From Thelephora terrestris (taxonomy: Eukaryota; Basidiomycota; Agaricomycetes; Thelephorales; Thelephoraceae): a stretch of DNA of 64,000 bases. Position 1 is the stretch's first letter; each line of letters starts with the position of its first letter. Shown one piece after another: positions 1-64,000 of this stretch. Position numbers and translations under genes: made by a program. Location: the NCBI GenBank assembly GCA_015956445.1, contig WIUZ02000005.1:2046001-2110000 (forward strand). The letters run 5' to 3'. The notes below the pieces were generated by a model. That model was not told the origin of the DNA. It made no database searches and worked only from the letters and a program-made list of their open reading frames with translations.

Positions 1-2
1 TC

Positions 3-542
3 AACGATGAAGACAAGCAACATCCGATGTATCTCGCGACGATGCGAGCCGAGGATGACTCCGAGGCCACGGTCGTTTTGGTCAAGTTCGCGACAAAGTA
101 CAATGAAGGTGCACATCGCCTCCTTGCCTCACAAACTCCCCCCCTTGCTCCGACCCTCCATGCATGCGTACGTGTCATCGGTGACATGTTCATGGTCGTC
201 ATGCAATACGTATCCCCTTCTGACGGCATGGCCCTTGCCGATATTCCAGAACCCCGCCACCCTAACGCAGACGCGGTCCGTCCGCATATCTCCAAAGCTC
301 TCGATTTACTCCATGCAAAGGAATTTGTCTTCGGTGACCTTCGGGAACAGAACGTGCTGTACCTGTCGGATGGTCGCATCCTCCTCGTCGACTTTGATGG
401 CGTTGGTGTGCATGAAACCAGCAGGTACTCTGTTTGTCTCAACATTGAAGCGGGGCTCGGTGTCCGCAGGAATCAAATCATGGACAAATCACATGATCTC
501 GAGAACTTTGAGAGGCTCATGAGGCGACTTTCTCCGCAATAG
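3..542 (+). CDS. Protein-kinase-like protein, C-terminal part (partial at window edge)
   Basis: An open frame enters from the left edge and stops with TAG; 179 residues are visible. The C-lobe of a kinase fold can be recognised: a His about six residues before a catalytic-loop-like FGDLREQNVLY segment (Asp as base, Asn as metal ligand), then VDFDG in the place of the DFG motif. DFD for DFG, and GDLR in the loop, are common in the expanded kinase-like families of mushroom-forming fungi. The ATP-binding N-lobe lies outside the window, so activity cannot be judged. The substrate is unknown. The frame has no internal stop and no intron in the visible part. Confidence 0.7.
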   Translation, partial: NDEDKQHPMYLATMRAEDDSEATVVLVKFATKYNEGAHRLLASQTPPLAPTLHACVRVIGDMFMVVMQYVSPSDGMALADIPEPRHPNADAVRPHISKALDLLHAKEFVFGDLREQNVLYLSDGRILLVDFDGVGVHETSRYSVCLNIEAGLGVRRNQIMDKSHDLENFERLMRRLSPQ

Positions 543-938
543 GAAGCATGTTGGGTCTGTCTGGTGTCATTGGAGATGAAGTACTGTAGCAGAAGATGGC
601 AGTCCGACTTATCAATTACAGAGTGTAGTGTGGTGGATTTGTAGCAGAGCAAACGGCAGCAGGCTACCACCATGTTACACGCGACGCATATGTATCTCAT
701 AATCAAGAACTGAATGAACGCACTCCACTGTTAGTTTGGACGAAGATGCTGAAGAGGAATAAATACGAAAAAAAATCATGAGGTACAACCGGATCGGAGT
801 TCGGAGAGGGCGAGATGTTCGGTGTGGTCGTCGGTTCCCAACCATAGAGGTGGGTGGGATTGAGAACGCACGGGGGATAGAAAAACGGTCTCGACCGTAG
901 TAAGACAAGATTTTCTTTCAAGAATATTTCTGGCCCCG
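543..938. other. Intergenic stretch between convergent genes
   Basis: This lies between the stop codons of two convergently oriented genes. I see no coding sequence, repeat or RNA gene. Short open frames here have no recognisable domain. Confidence 0.5.
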
Positions 939-2247
939 TCATATTGGAACTTCTTCAATAGTATTTTTATCCCTGACACCATGCTTCGCGGGAGTCTCCC
1001 CGCCCACCTCCCTCGAAATCTCGGGATTCACAGAGTCAGCAGAGGCTCCGTTGCCATTCGTCGAACCTCCCTGGCCGTTAAAATGAATCGAACCGGTTAT
1101 GTCCCCGATGGAAACGTCCCTGCTTGTCAATGCGGTCCGGTTGGCGACTCGTAGAGTAATGAGGAACGGAGCGATGACCTATTTGTGGCCGGGGTTAGAT
1201 CGAAATGTTCCAGGGGTTGTGGTATGTGAGGAAGGGACAGTATCAGCACGAACCTGAGTCATGGTAAGGGGTTTTAGGAAGACATCCGGCAGGAAGCTCC
1301 CGCGTACATACCACGATCCAAGGTACAGTAGAGAGTTAGCGGCGTAAAGGGCAGAAGACTCGACCAAGATGGTGACGAGGGTCGTGTACAGCCTGTCAGC
1401 CCTGACCAGGGGACCCAATGCGCCCCGGATGTCCCTACTATGTAGGATGAGTCGGATAGCAATGAGGAGTGTGAGGAGGACATTGAGGGAGAGAGAAATC
1501 GAGTAGAATGGAGTGCCGGGGTTAAAGGAGTCCCAGCTGTCAACCGGCTGCGAGACCTGGTAGATGAGTGTGATACCCATAGCTGCACCGGTGACGTTAG
1601 CAGAGTGCTGCTATAAGCTTGTGGAGTACATACCCACAGAAGCAAGATACATTAGGCATGGGATGGCGATGACCCAGTAGTTCATAGCATAGATAATAAA
1701 GCAACGATAGAGCTAGAGGAATGGTCTATGTCAAACATCCGGGTAGCTAAGTTCAAGACGGGGCTCACCAGAAGGCCATCGGCTAGCCAGACGTTCACGA
1801 GGACCAGAGTGTTTGCAACCAGAGCAACCGCCGTGCGATAGAGGACGATCTCGTACGCGACGGGCCCATCCTGATCGTAATCTCGGTCATCGATGTAGCA
1901 AATGGATTGAATGTGGAAGCCCATCCCAACGTATATTGTGGCAAACGAGAACATGGCCACAGTATGGGCTACGAGTCCCCATTTGATACTCCTCCTCGTG
2001 CGATCGAGAGGATTGAGCAATGCGCTCGTACATTGGAAGAAGAGGGCGATGACCACCCCTGGGAACAACGAAAAATATATATAGGGGAAGTAAGCGCGGA
2101 TAAACGGACGCATGGGGTCGATGTACCATAGAGCAACGCGTCGATAAACGTTCCTGCGAAACTGGCCTTATCTTTGTGGTACAGATAGGATACGATTCGT
2201 GGAGCGTTGGGATTATCTGACCAAGCTTTTGCCGGTTGCTCAGACAT
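939..2247 (-). CDS. Multi-pass membrane protein of an Agaricomycete family (five exons)
   Basis: Exons are complement(939..1178, 1254..1582, 1634..1712, 1769..2058, 2127..2247); they total 1059 nt and give 352 residues with no stop. The start has a strong Kozak context (GCCACCATGT). All four introns are 51-75 nt with GT...AG ends. The protein has about seven hydrophobic segments: one after FAGTFIDALLYG, then around VVIALFFQC, GLVAHTVAMFSFATIYVGM, YRCFIIYAMNYWVI, FYSISLSLNVLLTLLIAIR, TLVTILVESSALYAA and APFLITLRVANRTAL. The tail is hydrophilic. From memory this matches an expanded fungal family of seven-helix membrane proteins with no assigned function. It appears intact. The plasma membrane is a likely site, but that is inference. 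Confidence 0.85.
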
Positions 2248-3156
2248 GGTGGCGACGTGGGCAACTGGCGGAGGACGAGAGGGGGCGGAGTCTGATGGGA
2301 GGAAGTGAAGGGTTGTCGTACACAAATACCTCTGGTATCAATGGGGCCCAAATGAAGACGTACATGCGTGATGCACGATCATAATTACAGACGGGCAAAA
2401 GAACAAACAAGCGTTTGGTTATTGTCTGTAAACATCACCTTCTAGGGGCGCCGTTTCTGATTCAGTGTTCAGTGTTCACCGCGATATCTGCAGAACCCCG
2501 ATGTCAGCCCGAGCTGCAAATCCGACAGAACAGCCGGAGATGTACGCACACGTTCTACGCCCTATTTTGGTCCTTTTTGGCTCGCGTGTTTTCCACAGAT
2601 GTTCCCGATTCCCTGGGTGGGCTGGAAACGTTCTGTAACATTCTCGGAGATGGCCCTTGTGTACGGGGTGTGCACAGTCAGGAGGCGCAACCAATGTAAG
2701 GTACCCTTCCGCTTCAATGCCACCGTAGATGTCATCTTCTCCGAGCGTGGCGAGGAATGGAAAAATCCAGCTCAGTGGCGAAGTATAAGCGCTAATCCAC
2801 GAGCGAAACGGTTCGGATGATGCCGGGTGTACATCGGCGTCTGACTACAGCACAACCCTAGGGTTACAGATCCAGCCGTGCAGCGCAGAAGTGATACTTA
2901 TCTATCAGATCATCTCCGCAGGTATCCAGGTCCTCTGATCAACGATAACGATTTCAGCTCCGCTCGGCTTCAGTCAGGCGTCTCTGCTGGCTCTGCGCGA
3001 GAAGAAAAGATAGTCGGATGCACGCCAACAATGCGGGTTCAAAGCGGCGTACGATCTGCGTGGGTCCCTGCCAGGGACTGAAGTACTGATCATCAAGGGT
3101 TCAAGAAGGGGAACTCTTCTTCGGCATAGATTGCGCGTCCGCTGAGCGGCGATTGA
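2248..3156. other. Intergenic, no gene recognised
   Basis: I see only short overlapping frames without domains. There is no repeat or tRNA. The 5' region of the membrane-protein gene lies at the left end of this stretch. Confidence 0.4.
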
Positions 3157-3167
3157 CAGACCCGAAT

Positions 3168-3202
<35 letters not shown>

Positions 3203-4084
3203 CATAAGTTTCTAAGAGTGACCTACGTACATCGCGTATTCTACCAATTAAGAATATTGCGGATTGGGGAGAGTGCAGACGACGCTACACCCTGATTTCT
3301 GTTTTAGGCTGAAGTCCGAGAATGCTAATAAAATAAAAAGGAAGGGGGGGAATGGGAAGGGGAGGGGGGAGTAGGAACTATCGACAATGAATGGGAAGGT
3401 GGAGGTAGCATTCAAAGGGTGCGGTTCCAACCGCTGGGGGGGAGGAAAGGGAAGTGAAAAGAATCGAACGTCCGACACGCGGGATTGACGTTGCCGCACA
3501 CCGCTAAGTCCGTACAATGGGAAAAGCTCTCGCACAAGAAGTCGAGACCGATGATCGAACACAGGTCGGTTGCCTCCCATTTAATGTCCATGGTCACCTG
3601 AACTTCATCAGATAGGACCACCAGCCCATCCGACCAGGGAGCCGACCTCCTAGGCCCCCTGCATCCCTCCTCGCCCCACTAGCCATCCTCAGGAGTGGTG
3701 GCATCCCTTGTTGTGGGTCTTCATACTCCACCAAGCTCGGTTGCCCGGCGTACTCTCACCACGGACACCCCCTAACCTACTCCGGTCAGACTCCCTTTCG
3801 GTCTTCATGAGTACCGGTGACGCCCCCTGGCCACTTTACCAGGGTTTGAGGAGAGGGGGTTCATGCAAATTGATGTTGGATGACAAGGGGGTAAGGGAGT
3901 GGGGATGCGCTGGACGCCAGCGCAGTTGACTGATTTGGAGAGCTTTCTTGAGTGGATCCAGGGCCCCTCGGACTTGCCTCATGGGCCCCTCCAGCGACGC
4001 CCCACCTCGAAGGTGAGGGGTCCGAGCGTGGGAAAGTTACCGATGGTGGTGGTAACAAACAAAGCGCGTCGCAGACCCGAATGC
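3157..4084 (-). mobile_element. Poly(A)-tailed retroposon with 13-bp target-site duplication
   Basis: A run of about 28 T (from 3170) is the poly(A) tail of an element on the minus strand. It is directly abutted by CAGACCCGAATGC (3157-3169). The same 13 bases recur at 4072-4084, so the insert is 3170-4071 (902 bp) with a perfect target-site duplication. That is the signature of target-primed reverse transcription by a LINE-type machinery. Near 3440-3520 the minus strand has a tRNA-like stretch with a B-box-like GTTCGATTC, but it is in mid-element and does not fold as a tRNA. No reverse transcriptase is encoded, so this is a SINE-like element, a 5'-truncated LINE or a processed transcript. Confidence 0.75.
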
Positions 4085-4654
4085 AATCCTTTCGTGGATT
4101 GCGCAGCCTAGTGAGACGATCAGGATCACCGTCGTTGATCCGAGGATCCGTTGTCGGCTGTGATGGTAGAAACATGTCGGGCTTGTTGAGTTCTTAGGGC
4201 ACTGAGTACTGTCGAGTTAGACGAAAGAGCAAGGGTGCGTCTCATATTATCTGAATCGCGATTGAGAGCCAGATGGCACTCCCGGACAACCTAACCTGAT
4301 TTTGAAACGTGGAATGAGTATGCAAGAGAGAGAGAGTTTGGAGGTTTCAACGAAGTCGCTTCTGACCCTTGGCCGTCTCCATCCCGCCTCGTCTCGTGAT
4401 TTCCGTGGCCTAGTATGAGATGAGGGTCATTTTCTCTGACCCAAGACTTGTTGGTGGTCTACGTCGGGAAAGGACGGGGGAGATGGGAGACTTCTGGTAT
4501 CTGTGACTAGCCAATCGCTCTGGATACTTTTCAGTGCGATATGATTCATGCGATACATCTCAGTTCGCTGGACACCGCTGCAGAAAATTCCAAGCGGGGA
4601 TGATGAGCGCGTTGAACCGCTTATTGCCCACGAAGTACGCCGAATGGCCTATTC
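4085..4654. other. Intergenic between mobile elements
   Basis: No gene is recognised. It contains a short GA-rich run near 4325-4340. Its right end carries the TATTC target duplication of the adjacent solo LTR. Confidence 0.4.
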
Positions 4655-5850
4655 TGTTGAGCAGGTAGAGTATATTCTATACTACTACATGGCGTACTCT
4701 AGTTCTTACCTGAGAGGGGAAGATATAGTAGTGCAAGTGGGAGAGAGAGAGAGAGAAGCGATTGATTAGTCTATGGACACATGAGGGGTATATATACTAT
4801 CTACTCTATTAACGTCACATCTATACAGTGTGACTGATGCATGGTCCGTGCGGCGGCTTAAGGCACGCGTGCGTCATACCGATCGATCGGGTCACTGATG
4901 TGACACCGTCCCTTCGGGTCGCTCATACACACTGGGGGCAAGGGGTCACTTACCCAGCAGATACATTGTGATTACATTGTGATTTTTTAGACAATGTTTC
5001 CAGCCTTTAGCCAGGAGGTACATGCTGAGTTTTTTAAAAAAGTACCCATCAATGCGACCACAATGTGGCCAGTGGGTCCATCTTGATCACTTTTACAAAG
5101 TGCCCATCAATTCGATCACAATGTGCCCTGTGGGTCCATGCAGGATACATTGTAAAAGTATCCATCAAAGTGGTCACTGGGCACTTTGTGAAAGAAACCC
5201 CTGGGTTCTTTCACAATTTTGCTTACAATGTGTCCAGCATACCCCTGAGCCACTCATTGAGAGTTCTTTCATAAAGTATCCAGCAATGTGTCCACAAAGT
5301 CTCAACCAGATACTCAAATGGTTTCTTTGAGAGTTCGTTGTGAAATCCAACCACATTGAGAGTTCATTGTGAAAACATTGAGAAGAACCCCCTGGGGACA
5401 TTGTGGTTGCATTGCTGAGTACTTTTTGAAAGAACTTTCAATGAGTGGCTCAGGCACCCAATAAATTACATTGTGAACAAAATTGTGAAAGAAACCAGGG
5501 GTTTCTTTCACAAAGTGGCCAGTGGCCACTTTGATGGATACTTTTACAATGTATCCTGCATGGACCCACAGGGCACATTGTGATCGAATTGATGGGCACT
5601 TTGTAAAAGTGATCAAGATGGACCCACTGGCCACATTGTGGTCGCATTGATGGGTACTTTTAAAAAAAACTCAGCATGTACCTCCTGGCTAAAGGCTGGA
5701 AACATTGTCTAAAAAATCACAATGTAATCACAATGTATCTGCTGGGTAAGTGACCCCTTGCCCCCAGTGACAGCGCTCTCCGGCATCGGCTCTCGCACGA
5801 AGCGGTGGAGCCGGTTGACCCGTTGCCGGGCACAGACCTTCGGTTCAACA
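4655..5850 (-). mobile_element. Solo LTR of the copia element, carrying a nested CACTA-like insertion
   Basis: This is the reverse complement of the LTR at 10460-14492. It begins TGTTGAGCAGG and ends GGTTCAACA, with TG...CA ends inside short inverted repeats. It is flanked by TATTC on both sides (4650-4654 and 5851-5855), a 5-bp target duplication. Removing the nested 840-bp element and its 3-bp duplication leaves 353 bp. The TATA-like run seen in the other LTR is present near 4791-4798. No internal copia sequence adjoins, so it is a solo LTR formed by LTR-LTR recombination. Confidence 0.88.
4930..5769. mobile_element. Palindromic CACTA-like element, 840-bp subfamily, copy 1
   Basis: The ends are CACTGGGGGCAAGGGG and its reverse complement, and the inverted repeat runs through almost the whole element. 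The flanking ACA (4927-4929 and 5770-5772) is a 3-bp target duplication. CACTG ends and 3-bp duplications are typical of the CACTA/EnSpm superfamily. No transposase is encoded. Short frames inside are read from the AT-rich arms and repeat between copies, so they are not genes. Removing it restores the copia LTR sequence seen at 10460-10596. Confidence 0.85.
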
Positions 5851-5955
5851 TATTCAAAAAGGCTATGAGTTAAATGCCTCGGAAACCCAGTGAGAGGCTG
5901 AGAGCACGGATTTTAGCGAACGAGCTGACGTAGAAATTTGACGAGGTGCTGGTGG

Positions 5956-6698
5956 TAGGGTACGGTGAGAAATTGCTCGCATTTCTAACCAACCGTTATT
6001 AACTTTGGCGGGAGCAGCCCATTCTTAACAACTCTTTCCAACTAGTTATTAACAGATATGTTTAACTGTACATAAGCACACCGGTTATAACAACCAAAGC
6101 ATTGTTCACAGTGTTAGAAATAGTTAAAAATACGCCACCCAACCCTGATCTCACAGAGTTTCCCAATCATCTTCAGTTGGTTCGCGATCCCTTGTCTCCG
6201 TGTGTGTGGGTGTGGCCGTCAAAGTAGTGGCATCCTCTGGGCCTGGTACTGGCCACCTGTCAGAAAGCATGCCTTCGAGGAGTGGTGACCCGAGATCAAC
6301 ATCATCATTGAGGTTGAACTCTCCATCCCCATCCGCAAGATTTCTGGTTTTGTCTTGATCCTCATCCTCATCTTCTCTCACATTCTCTGCCATGAGGTCA
6401 ACGACTCAACGGGTGGCCTTGGCGTAGATCTCCCTTTCGATGCTGCAGAAAGCAACAACCGGTCTCTGCAAGGGTTTACTTCTGGGATTTTGTCGAACGG
6501 AAACCAACCCCATTGGTCGTAAACTTTCTGGGATGATTTTGCTACTTGTATATAGCTTCCCTGTCTTGGATCGGTGCCCGGCAGGTGGCCACTGACGGGA
6601 AGGGCAAGCAAAGTTAATAACATGCAGTTTTGACCTCAAGTTCTCGACAAGTTAATAACAGGTCTGTTAATAATTCGGGCATTCCCCACCGTACCCTA
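5956..6698. mobile_element. hAT-like MITE, 743 bp
   Basis: The terminal inverted repeats are TAGGGTACGGTG and CACCGTACCCTA. They are flanked by GCTGGTGG (5948-5955) and GCTGGCGG (6699-6706), an 8-bp duplication with one mismatch. TAGGG-type ends with 8-bp duplications fit the hAT superfamily. GTTATTAAC-type subterminal motifs recur in both arms (near 5995, 6045, 6613, 6650 and 6667). Two short minus-strand frames (6151-6393 and 6406-6639) carry no transposase domain, so the element is non-autonomous. Confidence 0.78.
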
Positions 6699-6706
6699 GC
6701 TGGCGG

Positions 6707-7295
6707 GTTATACGGAGAATGGAAAATGACATCAGAAAAGCCCGTCATCTAAGTTCTGCGTACCAAGACCATCTTCGTCCTCATAAGCACGACGGTGGCA
6801 AAGGTGGATGCTTGCCGCTCACAGTGGGGACCGGTGTGATGATTTCGCCGTTTACCCCCTTTCATTTCCTTTATTTAACGCCTCATCACCACTAAGTCAG
6901 TTGGTGCCCTGCCCTAAACATGGCGGTAAACTGTTTATTATGCCATATGCCCTATGCCTAACGATTCAAAGTCCAATACGTGGAACGTGCTACTAGTCAA
7001 GATACCCCAGAAGACCCGAGGTATAATACGTGAACATGTACCGGCGAACCTTCATACGAAGATTCCCCCTACCTGGCCCTCCGTTGCCCCTGGACGATTA
7101 GTAGATATTCAGGCTACCGACAACAAGGGATGTATTAATAAGTGTCGCGCGTTGACCTCTCGCAGAAGTCAACCGGCTTATTAATCTGACCCTTGGATTG
7201 GACTTACGAAAACCATTATGTTTTACGACTCATGGGTTATGCACAAAAACAAGAAAGAAGCTTAATTCCAAGGAGCCACAATACAAAAGAGTTAT
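6707..7295. other. Intergenic, no gene recognised
   Basis: I see no supported gene or RNA. The 3' flank of the coiled-coil gene lies at the right end. Confidence 0.4.
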
Positions 7296-8553
7296 CTAAT
7301 CAATATCTCTGCGGATCCTTTGTATTGCCTCCAAGGCTGTCCTCACCAACTCCTCGTTCGCCCAGTTCTGCTCCCGAATCTCATTCGGATCCACGTCCGA
7401 CAGGTCCTCGTAATCTGGAAGCTCGGTATCAGAGTTCGGTTCCGAATCAGGAACAAACTCGGCATACGGATCGAACTCCAGAGCCGGCCACCGGTTCCTC
7501 GGCAAAGTCGTATCCGTAACCGTGATCAGGGGAGTCATTCTCCTACGAGGAACGGGAGTGTCCCTACGGACAACTCCGACGTTCCTGTAGAACTCCTCTT
7601 CCTGGATCTCGACGACTTCATCATCAATGGGAACCAACCTATTCTCGTACTGGACCACAAGGCGAGCAGGCGGAGACTCAGCCCGCTCCGGAATCACCAA
7701 CTCCTCTTCCTCAACTCGGACCTCCGGCTCGTTGCACCTCCTCTGGAGATCCCGGACTTCTCCGGTCAACTCGGAGACAAGACGAGTAAGGCGAACCTAA
7801 AACGAATAGAGTTAGAAGACATTAAAAACCTTCAACCTCTACTCGTTACCTTATTGTCTTCCAATTCTCCGGTCTTTGTAACGAGACTTCGGACCAAGTC
7901 CTTCAACGTGATCATCTCTCCCTAGAAAGAAAGTTTGAGTTAGAAAGGTCAATTACTCCTGACCCAAACTTTCTTACATTCAACCTGCCAATCGCCATAC
8001 CATGCTGCTCCTGTTCATCCTCAATCTTCAACATGCCCTCATGGCATCCAAGGAACTCCTTCTCCAGTTTCTCAATCTCTTCTCGACGACCATCAACTCG
8101 CTCATTGACATGAGCAATCTCATCCATCAACATGGACCCAACGTTACCCGTATGGATAACGCTGGCCTCCAACACAGAGTTGAAGGTCTCATTGGTCTCA
8201 GTGACGAACTCAACACCCCTATTGAGGAGTTCGGTCGCATAAGGGTTCGTCTCAATGCGCGCCAACTTACGCCGAGACACCCTACGAGAAGCTTGGATAA
8301 AGTCCCTGAAACCTAAAAGGAGTTAGCTTGGTTTCCTAAAACGGAATGCGCAAGCAGGGCCCCCACCTAAATCAGAGAACCCCTCATTAGGGTCGGCGGT
8401 GGCGGTCCAGTCCATGATAGCTCCCAAAGTGGGATAAGGGCGGGATGAATCCCGACGGGCATGGGAGAAGCGGTCGATATTGTAGTTACTCTCCTGAACA
8501 GGAGAGTAAGAAGAAGAGCGACGAGTGGGAACACGAGTAGAGGCACGAGGCAT
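7296..8553 (-). CDS. Coiled-coil protein of unknown function (four exons)
   Basis: Exons are complement(7296..7796, 7850..7921, 7978..8312, 8367..8553); 1095 nt, 364 residues. The three introns have GT...AG ends. The N-terminus is basic and Ser/Arg-rich (starting MPRASTRVPTRRSSSY). The middle (about residues 100-220) has heptad-like stretches such as RREEIEKLEKEF and SELTGEVRDLQRR. The C-terminus is very acidic. I recognise no enzyme motif. A TATA-like box lies about 60 bp upstream. The gene is intact although it sits among mobile elements. Minus-strand genes in a similar setting occur at 17741 and 30310, so it may be an accessory gene of a long-LTR element, but LTR ends could not be placed here. 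Confidence 0.7.
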
Positions 8554-8609
8554 GTTGGTTGTGTAACAAAGGGTGGTTTGTTGGAAGACCAGTCATCCAA
8601 CCCCCTTTG

Positions 8610-8619
8610 GTTATATACC
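8610..8619 (-). promoter_or_regulatory. TATA-like box for the coiled-coil gene
   Basis: GGTATATAAC-like sequence on the minus strand about 60 bp upstream of the start at 8553. The position suits a fungal core promoter with a short leader. Confidence 0.45.
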
Positions 8620-9539
8620 AAACGCCACGCCCCTTCCACGACTCAGGAGTTGAGTCATCCTTTCTATTGTTTACTGCGCATGACCCACATGACATCATAT
8701 GCCCCTATTTCTTAGTCATATGCTCCCCTTTTGCTATTGGCTGTTAGTCAGCCATACCCACATTCCTTCCGAACATTCTCAGGATACGTCATGCTTTGTA
8801 ACTGCTTTGTAATGCTCTCAAATTGCTATTGGCCGCCACACTTTCGTTTATCAGCTGATAATTTGTAGCATTAGTCACCACGTAACGCACAGACCATGCA
8901 GTGCTGTGCACGGACCATGTTTGTCTGTGTTTGTATCCATAGTATAGTTACATGTCACTGTCACATCACAAATCTAAGTAGTATATATACTCAGAGTAGT
9001 TTAGCCTGTACTCCTTAGATTTGTTATCATCAGACTCTCCGTGACCTCTACTGCTGTGTGCTTAGAGCAAGAGTGCCTGAAGACCCTTGTCTCCTTCTTT
9101 CTCCTCTCTTTCAATCTAGTCTGTGAAGAGACTTCCGATATCCCTGGGTTTGCAACAGGGTTATAACTGTGTGTTTGATCCCTAGAGTGATAGGTTTGGA
9201 TAGCAAGAGTGTTATTGAACTGTAGAGGTCGCGTCGGCCTGACAACCGGCAACCCTCAGCCAAATTTGCTTCCGACGTGTGCCGTTCCCACGGGGTCTGT
9301 GGCAGGAGACTTTTCCTATTGAATAACACCTGCAGAATATACATCTTCCTCAAAGCCGAGGCATGGGTCTGAGCGGGATGTGATACACTTGCAAAAGACT
9401 ATTGGAATTTCTTCGAATTTTCGTTGAACGGTACACAGACCACAATGTTGAGATCGAGTGTGTTTTCGGTCGTTTTAGTCTTTCCCTCGAGAGAGGGGCG
9501 AAACATCTTTGTTAAATTGCCTGCATCTACGCTCATCTC
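8620..9539. other. Intergenic between divergent genes
   Basis: No coding feature is supported. A second TATA-like run (GTATATATAC) occurs at about 8980-8990 facing the plus-strand gene. The stretch resembles U3/R sequence of an LTR, but I could not find paired TG...CA ends with a duplication. Confidence 0.35.
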
Positions 9540-10459
9540 ATGCGTCAGAAAAAAGTTTCCAACGCACTAAAACACCATCGCGCCACCTTTCATCTCGCTC
9601 GGCATAGCCCAGATCGTTGGGAAGAGGAGAAGAATGCTGCCTGTTCCGAGAGCCTCTGTGAAGCCCGGGACAGGGCACGTGTTGCGAAGAAGAAAGCAGA
9701 GACAAACAAAACATTGCTGAAGCACAGCCAGCAGCAGGTACGCCTGAGCCCTGTCCACGAATACGAGCTGCAAGCCCATGAGACCATTGAAGGTTGCCCT
9801 TGTCCACGAGCAATTGGCCACTTCGGAAACGACGGAGGAACATCTACAGCAAGTCAATTCAACAATCTCAGACGAGCTCAGGAAGAAGAAAAATGACCTG
9901 GAAAGGACAACCGACAATTGCTCCAGGTTGCGGGGCCGTACCTCGAAGCTCTCCAAGGAGGTGAAGAGACTTCGGGTGAAGGCGCTCCGTGCACCTGGAC
10001 AAAGTTTCCTCGCAGTCGAAACGGCGCTTGCGAGAGCCGCAAACAAGTCTGGGGGGCAACCTGACATCTGGAGGATCAAGCGCGATGATGGCCGAATCAA
10101 AGACTGGGTTCGTGACCTCACCTGCAAAATGATCTGCATTCGGCATGTGCCTGCGTCGCAAACTCCTGGTGTCATTTCTGACGTCGTTCGGGCATTCAAA
10201 ACCCATGTTGATGGCCACGACGGGCCCGATAACGAGGATTCTGACGTCGGCGTCAACCGCGGAGATGTTGAGACTTTCAGCGACCGTTTGGCCCGTAGAT
10301 TTCCAGTTGAGGGTCACGTTATGGAACATATTCAGGTCGCAAAAGAGTTTAAGGCTGCGCTTGGTTAAGTATCATCAGCACTGTCTATTTCATGCAAGGA
10401 CTAACTGAACTCAAAGCCTGGACTGCCAGTGGCGACGGAACAACCCACAAAGGCGCGAA
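9540..10459 (+). pseudogene. Transposon-associated coiled-coil gene, cut by the copia insertion
   Basis: Exons 9540..9737, 9793..10363 and 10417..10459 join in frame. The product has a Lys/Glu-rich coiled coil (KKKNDLERTTDN onward), a segment like RDDGRIKDWVRDL, and then GDGTTHKG. From memory, GDGTTHKGxN marks a protein that often accompanies DNA transposons (Tnp2/KDZ type) in mushroom-forming fungi. The frame breaks exactly where the copia LTR begins, two bases into a codon; GCGAA at 10455-10459 would be the target duplication. The rest of the gene is not found in the window. The first exon may have further exons upstream. Confidence 0.6.
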
Positions 10460-10639
10460 TGTTGAACCGGAGGTCTATGCCCGGCAACGGGTCAACCGGC
10501 TCCACCGCTTCGAGCGAGAGCCGATGCCGGAGAGTGCTGATCAAGCGACCCGAAGGGACGGTATCACATCAGTGATCCGATCGATCGGTATGACGCCACA
10601 GGGTTCAGCTATCTTTCCTCCATGGGTCATGGGCCATGC

Positions 10640-12010
10640 AACGTTGTACAACGTGTTGTACAACCCATGACCCATGGAGAAAAGATACCATTGTACAACC
10701 CATGACCCATGGGTAATGGAATAGTATCCGTTGCCCATGCCCCATGGGTTGTACAATGGTATCTGTTGCCCATGCCCCATGGGTTGTATAACACTACCCC
10801 TTCCCCATGCCTCATGGGTTGTACAATGCTATCCTTTCCCCATGGGGCATGGGTTGTACAACGCTATCCAATTCCCATGCCCCATGGGTTGTACAACGCT
10901 ATCCAATTCCCATGCCCCATGGGTTGTACAACACTATCCGTTCCCCATGGGTCATGGGTTGTACAACGCTATCCATTCTCCATGGGGCATGGGTTGTACA
11001 ACACTATCCATTCTCCATGGGGCATGGGTTGTACAACACTATCCAATTCCCATGCCCCATGGGTTGTACAACACTATCCGTTCCCCATGGGGCATGGGTT
11101 GTACAACATTATCCGTTCCCCATGCCTCATGGGTTGTACAACACTATCCGTTTCCCATGCCCCATGGGTTGTACAACACTATCTGTTCCCCATGGGTCAT
11201 GGGTTGTACAACACTATCCAATTCCCATGCCCCATGGGTTGTACAACGCTATCCAATTCCCATGCCCCATGGGTTGTACAACACTATCCGTTCCCCATGG
11301 GTCATGGGTTGTACAACGCTATCCATTCTCCATGGGGCATGGGTTGTACAACACTATCCAATTCCCATGCCCCATGGGTTGTACAACACTATCCGTTCCC
11401 CATGGGTCATGGGTTGTACAACGCTATCCATTCTCCATGGGGCATGGGTTGTACAACACTATCCAATTCCCATGCCCCATGGGTTGTACAACACTATCCG
11501 TTCCCCATGGGGCATGGGTTGTACAACGCTATCCATTCTCCATGGGGCATGGGTTGTACAACACTATCCAATTCCCATGCCCCATGGGTTGTACAACGCT
11601 ATCCGTTCCCCATGCCTCATGGGTTGTACAACACTATCCGTTTCCCATGGGGCATGGGTTGTACAACGCTATCTGTTCCCCATGGGTCATGGGTTGTACA
11701 ACGCTATCCATTCCCCATGGGGCATGGGTTGTACAACGCTATCTGTTCCCCATGGGTCATGGGTTGTACAACACTACCCATTCTCCATGCCCCATCGGTT
11801 GTACAACACTATCCATTCTCCATGGTGCATGGGTTGTACAACACTATCTATTTTCCATGCCCCATGGGTTGTACAATGCTATCCAATTCCCATGCCCCAT
11901 GGGTTGTACATCACTATCCAATTCCCATGCACCATGGGTTATACAACAGCATCTTGTGCCCATGGGGCATCAGTTGCAGAATGGTCTCCTTTCTCCATGT
12001 CCCATGGATT
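10640..12010. repeat. 35-bp minisatellite, left arm of the hairpin
   Basis: About 39 tandem units. Each contains the palindromes CCCATGGG (or a CATGGGTCATGGG variant) and TTGTACAA, separated by CGCTATCC or CACTATCC. Because 35 is not a multiple of three and the unit lacks stops, all three plus frames stay open for over 430 codons. Confidence 0.9.
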
Positions 12011-12270
12011 ATATCACTATTCCAGGAAAGGAGATACTTTATAAATCAACCATTAGCTGTGTGAATTTGAAAAAATTAGACTCTGTTTGTATGCATGATA
12101 GACCATATATCAGTTTGTGGCTCTAACCTAATGGAAACTAAACTTAACCTGATAGTAGCCACAACCCAATCCTCAATCTAACCTGAGCCAATGTAAACTT
12201 GACCCATGAACCTAAGCCTAACCTAATCCTAAACCTGGTCTAATCCCAAATCTAACCCTAACCTGACCTG

Positions 12271-12333
12271 ACCTAACCTAACCTAACCTAACCTAACCTA
12301 ACCTAACCTAACCTAACCTAACCTAACCTAACC
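12271..12333. repeat. (CCTAA)n array, left inner arm
   Basis: About 12 perfect pentamers, the complement of TTAGG, with degenerate units on both sides. It mirrors the longer TTAGG array at 12942-13055. Confidence 0.9.
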
Positions 12334-12941
12334 TTATCTGACCTGAACCTACACCTAACCTAACCTAAAACCACTCTCACCCTTTGTTCTGTGCTATCTC
12401 AAAGCCTAACCATAACTCTAGTTCACCCACCCATATTAATCCTTGTGTGGAATATGTTATAAGTCTATAAACCATATGTTTGTAGGCCACTTGCTTGTGG
12501 GCCCAAGGAGGTGGATGAACTTGAGTTGTGGTTTGTCTGTGAGATGGCACAGAACAAAGGGTGAGTGTGGTTTGTGGTTGAACATGGGTGATAAGCATGA
12601 TGCTGGGTTGCTGATGATATATATGTGCGTCTGTGGACTTATGGGATGGTTGGGCACAGAGTGAGGGGACTGCAGTTTGCTTTATGGTCCTGTGACCCAA
12701 GTCATATGTTTGCAACTGGGTGAAGTTAGTCTTGGCTGGCATACATGACATTAGGCTGAAACAGGTCATGATAGGTAGGTTAGGTTTGCCCATACCAGGT
12801 TAGGTTAGGTATAGGTTAGTATAGGTATAGGTTAGTTTAGGTATAGGCTAGGTTAGGTTAGGTTAGGTTAGTTTAGGTATAGGCTAGGTTAGGTTAGGTT
12901 AGGTTAGGTTAGGTTAGGTTAGGTGTAGGTTCAGGTCAGAT

Positions 12942-13055
12942 AAGGTTAGGTTAGGTTAGGTTAGGTTAGGTTAGGTTAGGTTAGGTTAGGTTAGGTTAGG
13001 TTAGGTTAGGTTAGGTTAGGTTAGGTTAGGTTAGGTTAGGTTAGGTTAGGTTAGG
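12942..13055. repeat. (TTAGG)n array, right inner arm
   Basis: About 23 perfect TTAGG pentamers, with further degenerate TTAGG/TATAGG units at 12780-12940. It is longer than the left copy, so the arms differ in array length. Confidence 0.9.
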
Positions 13056-13309
13056 TCAGGTTAGGGTTAGATTTGGGATTAGACCAGGTTTAGGATTAGG
13101 TTAGGCTTAGGTTCATGGGTCAAGTTTACATTGGCTCAGGTTAGATTGAGGATTGGGTTGTGGCTATTATCAGGTTAAGTTTAGTTTCCATTAGGTTAGA
13201 GCCACAAACTGATATATGGTCTATCATGCATACAAACAGAGTCTAATTTTTTCAAATTCACACAGCTAATGGTTGATTTATAAAGTATCTCCTTTCCTGG
13301 AATAGTGAT

Positions 13310-14150
13310 ATAATCCATGGGACATGGAGAAAGGAGACCATTCTGCAACTGATGCCCCATGGGCACAAGATGCTGTTGTATAACCCATGGTGCATGGGAA
13401 TTGGATAGTGATGTACAACCCATGGGGCATGGGAATTGGATAGCATTGTACAACCCATGGGGCATGGAAAATAGATAGTGTTGTACAACCCATGCACCAT
13501 GGAGAATGGATAGTGTTGTACAACCGATGGGGCATGGAGAATGGGTAGTGTTGTACAACCCATGCCCCATGGGGAAAGGATAATGTTGTACAACCCATGC
13601 CCCATGGGGAAAGGATAGTGTTGTACAACCCATGCCCCATGGGGAATGGATAGTGTTGTACAACCCATGGGGCATGGGAATCAGATAGTGTTGTACAACC
13701 CATGGGGCATGGAGAATGGATAGCGTTGTACAACCCATGAGGCATGGGAAACAGATAGCGTTGTACAACCCATGGGGCATGGGAATTGGATAGCGTTGTA
13801 CAACCCATGGGGCATGGGAATTGGTAGTGTTGTACAACCCATGGGGCATGGGAAATGGATAGTGTTGTACAACCCATGCCCCATGGAGAATGGATAGCGT
13901 TGTACAACCCATGACCCATGGGGAATGGATAGTGTTGTACAACCCATGGGGCATGGGAATCAGATAGCGTTGTACAACCCATGCCCCATGGGGAAAGGAT
14001 AGCATTGTACAACCCATGAGGCATGGGGAAGGGATAGTGTTGTACAACCCATGGGGCATGGGCAACAGATACCATTGTACAACCCATGGGGCATGGGCAA
14101 CAGATACTATTCCATTACCCATGGGTCATGGGTTGTACAATGGTATCTTT
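13310..14150. repeat. 35-bp minisatellite, right arm of the hairpin (inverted)
   Basis: About 24 units, the reverse complement of the left array, so the right arm is shorter than the left. The unit order differs in the middle, while the inner ends are nearly identical in inverted orientation. Confidence 0.9.
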
Positions 14151-14347
14151 TCTCCATGGGTCATGGGTTGTACAACGCGTTGTACAACGTTGCATGGCCC
14201 ATGACCCATGGAGAATTGTCACGATGTATGGTCCATGACCCATGGAGAAAAGATAGCTGAAGGGGCTCATGATGCGCGCGTGCCTTAAGCCGCTGCACGG
14301 ACCCTGCATCACTCACACTGTATAGATGTGACGCCAATAGAGTAGAT

Positions 14348-14357
14348 AAGATATATA
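14348..14357 (+). promoter_or_regulatory. TATA-like run in the copia LTR
   Basis: A GATATATATACC-type stretch. The same element is present in inverted orientation in the solo LTR near 4791. It is the likely core promoter of the copia transcript. Confidence 0.5.
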
Positions 14358-14492
14358 TACCCCGCATGTGTAGATAGATCAGAAAATCGCTTCTCTCTCT
14401 CTCTCCTCCACTAGCAACTATCTACCTCTCCCCTTCAGGTAAGAATTAGAGTATCCATGTAGTAGTATAGATTATACTCTACCTGCTCAACA

Positions 14493-14507
14493 GGTTATGA
14501 GCCCGGG
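14493..14507 (+). promoter_or_regulatory. Copia primer-binding site (half-tRNA type)
   Basis: GGTTATGAGCCC follows the LTR directly. It is complementary to the anticodon arm of initiator tRNA-Met (GGGCTCATAACC in yeast). Priming from an internally cleaved initiator tRNA is known for some Ty1/copia elements. Confidence 0.65.
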
Positions 14508-15200
14508 CTATGCCCTGTGTTCCAAGCTGTGCCTCTATGGCTGCGCTGTGAACAGGCTCTAATCTTACCTTAGTGCGCCCTCTGTGGCTGCCACTGCGCT
14601 GTCCACAACTCAGCAAGGATCCCTTACTTGATTGCAAAAAGAAGTAGCCTTGCTAACCATCCTTTATGATTGGATTGTAGGCTCACCCCCTCACCATCAA
14701 AAGGCATGGACAAACCCCTCACCAACGTCAAAACGCCGCCTCTGAACGTTGCGGAGTTCAGAGCGAAAGACCTAGGGATAAGGGAGAACCTCCAAGCGCA
14801 AATCAGATATGTGCTAGAGGATAGCAAGCGGCGACAGGAGGCCCGTCGTTACATACGACGCACCCATAGCCACTACTTCTAAAATAGCTCAAATAATATC
14901 CTCGCTGTCACTGCGTAGGAAGGGGACTTAGAAAAAGTCGAAACCCCAAGAGGGGATGAAACAGTGACTAAGCCAAAGCTGAGCACAACACACATTCGTA
15001 GACCCCACAGGGGAGGGTAGTCGATTAACATCTGCCGACGGTGTGGAACGAGGCAATATGTGATAAAAGCTTCTCACCAAAGTAATCCCTGAAAGGAAAG
15101 ACTACTTCTTCCCTCTTTCACTTGCTTCTGGCATAAAGAAAGCATACGATAAACTGATGAAACTTGTTATTGGTTGTAGGACTTCCACCTCCCAAAAAAA
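14508..15200 (+). other. Untranslated leader of the copia element
   Basis: Sequence between the primer-binding site and the gag start. No domain is seen in its short frames. Confidence 0.5.
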
Positions 15201-17720
15201 ATGTCTTCTCAACTCACCTCCCTCGTCCCCGTCCTCGCCGGCCCCAACTACCAACAGTGGGCCGGACCTATGCGCTCATATCTGATGTCGCAAGGACAGT
15301 GGAGGACGATACAGAAAAAGGAACCTACCCTCGAGGTATGGCCAAAAATCGAAGCCACCTATGACGCCGAGAACAACTTATTGACTCAGGCTCAGGAAGG
15401 CACCGATAACCAGGACGAAGTAGACGCGTGGGCCGAAGCAAATGACAAGGCCCTCGGCAATATTCTCCTGTGCCTTGCCCCCGATATCCAGTACAAGTAC
15501 CGAGCAGAAGTCAGTGCTGCCAACCTTCTCAAAGAAATCGAGAAGGACTATGGAAAGCCAGGCATCATCGGTATCTACCTGGAGTTCAAACACGCAATGG
15601 AAGTCAGGATCCTTGAGGGTCAAGACCCCACGGCCCCCGTAGACAAGTTCCTCTCCCACATCAGCCGTCTCGAAAGCAGTGGGCCGGACGCCATCGTCCC
15701 TCCCTTCATCAAGACGATGATGCTCATGTCAAAGTTACCCCCGTCCTACAACAATATCCCTCAGGCGATATGTCAGACGGAAAACATGAGCAAGCTCGAT
15801 GTGGACAGTCTACGGTGGACCATCATCCTCGCGTGGGAACAAACGTCGAACGGTAAGGGCAGACAGCAGGCCCACAGACTGTCGAACGTACAGCACGCCC
15901 CTGGAAATCCCAACTTCCAGCAGCAGCAGCAGTATGGCAGAGACCAGCCCCAGGGCCAAGGAGGTTGCGGACGAAATCGCCGAGGAACCAGAGGAGGACG
16001 GGGAAGGTTCCAACAACAGGCACAGCAGACTGAAGAGTCTCCCGTCCCCCCTCCTATGCCGCCCTTCTCCCCTCAACCTCCGGTTGCGTCTGGCTCCGGT
16101 ATGTCAGTCACCAACTACGGCTTTGCCTCCATGGCAGCCTTCCCTCTGCGATCCCTCCCGGTCCATCGTGAAGGTGCAGGGACTCCCTCCTTCTACCCCT
16201 CCGTTCAGAAGGCAAGGGATCTCTTGGCCCGGTTAGGTGTACAGCCCACGATCCAGACCCTCAAAAGACTGGAACGCTCCTGTGAGCAAACGGTTGATCC
16301 TCGCCCCCGCAAAAAGGCGCGTACCCCACCGGGCGAGGATGAGGTGAGCCTAGGATGGTCAAGTGACGAGATGGTTGTCGGGTCCCCTGCGTTTGTTGAC
16401 GGCCCGTCTGGCGGAAGGTACGGAACAAGTATTCAAGTGTTGAGTAACAATACTAACGACTCCACAGCAACTGAAGATAAGACTAGGTCTTCAGTAGTAG
16501 CTTCCGAATATACTTGTTTTACCCTGTCCGCCCTGAGTGAAACTGAGGCTGTGTGGATGCTCGATTCCGGAGCATCCCGGCACTTTACCTTCGATATGAA
16601 TGATTTTGTTGAATACGAGGCAATTGAGCCCATTCCTCTAAGGACTGCGACTAACTTCACAACAATCATCGGTAAAGGAACAGTGATCCTCTATGTAGAC
16701 GAAAGAGCTGTTAGACTAAACCCTGTCTATTTTGTTCCAGAAATATCCCATAGGCTATTGTCCCTTGGCCAGTTCCTAAAAAGCGGACTCTTCTCGAGGG
16801 GGAGTGCTCGCGAAATCTCGCTTTTTGAAGAAGAAACTGAGTTTCTTACCTTCCACCCTCGAACCGAGGATGATAGTATCTACATCATCAGAACTCTCCT
16901 CGGGGCGCAACTCACTGCCGCCAAAATTGAAACCATTTACAGTGCTGATTTTGAGATCATGCACCGCCGACTGGCTCACCCCTCTAAAGAAGTGATCCAA
17001 AAGGCCGGGAAACATGTCAAGGATTTTCCTCATGTCGAAATCCCAAAAGAGCACCTCTGCACTGGATGCGCGCAAGGAAAGATGACCAATAAAGCCTTTC
17101 CCCCATCCAGCACCAGAGCAACTGCCCCTTTCGAGCTGATCCACTCGGATCTAAAAACCTTCCCCATTGAATCCTATCGCAAATACAAGTACTCAATCGT
17201 CTTCTATGACGACTATACCTCACATGCCTGGACCATGAATTTGCGCACTAAAGACGCTGCACTCGTGGCTACCAGGCACTTCCTGGCTATGGTTGAGACC
17301 AAGTACCAGAAGAGAGTACGCCGATGGATGTCCGATGCCGGGGGGGAATACACGTCCCTAACATTTACGACGATGCTCAAGGAAAAAGGGATTGAGATCC
17401 TCCAATCTATCCTGCACGCACACCAGCAAAATGGCCGCGCGGAGAGGATCATTCGAACACTGATGAATAAAGCGGAATCCATGAGATTGCAGGCTTGCCT
17501 CCCTCAATCCTGGTGGGAATTCGCCATTGACCACGCAACTCACGTTTACAATCGAACGCCGAATCGTCGCCTAAACTGGCAGACTCCATTCCAGCTGTTA
17601 AATGGAAGTAAGCCCTCGATTGATCATCTTCGAGTCCTCGGTTGCGGAGCTTACGTCTTCATCCCAGAAGAAGTACGAATAAACAAGCTCGCACCCCGGT
17701 CAGAATTGATGACCTACTTG
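15201..17720 (+). CDS. Ty1/copia polyprotein, Gag-protease-integrase part (interrupted)
   Basis: The frame begins MSSQLTSLVPVLAGPNYQQW, a typical copia Gag start, and follows a 700-bp leader. Gag runs to about residue 260, followed by Pro/Gln-rich sequence. I see no CCHC knuckle. The protease motif is VWMLDSGASRHF (DSGA). The integrase zinc region HRRLAH...CTGCAQGK and the catalytic triad (HSDLKTF, MSDAGGEY, NGRAERI) are present. The frame is open from gag through integrase and is cut at LMTYL by the insertion at 17721; it resumes at 19999. Reverse transcriptase and RNase H are absent from the window. Confidence 0.9.
17716..17720. repeat. Target-site duplication ACTTG (left)
   Basis: This ACTTG recurs at 19994-19998. 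Collapsing the two copies restores the copia reading frame without a gap. Confidence 0.85.
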
Positions 17721-17740
17721 TGTCAGGGTTGTGGGCCTGC

Positions 17741-18364
17741 TTACTGTTTAGGGGACGCTAGAGGATTAGCGGATGGGTAAGGAGTATCGGCTCGGACTTT
17801 GAAGGGAGTTCCGGGCGTGGCGGTGAGGGGAGGAGGAGTATCAAGAGCGAGCGGTGAGTTGGTTTGATAGGGATGAACGGCGGAGTGGTAGTCCTGGCAG
17901 AACTGACTCAGTTGCTGAATAAATGGATCGAAGTCTTGATCGCTAAGACGTTTGAAGCTGACGAGATATTCTAAAACCGAATAAGGTAATTCAGTTGGCA
18001 CTTCCCACCACAAGACGATGATAGCAGGGGAATGGGTGTGAATATTAGTGGTAAGATGAATGCGGGGGCTGGGAAAGTAGAAGGCTGGGCTTATACTAAA
18101 ATAGACGGTTGCTAAGACGCTTTCGGTGACGTCTGAATTCCAAAGGAATTGATGATCAGCTCCTAGGAGAAAGGGGGAGGTGGTGAAGCCTGAATCGAGA
18201 GCCACGAAGGGGCGGTAATAAGGGAAATGAGTAAGTAAACCGGCAGTACGGTTTACCTGAAGGCTTCTGATGAGCTTATACTCCCAGATAGACCTTCTGA
18301 CATCAGGGACGGTCGGGCGTTGAATGGGGCTGGTAGAGGGAAATGGATTGGGGGCAGCAAACAT
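17741..18364 (-). CDS. ORF of unknown function in the 2.27-kb element
   Basis: A single-exon frame of 207 residues ending 20 bp inside the element's left end. It is proline-rich at both ends, with a central part holding PYYRPFVALDSGF and IIVLWWEVPTELPYS. I recognise no domain. It is divergent from the ORF at 19012, with about 650 bp between the starts. It is intact, but its expression is unknown. Confidence 0.5.
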   Translation of the reverse strand: MFAAPNPFPSTSPIQRPTVPDVRRSIWEYKLIRSLQVNRTAGLLTHFPYYRPFVALDSGFTTSPFLLGADHQFLWNSDVTESVLATVYFSISPAFYFPSPRIHLTTNIHTHSPAIIVLWWEVPTELPYSVLEYLVSFKRLSDQDFDPFIQQLSQFCQDYHSAVHPYQTNSPLALDTPPPLTATPGTPFKVRADTPYPSANPLASPKQ

Positions 18365-18669
18365 ACACTAGCAGGATGATTCCTGCTTGAATGAGTTAGA
18401 AAGGAGTAAGGCGTGAGGAGAATTCCTCAGCTTACTTTTATTGCAGATGTTTTTAGAGGAGTACAGAAGAGATTGAGAATGGGGAAAAGAAAGGAGCGAA
18501 CGCTCTTCCTTATATACCCAGTCCTCTACAGGAGTCATAATTCTACAACGAGTCAGACAGAGTCAACATGGTCTGTGCGTAGTTTAGGGTAGGTTAGATG
18601 AGTCAGGGAAAGGGGACTTAGGGGGACGAGGGGTAATTGCTTAGTGCGGGAACAATAGAAGGAACAAGC

Positions 18670-18812
18670 TGATGGAAGTGTTAGGGGATTTCTCGTTTTT
18701 TACAGTAGTAATAGAAGCTTGATGGGGATTTCTCGTGTTTCATGGTAGTAATAGAAGTGCGACGGGGATTTCCCTTAATTGATGGGGATTTCTCGGGGTT
18801 TGATGGGATCGC
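18670..18812. repeat. Four spaced GGGGATTTCYC repeats in the inter-ORF region
   Basis: GGGGATTTCTC or GGGGATTTCCC occurs four times within about 130 bp. The first two copies are followed by near-identical CAGTAGTAATAGAAG or GGTAGTAATAGAAG. The placement between divergent ORFs suggests a regulatory tandem repeat, but that is inference. Confidence 0.6.
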
Positions 18813-19011
18813 AATTGGGGCTGAGGGTTCGTTTATCCGGATTGGGAAGGTTAATGGGGAATGGTTTATTGTCTTACCCCTTTTGGTTTCTTATTGAGTC
18901 AGAGGTATTTAATCCAGACTGGATGTTGGTCTTTTTCCCTTCATCGTCTCTTTTCCCCTCCCACCAACACTACTAGCTTTTACCCCCTCTCAAACCGCCT
19001 CTTACACCACT

Positions 19012-19725
19012 ATGTCTTATACTGCCAACGCCGCCGCCACCCCCTTCGACTTCACTCTGTCCTTTGAGACGGACGCCCCTTTTGACGTCGAGCAACACTT
19101 GTACGACACCCCCGCCAACATCGCCCACGACAACCAGGTCGCCGTCGACTTCTTGACCACACACAATGCCCCCACTGAGTTCTGGGAGCAGGCTGGGTAT
19201 GAAGACCCCAACCGGACTCGTCGATGGGCTCCGGGAGTTACTCCCATGCAGGACACGATGGAGCAAGAGAGGGAGGATAGAATCTTGAAGTTGGAGAGGA
19301 GAATGGACGTCATGTATGTGGTCGTTAATAGTCTGAACGAAGACTTTTCTCACTTTGCCTTGGAACACTGGAAACCTTTCCAGGAATCTCTCCTCCGGTA
19401 CTTCGGCCATCGGTGCCACGGAGCTTACTGCACCGACGCAGCTCCCCACTCCCCCGTTGTCCCTCCGCCTCCGTCACGATGCGGGAGTTCCTCTCCCTCA
19501 ATCCCCTCCCTGGAGTCCTGCTCCAACGCAACAGATGGTGGAGAGGACCTTGAAGAAGAAGAGTCACAAAAATCCGATGAGTCGTTCTGGTCAACGTTGT
19601 CGTCCCTCCGACAAGGCGCGTCAAGTCCGCATGAAGCTGAAGGTAGAGGTAGCGGGTCTCCAGGACCGTTATGGGTTCGCCTTGGTGAGCTCGGCGTTGA
19701 CGGACGTGAAGCGGGAGATGCATGA
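19012..19725 (+). CDS. Acidic ORF of unknown function in the 2.27-kb element, probably continuing in another frame
   Basis: A frame of 237 residues from MSYTANAAATPFDF. Residues 80-115 (EQEREDRILKLERRMDV) look coiled-coil-like, followed by a Ser/Glu-rich acidic part. From about 19600 the neighbouring frame (to 19891) looks more protein-like: it has a Cys/His-rich end with CRECW, then HHFAHRC and CSC. An intron or frameshift near 19560-19620 probably joins them. There is no recognised domain. Confidence 0.45.
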   Translation: MSYTANAAATPFDFTLSFETDAPFDVEQHLYDTPANIAHDNQVAVDFLTTHNAPTEFWEQAGYEDPNRTRRWAPGVTPMQDTMEQEREDRILKLERRMDVMYVVVNSLNEDFSHFALEHWKPFQESLLRYFGHRCHGAYCTDAAPHSPVVPPPPSRCGSSSPSIPSLESCSNATDGGEDLEEEESQKSDESFWSTLSSLRQGASSPHEAEGRGSGSPGPLWVRLGELGVDGREAGDA

Positions 19726-19993
19726 CAGTTTGTTTCATGACGTGCTAGGGTGTAGGGAGTGTTGGCAAGATCCGATGACTCGGACGTACTCTTATTGTCC
19801 TCTGAGCGTACACAATCCTCACCACTTCGCGCATCGTTGCCCTTTTGATCAGGATTGTTCTTGTGACGTGGACCCATTTGTTCTTGTCTAGTTTTGTTAT
19901 GTTTGCTAGTTATCTTTGTATTATTACTACGAATAAGACCAATGTCTTGAATTACTTGTGCGATTTTGGACACTATGTCACGCGTTCGTGACA

Positions 19994-20859
19994 ACTTGGG
20001 TACCCACCCGGGAGGAAAAGGATGGATCTTCATGCGCGGACCAAACAATATCATCTTCTCCGCCGCACAAGCCACCTTCGATGAGTTGCACTTTCCAAAG
20101 TGCCCAACTGCCAGTACACGGCGCAACACACGGCTGCAATCTACTGCGCCACCCCTACCCAGTCATCGCTGTCATAAAGACGGTGACTGCCAGTGTCCCC
20201 TTCCAGGAGAACAGGAGGAGAATGACGCAGCACCCTCAACGCGTCCCAAACCTACCCCCAGGCCTTTCTCAAAAGGCAAGGAACGTGCTATTGAGCCCGC
20301 ACCATGGCCACAGACGCCGGTGCAGTCTAGAGCGCCCAGCCCGGAGCCGCCAAGATCACCTACCCCCAGCTCTAGCTCTGATTCCGACCCTGAGGATGCG
20401 CCGCCCGCTCCGCCGACAATTATGCCTCCGTCACCAGTCAAAGCTCGGAGGCCCCAGCGTGAGCGGAAAGTACCGGTCAAGCCCGGCAATGTTTACGGAA
20501 GTAAACATCCGGTAGAAATAATAAAGTCTACACGGCGTATGAAGGATTGGAAGAAGGTTGTTGGGGATTTTTCCGTAGCACCTAGGCGCGGGCGAAGTTC
20601 AGGAGCAATTCCCGGACCTAGCACGCAGCCACTTCCTGAGAGAGAATCCTTCGCTGAGAAAGAGACTGAAGTGGCATCAGAGTCCGAAGAGGAGGTCGAA
20701 AAGTCCGTTGAACCATCCGGATTTACCACCCCTGAAGAAGACACGGTGTCGCGACATCGAAACTCCCAATCTCCGATTCCTTCCTATTGGTCGTTCGACT
20801 CCATTGAGTTCCGGACTCTTCTTGGCCTTGCGACTGCCTCGAGACAACCTTCACCCTGA
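19994..20859 (+). CDS. Ty1/copia polyprotein, continuation after the insertion
   Basis: The reading resumes with GTHPGGKGWIFMRGPNN and ATFDELHFP, the segment that follows integrase in copia elements. A Pro/Ser-rich linker and PVEIIKSTRRMKDWKK follow. The frame is then lost at the boundary with gypsy A sequence; part of the last 110 nt may already belong to the gypsy LTR. No reverse transcriptase follows, so this copia copy is truncated. Confidence 0.75.
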
Positions 20860-21863
20860 TCACCGGACCGCCTCTATTGTTCCTCGGACGTTCTTCCCCG
20901 CTTCGCACCTCCCCTCGGGAACCCTGTTTTGAATCCTCGCGTTCTGCCATCTGCCACACGCTATCCGACCCTCCGGAACTCTGATATCCCCGACGCCTCG
21001 TTCCCCTCGCCTTTCATCCTTGTTTCGACTCTCGTTCTAGCCCTTCGCCATCACTATCTATCGTTATCGATTCCTCCCGCCATCGATCTCCGGTTATCCC
21101 ATCGTTCTGCGCTCTCGTCCCCGCGATTCCTTATCAATCGGAACTTCCCGGTCGATCGATCAGTTCCATTCCCCGCACTGTTCCGTTCTCCGGGCATTTG
21201 CCTCCATTGCTATCTTCCGCTCTTGATTTCTGTTCCCCTGCATTTTCTCCTGTATGACGCGGCTTCCTCTCGTGCCGTCGTCACCCCTTCGTCATCGTCC
21301 CTGTAGTTACTCAGCCTTCGTCGTCGTTCCCCCCCTAGTAGTTACCCCTCTTACCAAGTTCCTCTTAGTTTCGCTTTTCCGTTCCCCTTCTCTCTCACGG
21401 ACTATCTCGACACTGCTTATTTAGGAGATTCTTCGGTTTCCTTTATATACTGTGTCTTAGATAACCTGGAATGCATCGACTTAGATCCCCCAGTTCAGTT
21501 TCAGTCCGAGTTCTCCAGTTCTCCGGTTCGCTCTCCAGTTCTCAAGTCAAGTTCTCGGCTTCTCTGTGTCTTATCTCTTGCTCCTACCAAAGCCTACCTC
21601 AGCTACTTTACGACTTCGCGGTGATTCTCTATCGCAACTCTCTGCAACCTCGGTTCCTATCCCCCTCTGCTTTGTCTCGAATCTCGCGCTTTACTCTAGT
21701 CGTCGCGGTCTTCCCCGGCGATTCTCCAGACATCTTCGGGCATCTCAGAGCAGATCTTCTGTTCCGGTGGTCATACAGAACTCAACACTCAACCAGTACC
21801 CACCTCAACTGCTTGTACACTCTTTTTAGGGTATCCGACTACCCGGAGTGTTCAGCTAGTTCA
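20857..21863 (+). mobile_element. Probable 5' LTR of gypsy element A
   Basis: Pyrimidine-rich sequence with a TATA run (CTTTATATACTG, about 21440-21451), ending GCTAGTTCA two bases before a TGG-initiated primer-site-like stretch. A start at TGATCACC (20857) would give TGA...TCA ends; TGTCGCGACA at about 20748 is an alternative start. The matching 3' LTR was not found, so the left boundary is uncertain. Confidence 0.45.
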
Positions 21864-21865
21864 CC

Positions 21866-21880
21866 TGGAACCCACGCCGG
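21866..21880 (+). promoter_or_regulatory. Possible gypsy A primer-binding site
   Basis: TGGAACCCACGCCGG starts with the TGG expected from pairing to a tRNA 3' CCA and lies just after the proposed LTR end. The tRNA was not identified. Confidence 0.35.
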
Positions 21881-22284
21881 ACCGGTAACGTTGTGTTCTC
21901 CGAATTTCCACCATTCCTACCACTCGAGCTGAAGCTCGAGATCTTGCCGAACTTCGAGCTACTTTTGCAGAGATCCACCAGACCTTCCGCACTCTTCAGC
22001 GGATCGAGAGAGTCGTTTTATCCTACCCACCCACCCGCAAACACAGCCTGGAGGAGGATTATCTTTCTTCTTTATCATCTTTAACTCCTTCCCCAGAGCC
22101 TGCTTCGCAACGCTATCTTCACTACTCTCCCTCTTTGAATCATATCTGGTCTTCTTCGCAACTCTCTTCGCAACTCTCTGGATCTCCTGCTCGCTCTTCT
22201 ACTTCTTCTCCGCCGCGGCCTTCTTCGCTGTTTTCCGTTACTTCGCAACCCCCTTTTTCCCTTTTACCTTCGATTTCTTCTCCA

Positions 22285-24450
22285 ATGCCTGACAGTTCCT
22301 CCTCCGGTGGTAATGATCACTACATGCCACTATCGCATACCAAAAGTGCCCCAGTCTTCTCCCGCGCATCAGCTCTGGCTTTCAAAGAGTTCTTCAGGAG
22401 CGTTGCCGCACTTGGAAAGCGCTGTGGTTTAGAGGACGCTGAAATGATCAATTGGGCTATTCGGTATGCCGGAGATGCCGGGGACGGTTGGGAATTCCTA
22501 CCGTGCATGGCTGGCAACCCCACCTTCGACGAGTTCGAGCTCGCGGTTCGCAAGGGATATCCTGCCCTTGACGATGCACGCCGCTACACCCATAACGAAC
22601 TTACTAGACTCGTTGAACGGACTCAGAAGTCGGCAGATATGACGCGCGAAGACGTTGGAGATTACTATCGAGAGTTCCTCGCAATCTCCCAGTACTTGAT
22701 CTCCAAAGGTCGGCTATCCACGCGGGAACAGGGAGCATCTTACCTTAGAGGTTTCCCACAACCGCTTCGCGCTTCTATCCGTCGCCGCCTTGCCACCAAG
22801 GATCTTGACGCACTTCCGGAGGATGGTTACAAGTTTGCAGCGATTCACGAAGCCGCTCTCTATGTTCTGTCGGCTGAGATAGACGATGACATCGTTTCCG
22901 CCCCTCGCGATGTCACTCAGCCACAGGGTATAGATGATTTGCTCAAACTTGTAACCAACCTCATGAACTTGGTCGCTTCGAACATCCAATCGCAGCAGCA
23001 ACCGCAGAACACCTCACAGCCCCAGGCACCCCCAGTCGCTCAGTACCCTCGCGCTCCTCTCCCAGCTCCGGGAGGAGCAGTTCCAAACGTTCCCCAGTGG
23101 AACCCCCCGCGAGTGCCTGAGGGGAACAACTGTATGTTCTGCAGTGCCAAGGACCATTACGTGCGAGTGTGTCCCGTTGTCGAAGAATACCTCCGATTGG
23201 GGAAAGTCGTCCGCAACCAACAAGGGCGGCTTACTCTCCCCAATGGAAGGTATCCTCCCCGCAATACCCCCGGTCGCAACATGCGTGAACGGGTGGACAA
23301 CTGCGCGACAACCGGACAACAGGACTTCAACGCCGTTTCCGCGAACTACCTAGAAGGTCCGAACGAGTACGTGTTCGAGTTCGACCTCTCTCCCAACGAC
23401 CCGGCGCAGCCTACCGAAGAAGATGAGATCAATGAGCGGTTCAATATCATGAAAGCCGAGCTCGAGTCTCTTCGGGAAGCCCAAGTCCTAGCTACGCAGC
23501 AGGGTCGCCGAGAAAAGTTCGACGGAGTCGAAGTCCCCCAGAGAAAGACTGGTCCCCCTCCCCGCAAGAATCCTCCTGTTCCCCAGCCTAACGTTCACGG
23601 CCAGCAAGATCCATTTAAACCAATCAACAAAGATCCACCTCCTCATCTCGCCGGGAAACCAGGAGCTCTCACGGGAACTTCCCAGAATCGCCCACAAGGT
23701 CCAATTAAGCCTATCGCTATGCAGCCCAAGCCATCCGCCGACGAATCTAGAACTCGCTACCACGCCGCTATCGAGGACTCAGCCAAAGCCTCCGACATTC
23801 TCGAACAAGTTCTCGATATAAAGATTCCGGTATCTGCTCGCGAAATCCTCGCCGTCTCCAACGATGCCCGGAGACAGGTGAAGGACCTTGTAACCTCTAA
23901 AAAGGTTTCGGCGAATCTACTGGAAGCAGGGACCACTGACTCTACTTATAGAATCGTGGAAACTTCCCCATTCGACGTCTATGAGTACTCGTCTCCATCT
24001 GCCGCTCCGTTCCTCCCGCTACGGGTGATCACTCTCAACCTCGCTCCAGGAGTGACACCCGAGTGTATCCTCGACGGAGGATCGCAGATTGTGGTCATGA
24101 GACGCGACGTCTGGGAGAAGCTCCGTGTACCTATCACGGCGGACAGAGCTATGAAGATGGAGTCTGCGAACTCCGGGACGACTCTCACTCTCGGAGAAAT
24201 CGAGAACTTCCCCGTGAAGATTGGACCGGTTACCGTCCATCTTCAGATCCAAGTCGTCCCTTCAGCTCCATTCAAAGTCCTTCTCGGAAGGCCCTTTTTC
24301 GATGTCCTCAACTGCACTGAATACAGCCGAGCCGGCGGTGTTCACGAGATCGAAATAAAGGACCCCGAGACATGAACTCCATATGTGTTCGCCACGCAGC
24401 CGCGCCAGCATAAGAACTCTAAGGGATCTGCGGTAAATTTTCGTATGTAG
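22285..24450 (+). pseudogene. Ty3/gypsy A ORF1 (Gag-protease) with a premature stop
   Basis: The start is taken at MPDSSSSGG. Gag has the capsid-like region around DAEMINWAIRYAG, and a zinc knuckle CMFCSAKDHYVRVC (CX2CX4HX4C). The protease has LDGGSQIVVM, where the related element B has LDSGAQIVVM. The frame meets TGA at 24373-24375, where element B has GGA (Gly). Beyond it the sequence stays parallel to B up to the shared terminal TAG at 24448. This is a nonsense mutation near the end of ORF1, outside the protease core, so it may be mild. Confidence 0.85.
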
Positions 24451-27400
24451 ACGGTCCTTCGAGAGAGATGTCCTCCTCTCGGCAACGTTTCCAGCCCCGG
24501 GAAACGTTCGCCCTCGTCAAAGTTCCGTCGCGATTACCCAGTTCTCTTAGAGCCACTTCTGGTTCATCTGCACCCCCTTCACTTTTGTCGTCTTTCCCCC
24601 AGTTCGATTCTCCCCTTTCCCCTTCGTCGCCTGTGACTCGTTTTGAATCTATTGCTCCTTCTTCTTCGTTGTGGACCGTTGCTTCTTCTTCTTCCTCAAT
24701 TTCTCCCTCCTCGTCTGCGAATGACCTTTCCCCGGCGCAACTACCGCTACCTGTTTCCGCCTCCATTTTCTGGGACAATAGTGAGTCCCTTCTCGAGCCT
24801 ACTGTACTTCCCGATAATGCATCTATTTTGAGCTCGTATTCCCCCATTCCCTCCGCAAGTTCCTCTGAAACTCGGCATGTATTTTCACCTTCGCATGTAT
24901 CCTCTTGCTTTTCTCTCCACTCACCTCAACCTGTATCTTCTCCTTTGCATGTGCCGATCTTCGTTTCTCCGGATTCCTCTCTCCATTCCTCCCCTCCTGT
25001 ATCTTCTTCTTCTCGTGTCCCGACTTTGATTCCTTCTCTCTCTCTTTCTCCGCATGTATCTTCATCTTCGCATGTTCTGTTTCCTTTCGATTCTTCACTT
25101 CGTTCGCCTCCTGCCAGCGTTCTCCACACCTTCTTCCAGTCCCTATCCTCCTTGGATCGTCGGACCGCCTACTCCTCCTTCACTACCCTTCGCAACACTA
25201 TTCCTCCTTCACCCACCAATCCCTACACTCCCATCCAGCTTGCTAGCCTCTGGATCTCCGAGCAGTTCACGGAGAATCCCTTTATCGAGCTAGAACGGGA
25301 TGGTGTGGCTTTCCTCTACAAGAAGGTTGCAAACAAAACTAGGCCGGTCGCGACGACTCTTCCGGAGAATTTCCGAATTATTCACCATGAGCATCCTGAC
25401 CCTCTCGCTGGACTACTAGATCTTCCGGTCCACCCTCCTGACTTCCGCCCTACCGGGAGGTTCACTAGCGAGAGACGGGACAAGATGGCTATCGGAAAGG
25501 ACTTACTTTGGCCCGAGGAAATCAAGCTTGCCGAGTGGATCGTGTCCAAGCACGATTCAGCCTTTGCCTGGACAGACGACGAACGAGGATCTTTTTACCC
25601 CCAGTACTTTGCCCCCATCGAGATTCCGCATATCTCTCATATCCCTTGGGTACTTAAGCAAGGTCCGATCCCTCGCGGCATCCTTCGAGAAGTCATAAAA
25701 ATCATTGAAGACAAGTGGCGGTCTGGAGTGTACGAACCCTCTTCTTCATCATACAACAGCCGCTGGTTCTGTGTCTTCAAGAAGGATGGCAAGTCTCTTC
25801 GTCTGGTCCACTCGCTCGAGCCGTTGAACGCCGTTACCGTTCGCAACGCCGCGATGCCTCCCTATACTGAGGTAGTCGCCGAGGACTTTGCTGGAAGATT
25901 GATCTACACCACTCTAGATCTCTATGTGTCTTTCGACCAGCGACAGTTACACGAGAAGTCCCGCGACATGACGATGTTTAACACTCCTCTCGGCTCCTTC
26001 AGGCTTACAGTTCTCCCTATGGGATGGACTAACTCTCCCGCAGTTCTCCAAGGTGACATCACGCACATTCTTTGCCCTGAGATTCCACATTGGACTCAGC
26101 CCTTCGCCGACGATGTTCCGATTAAAGGCCCCAAGACTCGCTACGAGTTCCCCGATGGATCCTTTGAGACGATTGACGGAAACTCCGGTATCCGTCGATT
26201 TGTCTGGGAACATCTTGAGGCCGTTAATCGAATCATCCATCGCGTTCAGTCCTACGGCGCCACCTTCAGCGGAAAGAAAGCATTCATTGGCGTTCCGCAG
26301 GCTGACATCGTCGGACATGTGTGCACCTACGAAGGAAGAATTGCGGATCCTTCTCAAGTTCAGGCACTTCAGGACTGGCCTATCCCGAAGAGCGTCTCCG
26401 AGGTTTGTGCGTTCCTAGGAACGTGCGGAGTCTTGCGAATCTTCATTAAGGGATATACGCTCATCGCGCGGCCGCTGATTCAGCTGACTCGAAAGGACGT
26501 CCCCTTTGAGATCGGTCCCCAGCAGTTAGAGGCTTTCGAGAGACTGAAGCTAGCCGTGCTCAGTTCTCCGGCTCTACTTCCCATCGAGTATGAGTGCAAT
26601 TGTCCCATTATCTTAGCGGTCGACTTGTGCGCGAATGGAGTAGGGTATATCCTCTTTCAGCTCGGTGACAACGGAAAGCGGTATCCTAGCAGGTTTGGCT
26701 CCATCACCTTTAACGATCATGAATCCCGCTACTCTCAGGCAAAGCTCGAGTTGTATGGCCTCTTTCGAGCCCTTCGCCACACTCAGCTATTCACGATTGG
26801 TGTTCGGAAGCTAGTCGTCGAGATGGATGCCAAGTACATCAAAGGCATGATTAATAGCCCTACTCTCCACCCCAACGACGCTATCAACCGCTGGATCGCT
26901 GCTATCCTCCTCTTTGACTTCGAGCTCATTCACGTCCCCGCAGAGAGACACACCGGAGCTGACGGACTCTCCCGACGCCCCCGAGCTTCAGTAGATCCTC
27001 CTCGCGACGACGGTGAAGAGCTCGAAGATTGGATTGATGAGAACGCTGGCTTTTTCATTGGACTCCATTCCCCTTTTTCTTCTACTGACCCTTTGCTTCC
27101 TCTCATTCGTTCTCATGTGGCGAAAAAGCATGTATTTTCCTTCGGCCCTCCTTCGGTTTCTTCCTCCTCTGTTTTCTCCTCTTCTTCCGTTTCTCCTCCT
27201 CCTCCGCCCCCTCTTTCCCCAGAGATTCCCAGATCTCCAAAGGCTATCCTTCGCGACAAGAAGACTTCCCTCATTTGGCAGTTCCTCGCCGATCCCCAGC
27301 GTCCTCCAGCCTCTCTGATGAGCAGTACCGGCTCTTCATTCGACAGGCTACGGAGTTCTTCTTGTTCAAAGGGCGTCTCTATTGGAAGAATAAGACCGGT

Positions 27401-28440
27401 ATTCCCCAGCTCGTCCCCGAGCCCAACGATCGTCTTGAGCTCATTCGCTATGCTCACGATGTTATGGGACACAAGGGAATCTTCGCTACTACCCAGTCCC
27501 TTCTTGTCCGGTTTTGGTGGCCCGAGCTAGCCAAGGACGTCAAGTGGTATGTCAGGACTTGTCACGAGTGCCAAGTACGCCAGACCAAGTACTTCCACAT
27601 ACCACCGGTCGTTCCTACGGTTCCCTCCTTGTTCCGAAAGGCTCACATGGACACTTTCCTCATGCCTCGTGTTGGGAGTTACCGCTATGTTCTTCATGCC
27701 CGATGCGTGATGAGTTCTTGGCCGGAAGGACGAGCCGTTACCGCTGAGTCCCATCGGACTATCGCCGCCTTTATCTTCCAGGACATCCTCTGTCGCTGGG
27801 GAGGTCTTGCTGAGATCGTTACCGATAACGCCGCTCCTTACATCGCCGCGGTGGACCTTCTCGGCGAACAGTACGGTATCCACCACATCAGGATCTCTGG
27901 CTACAACTCTCAGGCGAACAGCATCGTTGAGTCTAAGCACTTCGACGTTCGCGAGGCGATTATGAAGACTTGCGGAGGCAACGAGTCAAAATGGCGGGAA
28001 GTCCTTCCCCAAGTTTTCTGGGCTGAACGAGTTACTATCCGGAAGTCTACTGGATATTCCCCCTACTTCCTCGCTCACGGAGTTCACCCCCTTCTTCCCT
28101 TCGATATCCTCGAGTCCACGTTCCTAGCACCCAAGCAGGATTTCGGAATCTCCACCGAGGAACTAGTAGCGCTCCGAGCGAGGCAATTGGCGAAACGGCC
28201 TGAGGATCTAGAAGAAATGAGATCAAAGGTCGCGAAGTCGCGACAACGGAACATCAAGCAGTTCGAGAAGCAGCACGGCTCTCGGATCATCGACTTTGAC
28301 TTCAAGTCTGGAGCCCTTGTTCTAGTTTGCAATACCCGCATTGAGGAGTCCCTCAATCGGAAGACCAAGCCCCGCTATCTGGGACCCATGGTAGTCGTTC
28401 GCAAGACTATCGGGAAGTCCTACATCGTCGCAGAACTTGA

Positions 28441-28967
28441 CACTGGGGGCAAGGGCCCAAATACCCACCAGGTACATTGTGATTACATTGTGGTTACAGT
28501 CAACAAGTGATCCCAATGTGCCCGGTGGGTAAAAATCAGGTACATTCAAAATGTGCCCAAAAATGTGAATTTAATATTACCGCTGGGCAAATACTGATCG
28601 CATTTACAATGTACCCAGTCATGTGACCATAATGCACCAAAACGCATGTCCTAGGCATATTTTGAATACATTCGATTCACATTGTAAAATCAACGACATT
28701 CAAAATGTGTTCACAATGTACCCCACCAATTCCTCCACATGTTGAATACATTGTGAATGTGATCGTCGATCGCATTCAAAACACTTTTTAGAGCAAGTTT
28801 TGAATGCAATCCACATGTTTGGTGGTGGCAAAATTTGATTCACATGATGGAGTACATTCAAAATGTGTTCACAATGTACCCACTGGGCACATTGGAGTCA
28901 CTTTTTGACTGTGACCACAATGTAATCACAATGTGCCCGGTGGGTATTTGGGCCCTTGCCCCCAGTG
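28441..28967. mobile_element. Palindromic CACTA-like element, 527-bp subfamily, copy 1
   Basis: The ends are CACTGGGGGCAAGGGCCC and its complement, with near-full-length inverted repeats. It is flanked by TGA on both sides (28438-28440 and 28968-28970). Excision with one TGA restores ...AELDGAQSEL in the gypsy integrase tail. The copy at 31144 is nearly identical but in the opposite orientation. Confidence 0.88.
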
Positions 28968-29020
28968 TGATGGCGCTCAGTCCGAGCTGCGAGTGGCTGG
29001 TTTCCGTTTGGTTCCCTACT

Positions 29021-29521
29021 CACTGGGGGCAGGGGCACCTGGAATCAGTGATTACATCCCGATTACATGGTGATTTCATGTGCACTTTTCAATGATTGTA
29101 ATTGCCGATTCCAGGTTGATTACATTTCAAATGTTACCTTGACACGTAATTCAACTGTGCCCACCAACTCCATTTGAAATTTCCTCAAAATGTTCCCAAG
29201 CAATGTTTCCTGAATGTGCCCACTGGGCACATTGTGAAAACATCTCATGTTTTTGAGCGCATTTAGATTACATCTTGGACGATTGAAGAACATGTTGACT
29301 ACATTGCAGTATCATTTTTGCCGACAGGTAAAAAACATCCCAGAAACATTTGTAGAGAACATTCCAAATGTAATTGGTGGACATTGGCTGGATTACATGT
29401 CAAGGTAACATTTGAAATGTAATCAACCTGGAATCAGCGATTACAATCATTGAAAAGTGCACATGAACTCACCATGTAATCAAGACGTAATCACCGATTC
29501 CAAGTGCCCTTGCCCCCAGTG
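29021..29521. mobile_element. Palindromic CACTA-like element, 501-bp variant
   Basis: The ends are CACTGGGGGCAGGGGCAC and a near complement, flanked by ACT (29018-29020 and 29522-29524). Its interior differs from the 527-bp and 840-bp subfamilies, so it is a third family member. Excision restores the gypsy A frame. Confidence 0.87.
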
Positions 29522-29685
29522 ACTTTCCCCGGTCGTCTACGGAGATCCCCATTGTTTCAGACGTTCCCGAGGAAGAGGACTCAACGTGGGAAGATCCCGA
29601 GGACACTCGGTTCTTTTCCTCTCTGCCTGTTGACGATAGGCGTTATATTTCTTCTTCTCCTCCTCTGCTATGATTTTGTTTCCAG

Positions 29686-29775
29686 TTTATGACCCCTTCC
29701 ATGACCCGTTACAACTTTATGACCCCTTCCATGACCCGTTACGACTTTATGACCCCTTTCACGACTCGTTACGAT
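29686..29775. repeat. Three 30-bp tandem repeats after gypsy A ORF2
   Basis: Three copies of a unit with TTTATGACCCCTTCCATGAC, the last diverged. They lie 13 bp after the ORF2 stop, in the untranslated region before the expected 3' LTR. Confidence 0.8.
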
Positions 29776-30309
29776 TTTTCATGACCTTCCCATCCTTCAT
29801 TCTACGAATCTCCACGCATTTCCTTTTTATTCTCCAAGCTCCTTTCTGCCCCCCCCACGAAACCCGAGCCTATTCCTCCATCATCATTTCATCACCTTAA
29901 ATCTCTTTCTTCGAAAAGTTCCTTTAGTTCCTATCGTTTTCTTTCACCCTTTTCCTCGAATTCCAGATCCTATCTTTCCCATCCCTCCTACCAGTTTATG
30001 TTCCACAACGAGTTCTCCAAGTTTCTTCACCAAGTTTCCAGTTCCGCTGTTCAATTTTCCACTTCTTTGCAACGTCCCGCTTTGTTTCTAAAGTCCCGAG
30101 GAGCTTCCCTCTTTGCTTCCACAAGTTTCCACCACGGACTCTTTCTTAGATACTTTTCATCTTCATTCCTCATTCCTTCCCTTCGCGAGAACCAAGAAAA
30201 TGTTGTCACATTCAAAACGCGCGGCGGTGACAAAGTGTGGACACGGCAAAACTAGCAAATACGGAAAGAGAAAGGAAGAGTTACCGAGGGTCTCCAGCCA
30301 GATAGTCCT
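29776..30309. other. Non-coding stretch after gypsy A
   Basis: Pyrimidine-rich sequence without a coding feature. TGTGGACACGG near 30236 could be the start of an LTR, but it does not match the proposed 5' LTR of gypsy A. Confidence 0.35.
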
Positions 30310-31143
30310 TCACTCCCCCTCGGCCTCCTCCGGCTTCTTCTCCTCCCTCAAAACCGCCCTCCTCTTCCCCTCCTTCTTCGACATCGCAAACTCGTCTTCG
30401 GACTCAGAGGACAAAGGAACCTCGGATCGCGCTGGAGTACCTGGATCTTCGACGGTCTTCTCCAGGTCCTCAGCCATGTTCTCTTCCGCCTGAGGACTGA
30501 CAACTCGAGGCTGCGACGGCCCCGCGACTGGCGAACTATCAACGAACATGGCACTGTTTCCGAGCAAGCGAGCCTGGAACTTCCGATCAATGTCCTCCCA
30601 GGCACTCTTTCGCAAATCTAGTCGCATCCTCCGGGAATCTTTGGCGAGGCGAGCACCTAGGAAGTCCGCGTACCATTCCCGGATCGTCATCCTCGGGAGC
30701 TCCAGATTGTCGACGATGTCATCAAACATCTGAAGGGACTCTAGCCCCCCCCGACCGGCACCCAGCTCAGTCTCCTGCACCTCCACGTTGCTCCCCTCGG
30801 AGAAGGCCTTCTTTATCGGAGTCGCAGCAGCCTTCCTCTTCGCCTCAACGGCCTTCTTCCTCCTCCCGATCCCCCCTAGGCTCTCCATGATCGACGGCGG
30901 ATGAAGCATGGTGAACTCGTCCGTAAATGAGCACCGGCACTTGTTCTTCATGCAGTATTCGCACCAGACGGTGACGTAGGCAAGATAGTACTTCCTCCAG
31001 AGCGGAACGCACTTCTTCTTCCTCGACTGGCACTCTCGGCAGGCCTATTCCATTCTCCAATCAGTTCCTGACTCCTCGCGGTCCTCGCAAATCAATACTC
31101 ACCGTCGGGAAAAGCTTCTTCGTCTCCGGTGACAGCCTGGAGT
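30310..31143 (-). CDS. Zinc-cluster-like protein, 5' end lost at a rearrangement
   Basis: Exons complement(30310..31044, 31103..31143) join in frame across a GT...AG intron. The visible 258 residues begin with the end of an exon (KKLFPT), then CRECQSRKKKC and WCEYCMKNKCRC. This spacing, CX2CX6C followed later by CX2CX4C, resembles fungal binuclear zinc clusters. Downstream are KRKAAATPIKKAF, a helical middle and an acidic Ser/Glu-rich tail. The upstream exon is broken by the CACTA-like element at 31144, and the rest of the gene is not on its far side. Similar proteins accompany retroelements in mushroom fungi (from memory). Confidence 0.6.
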
Positions 31144-31670
31144 CACTGGGGGCAAGGGCCCGAATACCCACCGGGCACATTGTGATTACATTGTGGTCAC
31201 AGTCAAAAAGTGACTCCAATGTGCCCAGTGGGTACATTGTGAACACATTTTGAATGTACTCCATCATGTGAATCAAATTTTGCCATCACCGAACATGTAG
31301 ATCGCATTCAAAACTTGCCCTAAAAAGTGTTTTGAATGCGATCGACAATCACATTCACAATGTATTCAACATGTAGAGGAATTGGTGGGGTACATTGTGA
31401 ACACATTTTGAATGTTGTCAATTTTACAATGTGAATCGAATGTATTCAAAATATGCCTAGGACATGCGTTTTGGTGCATTATGGTCACATGACTGGGTAC
31501 ATTGTAAATGCGATCAGTATTTGCCCAGCAGTAATATTAAATTCACATTTTTGGGCACATTTTGAATGTACCTGATTTTTACCCACCAGGCACATTGGGA
31601 TCACTTGTTGACTGTAACCACAATGTAATCACAATGTACCTGGTGGGTATTTGGGCCCTTGCCCCCAGTG
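31144..31670. mobile_element. Palindromic CACTA-like element, 527-bp subfamily, recombinant copy
   Basis: It is the same length (527 bp) and nearly identical to 28441-28967, in inverted orientation, with the same CACTGGGGGCAAGGGCCC ends. Its flanks do not match (AGT left, TTA right). The left flank is a broken zinc-cluster gene and the right flank is mid-ORF1 of gypsy B. This is expected if two copies at different loci recombined. Confidence 0.85.
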
Positions 31671-32194
31671 TTACCTCCTTCTTGGAGCCCGATTCTCCCG
31701 CAGTTTATCTCGACGTCCACAAATATGATCCGACGACTTCCTCTGCTGCTCCCTCCCTCCCGCTACGAGTCATCTATCCTACCTTCGCACCAGGAGTCGA
31801 ACCTGAGTGCATTCTGGACAGTGGAGCGCAAATCGTCGTGATGCGGAAGGATATCTGGGAGAAACTTCGGTCTCCTATCACTGCCAACAAGGCGATGGCT
31901 ATGGAGTCTGCGAACAGTGGTACTACTCTGACCCTCGGGATGGTCGAGCAGCAACCTGTCACTCTAGGACAGATCACTGTTTTCTTGCAGATCCAGGTCG
32001 TTGAGGACGCTCCTTTTGAGGTTCTTCTTGGTAGACCCTTCTTTGACGTCCTATCTTGCATGGATATCAGCCACGCTGGCGGTATTCACAAGATTCACGT
32101 CGGAGATCCCAAGACTGGAACTCCTTACGTCTTCTCGACGAGCCCTCGTCCGCCCAAGCCTTCGCGAGGACCTGCCGTAAATTTTCGTTTGTAG
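31671..32194 (+). pseudogene. Ty3/gypsy B ORF1, protease end only
   Basis: The frame runs from the element boundary to TAG. The protease motif is LDSGAQIVVM, followed by VLLGRPFFDVLSC. It is clearly related to element A but diverged. All Gag sequence is missing because of the rearrangement at its left edge. Confidence 0.85.
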
Positions 32195-34093
32195 GCGATT
32201 CTACGAGCCCCTCCCGACCACGTTTCAGTCATAGCGAAGCGTCTGGTCCCCTCCTAGAATCGTCGCGATCTTTCGGCTTCCTGCAGGCTCTCGATAGCAG
32301 AACTCCTCCCTCCTCTCAGCGATCATATAATCAGTTTTCATGCATGTCTCCCACATTGCCTCTCTCCTCATATGCACCACCATTGGCATCGTTTTCTGGC
32401 TCTTGTCTCCCTTTCTTTCCCGACCCTGTTCCTTTGTTTTCTTCAGATGTCTTGCCTTCGCCTCCCGTTCCTTCTCCTACCTCCCGTTCCTTTTCGCGAC
32501 TTGTTCCCGACCCTTTGGACTGTACTAATATTTCTTCGGACTCTTGTACTTCTTCGGACTTGGCACTTACTTTAGATTCTGACAATCAATTGTTTTCCTC
32601 TTATTCTGCGCATGACTTAAGTTCTCCCTCTTTGTTCCCCACAAGCCAGTTTGTTTCTCCTGATTTCTATCCTACCTCCTCTTGTTTTTCATTTTACGAA
32701 CAGCCTTCCTTCAATATCTCCCCTCCATCTTCTCCCGATGTTATTTCTACTCCCATTGGCTCATTACCTATTGTATCTTCTCCCTCCCGCACTATTCCCC
32801 TTCCTTCTCGACAGGTTCCTGATTTTAGATCTAGATTCCCTTCTCCATCTTCTCTTCGTAGTACTGGTCCTATTGTTTCCTCCACATCTTCCACTTCAGT
32901 AAATTTCTATAGTTCTCTCACCTCCTTTTTCACCTCCTTCCCCTCCATTGATCGTCGCGACGCCTTCCTGTCTTTTGCCGCCCTCCGTAACGCCATCCCG
33001 CCATCCCCTACAAATCCTTACACACCTCTCCAGCTTGCTAGCGTCTGGCTTACTGAGCACTTCACTCAGAGCCCCTTCCTGGATCTAGGTTCCGATGGCG
33101 ACTTTGAATCTCTTCTCTACAAGAAGGTGGCAAACAAGACTAGGCCGGTAGCGACGACCCTGCCAGAGAACTTCCGGATTGTCTGTCACGAGCATCCCGA
33201 TCCCCTTGCGAATCTCCTCCCTCTCCCTTCTCATCCTCCCGACTTTATCCCGACGGGGAGATTCACTCGCGAGCGCCGTGACAAGATGGACATCGGGAAG
33301 GATCTTCTCTGGCCTGAAGAGATCAAACTAGCTGAGTGGATTGTTGCCCAGCATCACGCAGCTTTCGCCTGGACTGACGAGGAACGAGGTGCCTTTGATC
33401 CCCAGTACTTCACGCCCATCGAGATCCCTCATATCTCGCATGTTCCGTGGGTTCTGAAGCAAGGTCCTATTCCTCGTGGCATCCTTCAGGAAGTCATCAG
33501 GATCATCGAGGACAAGTGGAGGTCAGGTGTCTATGAACCCTCCTCTTCGTCCTACAACTCCCGATGGTTTTGTGTCTTCAAGAAGGATGGCAAGTCCCTC
33601 CGCCTAGTCCACTCTCTGGAGCCGTTGAATGCAGTCACTGTTCGCAATGCCGCAATGCCTCCCTACGCCGAGATCGTTGCAGAGGACTTTGCTGCGCGAT
33701 CTATCTACACCACTCTCGACCTCTATGTTTCCTTCGATCAACGCCAGCTTCACGAGAGGTCTCGCGACATGACTACCTTCAACACTCCTCTGGGTTCCTT
33801 CAGGCTCACCGTTCTCCTGATGGGCTGGACGAACTCTCCCGCCGTTCTTCAGGGTGACGTCACTCACATCCTAAGACCCGAGATTCCTCACTGGACTCAA
33901 CCCTTTGCTGATGACGTCCCTATCAAAGGTCCTAAGTCTCGCTACGAGCTTCCCGACGGTTCCTACGAGACCATTCCTGACAATCCCGATATTCGGCGAT
34001 TTGTCTGGGAGCATCTCGAGGCTGTCCATCGTATCATCCAGCGAGTAGAGTCCTACGGAGCTACGTTCAGCGGGAAGAAGGCCTTTATTGGCA
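32195..34093 (+). pseudogene. Ty3/gypsy B ORF2, reverse transcriptase part, truncated
   Basis: A Ser/Pro-rich leader and then reverse transcriptase (LDLYVSFDQRQ, MGWTNSPAVLQ, FADDV) run without frameshift, so this copy has decayed less than A. It stops at GKKAFIG, where a palindrome-array element begins. RNase H and integrase are not found. The frame that continues to 34260 is only repeat sequence. Confidence 0.85.
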
Positions 34094-35040
34094 CAGGTTT
34101 CAGCTACTTTTTCCCCATGGGTCATGGGCCATACGGCGTGACAAAATCCCATGACCCATGGGCCATACGTCGCCGTACGACAGGTACAAATCCCCATGAC
34201 CCATGGACCGTACGATGGTGTGTGGGCCCCATGACCCATGGGTTGTACGGTGCTGTATGACAGTATGGCCTGTCCATGACCCATGGGTTGTACGATGCCG
34301 TACGGTGGTATGCCCTTCCCATGACCCATGGGCCGTACGGTGGTGCTGGACAGCCATCCACCCTGCCCATGACCCATGGGGCGTACAGCGCCGTACGGTG
34401 GTATGCCCTGCCCATGACCCATGGAGCGTACGGCGCCGTACGGTGGTATGCCCTGCCCATGACCCATGGGTCGTACGGCGCCGTACGGGGGTTTGCCCTA
34501 CCCATGACCCATGGAGCGTACGGCGCCGTACGACAGTATGCCCTGCCCATGACCCATGGGTCGTACGGCGCCGTATGGTGGTATGCCCTGCCCATGACCC
34601 ATGGGTTGTACGGCGCCGTACGGGGGGTTGCCCTACCCATGACCCATGGGTCGTATGGCGCCGTACGGGGGTTTGCCCTACCCATGACCCATGGAGCGTA
34701 CGGCGCCGTACGACAGTATGCCCTGCCCATGGGTCGTATGGCGCCGTACGGGGGTTTGCCCTACCCATGACCCATGGAGCGTACGGCGCCGTACGACAGT
34801 ATGCCCTGCCCATGACCCATGGAGCGTACGACGCCGTACGGTGGTATGCCCTACCCATGACCCATGGGTCGTACGGCGCCGTACGGGGGTTTGCCCTACC
34901 CATGACCCATGGAGCGCACGGCGCCGTACGACAGTATGCCCTGCCCATGACCCATGGAGCATACGACGCCGTATGGTGGTATGCCCTACCCATGACCCAT
35001 GGGTCGTACGGTGCCGTACGGTGGTATGCCCTACCCATGA
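34092..35040. mobile_element. Palindrome-array element related to the 3.67-kb hairpin, truncated at right
   Basis: It begins CACAGGTTTCAGCTACTTTTT, close to the left end of the hairpin element (CACAGGGTTCAGCTATC), and is followed by the same CCATGGGTCATGGG motif. It consists of about 20 units of 45 bp. The right end is missing; a CACTA-like end at 35041 cuts the array. Confidence 0.75.
34370..35040. repeat. 45-bp tandem array with 16-bp palindromes
   Basis: The unit contains CCCATGACCCATGG and the perfect palindrome CGTACGGCGCCGTACG, with alternate spacers (GGTGGTATGCCCTG or GGGGTTTGCCCTA). The period of 45 bp is a multiple of three and leaves frames open on both strands, which I treat as artefacts. 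Confidence 0.88.
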
Positions 35041-35460
35041 CACTGGGGGCGGACCCCCACTTACCCACCAGGTACATTGTGAGTTCGTCATGAGTTCTGA
35101 AACTAAGTACCTAGCACAAACCCACCAGGTCCACATTGATCACTTTTAGAATTTACTCTCCAATTTACCCCCCACAGACCCAACAGGCCTGGCTTGATTA
35201 CTTTTCTAATGTACCCACAATTTACTCAGTCAAAAACCCAGTAGGTACCATTTACAAAATACCCCTGAAAAACCCACCAAATTACCCAATGGGTATGTTG
35301 CTGGCCGAATTTGTAAGTACATTTACAAAGTACCCACAAGGTACGTCCCTAAATTCCCCCCAAGAAATGCGGCGGGTCTGGCTAGTGTACACCGTGAGTA
35401 CCATCACAAAGTACCCTGTATTTGACCCTGCCGAACCCAGTGGGCCCGTGAAGATCATAT
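35041..35460. mobile_element. CACTA-like left end of a different, longer element (right end not found)
   Basis: It starts CACTGGGGGCGGACCCCCACTT, then AT-rich sequence with repeated TACCCACCAGGT- and AAAGTACCC-type motifs, as in subterminal regions of CACTA elements. No CCCCCAGTG partner to the right has a matching interior. It is therefore truncated, or its right boundary lies elsewhere; similar motif density continues to about 35780. Confidence 0.55.
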
Positions 35461-37205
35461 AATTAAATTGATCTCGATGTACTCGGGAAGGAACCTGCCG
35501 GGCGCTTTGCGAACGAACGCCTCGTGTTTGGTCTCAAAGTGCCCGGCAATTCACACAACCCGGGACCGCCGGTGTAGTTCGGCATCACTTTCCCAAAGAA
35601 CCCATCAATGCCACGAGGCGGAACTCGTGTCGTTCGGCGTGGGTTCTTTCGAAAGGTACCCCGTTGTTTGCACACCGGGTATTTCGCACCGCTTTCTTTC
35701 ATGATTTACTATTTGAAATACCTACCGGTTTCCTTTTTGTATTTATTTTAGAAAGTACCCGCTATTTACTCGGCGGGTTCGGCTTGCGCAAATCGCGAAC
35801 CGAATATAACATCCGAAACACGAATCGGGTGTTATCGGGTTCGAGTCGCGGTTCTGTTGTTGGTCGGGTCGGCGTTGTGTCGGTCGTCGTGAACGATGTC
35901 TAGTAGATTATTTTTTGAGTTGGGTTGAAGGTTGTGTCAGCGGTTGATCTCAAGATTTTGCTAAAAAAATAACAGTCGTTTCGAATCATACTTGGATCAC
36001 ACAAAGGAAGACAGAGGGCGACGCAGTGGTTTAATCTATTGAAAACTAGACGACTCGAAGGAAATCCTGGATGTTATCGCGATCGGCCCACGAGAGAGGG
36101 CGCGAAGATCGAAAGATGTGAAGCGAAGGTGGGATCGCGGCGGGCGGCGGGCGAGGAACGATGGAAGCCAAGAACGGGTTGTTTGAGTGCCTCGCCAGGG
36201 GTATCGACGGGTGGTGTGGACGGATCGTCTTGATGGGCGTCGAGTACTTTGTATCGTGAAGTGTGGTTCGTCCATGTCGGTGGGACCTGATGCACGGGTT
36301 GGGACGAGATGGGATGCGGCGGGAGGGCTGTAGGCAGGTAGATTCCCCAATGATCTCCTTGCTTCGATAATTGTGGAAGTCGGGTGGGCTTGAGGGACGG
36401 TTGACGAGACCCCAGAAGATCGCATTAGCGTTTTCGCGAGCAACGCAAGGGTGGAAAATGAGAAAACTAAGTGGATAGGGAACGAAAAACACACCGTTTA
36501 GGACAAACCCCCGAGATAAAACACAAGATTGCGCGACCTCCTGTGTCGTTTTCTGTGAGATTGGAAGATGCGCCCTATGTCACGGATATCGTCAGGCTAT
36601 CCCGGAACCAGACGACGTCGAGATCACTCACGATTGTGCAGCATCGGGTGGGGGGGATGGCTCCAAACGGCTGTCGGGATGGATGACGGAAGCTAGGCCA
36701 GGACGTCGAAGCATCCTAGGTGCGCCGATGACCCGCCCAGGTGTTCTCGATGGTGGAGGACTCGTGGACGACAACGATTTTAGTGTTGCCGCGTGGTCGG
36801 TGACTGGTCGAAATAAATCCCACGGCGTAGAGGAGGTATTTTATGCGATGTTATGTGTGTTATTTCGTCCGTAATAAAAGGTACAAAATGAAATGCAATA
36901 ACCTAGGGCGGAACAGATCGCCCAGACTATAAAAGACGACGGAAACCCGGGTACAATCGCGCCCCACCATTGAGGAAATTTGAGTCACCGGAGGTGATTG
37001 TACTTCTCAGCCTCGAGATCTGTAGGCTACGGGGCGTCTGATCTTGAGGTAGATCAATGGGGTGACGGCTAACTCAAACAAACATTCGCGAAGTCACAAA
37101 TAACATAGATACGACGCCCTTCAGCCCTGTGTACACAGAATGAGAAACGGATCTCACCATGGTTCCTCCTAGAGCTGCGCATACCCGCGTCAGCACTCAG
37201 TAAGC
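35461..37205. other. No gene recognised
   Basis: Several short frames occur (such as 36036-36494 on the minus strand), but none has a domain or convincing exon structure. The left part may belong to the CACTA-like element. Confidence 0.35.
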
Positions 37206-37835
37206 TAAGTATAGACGCCAGGTATACCAGAATGACACGAAGAAACCCTGGCTATACTTCCCCCGATGAGAGCGACGTAGTGGTCGGGCGCGAACTGAAG
37301 AAATCCAACGATATCCGAGAGAGGGCGGCCAACGACGTCGGTGAGGACGTGGATGTGGCTACAGTCAGCAAGAGTTTCGGTAGGACCGTACGAGTCCATG
37401 AACTTGGTGCGCTCGAACCGGCCTTCAATCAGCTTCTTGCCGAATGAATCTCAAGGTTGGGCGGCCGTCGAGAGGAATACACTGGGTGCACAACGAACGT
37501 AGCATTCTGATAACGAAGTAAGCAGCGATACTTACAATTGAGGGCATCGTGAACCAGACGCCACCGAATTTTTTTGACCCTTCCGAGTTCGGTGAGACCA
37601 AGACGGGGAGGACCGAAGTGGGATTTCAAAGTGGAGGGGTCTGTGAGGGGGGTAACACTGAATGTTTCAACAACACGATGTTGACCAGCTTCTGGTGAGA
37701 TGACATCTTGATCCTAACAATCGACGGGGGGAATGCCTCGACAGCAACTTCGGCTTCTTGGGGATCAGCAGATGCGGGGTATAGAGCAGCAGCAGGATGG
37801 TGAGTGTGGGCGTTCCTCGGGGATCCGATGACCAC
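37206..37835 (-). pseudogene. Decayed PKS enoyl-reductase fragment
   Basis: The minus-strand frame around 37700-37830 (PASADPQEAEVAVEAF, SHQKLVN) and around 37540-37600 (GLTELGRVKKI, LVHDALN) parallel 43230 and 42950 in the PKS remnant (SSEVEVAVEAF, GLVEVGKIEKN, LVHDALS). Frames are broken between the parts. Further on is KFMDSYGPTE, where YGPTE resembles the A5 motif of adenylation domains, but the context is too short to be sure. It is a second, more degenerate piece of a PKS-type gene. Confidence 0.55.
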
Positions 37836-37860
37836 GAACCTGATGCTCGGACCTCTGGAC

Positions 37861-38806
37861 AGCGGGACGGACGAAAACCGCGCTAGATCCGCTTATCTCG
37901 GAATCGTCCTCAAGGATTTTGGTGTTTGGCAGTTAATATACATCTGCCCCTCCTCAATAAATAAAGTGATGCCTTCCAGAAAGGAACGGGGCGTACAGCA
38001 AACCGAACCTCCTCGGCGACGAGGCCAGCGGTGACTCCCAAACCACCGATGTCAGCAACATCGTCTTTCAGATGACCCACGATTCTCCCTCGTCTTGACC
38101 CTTTCAGCAAGCTCGCCCTCGTCCCCGTGTAGGGGTTCTTCGACACTAAGGCAAAAAGGTCCTTCCTCGAAGCGAATACCAACTAAACGAGTGACGCGTG
38201 AGTGATGTGGGGTAAGGAAGAAAACCGAATAACAAACTGTGGCGAATCACTGAGTCCCTGGTATTTCCTTCTCGATTGACATCGTAGCCCAAATGGAAGG
38301 CTTTGGGAAGAGGACGCTATGGTTGGAGGCAAGATCGCTTGAGGGCGAAGTGACAGTCGATAAGGAAGTCGCGAAAAAATCAATCGCCTTATCTGGACGT
38401 GATGGGGCCGTTGCCAAACACGGCCAAACAACCCGAATCGTGAATCAATGGGGTCGTTAGGCCCCCCACTGGCTCTCACAAGTGTTGGATACCATACGTG
38501 GTAAGAGTAGGCGAGGGTGTAGTAGAGGTGGCCAGGGGGATGGGATAAACCAAAGTTGAGAAGTCGGAAGAAAATGGTGTCTTCAGTGGAATTGTTCGCC
38601 CTGACTTCGGTCTGGCTGGGGGGGGTAACGCTTGATGATCATCATCACCACACCAGCGACGATGCCGTATGCCATGGAACGTAAAAACTCGACTAAAACG
38701 AAGATTATGAACCCACTTCACCCGATGTCGAGCTATCGCGACTGTAAGAAAGAAGAAAAAAAACAGCGCGCAGAATTTCACACCTTCGGCGAGTAAACCC
38801 TCCAAA
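37861..38806 (-). pseudogene. Duplicated putative membrane-protein gene, copy B, 3' part
   Basis: This matches 44900-45591 plus 46057-46330 in order and orientation, with scattered substitutions. Copy A has about 465 bp (45592-46056) that is absent here. Coding potential includes DPIDSRFGLFGRVWQRPHH and RKDLFALVSKNPYTGTRASL. Its 5' part is not adjacent: the PKS-NRPS remnant and a CACTA-like element intervene. Confidence 0.6.
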
Positions 38807-39646
38807 CACTGGGGGCAAGGGGTCACTTACCTAGCAGATACATCGTGATTACATTGTGATTTTTTAGACAATGTGTCCAGCCTGTAGCCAGGAGGTACAT
38901 GCTGAGTTCTTTTACAAGGTACCCATCAATGCGACCACAATGTGGCCAGTGGGTCCATCTTGATCACTTTTACAAAGTGCCCATCAATTTGATCACAATG
39001 TGCCCTGTGGGTCCATGCAGGATACATTGTAAAAGTATTCATCAAAGTGGCCACTGGGCACTTTGTGAAAGAAACCCCTGGGTTCTTTCACAATATTATT
39101 TACAATTTATCCTACTGGGTGCCTGAGCCACTCATTGAGAGTTCTTTCAAAAAGTAACCAGCAATGTGACCACAATGTCCCCAGGAGGTTCTCCTTAATG
39201 TTTTCACAATGAACTCTCAATGTGGTTGGATTTCACAACAAACTCTCAAAGAAACCATTGAGTATCTGATTGAATACTTTGTGGACACATTGCTGGATAC
39301 TTTATGAAAGAACTTTCAATGAGTGGCTCAGGTGTATGCTGGACACATTGTAAGCCAAATTGTGAAAGAACCCAGGGATTTCTTTCACAAAGTGCCCAGT
39401 GGCCACTTTGATGAATACTTTTACAATGTATCCTGCATGGACCCACAGGGCACATTGTGATCGAATTGATGGATACTTTGTAAAAGTGATCAAGATGGAC
39501 CCACTGGCCACATTGTGGTCACATTGATGGGTACTTTGTAAAAGAACTCAGCATGTACCTCCTGGCTACAGGCTGGACACATTGTCTAAAAAATCACAAT
39601 GTAATCACAATGTATCTGCTGGGTAAGTGACCCCTTGCCCCCAGTG
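38807..39646. mobile_element. Palindromic CACTA-like element, 840-bp subfamily, copy 2
   Basis: The length is identical to the copy at 4930 (840 bp), with the same CACTGGGGGCAAGGGG ends and near-full-length inverted repeats. It is flanked by AAA on both sides (38804-38806 and 39647-39649). It lies in the duplicated gene just next to the junction with the PKS-NRPS remnant. Confidence 0.88.
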
Positions 39647-39662
39647 AAACATCCTCGCCATC

Positions 39663-42600
39663 CTTGTCTGGACCGACACCTTGTTTACTCAGCAAACGCG
39701 CGAGACGGTTGGCCTTGGAATTGAGCTGAGCGTAGGTGAGGTATTGATCCTCGAACTCGATGGCGACCGTGGTGGGCGTCTGCTTGGCCTGAGCTTCGAC
39801 AAGCTGGTGTAATTTACGCTCGACAGGGTTGATAGGACCAGAGATAGATAATTCCTTCACGAGGCGGGCGTGCTCTTGGTCGCTGACGGCGGAAACGTCG
39901 CCAATCTTGACGTGGGGGTTCCATCCGAGAGTGTCGACCAAGTTGCAGTATGCGTCCAGGAACTGACGAGCGGTCTCCTCGGTGTACAAGTAATTGTCGA
40001 AGCGCAAGATGACCTCGCCAGTCTTGTAGTGGACTGTAAGCAGAAGCTCGTATTTCTCCTCACCGTTTGGAAATGAAATCACGGCGGTGGTGGTGATGTC
40101 GGAGGTGTCGAGGCGGCCGGTGATGCTCATGTTCAGACCACCAGGAGCGAACAAGTGCTTGAAGTAGGGACGGTCTTGAGAAGATGTCTTGGTCTGAGAC
40201 ACAATGTCTTCGAGAGTAACGTCGTCGTCGGAGAGGTCAGTGACCAGATCCAAACGGAGCTTCTCCAGGTATTCAGCAAAGGTCGTCTCGTCCTCGAGGG
40301 TAGTGCGGATCGGGAGCATGTTGGCGAAGAAACCCAGAACCTCCTGGAGCTGAGCCATAGAGCGCTGAGTGACAGCTGTCCCGACGACAGACGAGTTCTG
40401 GGACAAGGAGGAGCAGGTTGTATGCAGCGAAGAAGGCGGAGAAGGAGGTGGCAGAAGTCGTGGCAACGTAGTCGTTGTACCTCGTTAGAGCGGACGATCC
40501 GATCCGGCCCTCGATCTGGGTGATGGGGCTCTGCTCAACCTCGGAAGGCTTGGCGAGAGTCAAGATCGGCGGCTGGACTCCATCCAATTTCTTGCTCCAG
40601 TATTTGATCTGCTCATCACGAAGCTCGGCGCGACAATCGGCGGTGCGGATAAGCCAGTCGCTGAAATCGGAGTAGTGGAGTTGAACCGGCGGAAGGCTGT
40701 CGATACCGTGGACATAGAGCTGGAAGAGGTCGTAGAAGAAGATGTCAAGCGAAGTCTCGTCGGTCATGCTATGATGGACAGTGATGTCGTATGCTTTCTG
40801 GTAAGCATCGGGCTCGTTGCTGAAGTCGATGACCGAAGCGTTGCGGACGTTGGCCGAGGGGTAGATGGTTTGCCCTTTTCCTCATCCCAGTGGAAAGTCG
40901 TGCCGAAGGAACCGTGCCTGTTAATGGTCTCCTCAAACGCCTTGGTCATTCTATCGAGATCGATGGGGACCTTGGATTCCACGGTGACGAAGTAGCCCTC
41001 GTGGGCACCCCATTGAGTAGCACCAAAGCGCTTCATCGCCTGATCGACAACGGTGACGTTCCTTCCCCTGGAGTTGTCGTATTCGAGCTGTAGAAAATGA
41101 AAAGTGAGTAAACTTCGACAAAGTGTAGCGCTTGACAACACACTTGAGCCAACCAAATGCGGTACTGGTGGGGGGAAGCGTCGGTTCGTCGTAGACCTAA
41201 CGATCGTTCAAGATAGGAACGAGGGGTTGACCGTACTTGGCGGAACCATCGTCAAGAGCGGTAGAGGAACCTGACTCCGATTCCGTTGCCCGAGATTTGG
41301 CGATGAGCTCGTTCGGGACGCCAACCGACATCGATCCCAACAACTCGATCTGAGACATGCTGATGCCGAAGGCGCCCTTCAGCTGGGAACTGAATCGAGT
41401 GGCTGTGTGCGGAACCGCATTAGTTGTGCAAAAGAAAGAAACAGAATGTTTAAGCGTACCGGCAAGAGAATCCAGACCGTAAGAGGTGATCAGAGCATTA
41501 TCCGATATCTGTTCGACACAGAGTCCGAGAAGGTTAGAAAGCAAGCTGGTGATTCTCCGCCGTCTTCCTTTGAAGCGCCATCGACGGCCAATAGCCTGGG
41601 AGGAAGCAAATGCCCGAAAAGGAGAGAGTCGCAAGTTTCGAAGACCTCGCCGCAGGACTTGTGGTTGAGGGGAGGCAAGTAGTGAGGGATCTTGCGGACG
41701 ATAGAGTCTCCTATGAACTCGCAGACTTGAGGGGTGGTCATTCCGAGCTTGCTGAGCTTGGCGGTGTTGGCACCACCTTTTGTCGACTGAACGAGTCGCT
41801 TGAAGATAACAGAATCCGTGATTCGTGGGAAGGACGTGGAGATGGCGTTCGGTAAAGTCTCGGCGATCTTGTCAAGATACAACTGGGCAACGAGATAAGG
41901 AGCCTGACCAGCGTTACCGAAGACGGTGCCGATGGTGGAGAACAGCAAATTGAAGTCGATCTTGTTCAGGTCAACGAGTTCCAGGATGACGTTGAGGGCG
42001 GCGACCTTGGACCGGTATACATCGTCGAAGTGCTGCTGGGTGAGATTTGCGAACGAAAAGTCCCTCAAGACGACAGTCATCAACATGATGCCACCGAGGG
42101 GTCCAACGGCTTCGGCAGTCTGGATGAGCTTAGCCATGTCCGCCTTGCTCAAAGCATCACAGGAGATAGCTTTGGCATCACCACCCTTGTTGTTGATATC
42201 TCTGAGGTACAATGTGTCGACGGGAGAGAGAGCCTTACGACCACGACGAGGAGTGAGGTAGATGTGACGGGCGCCGTGGTTGAACATCCAGACTGTGATT
42301 CCGATACCAAACTCACTGCAACCACCGATCAAGAGGTACGTCTTGCGAAGATCGAACAGTTGGGCAGCGGGGTCAATTCGAACGTTCTCCGGACGAGGAG
42401 TTTTGACGACGAGGACCTGGGAAGAAGTGATGTTCTCGACTGGGGAAAGCTTGAACGGATTGGCCACGTGCGCATTAAGGACGGCGTCGAGGAAAGCGGT
42501 CAACTTGGCAGGGTGCTTCTTCGCCAAGGTGGCAATGTCGACGATCCTGGCGGCAGGAGCATCTGCAGGGAGTTTGACGGGATCGCTGGTCTGCTTGTTG

Positions 42601-44490
42601 TGAACATAGAGACCGAAGGAGGAGATGATATCGACAACGAGAGCGAGATCGACGCGACCAGTGGAGTTGAAAATGAGGTCGAATCCTTCGACACTGGAAG
42701 CCTCAAGCTGTTCCTTGGCAGCCGCAAGAGCGGTAGAAGCGGAGGCGTTCACAGCGATCGACTTGACGTCAATGCCGAACTCAGTAGACAAGATGCGAGC
42801 CTCAGATTTTGACGCGACGGTGAAGAGCGCTGACGCCCCCAAGTTCTGGACGATTTGAATCGCAGCGCGACCGACACCTGTGATTATGGGTCAACACAAA
42901 AATTCAGAGAACAAAGAGGAGGGGAGGCGTACGAGATAGGGCATCGTGGACAAGAACAATCGAGTTCTTCTCAATCTTACCCACTTCGACCAATCCAACC
43001 CAGGCGGGGAGGGTGGTATCGGGCAATGAGACCGCATCTGTTACTGAGACGGTCTCAGGAAGAGAAGTAATGGCCCTCCTATCGACAATGATGGTGTCGA
43101 CGAGCTTCTGGTGCGAGTAACCGAGTACTTTCTTTCCATCAACGCTTCCGACGAAGGCGGTGAGAGGGGCGCCGTCCTCGAGGTCTGTGATACCGAACGC
43201 TTCGACAGCAACTTCGACCTCGCTTGATCCGGGGAGAGGAGGGTAGGCAGCAGCCACAGACCGGTGGCCATGGGAACTTTTTGAGTATCCGAAGTGGTGA
43301 ATCTCGACGTTCCTAGTGCCGGAGATCCCTGAACAGCGCGACGAACCAATACCTCGCCAGCTGCGGTAACCTTCAGGTGATCTTCCAAAATCTTGGGATT
43401 CTGGCGAATGGTATGAACCCAGCCCTCGCGCTCATCAACGGTCAGGGAGGTGTCTTCGAAGAGAACAGAGTCTCTTCAGAGATGGGACCGGCAACAACGC
43501 CCAAAGCGCCGATGCCCCCGGCATCATCATTTCCCCCGACCCATAGCTCTCCATCAGCAGACATTTGTTTGACCTTCTCGACTAACATTCCTTCATTTCC
43601 CTGGAGGAAGTGGTGGAAAACGACTTTGGTGGTAAGTTCTTCGGGAAGGACGGAAGGTGGGGTGAAGATCCTAGCAAGAATAACGCTCTGGCCAGCGGGG
43701 AGGTCCTGAGTGACGACATCGCAGCCCAAATCTGCCTAGAGTTTGAAACAAATTCTTGCGCGCTAAGTGAGACGAATCCTTCTTCCTCTGATGGGCTTCC
43801 AGCTGCGGAGCACGTCAGCAGACAAACAGGGCGCTCCGGAGAAATATGCTTACAGTGAACGAGGAAGATGACAGTGCCATGGGGAGCGAGGAGCCTGGGG
43901 AACGATTCAAAGTTCATTGGCGTCTTGGAGATGTCGAGGTTCACGAGGATCACATCGACACTGGAAGGGGTCAGCGTCAATTACCAAACACACGTGCCAA
44001 ATACGCACGTCGCATCACGAATAGGAACGCTTTGATCGGCAAAGGTGGCGGTATCGATGATAGTTGAGCGGCCGTGAGGGTATTTGAGCGCGTTAACCTT
44101 TGCATCGGCAGCCTCTGCATCAACACCAGCAGCGAAATAGTCGACGGCAAACCGGTGGGTAGCGAGAAGGCTCGACAACTTAGCATCAACGACTCGAGCA
44201 ACGGAGCTAGAAGAGTCGAGGTCCAGAACTCGGGACACGAAGCGCTTGGTATTGGTGCGGGCACTGATTAGGAGAGTCTCGAGGACTGGAAGGAAGGTTC
44301 CGTTGAAGTCAAAGGTCTTATTGGTCATGTTCATGAACGAACAGAAACCGATCTGGGTGATGGAATCGAGGATGCCGGGGTGGATACAGTACCCCTTTCC
44401 GTGAACGTCAGGCGTGTCTTCGGGGATCTCGAATCGAGCGATGTAAGCCTTTCCGGTCTCTGGGGAGTTCGACAGTGTGTCACTGCCCAC
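39663..44490 (-). pseudogene. PKS-NRPS hybrid remnant (DH-MT-like-ER-KR-ACP-C-A start)
   Basis: Domains on the minus strand, N to C: dehydratase end (IHPGILDSITQIGF), methyltransferase-like region with NLDISKTPMNFESFPRLL, enoyl reductase (SEVEVAVEAFGI), ketoreductase (YLLIGGCSEFGIG, LLFSTIGTVFGNAGQAPY), acyl carrier (SYGLDSLA), condensation (VHHSMTDETSLDIFF, GFFANMLPIR), and the first 60 residues of an adenylation domain. Ketosynthase, acyltransferase and most of adenylation are missing. Frameshifts occur between KR and ACP (near 41570) and within condensation (near 40400). A functional enzyme would have made a reduced polyketide joined to an amino acid; this copy cannot. Confidence 0.82.
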
Positions 44491-44890
44491 GGAAATGATT
44501 CCCTCGATTGGCCGCGATGCGATCTCTGGCTAATCTTCTGATCGTAACTCTGTCCGGCGTTCCTAGAAGAGACCTTGTTTTCAATTGAATCCGGAGAACG
44601 GGGTAAATAACACGAACCAGATCCTCCAGGGAGGTACGGAGCCGGAAGATTGCAGGCTGACGTGGAGTTGGGGGACTGCCAAGACGAACGTCTTGGACAG
44701 GAGAGTCGTTGAGGTGGTTTGAGGGCATGCTACTTGATGAGTTTTCCACGATAAGTGGGTCGAGAAACGGATAAAGGCACGAGTTTGAAGGTGAGATGTG
44801 GGCAACGGAAAAGGAGCATGGTGGACTCCGGCCTTTTAAGGCTCTTAAGGTCATGTCCTCACGCTATGGCGAGTTGGCGGTGTGGATATC
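44455..44890 (-). pseudogene. Duplicated gene, copy B, 5' part
   Basis: This matches 46636-47060: a start at MPSNHLNDSPVQD, then TPRQPAIFRLRTSLEDLVR and the SNSPET end. After SNSPET the sequence passes directly into the PKS dehydratase region, whereas copy A continues with its own sequence. It is therefore the 5' half of a gene whose 3' half is now at 37861-38806. Confidence 0.6.
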
Positions 44891-44899
44891 AATCTTGAA

Positions 44900-46929
44900 A
44901 GAATCCATGACGGACGAAAACCGCGCTAGATCCGGTTATCTTGGAATCGTCCTCAAGGATTTTGGTGTTTGGCAGTCAATGTAAATCTGCCCCTTCTCAA
45001 TAAATAAAGTGACGTCTTCCAGAAAGGAACGGGGCGTACGGCGAACCGAACCTCCTCGGCGACGAGGCCAGCGGTGACTCCCAAACCACCGATGTCAGCA
45101 ACATCGTCATTCCGACGATCCACGATTCTCCCTCGTCTTGGCCCTCTCAACAAGCTTGCCCTCGTCCCCATGTAGAAGTTCTTCGATACTAAGGCAGAAA
45201 GATCCTTCCTCAAAGCGAGCACCAACTAAACGAGTGACGCGTGAGTGATATTGGGTAAGGAAGAAAACCGGACAACAAGCTGTGGCAAATCACTGGGTCC
45301 CTGGTATTTCCTTCGCAATTGACATTGTAGTCCAAATGGAAGGCTTTGGGAAGAGGACGCTATGGTTGGAGGCAAGATCGCTTGAGGGCTAAGTGACAGT
45401 CGATAATTGGTCGATAACGAAGTCACGAAAAATCAATAGCCTTATCTGGACGTGATGGGGCCGTTGCCAAACACGGCCAAACAACCCAAATCGTGAATCG
45501 ATAGGGTCTTTAGGCCCCCAATGGCTCTCACAAAGTATTAGATACCATACGCGGTAAGAGTAGGCGAGGATGTAGTAGAGGTGGCCAGGGGAGTTCAACT
45601 CAAAGTTCTGGAAGGGTGTACTCTTCCTACGCCTGATACTCGAGCGTTTCGAGGTAACTCGAGATACATGCGATTCACTGTGGGAACAACTTTGAAGACG
45701 ACGTTCCGCCAGGCCCCAGTCCTCTTCGTCCCCTTGTCAAGGCCCTTGTTGAAGCAGGTGGAGGTCTGATCGATCGCAGATGATCTGGGCGTATTCTTTG
45801 GTGATCTCACAAGGCTTGGGGAAGTGAGAGGAAGGGTGGGGCCCCGCAATCGGAAGAAACAGGTGACTAAAATTAGCCTACTACAACATCAGGTACTGTA
45901 TTCAAGCTCGCCCGCCCCTCATGCGCGCTGCCATACGCCCCTCCCTTGAGACCATACACGCCAAAATTGCTAGCACGAGTGCCATCGCGAGTTTTTCGAG
46001 GTGTATGATCAATGAGAAGCGACCGGGGGCGTCCCCAAACCTCAACCGGATGGGAAGATGGGATAAACCAAAGTCGAGAAGTCGGAAGAAAATGGTGTCT
46101 TCAACAGAATCGTTCGTTCTGATCTCGGTCTGGCTGGGGGGGGAGTAACGCTTGATGAGGATCATCACCACACTGGCGATGACGGCGTACGCCATGGAAC
46201 GTAAAAACTCGACCGAAACGAAGATTATGAAACCACTGCCCCCGATGTCGAGCTGGCGCGTTTGTAAGAAAGAAGAAAAAAAACAGCGCGCAGAATTTCA
46301 CACCTTCGTCGAGTAAACTCTCCCAACGTCCTCGGCATCCTGGAAGGAATCGTGAGAGCCGTTCAGAGCCGCATCTGGCCTGACCACCTACCTGTCGCAA
46401 GACTACCTGTCTGCCAGGGACGTACGGCGGAGGGTTGTCACCAGGGCCGTAAACCCACTTTCGCCATGCATCAGATGGAGAAAAAGTCGGAGGAAAGGCC
46501 CGTTTATACTCACATCCCGCTCCATGAGGGCCAACACAATGTCCCGTTGCTCCAACATGATCCCGCCGTCTCTGGGGAGTTCGACAGTGGGTCCCTGCCC
46601 ATAGAAATGATTCCCTCCATTGGCCGCAATGCGATCTCTGGGGAGTTCGACAGTGGGTCCCTGCCCACGTAAATGATTCCCTCCATTGGCCGCGATGCGA
46701 TCTCTGGCGAATCTTCTGATCGTAACTCTGTCCGGGCGTTCCTAGGAGAGTCCTTGTTTTCAACTGAATCCAGGAGAACGGGGTAAACAACACGAACCAG
46801 ATCCTCCAGGGAGGTACGGGGTCGGAAGGTTGCAGGCTGACGTGGAGTTGGAGGACTGCCAAGACGAGCGTCTTGGACAGGAGAGTCGTTGAGGTGGTTT
46901 GAGGGCATACTACTTGGTGAGTTTTCCAC
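44900..46929 (-). CDS. Duplicated gene, copy A (putative membrane protein, multi-exon)
   Basis: The first exon starts at MPSNHLNDSPVQD (46908; an upstream Met at 46929 is possible) and includes PRTSLEDLVRVVYPVLL. Later minus-strand segments include WVYGPGDNPPPYVPGR and a strongly hydrophobic stretch (FIIFVSVEFLRSMAYAVIASVV), followed by DPIDSRFGLFGR and LALRKDLSALVSKN. I could not derive a complete exon set. A 465-bp insertion relative to copy B lies at 45592-46056. I do not recognise the family, and the gene may be non-functional. Confidence 0.45.
46570..46701. repeat. 66-bp tandem duplication in copy A
   Basis: Two units of 66 bp (22 codons) encode SRPMEGI and RDPLSNSPE twice in frame. Copy B at 44455 has a single unit. 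Confidence 0.85.
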
Positions 46930-47247
46930 GGTAAGTGACGGATAAAGGCGCGAGTTTGAAGGTGAGATGTGGGTGGCGGAAAAGGAGGATGGTAGACTCC
47001 GGCCTTTTAAGGCTCTGAAGACTCTGTCCTCACGCTATGGTGAGTTGGCGGCGTGGATGAAAATCTTGAAAGAATCCATAGTGGCGTGGGGCATCCTGAA
47101 AGAACCTCGTGTCACAACACCCGCCGTTCAACGTTCAACGCTCAACCCCCATGGGGCAATTGGCGTGCTATTAAAATTAAAATCAGGCTGTATCAATCAC
47201 TAGTCTTGAAGCTCTTTGTGCGCGACAGCCCCATTTTTTTGAACGAG
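46930..47247. other. Upstream region of the duplicated gene
   Basis: The part to about 47060 is shared with copy B upstream of its start. The rest has no recognised feature. Confidence 0.4.
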
Positions 47248-50200
47248 TCAGCGCCCAAAATATTCCGAGATGAAAGAAACGCTCCATCTTTCGGTGAATG
47301 CGTTATCAGCAACTGATTGATGATCGGTGACAGATGTGACTGACTGAGGCCCCATTCGTCTTTCGTGAAAGAGTGAACTAGCCTTGAACCCCGGTTTAAA
47401 CACGTTGAATACTTCCCTCAATACCATCCATCCCGAGTTCGGGAAATGGAAGAAGCTCAGGTCAAACGTAAAATTGAATTCGAAAAGAAAGGCGGCCGAA
47501 AGACCCGTATCGCGAATCGACAAAGCGCATCTGGCTCCCTCTGGCTGCCAACACATGGAAAACATAACTTGATAGTAACATGACAAAGATGTGATAACAG
47601 TCGAACTCAACATTCCGGGAGGGGGTACTCCTCCGGTATCTGATACTCCAGCATTTTCTGCGTGCAGATCAGTGCAGCCTCCGATATTTGAGATCAGATT
47701 ACACACCGTGTTCAAAGGCAATGCGTGCATTAGTTTCTCCTCCTTTGGTATGAGTGCCGTTTTGGCGAAATGACAGATCACATCTTCGGATCGGATGACA
47801 AGGGGTAGGCCGGCTTCCTCCGCGTCGCAAAGCAATCCCCCGGCAAAGCCAAAGCGTCGATAAACATTCCGTTCATCTGAGCTAACGATAAGGCGGTATT
47901 GAGAGACGGCTAAGAAAGTTGTCCCGGGTTGATGGTCCACTTGAAAGATCAAGGTTATCCGTCCCACCCTCTGCGATGAACCCTCGGATCGCCGGAAGAT
48001 GATGTTGCTGTCGCGGGGGAGGTATTTTTCGCTTGCATAGATTACACTGGAGATAGAAAATTTCTCGAGTTCCAGTGCCTCCAATGAATGACTGCCAGCG
48101 GTAGCTTTATCGTGTACCAGTCGTAGGAGGAGGGTGTGGATGTGGGGGCTAAGTTTGATCACCTTTGGAGGTTTGCTGCGGGGGAAATGGATTTCATCGG
48201 CGAGCCGCGTACCCCGGTGATCCTCGTTAGAGACTCTTGAAAAAGCCTCGGAAAGTGGTCGGATAGCAGCTTGTGGACCTTGTTCTTGCATCAGCCATTC
48301 CAGGTTGGCCGTCCTACACGCTGTCATCATGAACGTTGCCTCCAACTCCCCTTAAAAAAGCTCTGTCAATGGGCGGTGAACAACTGGGGGAAAACCCACC
48401 CGATTTCTTGTTTGTATTTTGTGATCCAAGCTTCTCGTTGAACCGCTCGAACCCTGGAGTTCGAACTGAGTGGGTTGGTCCGAACAGACGTAAGAATTCG
48501 CCCGCATGCATGGAAACGTGGTGGATAGGCTGCAACGGAGTATCCTTGAACAGGGTCACCATACCCGAGAGGTACCGCAGAATCAACTGTTCGTAATCCC
48601 GGATGTGGGTCTCAGTGACGACTCTCTGGTTTGCAAGTTGGACTGCGGCGCTCAGATCCATGAAGTTGCATAGCATTAGGAAATGCCGATGCCGCCCTTC
48701 CTGTGGAGTCCCCCACAGACGCATGAGGGTGATGGGCAAATGAACGGTGGCAATCACCTTCCACTGATCTGCAGTTAGTTTTCCTCGAGTAGCCGTTCCC
48801 CAATTCCGAGGTGCTGGGCTCATCCACGATGGAAGTTCTGTGCGTGTCATATCGTCCCATACCGCCTCCAGAACCTTTTTTCCGAGGACCTCCCTTGATT
48901 CGGAAACTGGTTCCGGCGGGACTGGGACATTTAGACCTCGCTGAAGTCTTGTAAAATGATGTGCAGACGCGAAGAGGGCGATAACACATACCCAGTCCAC
49001 AAGTTGTTCTACCAGTAGTTCACTTTTATCCTTATCCCCTGCCGCAAGCCCTCTCGATTGACACATGGCCCGTAGTATAGGTTTCTTGATGCACCCAAGG
49101 CCTCGCTCGCTGGTTCTGTAGTCCTCGAATGCCTCATTCGCCTTTCTGAGGTCTCGCTGAAAAGTTGTCTCTTCTGCAGCGGAAGTCTCGACCAATTCGA
49201 CACCTGCATCGGGTTCGGGCGCGCCAGGCAGCTTAATCGAATCAGGGTCGACGCGAGACCGCTGGAGTGAATTGTCAATAGGTTGCGAACAAAGGTAGTT
49301 GCTTGTACTACTCACCCACTTGACGATGTTCTTTATAAGTTGCCTGCGTGTCCCAGCACTCCGGATGTTGTTATCAACGCAGATGTGCCACAAAGTTTCC
49401 TTTGAACAACGCAGCGACAGTTCGTCGTGAAGTATTTCGGGGTCGGTGTTGCGAATGATGGTTAGCCATTTCAACAGGACACGATCTTCGGGTCGAGGGG
49501 TTGACATGGGTTGTTTGATGGTAGTCCCATCCCCACCTTCGATGGATACGCTTATCTGCCAAACCTTCCGGCAGTGGGAGTGAAATAATCCGAGATATGA
49601 AGCGTGCATCGAATCGACGACTGAGAAAAGGATTGGATTCCAATAAGGGAGGTCGAGCAGGGCTGACCAGCGAACACCATAGGTTGTGAAAATCTCCTCT
49701 CGGTCCTTCCCACTCTCGCAGTCCCTCCAACGTTCTGCCTGTTTGATCTGTTCCCCAAGGTTCCGAGGCGGCCAGGTTGATTTGTCCAGGTTTTCGATTT
49801 CCTGGATGGTCAGTAGACAAAATGTGCAGAACCAGGTAGAAGTTGCGCTGCCAAGCCCACAGAGTTGACGGGCGGCGAGCATGTCGCAGACCAGGGGTAT
49901 CAGGGCTCCCTTTGTCAACAGGCCCGACACAGATGCAGGTGTGAGAGTGTAGAAGACGCCTTTCCAGAAGTCAAGCAATTCCAGAACCAGGAGGGAGAGG
50001 ACGTGGTTGATTTGGTCGAGGGATGGCTTTCCCGGGCCCGGGATTACACCTGCAAGGTACATGTTCCGGAAAAGATAGCGGAGATGTGGAGGAAAGTTGA
50101 GGATGACCATGTAAACGGCGGTGGAGGTAAGGTTCTGTTTTGCTTCCAGCTTATGGAGTGGATGAAACCCATCCGCGTTGAGACTGAATGCGAGGCGCAG

Positions 50201-51479
50201 CTCACCGGGACGCTTGCGAAAAAAGGGCTTTGAATCGGCGTCCTTGAAAGTCCTGAAAACAGGTGCATCCCAAATGTCCTCCATCGCCGAAGTTTTTGGT
50301 TTATCACAAGGTTCGCGTAATAGCTCCTCGATCCCAGGACGGGTTAAGAGCCTCCCAACCCATTCCTTCAGGTTTTGGTGGACGTATTTCCGGCGAGGAG
50401 AACGGATGGTCTTCCCACCGAGTTGGCGTTCATCCCAAAGGGGGACACCACACGGGGGGCTAGTGGGAGTTGGCCTATGTGTGCATCTATCAAATTCCGG
50501 AAGTGTCGAGGTGATGGTGCCGGTGTAGGGATACAGTGCGTAACACACGGGACATTGGAGAAACGATGAACAACAGGGATCAAGGTTAAATCGGTGGAGG
50601 ACGGTCCGAGGGTCGTGGGGTAAATTTTCCGAGTCTCCACTCCAACCACTGGCAAGGAGCATGGACTGCATCCCAGCAAGCAAAACGGTCGTTCCTCGTC
50701 GCGGAAGGTGAAATACAAGGTTCATAAGCAGCACTGTCAACAAGGCGGCGATGACTGCAGGCTCCTTTGGGAATTCGTCTGCGAGGTATTTCTCTGGTCT
50801 CGTTAATTTCATATACGTCATGATTCCTCGAAACCTAACCTGTGTTGATGACCGTATACCCCTTCACGATTGCCCGCGTTCTCGACCGCTGTCTCTCCCA
50901 CTCGCATCTCTTGTGCTCCATCATCCGATATAGGCCCCCATAAACCTTGTCGATCAAACCGTCTAACACCTCGCGGTTAACGGCAAGCGCGTCCATCTCG
51001 AGGCTGCCAAGAATTTTGTACAATCGGCTTTCGTTCTCGATAAATGCAATATTGTTGTGGTTCGATGGGTGAAGAGCCTGTGGGCCATGATTAGGGATAT
51101 ATTGCGAGGGGACCAAAGGATTCTCAAAGTCGACGTCGGGAACAGGATCGATTGCAAAGACAAGGGGTCTGGTGGTCGCCGCCCAAGAAATTCGATCCCC
51201 AATCTCCCCTTGGAGAGTGGCGACTTCCACAGGGAGGGCAGCAATTTGGGAGGGAAAAATGGGAGCATCGTCACGAGAATCGAAAAGCTCCAGCCCCGGT
51301 ATGTTGGGAGAGATTGAGGCTACGTGGTGAGTAAAGCCATTCGGGGCGGCAGAGCGATTTTCATCTCGACGGTGACGAAAAGCCGTGATCTTGTTGACAA
51401 ATCGTCCTCCGTGGTAGGTCCCAGTCTCGTGGTTGTAGGTGGCGCAATGGGTTTTACAAGTACAAAATATGCTTTCCAT
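47248..51479 (-). CDS. Tnp2-type (CACTA-like) transposase
   Basis: Exons complement(47248..48350, 48400..50793, 50840..51479) join in frame, 4137 nt and up to 1378 residues. The N-terminus has CTCKTHCATYNHETGTYHGG and FVNKITAFRHR, typical of fungal Tnp2 genes. The core has FSLNADGFHP, VCDMLAARQLCGLGS and WFCTFC, and later SMHAGEFLRLFGPTHSVRTPGFERFNEKLG, all characteristic of the family. The last 130 residues after HALPLNTVC look less conserved, so the true stop may be earlier. The frames are uninterrupted, so it may be active. CACTG ends were not found next to it. Confidence 0.82.
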
Positions 51480-51699
51480 GATGTCGGCTCGGGTACTTTA
51501 TTTATTCGAGATTAAACTTTGTGGAAATTTGTCTCAGCCTGTTCAACGACATACCTTGCACCGAAGAGGAGTGTTCAAGGTACCGACTTTTCAACAAGAC
51601 GAACAAATCGGAGAGATCGTAGTGAAAGGTGGGATTGTAAGATACAGTAGTTACGATCGATCGATTTATCAATGAGGTGAAAAAGTGAGTCACGAGAGA
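51480..51699. other. Spacer between transposase and JmjC gene
   Basis: Short intergenic stretch. It holds the transposase 5' flank and the JmjC gene 3' end, with no separate feature. Confidence 0.4.
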
Positions 51700-54600
51700 T
51701 TACCGAATGCACCAGAGGCCCGTAGGAGTTCTATATAACCCTGCACATTCTCCTTTAACAGTGAATCCCCTTGCATCACCCCGAGAGCTAGAGGAGATAA
51801 AGTCAGGATAGGAGTGGAAAGGAGGAACCATAGAGCCAGTACCTCTCTGTGCGTCCAGATCTTCGTGTGAATCACGCCTTCTCCGTAATTCCTGAGCGAT
51901 ATCTTCTGGAGCAAGATGACGAGATGTTCCTGTATAGTAATCGTCAGAGAAGTACAAATAACCCATCTCAGTAGGACGAGCGTATTCACCTACACCGCGG
52001 GCAAAGGGTGAAGGTCCACCGACTTCTGTTGCACTGAAGTGAGTTTGGGGGAGTGGGGAGGACGCAAGTGGATGGAGGGTAGGCGATGACAGGGAGAAAC
52101 CACGGCGAAACAGGGAGCCTAACCTGCGAAGTGGTTGGGTTGCTGGGGTCAAAGTTTCTGGTTCCGGCTCAATGCCAAGAGTTCTGAAAGGTAAGACTGG
52201 CGATTCCGGCCTCTGGAGGTCGATCGCAGGGTTAAAGAAGTTAAAGGCAAGCGGTTGGTCAACACCCTGAGGCATGATCAGTGGGTTTCATGACCACGTA
52301 AGGACACGCCTACCGGGGTAGACGCAAGGTTTGGACCAAAAGAGCTTGACGACCCAGCTCGCGCCGACTTTCTCTGCAAAGTAGCGATCTGGTCGACTTT
52401 TGACGTACTTGCAGTGGGTTGGTGGTCCTGTTCGATCGTTGTTGACCTCCTCCGTAAGGTGGTCTGACTAATTGCTGATGTGTTCGCGGCGCGTTTTTCG
52501 GCTGGTTCGAGCATTTGCATTGGGTCTCGGACTCCCCCAGATTGCAACGTACCCGGCCGCTGGAGTTGCGGTGGGTCCTGGGTGGCGACTTCTGGAGCGA
52601 TAATTGTGGATTGCGAACTGCTCTGTGGTGATACGGTCAGTACAACGAAAAGCTACGGATCGGTAATTTACCGCTCGGAGAGTCTTCGCAGAAGAGCGGC
52701 GCAACCTGATCCTCTTCGACGGGTATTCCGCTTCATCTTGACTCTCTGTGTTCCTTGGTCGCTTTGACCTCGACCTGCTAGTAGCGGCACTGACGTCCCC
52801 ATATCTTGTTGAGTGGAAACCTGCATCACCAACGTTCGCCGGATGACCTTGTGTTTCTTCGTCAGAGGGGGGGACAGTCGTTGACCTTGAGCTCGCTCTA
52901 GAGTTCGTAGCTGGAGTAGACGAAAACGCTTGGAAAGACATGTCGCTGTTATTGCCCTCTTCACGTGTAGATTCCAACCCTGCGAGAGTCTAAGTCAAGA
53001 GTTATTGCCAATCTGCGTGCGCCACAGAAAGCACGTCGAACCTCTGAATCGTGTCCATCATAAAAGCCTACAGATGTTTCACCATTGACCGGTGAAGTAC
53101 CCGAGAAGTTCGAGGCAAAGAACAAGAGCCGCTCTGCAAGGCCGACAAGTCGTCCCTGGGTCCAATGAGAGGGTGCATCTCTCTGACGGGCAGCATGATG
53201 CAGTTGGTGCCACACGATACCACTTGGGTCTGCTGCAACTGCCAAGAGTGCCTCTGAAGAATGCACACCGCCTTTAAGGATGTGGCGAAAGCACTTTGCA
53301 GCGTGACACTTCCTGCAGTTGATAAGGGCATATGGCGGCATCGCATGTGAGCGCTCTCCCCCGCGCGGTGTGCACGTTCTACCCCTCTGGAGTTCCGTCA
53401 AGAGCACGTTTCCGTTCGATGACAGCGAACAGCACTCACCCTTTCAATAGCTGTAGCATGCCTCAGCTTCCATAGTTCCTTGGCGGCCTGGAAAATTGCG
53501 ATCCGCGGCCATGAGAAATCTCTGCTCACAGTTTCAGTGAAAGCTGGGTTGTGGGATTGTGGTACTCACTTCTCAGAGGTTTCACTTAAGTCATCAACTG
53601 ATGCCAAGCAAGATGCCAAGTTGGATAGCGTACTCGCGGCATCGTTCCTCTCTCGAAGGATGTCGGAGAAGTCGCGGAGACGCCTCGGAGTCATGTTCAT
53701 GCAGGCACATGATCGTCCCTCCACATAACAGGCACCGCAAATTCGTATTGACATATCAAAACGAGGAGAGTCAGTTTCCAGGTCAAAGCACATGCCGGCG
53801 CAACTGAAATACGAGAGGAACAAGGATGCGCCACAGTAGTGACATGTGGGATCACGTGGCATGTGTTCCGGAAGGAAAATTGAGTCATGATCGTCGCAGT
53901 ATCCCTCCAGGAGGATGTGGTCGAATAATAGAATGAGCTTTCGCAATCTATCAGCCATACGTAGTATGGGACTGTGTTCGTCAGGATGTGGGTCGGAAAG
54001 TCTCGTAGGGGAACCGGAGAGGAGCCCCTTTATCTTCGATGCGTGGGACTTCATTGTGGTGTAGATCACCTTCCGGATATTGTATGCTTCTGTACGGCAC
54101 AGCCTGACGAGGGGTCAGCGCCCGAATAGTTGTGTTAGGATGGACACACCTTCGGTACATTGGTAACTCAGAATGCCATGCCAAAATCAGACCATGGATT
54201 GACACGCGGGACCACGAGATGGATGTTGACGATCCTTCCCGAAAATTCTGCGCATAACTGTGGCACGGTCAGGACCCTGCGTTATCTGAATGCTGAGAAC
54301 GTACCAACGTGGAGGTATTATGAGAAGGTCACCAGCTGATTGAACGTGGCGAAACACCGGGAATGGGCAAGACAAGAGTTCTGATGACGAGGTGGACACC
54401 TTCCGAGATTCATCGGAGAGGTGCGCCTCCATTTGGTTGGCATATGAAGCCTCCAGAATAAACCAGACGTCGGAATCCACTCCCGTGCAATCCAACGTTA
54501 ACCAGTGTAAAGTGGATGCGCAGTGATTTTGTTCCAACAATTGACCTGAAAGTGCGCTTCAGTAATCGCGATCCCAGTGAATACGGCACCCGCACGTACC

Positions 54601-55048
54601 TGCTTTCCTTTCTGATTCCTCCCGATGGTCAACGGTTACGAACGACGTCTCTCTCGGACCGGGGGGCAGTAAATCCTCCGGGATGGATGAGAGTTGATTG
54701 ATCCAAACAAACGGATCCTTAGAGGGGGGCGTACCCTGATGCTCTGGGTGATCAACTACGCGATGACACGTTCAAAATCAGATTCATGTCATAATGTTGA
54801 TCTCTTGACCTACTGTGGGGTTGCCGTGCAGGTCCATGTTGTTCGAGGGGGTCTGACCCTAGCAGTGGGAACCAGTTGGGGTCGGCGTTCAGCCCGCAAA
54901 CAACAATGGGTATTCCTGCCTCCTCATGTTGCAGGATACTGGAAACGATGCCACTGAGAGGTTTGTCTTTAGATGAGATCCTGTCTACAACCCGGAATTC
55001 TGGTGTCTCCGACGAGGAACTGGGTGGATGTGTGTTGTCTGAGGACAT
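51700..55048 (-). CDS. JmjC-domain protein with Cys-rich fingers (multi-exon)
   Basis: About ten exons run from MSSDNTHPPSS (55048). The N-part has GIPIVVCGLNADPNW, as in fungal JmjC proteins. The JmjC core includes SDVWFILEASY, PFPVFRHVQSAGDLLIIPPR and ISWSRVSIHGLILAWHSELP, then MYRRLCRTEAYNIRKVIY. A Cys cluster follows (CHYCG...CGACYVEGRSCACMNM) and later NCRKCHAAKCFRHIL. The C-terminus is Ser/Arg/Pro-rich and disordered-looking. Introns are GT...AG, 50-60 nt where I could follow them; the junction after the first exon is uncertain. JmjC proteins are usually Fe(II)/2-oxoglutarate oxygenases such as histone demethylases. The metal ligands are not clear here, so catalysis is not assured. Confidence 0.72.
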
Positions 55049-55709
55049 GGGGCTGCGCGACTCGACGAGGGTGCATTACATAATCCCACGACTGAAATGA
55101 ACTTCAAGTTCAACTTCTCGTTCTCTCGCTCACGCGCTCACGTGTTGAACGTTGACTAGGACTAGTGACTGATCACCTAAATCCTGTGTAAGTTTAGGGT
55201 CGCTTTTGCATTCCATTGTCCGCTTACCGACAGGTGGGTTGGGGCCTGACAGGTTCGGTGTTCAAGGTTCAAGGTTCATCATGTTAGATGCAGGAATCAT
55301 AATGAGTAGCGTTGTCGAGTGGCAAGGCCCACGACCGGCCGGCTTCCACTAGTCGGATCCTGTTCAAATCGAAGAACTGCCCGAAATTGTGAAGGAGGAC
55401 AAGGACCTCTCCTGTAGATGGAATGTAACTTCGCGTGTTGAAGGACATGATACTTGTATGCGAACTATTTCCATATCGTTGTACATCAGACTACATATCT
55501 GATAGAAAAGGAACGTTGAGAAACATGGAGGAGGCGCGACTCTGATGTATGATAGTTAAACCCCACGAATCCATCACCAGAAGTGAGAGATGCTATCCTC
55601 GAGTACATGGTAGCTACCCTCTCGTGAGGAAGTGGCCCAACCATGCGCAACAAAGGAATAGCAGTGCTCCGTTGATCAAGATATGGCTCAAGGTCAGTCC
55701 CTGCTGTGG
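55049..55709. other. Intergenic between JmjC and WD40-like genes
   Basis: No gene, repeat or RNA recognised. It separates the 5' end of the JmjC gene from the 3' end of the WD40-like gene. Confidence 0.4.
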
Positions 55710-57043
55710 TTACAGTAAGGCGGGAAATAGAGATGCTAAACATGGACCTACGACTGGGACCACATTTTGAATCGCAACGAAGGGGATTCCGTATTTCACT
55801 TTTCTCTCTATGAGCGTCCATATCGTGACCGTTGCTCGCCCATTGAGTTCACCAGTACCTGCCGCAATCAACGCTTGTCCTCGGACAGTAGGCGCTAAAG
55901 CCTTTCCGATGGCATCGAATGAGCAGAAGATATGACGGGGGTTGTGTATTCCACAAACCACTGATCGTATGATGCTAGAGCCCCCTAGGTTCCCAATCAG
56001 AACAAGTCTCCGACGGAAGTAAATTCGTACCTCCATGTTCCAGGGTTTTCACACCCCTTTCGCGGCTGAGAATGTATGCACTCCCTTCCGCGCCACCGAG
56101 AACAACAGGTGTGCCATCCTCCGAGGAGTTTAGCGCAGACGATGGGCAAAATGCAGTCCCGGCTGGGAGTTTGGTAGTGGACAGGAATGTGAGGTTAGAT
56201 AGAGAATACCAGTCGACGCCGTTTATTAGATTTGAGACGGCCATTGTGTCATCATCGGCCGCCACAACAGATCTACCACTGAGACGAGGTTAATATGTGT
56301 GTCCTGGGGCATCGAAATTCACAGCGCGTACATCGGGAACGTTCTCGGAACGATCTCCCCCGCGACGGTAAGAGCATGGGGGTCCCAAATGCTAGAGTCA
56401 TAATTGAGCGCGATTCGGGGATATACACTAGGGACGTACACAATTCCGTGCGCAGCGTATGTTACAACGAGGTGGTTCTTCTTCCTCGTGAATTGGAGAG
56501 ATTTCGCGACAGGCCCGCCTGGTTTGTTGGCGCCAAGATGATATGCCGGCGGTTTCGGCAGGTATTCACGGTCATCCTTCAAGCGGTATGGGTTAGAGAT
56601 TACGACCGCCAGAGCGATCTCATTCCCATAAGCGATGGCAATACCGGGTGACGTTGGCGAAAGGGACAAAGAGTGAATGTGCCCCGCGAACGTTGAGGTC
56701 TGGACAACAGTACATTTCTGGTTGCCTACCGTAAGTAGGCTATTGAACATGGAAGGTTCCTGGGACGTACCATCGATTTCGACATCGTTAAAAAGTGTAG
56801 GTCCCCACTTTGGTGACCACATAGGAGTAAGTAGCGCCTTTTTTGGTGCCATGCGAGGACGGTGACAGGGGAGACATCGAGAAATCGATGCATGGGTGTC
56901 CAAGATGAGGTGGAGAAAATTAACACAACCCCGTCATCGCCAGCACTTGCCAAGAATTTGCCATCCGGGGAAAATTCCACAACAGTAACGGCAGAAGTAT
57001 GGCCTTCCAGGGTTGTTGTCAAAGAGGGTCCGTCGTGAGACAT
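55710..57043 (-). CDS. WD40-like repeat protein, paralogue 1 (five exons)
   Basis: Exons complement(55710..55960, 56031..56278, 56332..56391, 56440..56717, 56771..57043); 1110 nt, 369 residues. The first blade is GHTSAVTVVEFSPDGKFLASAGDDGVVLIFS, a typical WD-repeat; the next (TVLAWHQ, LLLCGHQSGDLHFL) is degenerate. The C-terminus is hydrophobic. The plus-strand gene at 61634 is a paralogue with the same block lengths (278, 60 and 248 nt). The start at MSHDGPSL was chosen to match the paralogue; an in-frame Met at 57124 is an alternative. The partner is unknown; WD propellers usually scaffold protein complexes. Confidence 0.83.
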
Positions 57044-57182
57044 GGTGCGCACTAATGGTGTGTGGGGGGTAACAGTGACCTGTGGATTGGTCACGATGTT
57101 GTGCTGTGGCAAAGCCGTATTCATGAAACAGCACGAAGATTGTACTATCGAAATATTGACAGGTAACCGACGTTTCTACAGC

Positions 57183-57865
57183 CTACTGATCTTCGTCGTC
57201 CTCGAACATATCTTCTGACCTACGCATCTCTGCCAATGCTTCGATAAATTCTGAACTCATCTCTCGAATCGTGCTTTGTATCGCGTTCGTGAAGTACTCC
57301 ATGTCGCGCACTGTTAATGGGCGATCCTGATTTGAAAGTTCAAACCACGTGTGGCGTTAGAACTGAAAGCCTTACTTGCCTTGTTATCGATGCGGTGAGA
57401 CTGCCCTTGCGTCTTGAATGGTTGTATGCCTTCGCCACTTGAATTTGCTGTGGTGGTATGATGCTCGAGGGGTAGGGATTCTTCGTGAGAGTCATAGCGT
57501 CCATACAGCGATGGTGGAAGAAGTGGGGCTTCCGGTTGGTCTTGGTGAACAGAGGGGGGTACTGGCTTTCGGTGGCCAACACGGTCATCTGCACCGATGG
57601 AGTTGTCTGTTTTCCATGATTTGAGCAGAGTTGTTGGAACTTCGGGGTCCTGTGTTTGTTTCATGAGCCAGTGGTTACATATCGACAAAGGGGATCTGGA
57701 ACTTACAGAAGCTGCAATGAGTGCTCGCGCCTGTTCCAGCGCGGCAATGGGATCATCGTGCGCTAGTGCGGATGAGTTCACCCCCCTTGGTTCTGTTGTC
57801 CGTATTGCTTCACTGGTGATGGGATAATGGTGTATATTTCCGGTTTTTTTGGGGAAGAATTCCAC
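57183..57865 (-). CDS. Small protein of unknown function with a GC-AG intron
   Basis: Exons complement(57183..57326, 57380..57649, 57707..57865); 573 nt, 190 residues, all splice phases zero. The second intron begins GCAAGT after AAG, the classical GC-AG donor context. The last exon encodes DRPLTVRDMEYFTNAIQSTI, then an acidic end (EDMFEDDEDQ). There is an Ala-rich helix near residue 45 (DDPIAALEQARALIAAS). No domain is recognised. Confidence 0.65.
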
Positions 57866-58735
57866 GCGTTGATCACCCTCACCCCGGAATCAGCATAAGC
57901 GGTAACAAAGTATCAATCTTGTATCCTTCACCTTGACCTCTGCGGATACATTCGAAAAGAATGTCCGGGATTGGTGAGACGATTGTGGCATTCTCGGACG
58001 AAATTTAAAAATCTAGGGAGCGAAGCAGGAAGTGCTGCAAGACGTACAAACCCAGTTCTTGTCGGCCATTTCCTACCCCGGGCTCTTGGAATCCACGAAA
58101 CTGTCGGGAACCTAGGAGTGATTGTAGGTCAATGGTCATTCGTCACCTGGGGTTCTCGTAACCTGCCTCGTTCCCGCTCGTGCACGCCTGACTCTAGGTG
58201 CCTTCGCCTTTGATCTGGTCGGCTGTAAGGCTTAGGCAAGCTCCCATTTTCATACCCGTATTTACGCATGCCTTTGATGTTTGAAGGGCTTGGGCTTGGT
58301 CAAACAAGATCGAGGGGGAGAAACTAGGGAGGCCGTTGGGGGAGACAGGACGAGAGACAAAGGCAAACCCTGCAAGGTGAAGGCACGAACAAACGTGGGA
58401 GATGTGGGAGATCCAGGTTATCTAATTGCCCACGACCGGGGTTACTTATTTAAGCCGTTTGCGGGGTTTTCAATGAGCATTAGCCGTTGTGTCAGATTGG
58501 ACCCGGAGCGAGCTAGAATTGTCGCTTGATCGTTTTCATTACATGCGTAAAAAGGACGACAAAGGTAGCGGTCAATAATAGAATGGGGAGGAGCGACAAT
58601 AAGAAAAACATTCATAATGGTTGCCAAAGTCATACAAGAAACGAACAGCGGTTGCGCAGATGGTGTAGGTAGCTAAAACTAACACGAAGATTAAACTCGA
58701 GATGTAAACCGCGTATCTCCAAGACACGACAACAT
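57866..58735. other. Intergenic, no gene recognised
   Basis: Short frames only. A hydrophobic minus-strand frame near 58620-58700 lies downstream of the next gene's stop and is probably untranslated. Confidence 0.4.
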
Positions 58736-59360
58736 TTATTTGACAAAACTCCGAGTCGTGTGTATCATGGAACTGTGGGGTCGTAAGCACTGGCCGATGG
58801 GATTACTGGAGGATGTTACCGTCAGTTTGAAGTTGTAACTCTAAGCACAAAAAAGTCAATTGGATAATTGCGAAGGAACGATACATAACTTACCTTCGCG
58901 AGCGAGTTGGGTGGTCGAATCTGTTCGACGCGATTCAGCGTAAGCTTAGATCTGGTGGCAAGAGAGAGAAAACGCACGTTCACGAGGACGGTTTGAGAGG
59001 TTTGGTTGACGGCCGCGTTGATGGATCCGGCACAGTTGATAAACTCGCCGGCGACGGACCCCGTGTAATGCTCAAAATGATGTTCAACACCCTAGGGCAG
59101 AGTCAATGACCTGCGATTGAGGGGGGGAGGGGGAAGCACCTCGGTACCACCACCAGTTTCCTCGCTAGATTCCCCCTCATCGTCATCAAGAGCGGTAGAG
59201 CCATGGGGCTGGAGGAAGAGTGAGACGTGGCTAATGGAAAGAAGCTGAGGAAAACACTAACCGCGTCGGCCGTATGGTCTCCAGAGCGATCGGCGGAACC
59301 GATTGAATTGAACAAGACTGGAGACTTTGAGTCCGAGTCGGGAGAGATGAAGTCGGACAT
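58736..59360 (-). CDS. Small protein of unknown function (four exons)
   Basis: Exons complement(58736..58840, 58894..59091, 59140..59208, 59262..59360); 471 nt, 156 residues. All introns are GT...AG with splice phases zero. The N-terminus is acidic and Ser-rich (MSDFISPDSDSKSP). The most protein-like part is HHFEHYTGSVAGEFINCAGS with NQTSQTVLVNVRFL, possibly a helical assembly region. No domain is recognised. Confidence 0.6.
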
Positions 59361-60394
59361 CCTGGATAGAAAGGAGAAGAAAAAGTAAGGATCGGTGAGT
59401 GGATGAAACAGCGAGGTGGGGGAACGGACCTTTATACCTTTGAGCATTCGTTGAGCTTGACACCATCCATGAGCTATGGTATCGGACCGCTTTACCCTTA
59501 AAGAAAGAATCGGATCAAAATACAGCCGGACGAGGAGTGTTTCTGAAACTTACATGACTTACGCGGGTGAAGTGGCGCGAGCAATCAACGACTGAGTGGC
59601 AAAGAAGTCGTGATGAGATCCGCTACCAAATCAGGATTGGCAGACAAAGACTGGTACTTTCAGCCTGACCCAATAAGGTTCGAACGAACCACGTACCTTT
59701 CATTTCCGACACCGACGGAGAGGCGCAGGAAACACTCCCCAGTGCTTGGTGGTCTTTCCCCGAGTTGAAAGACAACTAAGAGATGGATCGGACGCGATTC
59801 GAGATCAGATAAGGCAACAGCTACCAATCCCATTTTGGCGGAAGGGAGGAATTTTGGCTCAGCCGATGGATGGGGATGGGAGCTTACAAGTCGACCGAAA
59901 AAGAAAAAGAAGGAAGAATAAATACGTGAAATCTACTTCGCTGCCGCAAGGTCGGCTTGGCAAGGGCGACTAACCCTACAACCGGTTTTGACGGCGACGA
60001 GGTCATCTTGTATCCTGTGAAGAAATGCATACCCGCGCCAATTACAATATAGCAGTCGCCTATCTTGACGGAACGGCGGGGAGTATCGGAATGCTCCTCT
60101 ACGCTAACGTGGATTGAAAAAGGGCATGGCCCAACGACTTTCTTGCGATGGCGCGGGAGTTTTTAGTAAGCTTCGACGGTGGGCCTAGACTTGAGACTTG
60201 TTGGGCGTGGGTGTTGAGACGGTTGACGGACATAGCCTGGAGCGCATGGATGCCGAAACGATGAGGACTTGTGGGGAAAAACGAAAACGAAAACGAAGTG
60301 ATCGGAGTTGGCAACTTGGCTCATGTCACGACCGACTCCCTTTGGGCCTTTGTGGCCAGCTCTGCACGGCCACCTTGGCCCCTCTCGAGTGAGA
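59361..60394. other. Divergent intergenic region
   Basis: It lies between the minus-strand gene ending its 5' side at 59360 and the plus-strand gene starting at 60448. No coding feature is supported. Confidence 0.4.
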
Positions 60395-60402
60395 TATATA
60401 AA
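60395..60402 (+). promoter_or_regulatory. TATA box for the gene at 60448
   Basis: TATATAAA lies 46-53 bp upstream of the ATG, a good core-promoter match with a short leader. Confidence 0.6.
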
Positions 60403-60447
60403 ACGAGTAAGTCGCTAGCACCGATATGCGTCAACATCGATTCAACA

Positions 60448-61455
60448 ATGTCTCTCTCCAAGTATACGCTACCATGTCCTGTGTACCTGCCGTCGTCCGG
60501 GGGATACACCAGCTCGAGGGTCATATCTGAGGTGAGTTTTTCCTAAAATCTGTCCCTGCATTCAAGATGGCTTATGACCCTTCAATACAGCCCCTCCATC
60601 AGCGCGTATTCCCGTTTCGTCGATACAGCGTGGAGGAGGACGGGAGGCTGGTCGCAAGGACAAAGAATGCGGGGCATACCTCGTACGTCCCCTCAGTCTC
60701 TTATCGTGCATACGATCCATCTGAGGCCGCGAACGCAAGCCGTCATAAACCCTACGAACGTTCATCCAGGCCGGCAACCCTCCAATCGAGCAGTCGGGAC
60801 GTTTCTCAAGCTTCCCAAGAAGGTTCATCGAGAAAGCAGGTGGACGGGGCAACCTTGAGTCGTCTGTTCCAGCAACTCGTGCCTCTCATGGTGGACCCGC
60901 CAACCTTCGAATCCCGTGCTGCAGCGATCTGCGCAGCCTTCGACCTGGACCCCACAACGTCGACGGAGATTATTGGTTCATTCAAAGCGAGGTTGCAGGC
61001 TGATAAGGCTCAAGGATCAATGTACGTCTGGGGAAATTTTTCGCCGTGTCCCACCGCTGACGTCAAGTTCCAGTCTGCCCGTGACAAGCGGGCCCGTTGG
61101 CGCCCCCACCCCTATCTCTATCCCAGTCAAACACCAACGACCCTTCACCTCGGGGCTGAAGGGTCACACGATCTGGTATACCACTGAGTCTAGCCTACCA
61201 CTCTCTTCACCTCCCCCTTCTCTCCCTGCAATCTCAGGAACTCTTTATATCCACACGGATCTTAGCAAGGATACGAAACAAACCTGGCTGTGCAACATCA
61301 GCTGTAATTGGATCGAGATTACGACTATGGAGAACGTGAAACACCCCTCGATCGCTGATAGGTTTCTTCTTCTTCGTTCTGACGGTATTCCGTCGTGGGT
61401 CACAGGTGCCAACCACGCCGCCATTCAATCTAGGAAGGAAAAGTCTGGGAGGTAA
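60448..61455 (+). CDS. Basidiomycete protein of unknown function (three exons)
   Basis: Exons 60448..60531, 60567..61021 and 61074..61455; 921 nt, 306 residues. The first intron is only 35 nt. The N-terminus is MSLSKYTLPCPVYLPSSGGY. The middle has a helical stretch (TLSRLFQQLVPLMVDP) and a Pro-rich linker. The C-terminal 90 residues (GTLYIHTDLSKDTKQTWLC, HPSIADRFLLLRSDGIP) look like a compact domain. I recall similar short fungal proteins but cannot assign a role. Confidence 0.7.
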
Positions 61456-61633
61456 TGCCTAATAGTATGGCTCTTCCGTTTTCTGAGCTACATCCGATCG
61501 TACATTTGCCGGTTTTTAATAAACGATAATTTTGAGCCAGCTAAGTAAATGACCTGTGTCCCTGGAAAGTGCAACTCGTGGGAAGTAGAGAGTACCAGTC
61601 GTTGTGGTCACGAGGTTGAACTCAAATCGATCC

Positions 61634-63273
61634 ATGGCTACGCCCCACTACACCCTCGACACAACACTACCAAGTGGTCACAGCAACTCCATTATCGCTC
61701 TGCAGTTTTCTCCTGATGGCAAGTTTCTAGCAAGCGGCAGCGGTGACGGGGTTTTAATGGTATTTTCTACGTTGACGTGGAAACCCGTGAAGCGTTATCT
61801 GGACGCTTCACCCCTTACCGCCTTGATCTGGCATCCGACCTTCCCCAAGACACTTATTTGTGGCTACAGAAGTGGAGACATACATACAATCAACTTCGAG
61901 AGCCACTCACTTGTGAGTGACCACGCTGCAACGCTTGCTTTCTCGTACTAATGTTTGCAGATCGATGATCCCAACAAAGTCTGGACCGATAAAATGGGTG
62001 GTCCTATACACTGTATTGCTTCAGGGGGATCAGGGACGAAGGTTGCATTGTCATACGGACCCGATGTAGCTGTCGTGGAACAGCACGCTATTTGTGAGCT
62101 AACTATTACGCCCACAAGACGGCGCGATAGGCTGAACTGACTGTGACAGCCGTCTGGACTAACGCAAGAAATCTTCCCGAACCCCCATCGCTACCCGGAT
62201 TGGACGAGGAACTTCCTGTTCCCACTGCATGCTCCCTCCATTTCATTGAGAATGAGAAGCTGTTGGTTGTCACATATGTCGATCACGGGATAATGTGAGT
62301 GTTTTTGAATCTCCCCTCTCTTGATATTTCGCTATAACAAACAAAATTCTAGTTGCTGGGACATCAATTCAATGGAGCTGAAATGGCAGATTACACCAAG
62401 AACGTGCAGCCTGTAAGTTTCTACAAGTGTCGATGTGCTTCATAGCTACGGGCTCATTGATCGTAGCGCGAGCTGTGCCGTTTCTCCCGACGAGAAAGTC
62501 TTAGTAGTTGCCAACCTCTACGATGGACTGGACTGGTACAAAATCCCCGACCGCGCCTTTAGCCGCTCCGTTCCTCTTCACATCAACCACAACGTCCCGA
62601 TCCCAGTCCTACTCGTTGATAGCGGGAAGACTCTACTTGTGGGAGGTACGTCGGGCAACGCAAAAGTCCTCGACGCGCACACGGCAGAAACGATTCAGAC
62701 ATTGGACCATAACCGTAAGAGGTCTTTGATTGTCAAACCTCATCCAGCGACACTAACCAAGATTCAAATCTTGTAGCGGACGATCTCGTCCAAGCTTTGG
62801 TGCGCTTTAGCATCACCCCCAGCTATCACAATCTCATTACAACATACAGGCGTTCTGTCTCAAGGAAGAAACCGGAACAAGGTACATCGCGACCGGAACG
62901 TCTCAATCATTCATTCAGATATGGTCTGCAACAACGGAAGCAACCGATGTGAAAGGCCCGCAATCCACCGAGACTCCAGCTCCAGTGATACCAGTATGAG
63001 TTTCACGGTCCTCCAAGTTCTTGTGATTGACTGGTTTGCCAGTGGTTTATCCGCTTTCAGCGTTTCATCAACATGGCGCTAGTAGTCCTGGCATTCGTGT
63101 CGGTAATCTACCTCCCAATGATACAGGATATTGGAGCGAGTAGCTCCCGAGTGTTGCTACGTTGGCTTGCCCCGGTGGCCCGTTCGGTACTCTCGCGGGT
63201 GGATAGCGATGCAGCTACAACTCTGCCTCAAGATCCAGATTTTTTCGTGCCAAAGACCGTCACGCAAGTCTAG
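61634..63273 (+). CDS. WD40-like repeat protein with C-terminal membrane anchor, paralogue 2 (eight exons)
   Basis: Exons 61634..61912, 61961..62093, 62150..62294, 62353..62412, 62467..62714, 62777..62799, 62850..62993 and 63043..63273; 1263 nt, 420 residues. The first blade is GHSNSIIALQFSPDGKFLASGSGDGVLMVFS. A later one is GGTSGNAKVLDAHTAETIQTL and another is ATGTSQSFIQIWSA. The last exon encodes a hydrophobic helix (MALVVLAFVSVIYLPMI), so the protein may be tail-anchored. The paralogue at 55710 lacks the intron at 62094-62149. It is intact. Confidence 0.85.
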
Positions 63274-64000
63274 GGGACACATAGAAGACGCTGATGAACT
63301 AACTAGCACTTGTATCTACTTTGGGACTCTGAGTACAATCTAGTTCGAGGTCGGATCTCGCATCACCCTCTGTTGGTCGATACACCCAACACTCTCCGAC
63401 ATCTGGTGGAGTTCTTGATACTACACCTACCACTCGGTATGTTTCCTACACTGCTAGAGACACGTCGTCGTGGCAGGCCCTGGCCTCCGTGCACTCTGTC
63501 CTTCCTAGTGCATCGAAACAATCCCCCGTGTTCAAGTCACCTCCGCCCAAGAACTGGAAACTCCTCCTAAAATTCTCTGCCCTTTGTATTGCGTTGCTGG
63601 TAATCGTACGTGCGACTTCACCCGGCGCCTCAAGGCTATCTTGCCCATGGGTTTACCCTGGAAGCTTCTAATACCATGGAACACCATTTCTCTGACCAGT
63701 TCTAGTGATCTCGTTTGCTGGCAAGGGCTCTACCGACGGTAAACCTTGAACCAAGCAGACTCGCATAAAATACCAAGTACAATGGGATTTGCTGCTATAA
63801 CAAGGGTAGGAGGATCCAGTCAGATTCTATACTCCACCCTGAGCCTGGGGCTGGGTTCCAGCCTACTCTATACGGTGCCCCAGGGTTGTGTGAATGTCTC
63901 GGCGATGTCCCCTTCTAGCCTTTCGGTCCGAAACCATATTCGGAATTTCGATCCTCAAATCGAAACCGCCGCGAAACCATTTTCCGCTTCAGTCGTACCC
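63274..64000. other. Right edge, no complete gene recognised
   Basis: A frame at about 63489-63600 ends in a hydrophobic helix (KLLLKFSALCIALLVIV) and could be an exon of a gene continuing beyond the window, but splice partners could not be fixed. Confidence 0.35.

Follow-up and report, generated by a model that had tools for sequence, protein, structure and literature searches.

The window, a stretch of 64,000 nucleotides from Thelephora terrestris, contains a complete foldback (hairpin) element of 3672 bp (10597-14268) which lies within a copia-type LTR. At the structural level the element is of the foldback class and works like a foldback transposon: its inverted arms are built from tandem repeats, the family to which it belongs (FB-1) has inserted at many sites, always with the characteristic ends and as a rule with target duplications, and the number of repeat units is variable. 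Hairpin arms, 7-bp duplications and mixed, unequal ends are found in two families, FB-1 and FB-2, which are therefore assigned to the non-autonomous foldback DNA transposons. It is very probable that they represent a non-autonomous, foldback-type family of TIR DNA transposons that depends on a transposase supplied in trans, inserts at 7-bp staggered cuts and has halves which can pair with each other.

Structure of the element

Inwards from either end, a 7-bp tip is followed by the inverted repeat, which begins with TTCAGCTATC, and by palindromic 35-bp units; next come a unique stretch and TTAGG-like repeats, and the middle is taken up by a centre of approximately 430 bp. The two tips, CACAGGG (A) and GAGCCCC (B), are dissimilar, and the inverted repeat starts inside of the 7-bp tip. 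The inverted arms (11504-12344 and 12978-13818) are 95% complementary across 841 nt, the 35-bp units form arrays at 10699-11964 and 13374-14132, and arrays of 5-bp CTAAC/AGGTT-type repeats are located within 12209-12368 and 12797-13113. Complementarity and array mapping bear out the initial annotation, which had described a hairpin of inverted arms of 35-bp units around a centre; it had placed the element at 10597 to 14267, of which the left limit is correct and the right limit is 14268, one base further. An Rfam search gave 0 matches. The features of the element, its insertion site and related sequences in the window are as follows.

4654-5851, minus strand: another copy of the same LTR, in which the element is absent; empty site 4871-4877; split by a CACTG-ended element at approximately 4929-5770
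10457-14493, plus strand: copia-type LTR split by the element into pieces at approximately 10457-10596 and 14269-14493; left limit only from the match to L049
10590-10596, no strand: left copy of the target duplication, ATGACGC, from the overlap at LTR copies without the element
10597-10603, plus strand: terminal motif A, CACAGGG, a non-inverted 7-bp tip, from end comparison
10604-12009, plus strand: left arm, with the inverted repeat start TTCAGCTATC and then about 36 palindromic 35-bp units (TTGTACAA..CTATC..CCATGnnnCATGGG)
12010-12208, plus strand: left inner unique arm segment, from genome matches (query 12010-12200)
12209-12368, plus strand: left-arm stretch of (CTAAC)n type, from repeat detection
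12369-12796, plus strand: centre, in the window copy of the short-centre form, from comparison with the scored copies
12797-13113, minus strand: right-arm stretch of (AGGTT)n type, from repeat detection
13114-13312, minus strand: inner unique segment of the right arm, which matches its left counterpart with 99.5% identity across 191 bp
13313-14261, minus strand: right arm, with about 23 palindromic 35-bp units and the inverted repeat at its end
14262-14268, minus strand: terminal motif B, GAGCCCC inward (GGGGCTC on the plus strand), a non-inverted 7-bp tip, from end comparison
14269-14275, no strand: right copy of the target duplication, ATGATGC
15201-17780: copia-type gag/integrase ORF downstream of the split LTR
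34092-35040, plus strand: truncated FB-2 copy with end A2, CACAGGTTTCAGCTAC, and palindromic units of 45 bp, cut by an element with CACTG ends; right limit set by eye

TTAGG is the telomere motif of insects, and TTAGG-type arrays stand beside the centre in both families (12209-12368 and 12797-13113 in the window; approximately 480-600 in L028).

Insertion site and target duplication

The flanks of the element match LTR copies that lack it, which confirms the earlier placement of the element inside a copia LTR. In the element-free LTR of the window the left flank corresponds to 4923-4871 and the right flank to 4877-4654, and the two overlap by exactly 7 nt; on the LTR copy in L049 they correspond to 3840-3701 and 3707-3485, and the overlap is again exactly 7 nt (3701-3707). 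The right LTR piece has at least 40 further matches in the genome (best 40 of 201 candidates scored). The target duplication of the window copy is 7 bp long with one mismatch (ATGACGC / ATGATGC). Both ends were read in 24 FB-1 copies, which were picked via inner-arm matches and end searches and thus are no random sample of the 53 end pairs in the genome; 20 of these 24 have a perfect 7-bp duplication by a fixed rule, the window copy and L029 have one mismatch, and L014 and L019 fail. L019 carries a doubled A end, and when its flanks are counted from the outer A end they match, which raises the numbers to 21/24 perfect and 23/24 within one mismatch. Flanks swapped between copies as a control match within one mismatch in 0 of 552 cases, and the 24 targets show no clear consensus. 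The initial annotation had given the duplication as 8 bp. This is ruled out, as an 8-bp flank match occurs in 0/24 copies and the two element-free LTRs give 7. That the element moved as a unit is supported by its exact ends, the matched 7-bp flanks and the mixed end pairs.

The FB-1 family in the genome

The genome search covered 40.6 Mb in 60 contigs. When at most one mismatch was allowed, the A end was found at 59 sites and the B end at 63, compared to 0 for the reversed-pattern controls. Opposed neighbouring ends within 16 kb form 53 pairs, 52 of which combine A with B and one A with A, and 16 FB-1 ends are without a partner. A looser search with 12-mers added seven A and four B matches (three and seven in the reversed controls), none of which, by eye, completes a further A/B pair within 16 kb. 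The genome search and the alignment of copies with their flanks, both proposed initially, show fixed ends and target duplications that recur, i.e. a family. Copies that depart from this in their ends and lack duplications are not the rule, the exceptions being L014 and, in FB-2, two of the ten pairs that were read.

Matches to the inner arm (query 12010-12200) are 99-100% identical (best 40 of 103 candidates scored) and matches to the full centre 98-100% (best 40 of 84 candidates scored). Judged by this identity the FB-1 copies are recent, in agreement with the recent origin suggested before.

Several ends depart from the simple arrangement. Three B ends lie 807 bp apart at C12:2532028, 2532835 and 2533642, and doubled ends are present in L019 (7456 and 7593), L035 and L042, as if ends had been duplicated through unequal exchange. 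The A+A pair (C12:1194632-1201219) and L014, the copy with unmatched flanks, are possible products of recombination between copies. The odd ends L036 and L051 (C5), L037 and L050 (C8) and L040 and L049 (C17) appear to belong to copies that were truncated or suffered deletions.

Palindromic units and their spacers

The arms of 16 copies contain between 10 and 72 units each. The motif TTGTACAA is present in 1338 of 1390 units that were located by their neighbours alone. In 1346 units anchored outside the blocks, the CATG blocks which flank the spacer are 98-100% alike, with the exception of one outer base (73%) and of the spacer itself (37-57%). As single-strand DNA, two units fold on each other with -18 kcal/mol (z -4.2).

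The 3-bp spacers of 1501 family-1 units are CCC (556), GGT (400), GGG (399), CCT (79), GTG (29), CAC (22) and seven rare types, counts which do not represent independent events because units are related through duplication. None of the six possible intermediates between CCC and GGG occurs among them, and for this reason inversion of the whole spacer fits better than point mutation. Spacer inversion is contradicted, on the other hand, by the same 1501 units in that GGT is common among them while its reverse complement, ACC, is absent. It is also contradicted by two cases of near-fixation: a diverged group (L029, L030, L031, L033, L044 and L046) has GGT in 57/58 spacers, and in stretches of FB-2 alone the spacer is ACC in 79/81 and GGT in 2/81. 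When the spacer order of the two window arms is compared, they agree near both ends and diverge in the middle, which is the pattern expected under unequal exchange.

Probable homogenisation of the arms and the centre

Among the scored copies (best 40 of 84 candidates), 35 of 40 contain the sequence of 12510-12780 also as an inverted half, and the centre halves are separated by approximately 78 nt, 65 unpaired bases included. The five remaining copies, namely the window copy, L009, L010, L011 and L012, are of the short-centre form and retain only 70 bp of the second half. They also have one arm base in common, and because of this base and the same 70-bp remnant they look like a single lineage in which one half was lost.

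In 13/20 copies the left inner segment does not differ from the right one at any of 219 columns. Over these columns the mean number of differences is 0.70 within copies versus 1.37 between copies; L028 is an outlier with arms that differ at eight columns. A private base of L021 is present in both of its arms, and another base is found in both arms of L009 and L010 and in the left arm only of the window copy. In the 15 copies with both centre halves, four of 11 private changes occur in both halves and seven in one, and the six fixed differences between the halves are confined to 27 columns on the loop side. Since identical independent mutations are unlikely, conversion or copying between halves and arms, in a patchy manner, is the better reading. 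Signs of the gene conversion between arms that had been suggested are thus present, patchy as they are.

A second family, FB-2

The FB-2 end CACAGGTTTCAGCTAC occurs 26 times in the genome and its partner end GAGCCCATTCAGCTAC 30 times, two one-mismatch sites included. All 22 FB-2 end pairs are mixed, and 12 ends are without a partner. The first ten of the 22 pairs in list order comprise seven with perfect target duplications, one with one mismatch and two that fail. One FB-2 copy is nested in an FB-1 array with GTACAAC at both flanks, and its layout is like that of FB-1, with a palindromic array, further repeats, ACCTA repeats and an inverted centre. FB-2 hence resembles FB-1 in its ends, its 7-bp duplications and its layout.

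The long FB-2 copies L053 and L054, which were partly read, contain other hairpins and repeats. L053 harbours a hairpin element (864-4939) nested in the FB-2 array, with 1392-nt arms that are 99% complementary and ends CAGTAGTCCTTATTAAAAAC, at which no clear target duplication was seen. L054 contains two perfect palindromes (3446-4184 and 6024-6501) with arms of 346 and 224 nt (100%) and spacers of 47 and 30 nt.

Other elements and genes in the window

A nearly palindromic, CACTG-ended element of 840 bp with 58-bp units is present in two copies (4929-5770 and 38807-39646), one of which splits an LTR. It looks CACTA-like, and by eye the copies are flanked by 3-bp duplications (ACA and AAA). At 28440-31671 two 528-nt arms that are 98% complementary, with outer ends CACTGGGGGC, stand 2.2 kb apart. 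ORFs of the window include copia-type ones and others for retroelement RT/integrase, tnp2, condensation/AMP-binding and KR-domain proteins, a set which, together with similarities to agaric proteins, points to a basidiomycete fungus; the NRPS-like condensation/AMP-binding and KR-domain ORFs (39594-42842, minus strand) lie near repeats.

Search for a transposase-bearing copy

The initial annotation had stated that the element carries no transposase, and no recognisable one was found in the window copy, nor was any found between the A and B ends of the long copies that were read inside. L034 (9.1 kb), L029 (8.4 kb) and L030 (5.1 kb) have internal DNA in common, which was considered as an element-specific sequence or autonomous partner and rejected because most of it matches repeats outside such copies; for one internal piece of 1198 bp, the best 40 of 508 first-look candidates were scored. 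Pfam searches with 28 ORF segments of L029, L030, L034, L050 and L051 gave weak matches only, with no family that reached the cut-off. An ORF in L050, which we take to resemble the C-termini of Plavaka proteins, had no Pfam match. L036 and L051 (C5:62090-69500) have an A-type end and few units and continue into coding-looking DNA with no Pfam match over the cut-off. An intron-unaware search found two MULE-domain matches over the cut-off, C2:269962 and C60:784179, both more than 200 kb from every listed A or B end.

Proposed mechanism and alternative explanations

It is proposed that a transposase acting in trans recognises an A end together with a B end, as the mixed pairs would suggest, and that the palindromic units of the long arms probably assist this recognition, by analogy with the multiple binding sites of Galileo. 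Insertion would occur at 7-bp staggered cuts, of which the 7-bp duplications are the visible trace. The two halves of a copy may then pair, so that unequal exchange alters the number of units and one half passes some of its changes on to the other, which would account for the observed patterns.

As a first guess, put forward tentatively, the family may be moved by a Mutator/Phantom-type (MULE) transposase such as that of Tm1 from the nematode Meloidogyne. In the available parts of its description, Tm1 likewise has unequal 7-bp motifs that lie external to the inverted repeat, in general one kind per end, and composite arms of short tandem units in variable number. Its copies are mostly non-autonomous, and now and then one has equal ends or lacks duplications (PMC3169594). 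Two MULE-domain matches are present in the genome, but neither is near any A or B end. Unlike the elements described here, Tm1 is reported with mostly 9-bp duplications (8-10 bp, compared to 7 bp) and units of approximately 14 bp (compared to palindromic units of 35 and 45 bp), and a transposase-bearing copy is known in the nematode whereas none was found here (PMC3169594). An unlikely candidate is a hAT transposase of the 7-bp class, hAT7, of rust fungi. The termini of hAT elements presumably differ from the A and B ends. Puccinia hAT families with 7-bp duplications have been described and are, like FB-1, fungal; they are coding transposons, and the accessible text of the source makes no mention of foldback arms (PMC12730594). 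Movement by a P-superfamily transposase, as in Galileo of Drosophila, is improbable. The ends of Galileo are an ordinary terminal inverted repeat. Galileo is foldback-like, with long repeat arms that contain repeated transposase sites and mostly 7-bp duplications, but according to the portions available it prefers the target GTANTAC, whereas the 24 targets here lack a clear consensus (PMC4168063, PMC3688188).

It is doubtful that the two families are a lineage with a transposase of its own, which would need one A and one B end and produce 7-bp duplications, and that the palindromic units are working parts with flipping 3-bp spacers. The spacers (CCC/GGG and GTG/CAC in family 1; GGT in one group versus ACC in FB-2) would flip because a unit pairs with an inverted unit, and as a result of such pairing a copy would partly match its own halves. 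The presence of a tnp2-type gene in the window (PF02992, 48314-50821), the CACTG-ended hairpins nearby and an A end that starts with CAC speak for a derivative of CACTA or Plavaka. This origin is nevertheless very improbable, as the duplications here are 7 bp long, while those of the two CACTG-ended window elements look 3 bp long by eye and those of Plavaka are given as 2 or 3 bp in the part of the source available (PMC12730594). The chance that the hairpin is an artefact of assembly, or that satellite DNA underwent an inverted duplication just once, is negligible. Long palindromes can produce read and assembly artefacts, on which, in the case of foldback reads, a paper reportedly exists. Against this stand many exact-ended insertions, flanks that match over 7 bp, end pairs of mixed type and two empty sites, all within the assembly, and the insertions together with the empty sites refute an artefact as an account of the whole family. 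A foldback-type family moved in trans is thus the preferred explanation.

Relation to known foldback elements

The initial annotation did not recognise the architecture in any described family. It has in fact been described, since foldback elements (FB, Galileo, Tm1 and Tetris) have, in the available parts of the literature, long inverted arms that are made of tandem repeats and enclose a variable middle (PMC3169594, PMC4079207). Tetris from Drosophila virilis is similar in its tandem-repeat arms, in a middle without apparent coding capacity and in that no autonomous copy was found according to the sections available, but differs in its duplications of 8-10 bp and in the TIR-220 repeats of its arms (PMC4079207). 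Foldback elements have been reported, in the texts available, from flies, midges, sea urchin, plants and nematodes, and have been linked to inversions in the case of Galileo and to the birth of satellites in the case of Tetris. No description of a foldback transposon family from a fungus was found among the papers listed in searches of the open-licence literature, outside which most subscription papers lie; the single paper found there that joins foldback, basidiomycete and transposable element concerns, in the part available, hairpin small RNAs (PMC9757828). The elements of T. terrestris are therefore of a known kind, foldback transposons, and form a family for which no description was found in these searches.

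The combination of mixed ends and a 7-bp duplication matches no single family in the parts of the literature covered, which makes the transposase worth finding. The two families are related, recent and numerous, and because equal units stand in two inverted arms, conversion, spacer flipping and the turnover of units can be counted in them copy by copy.
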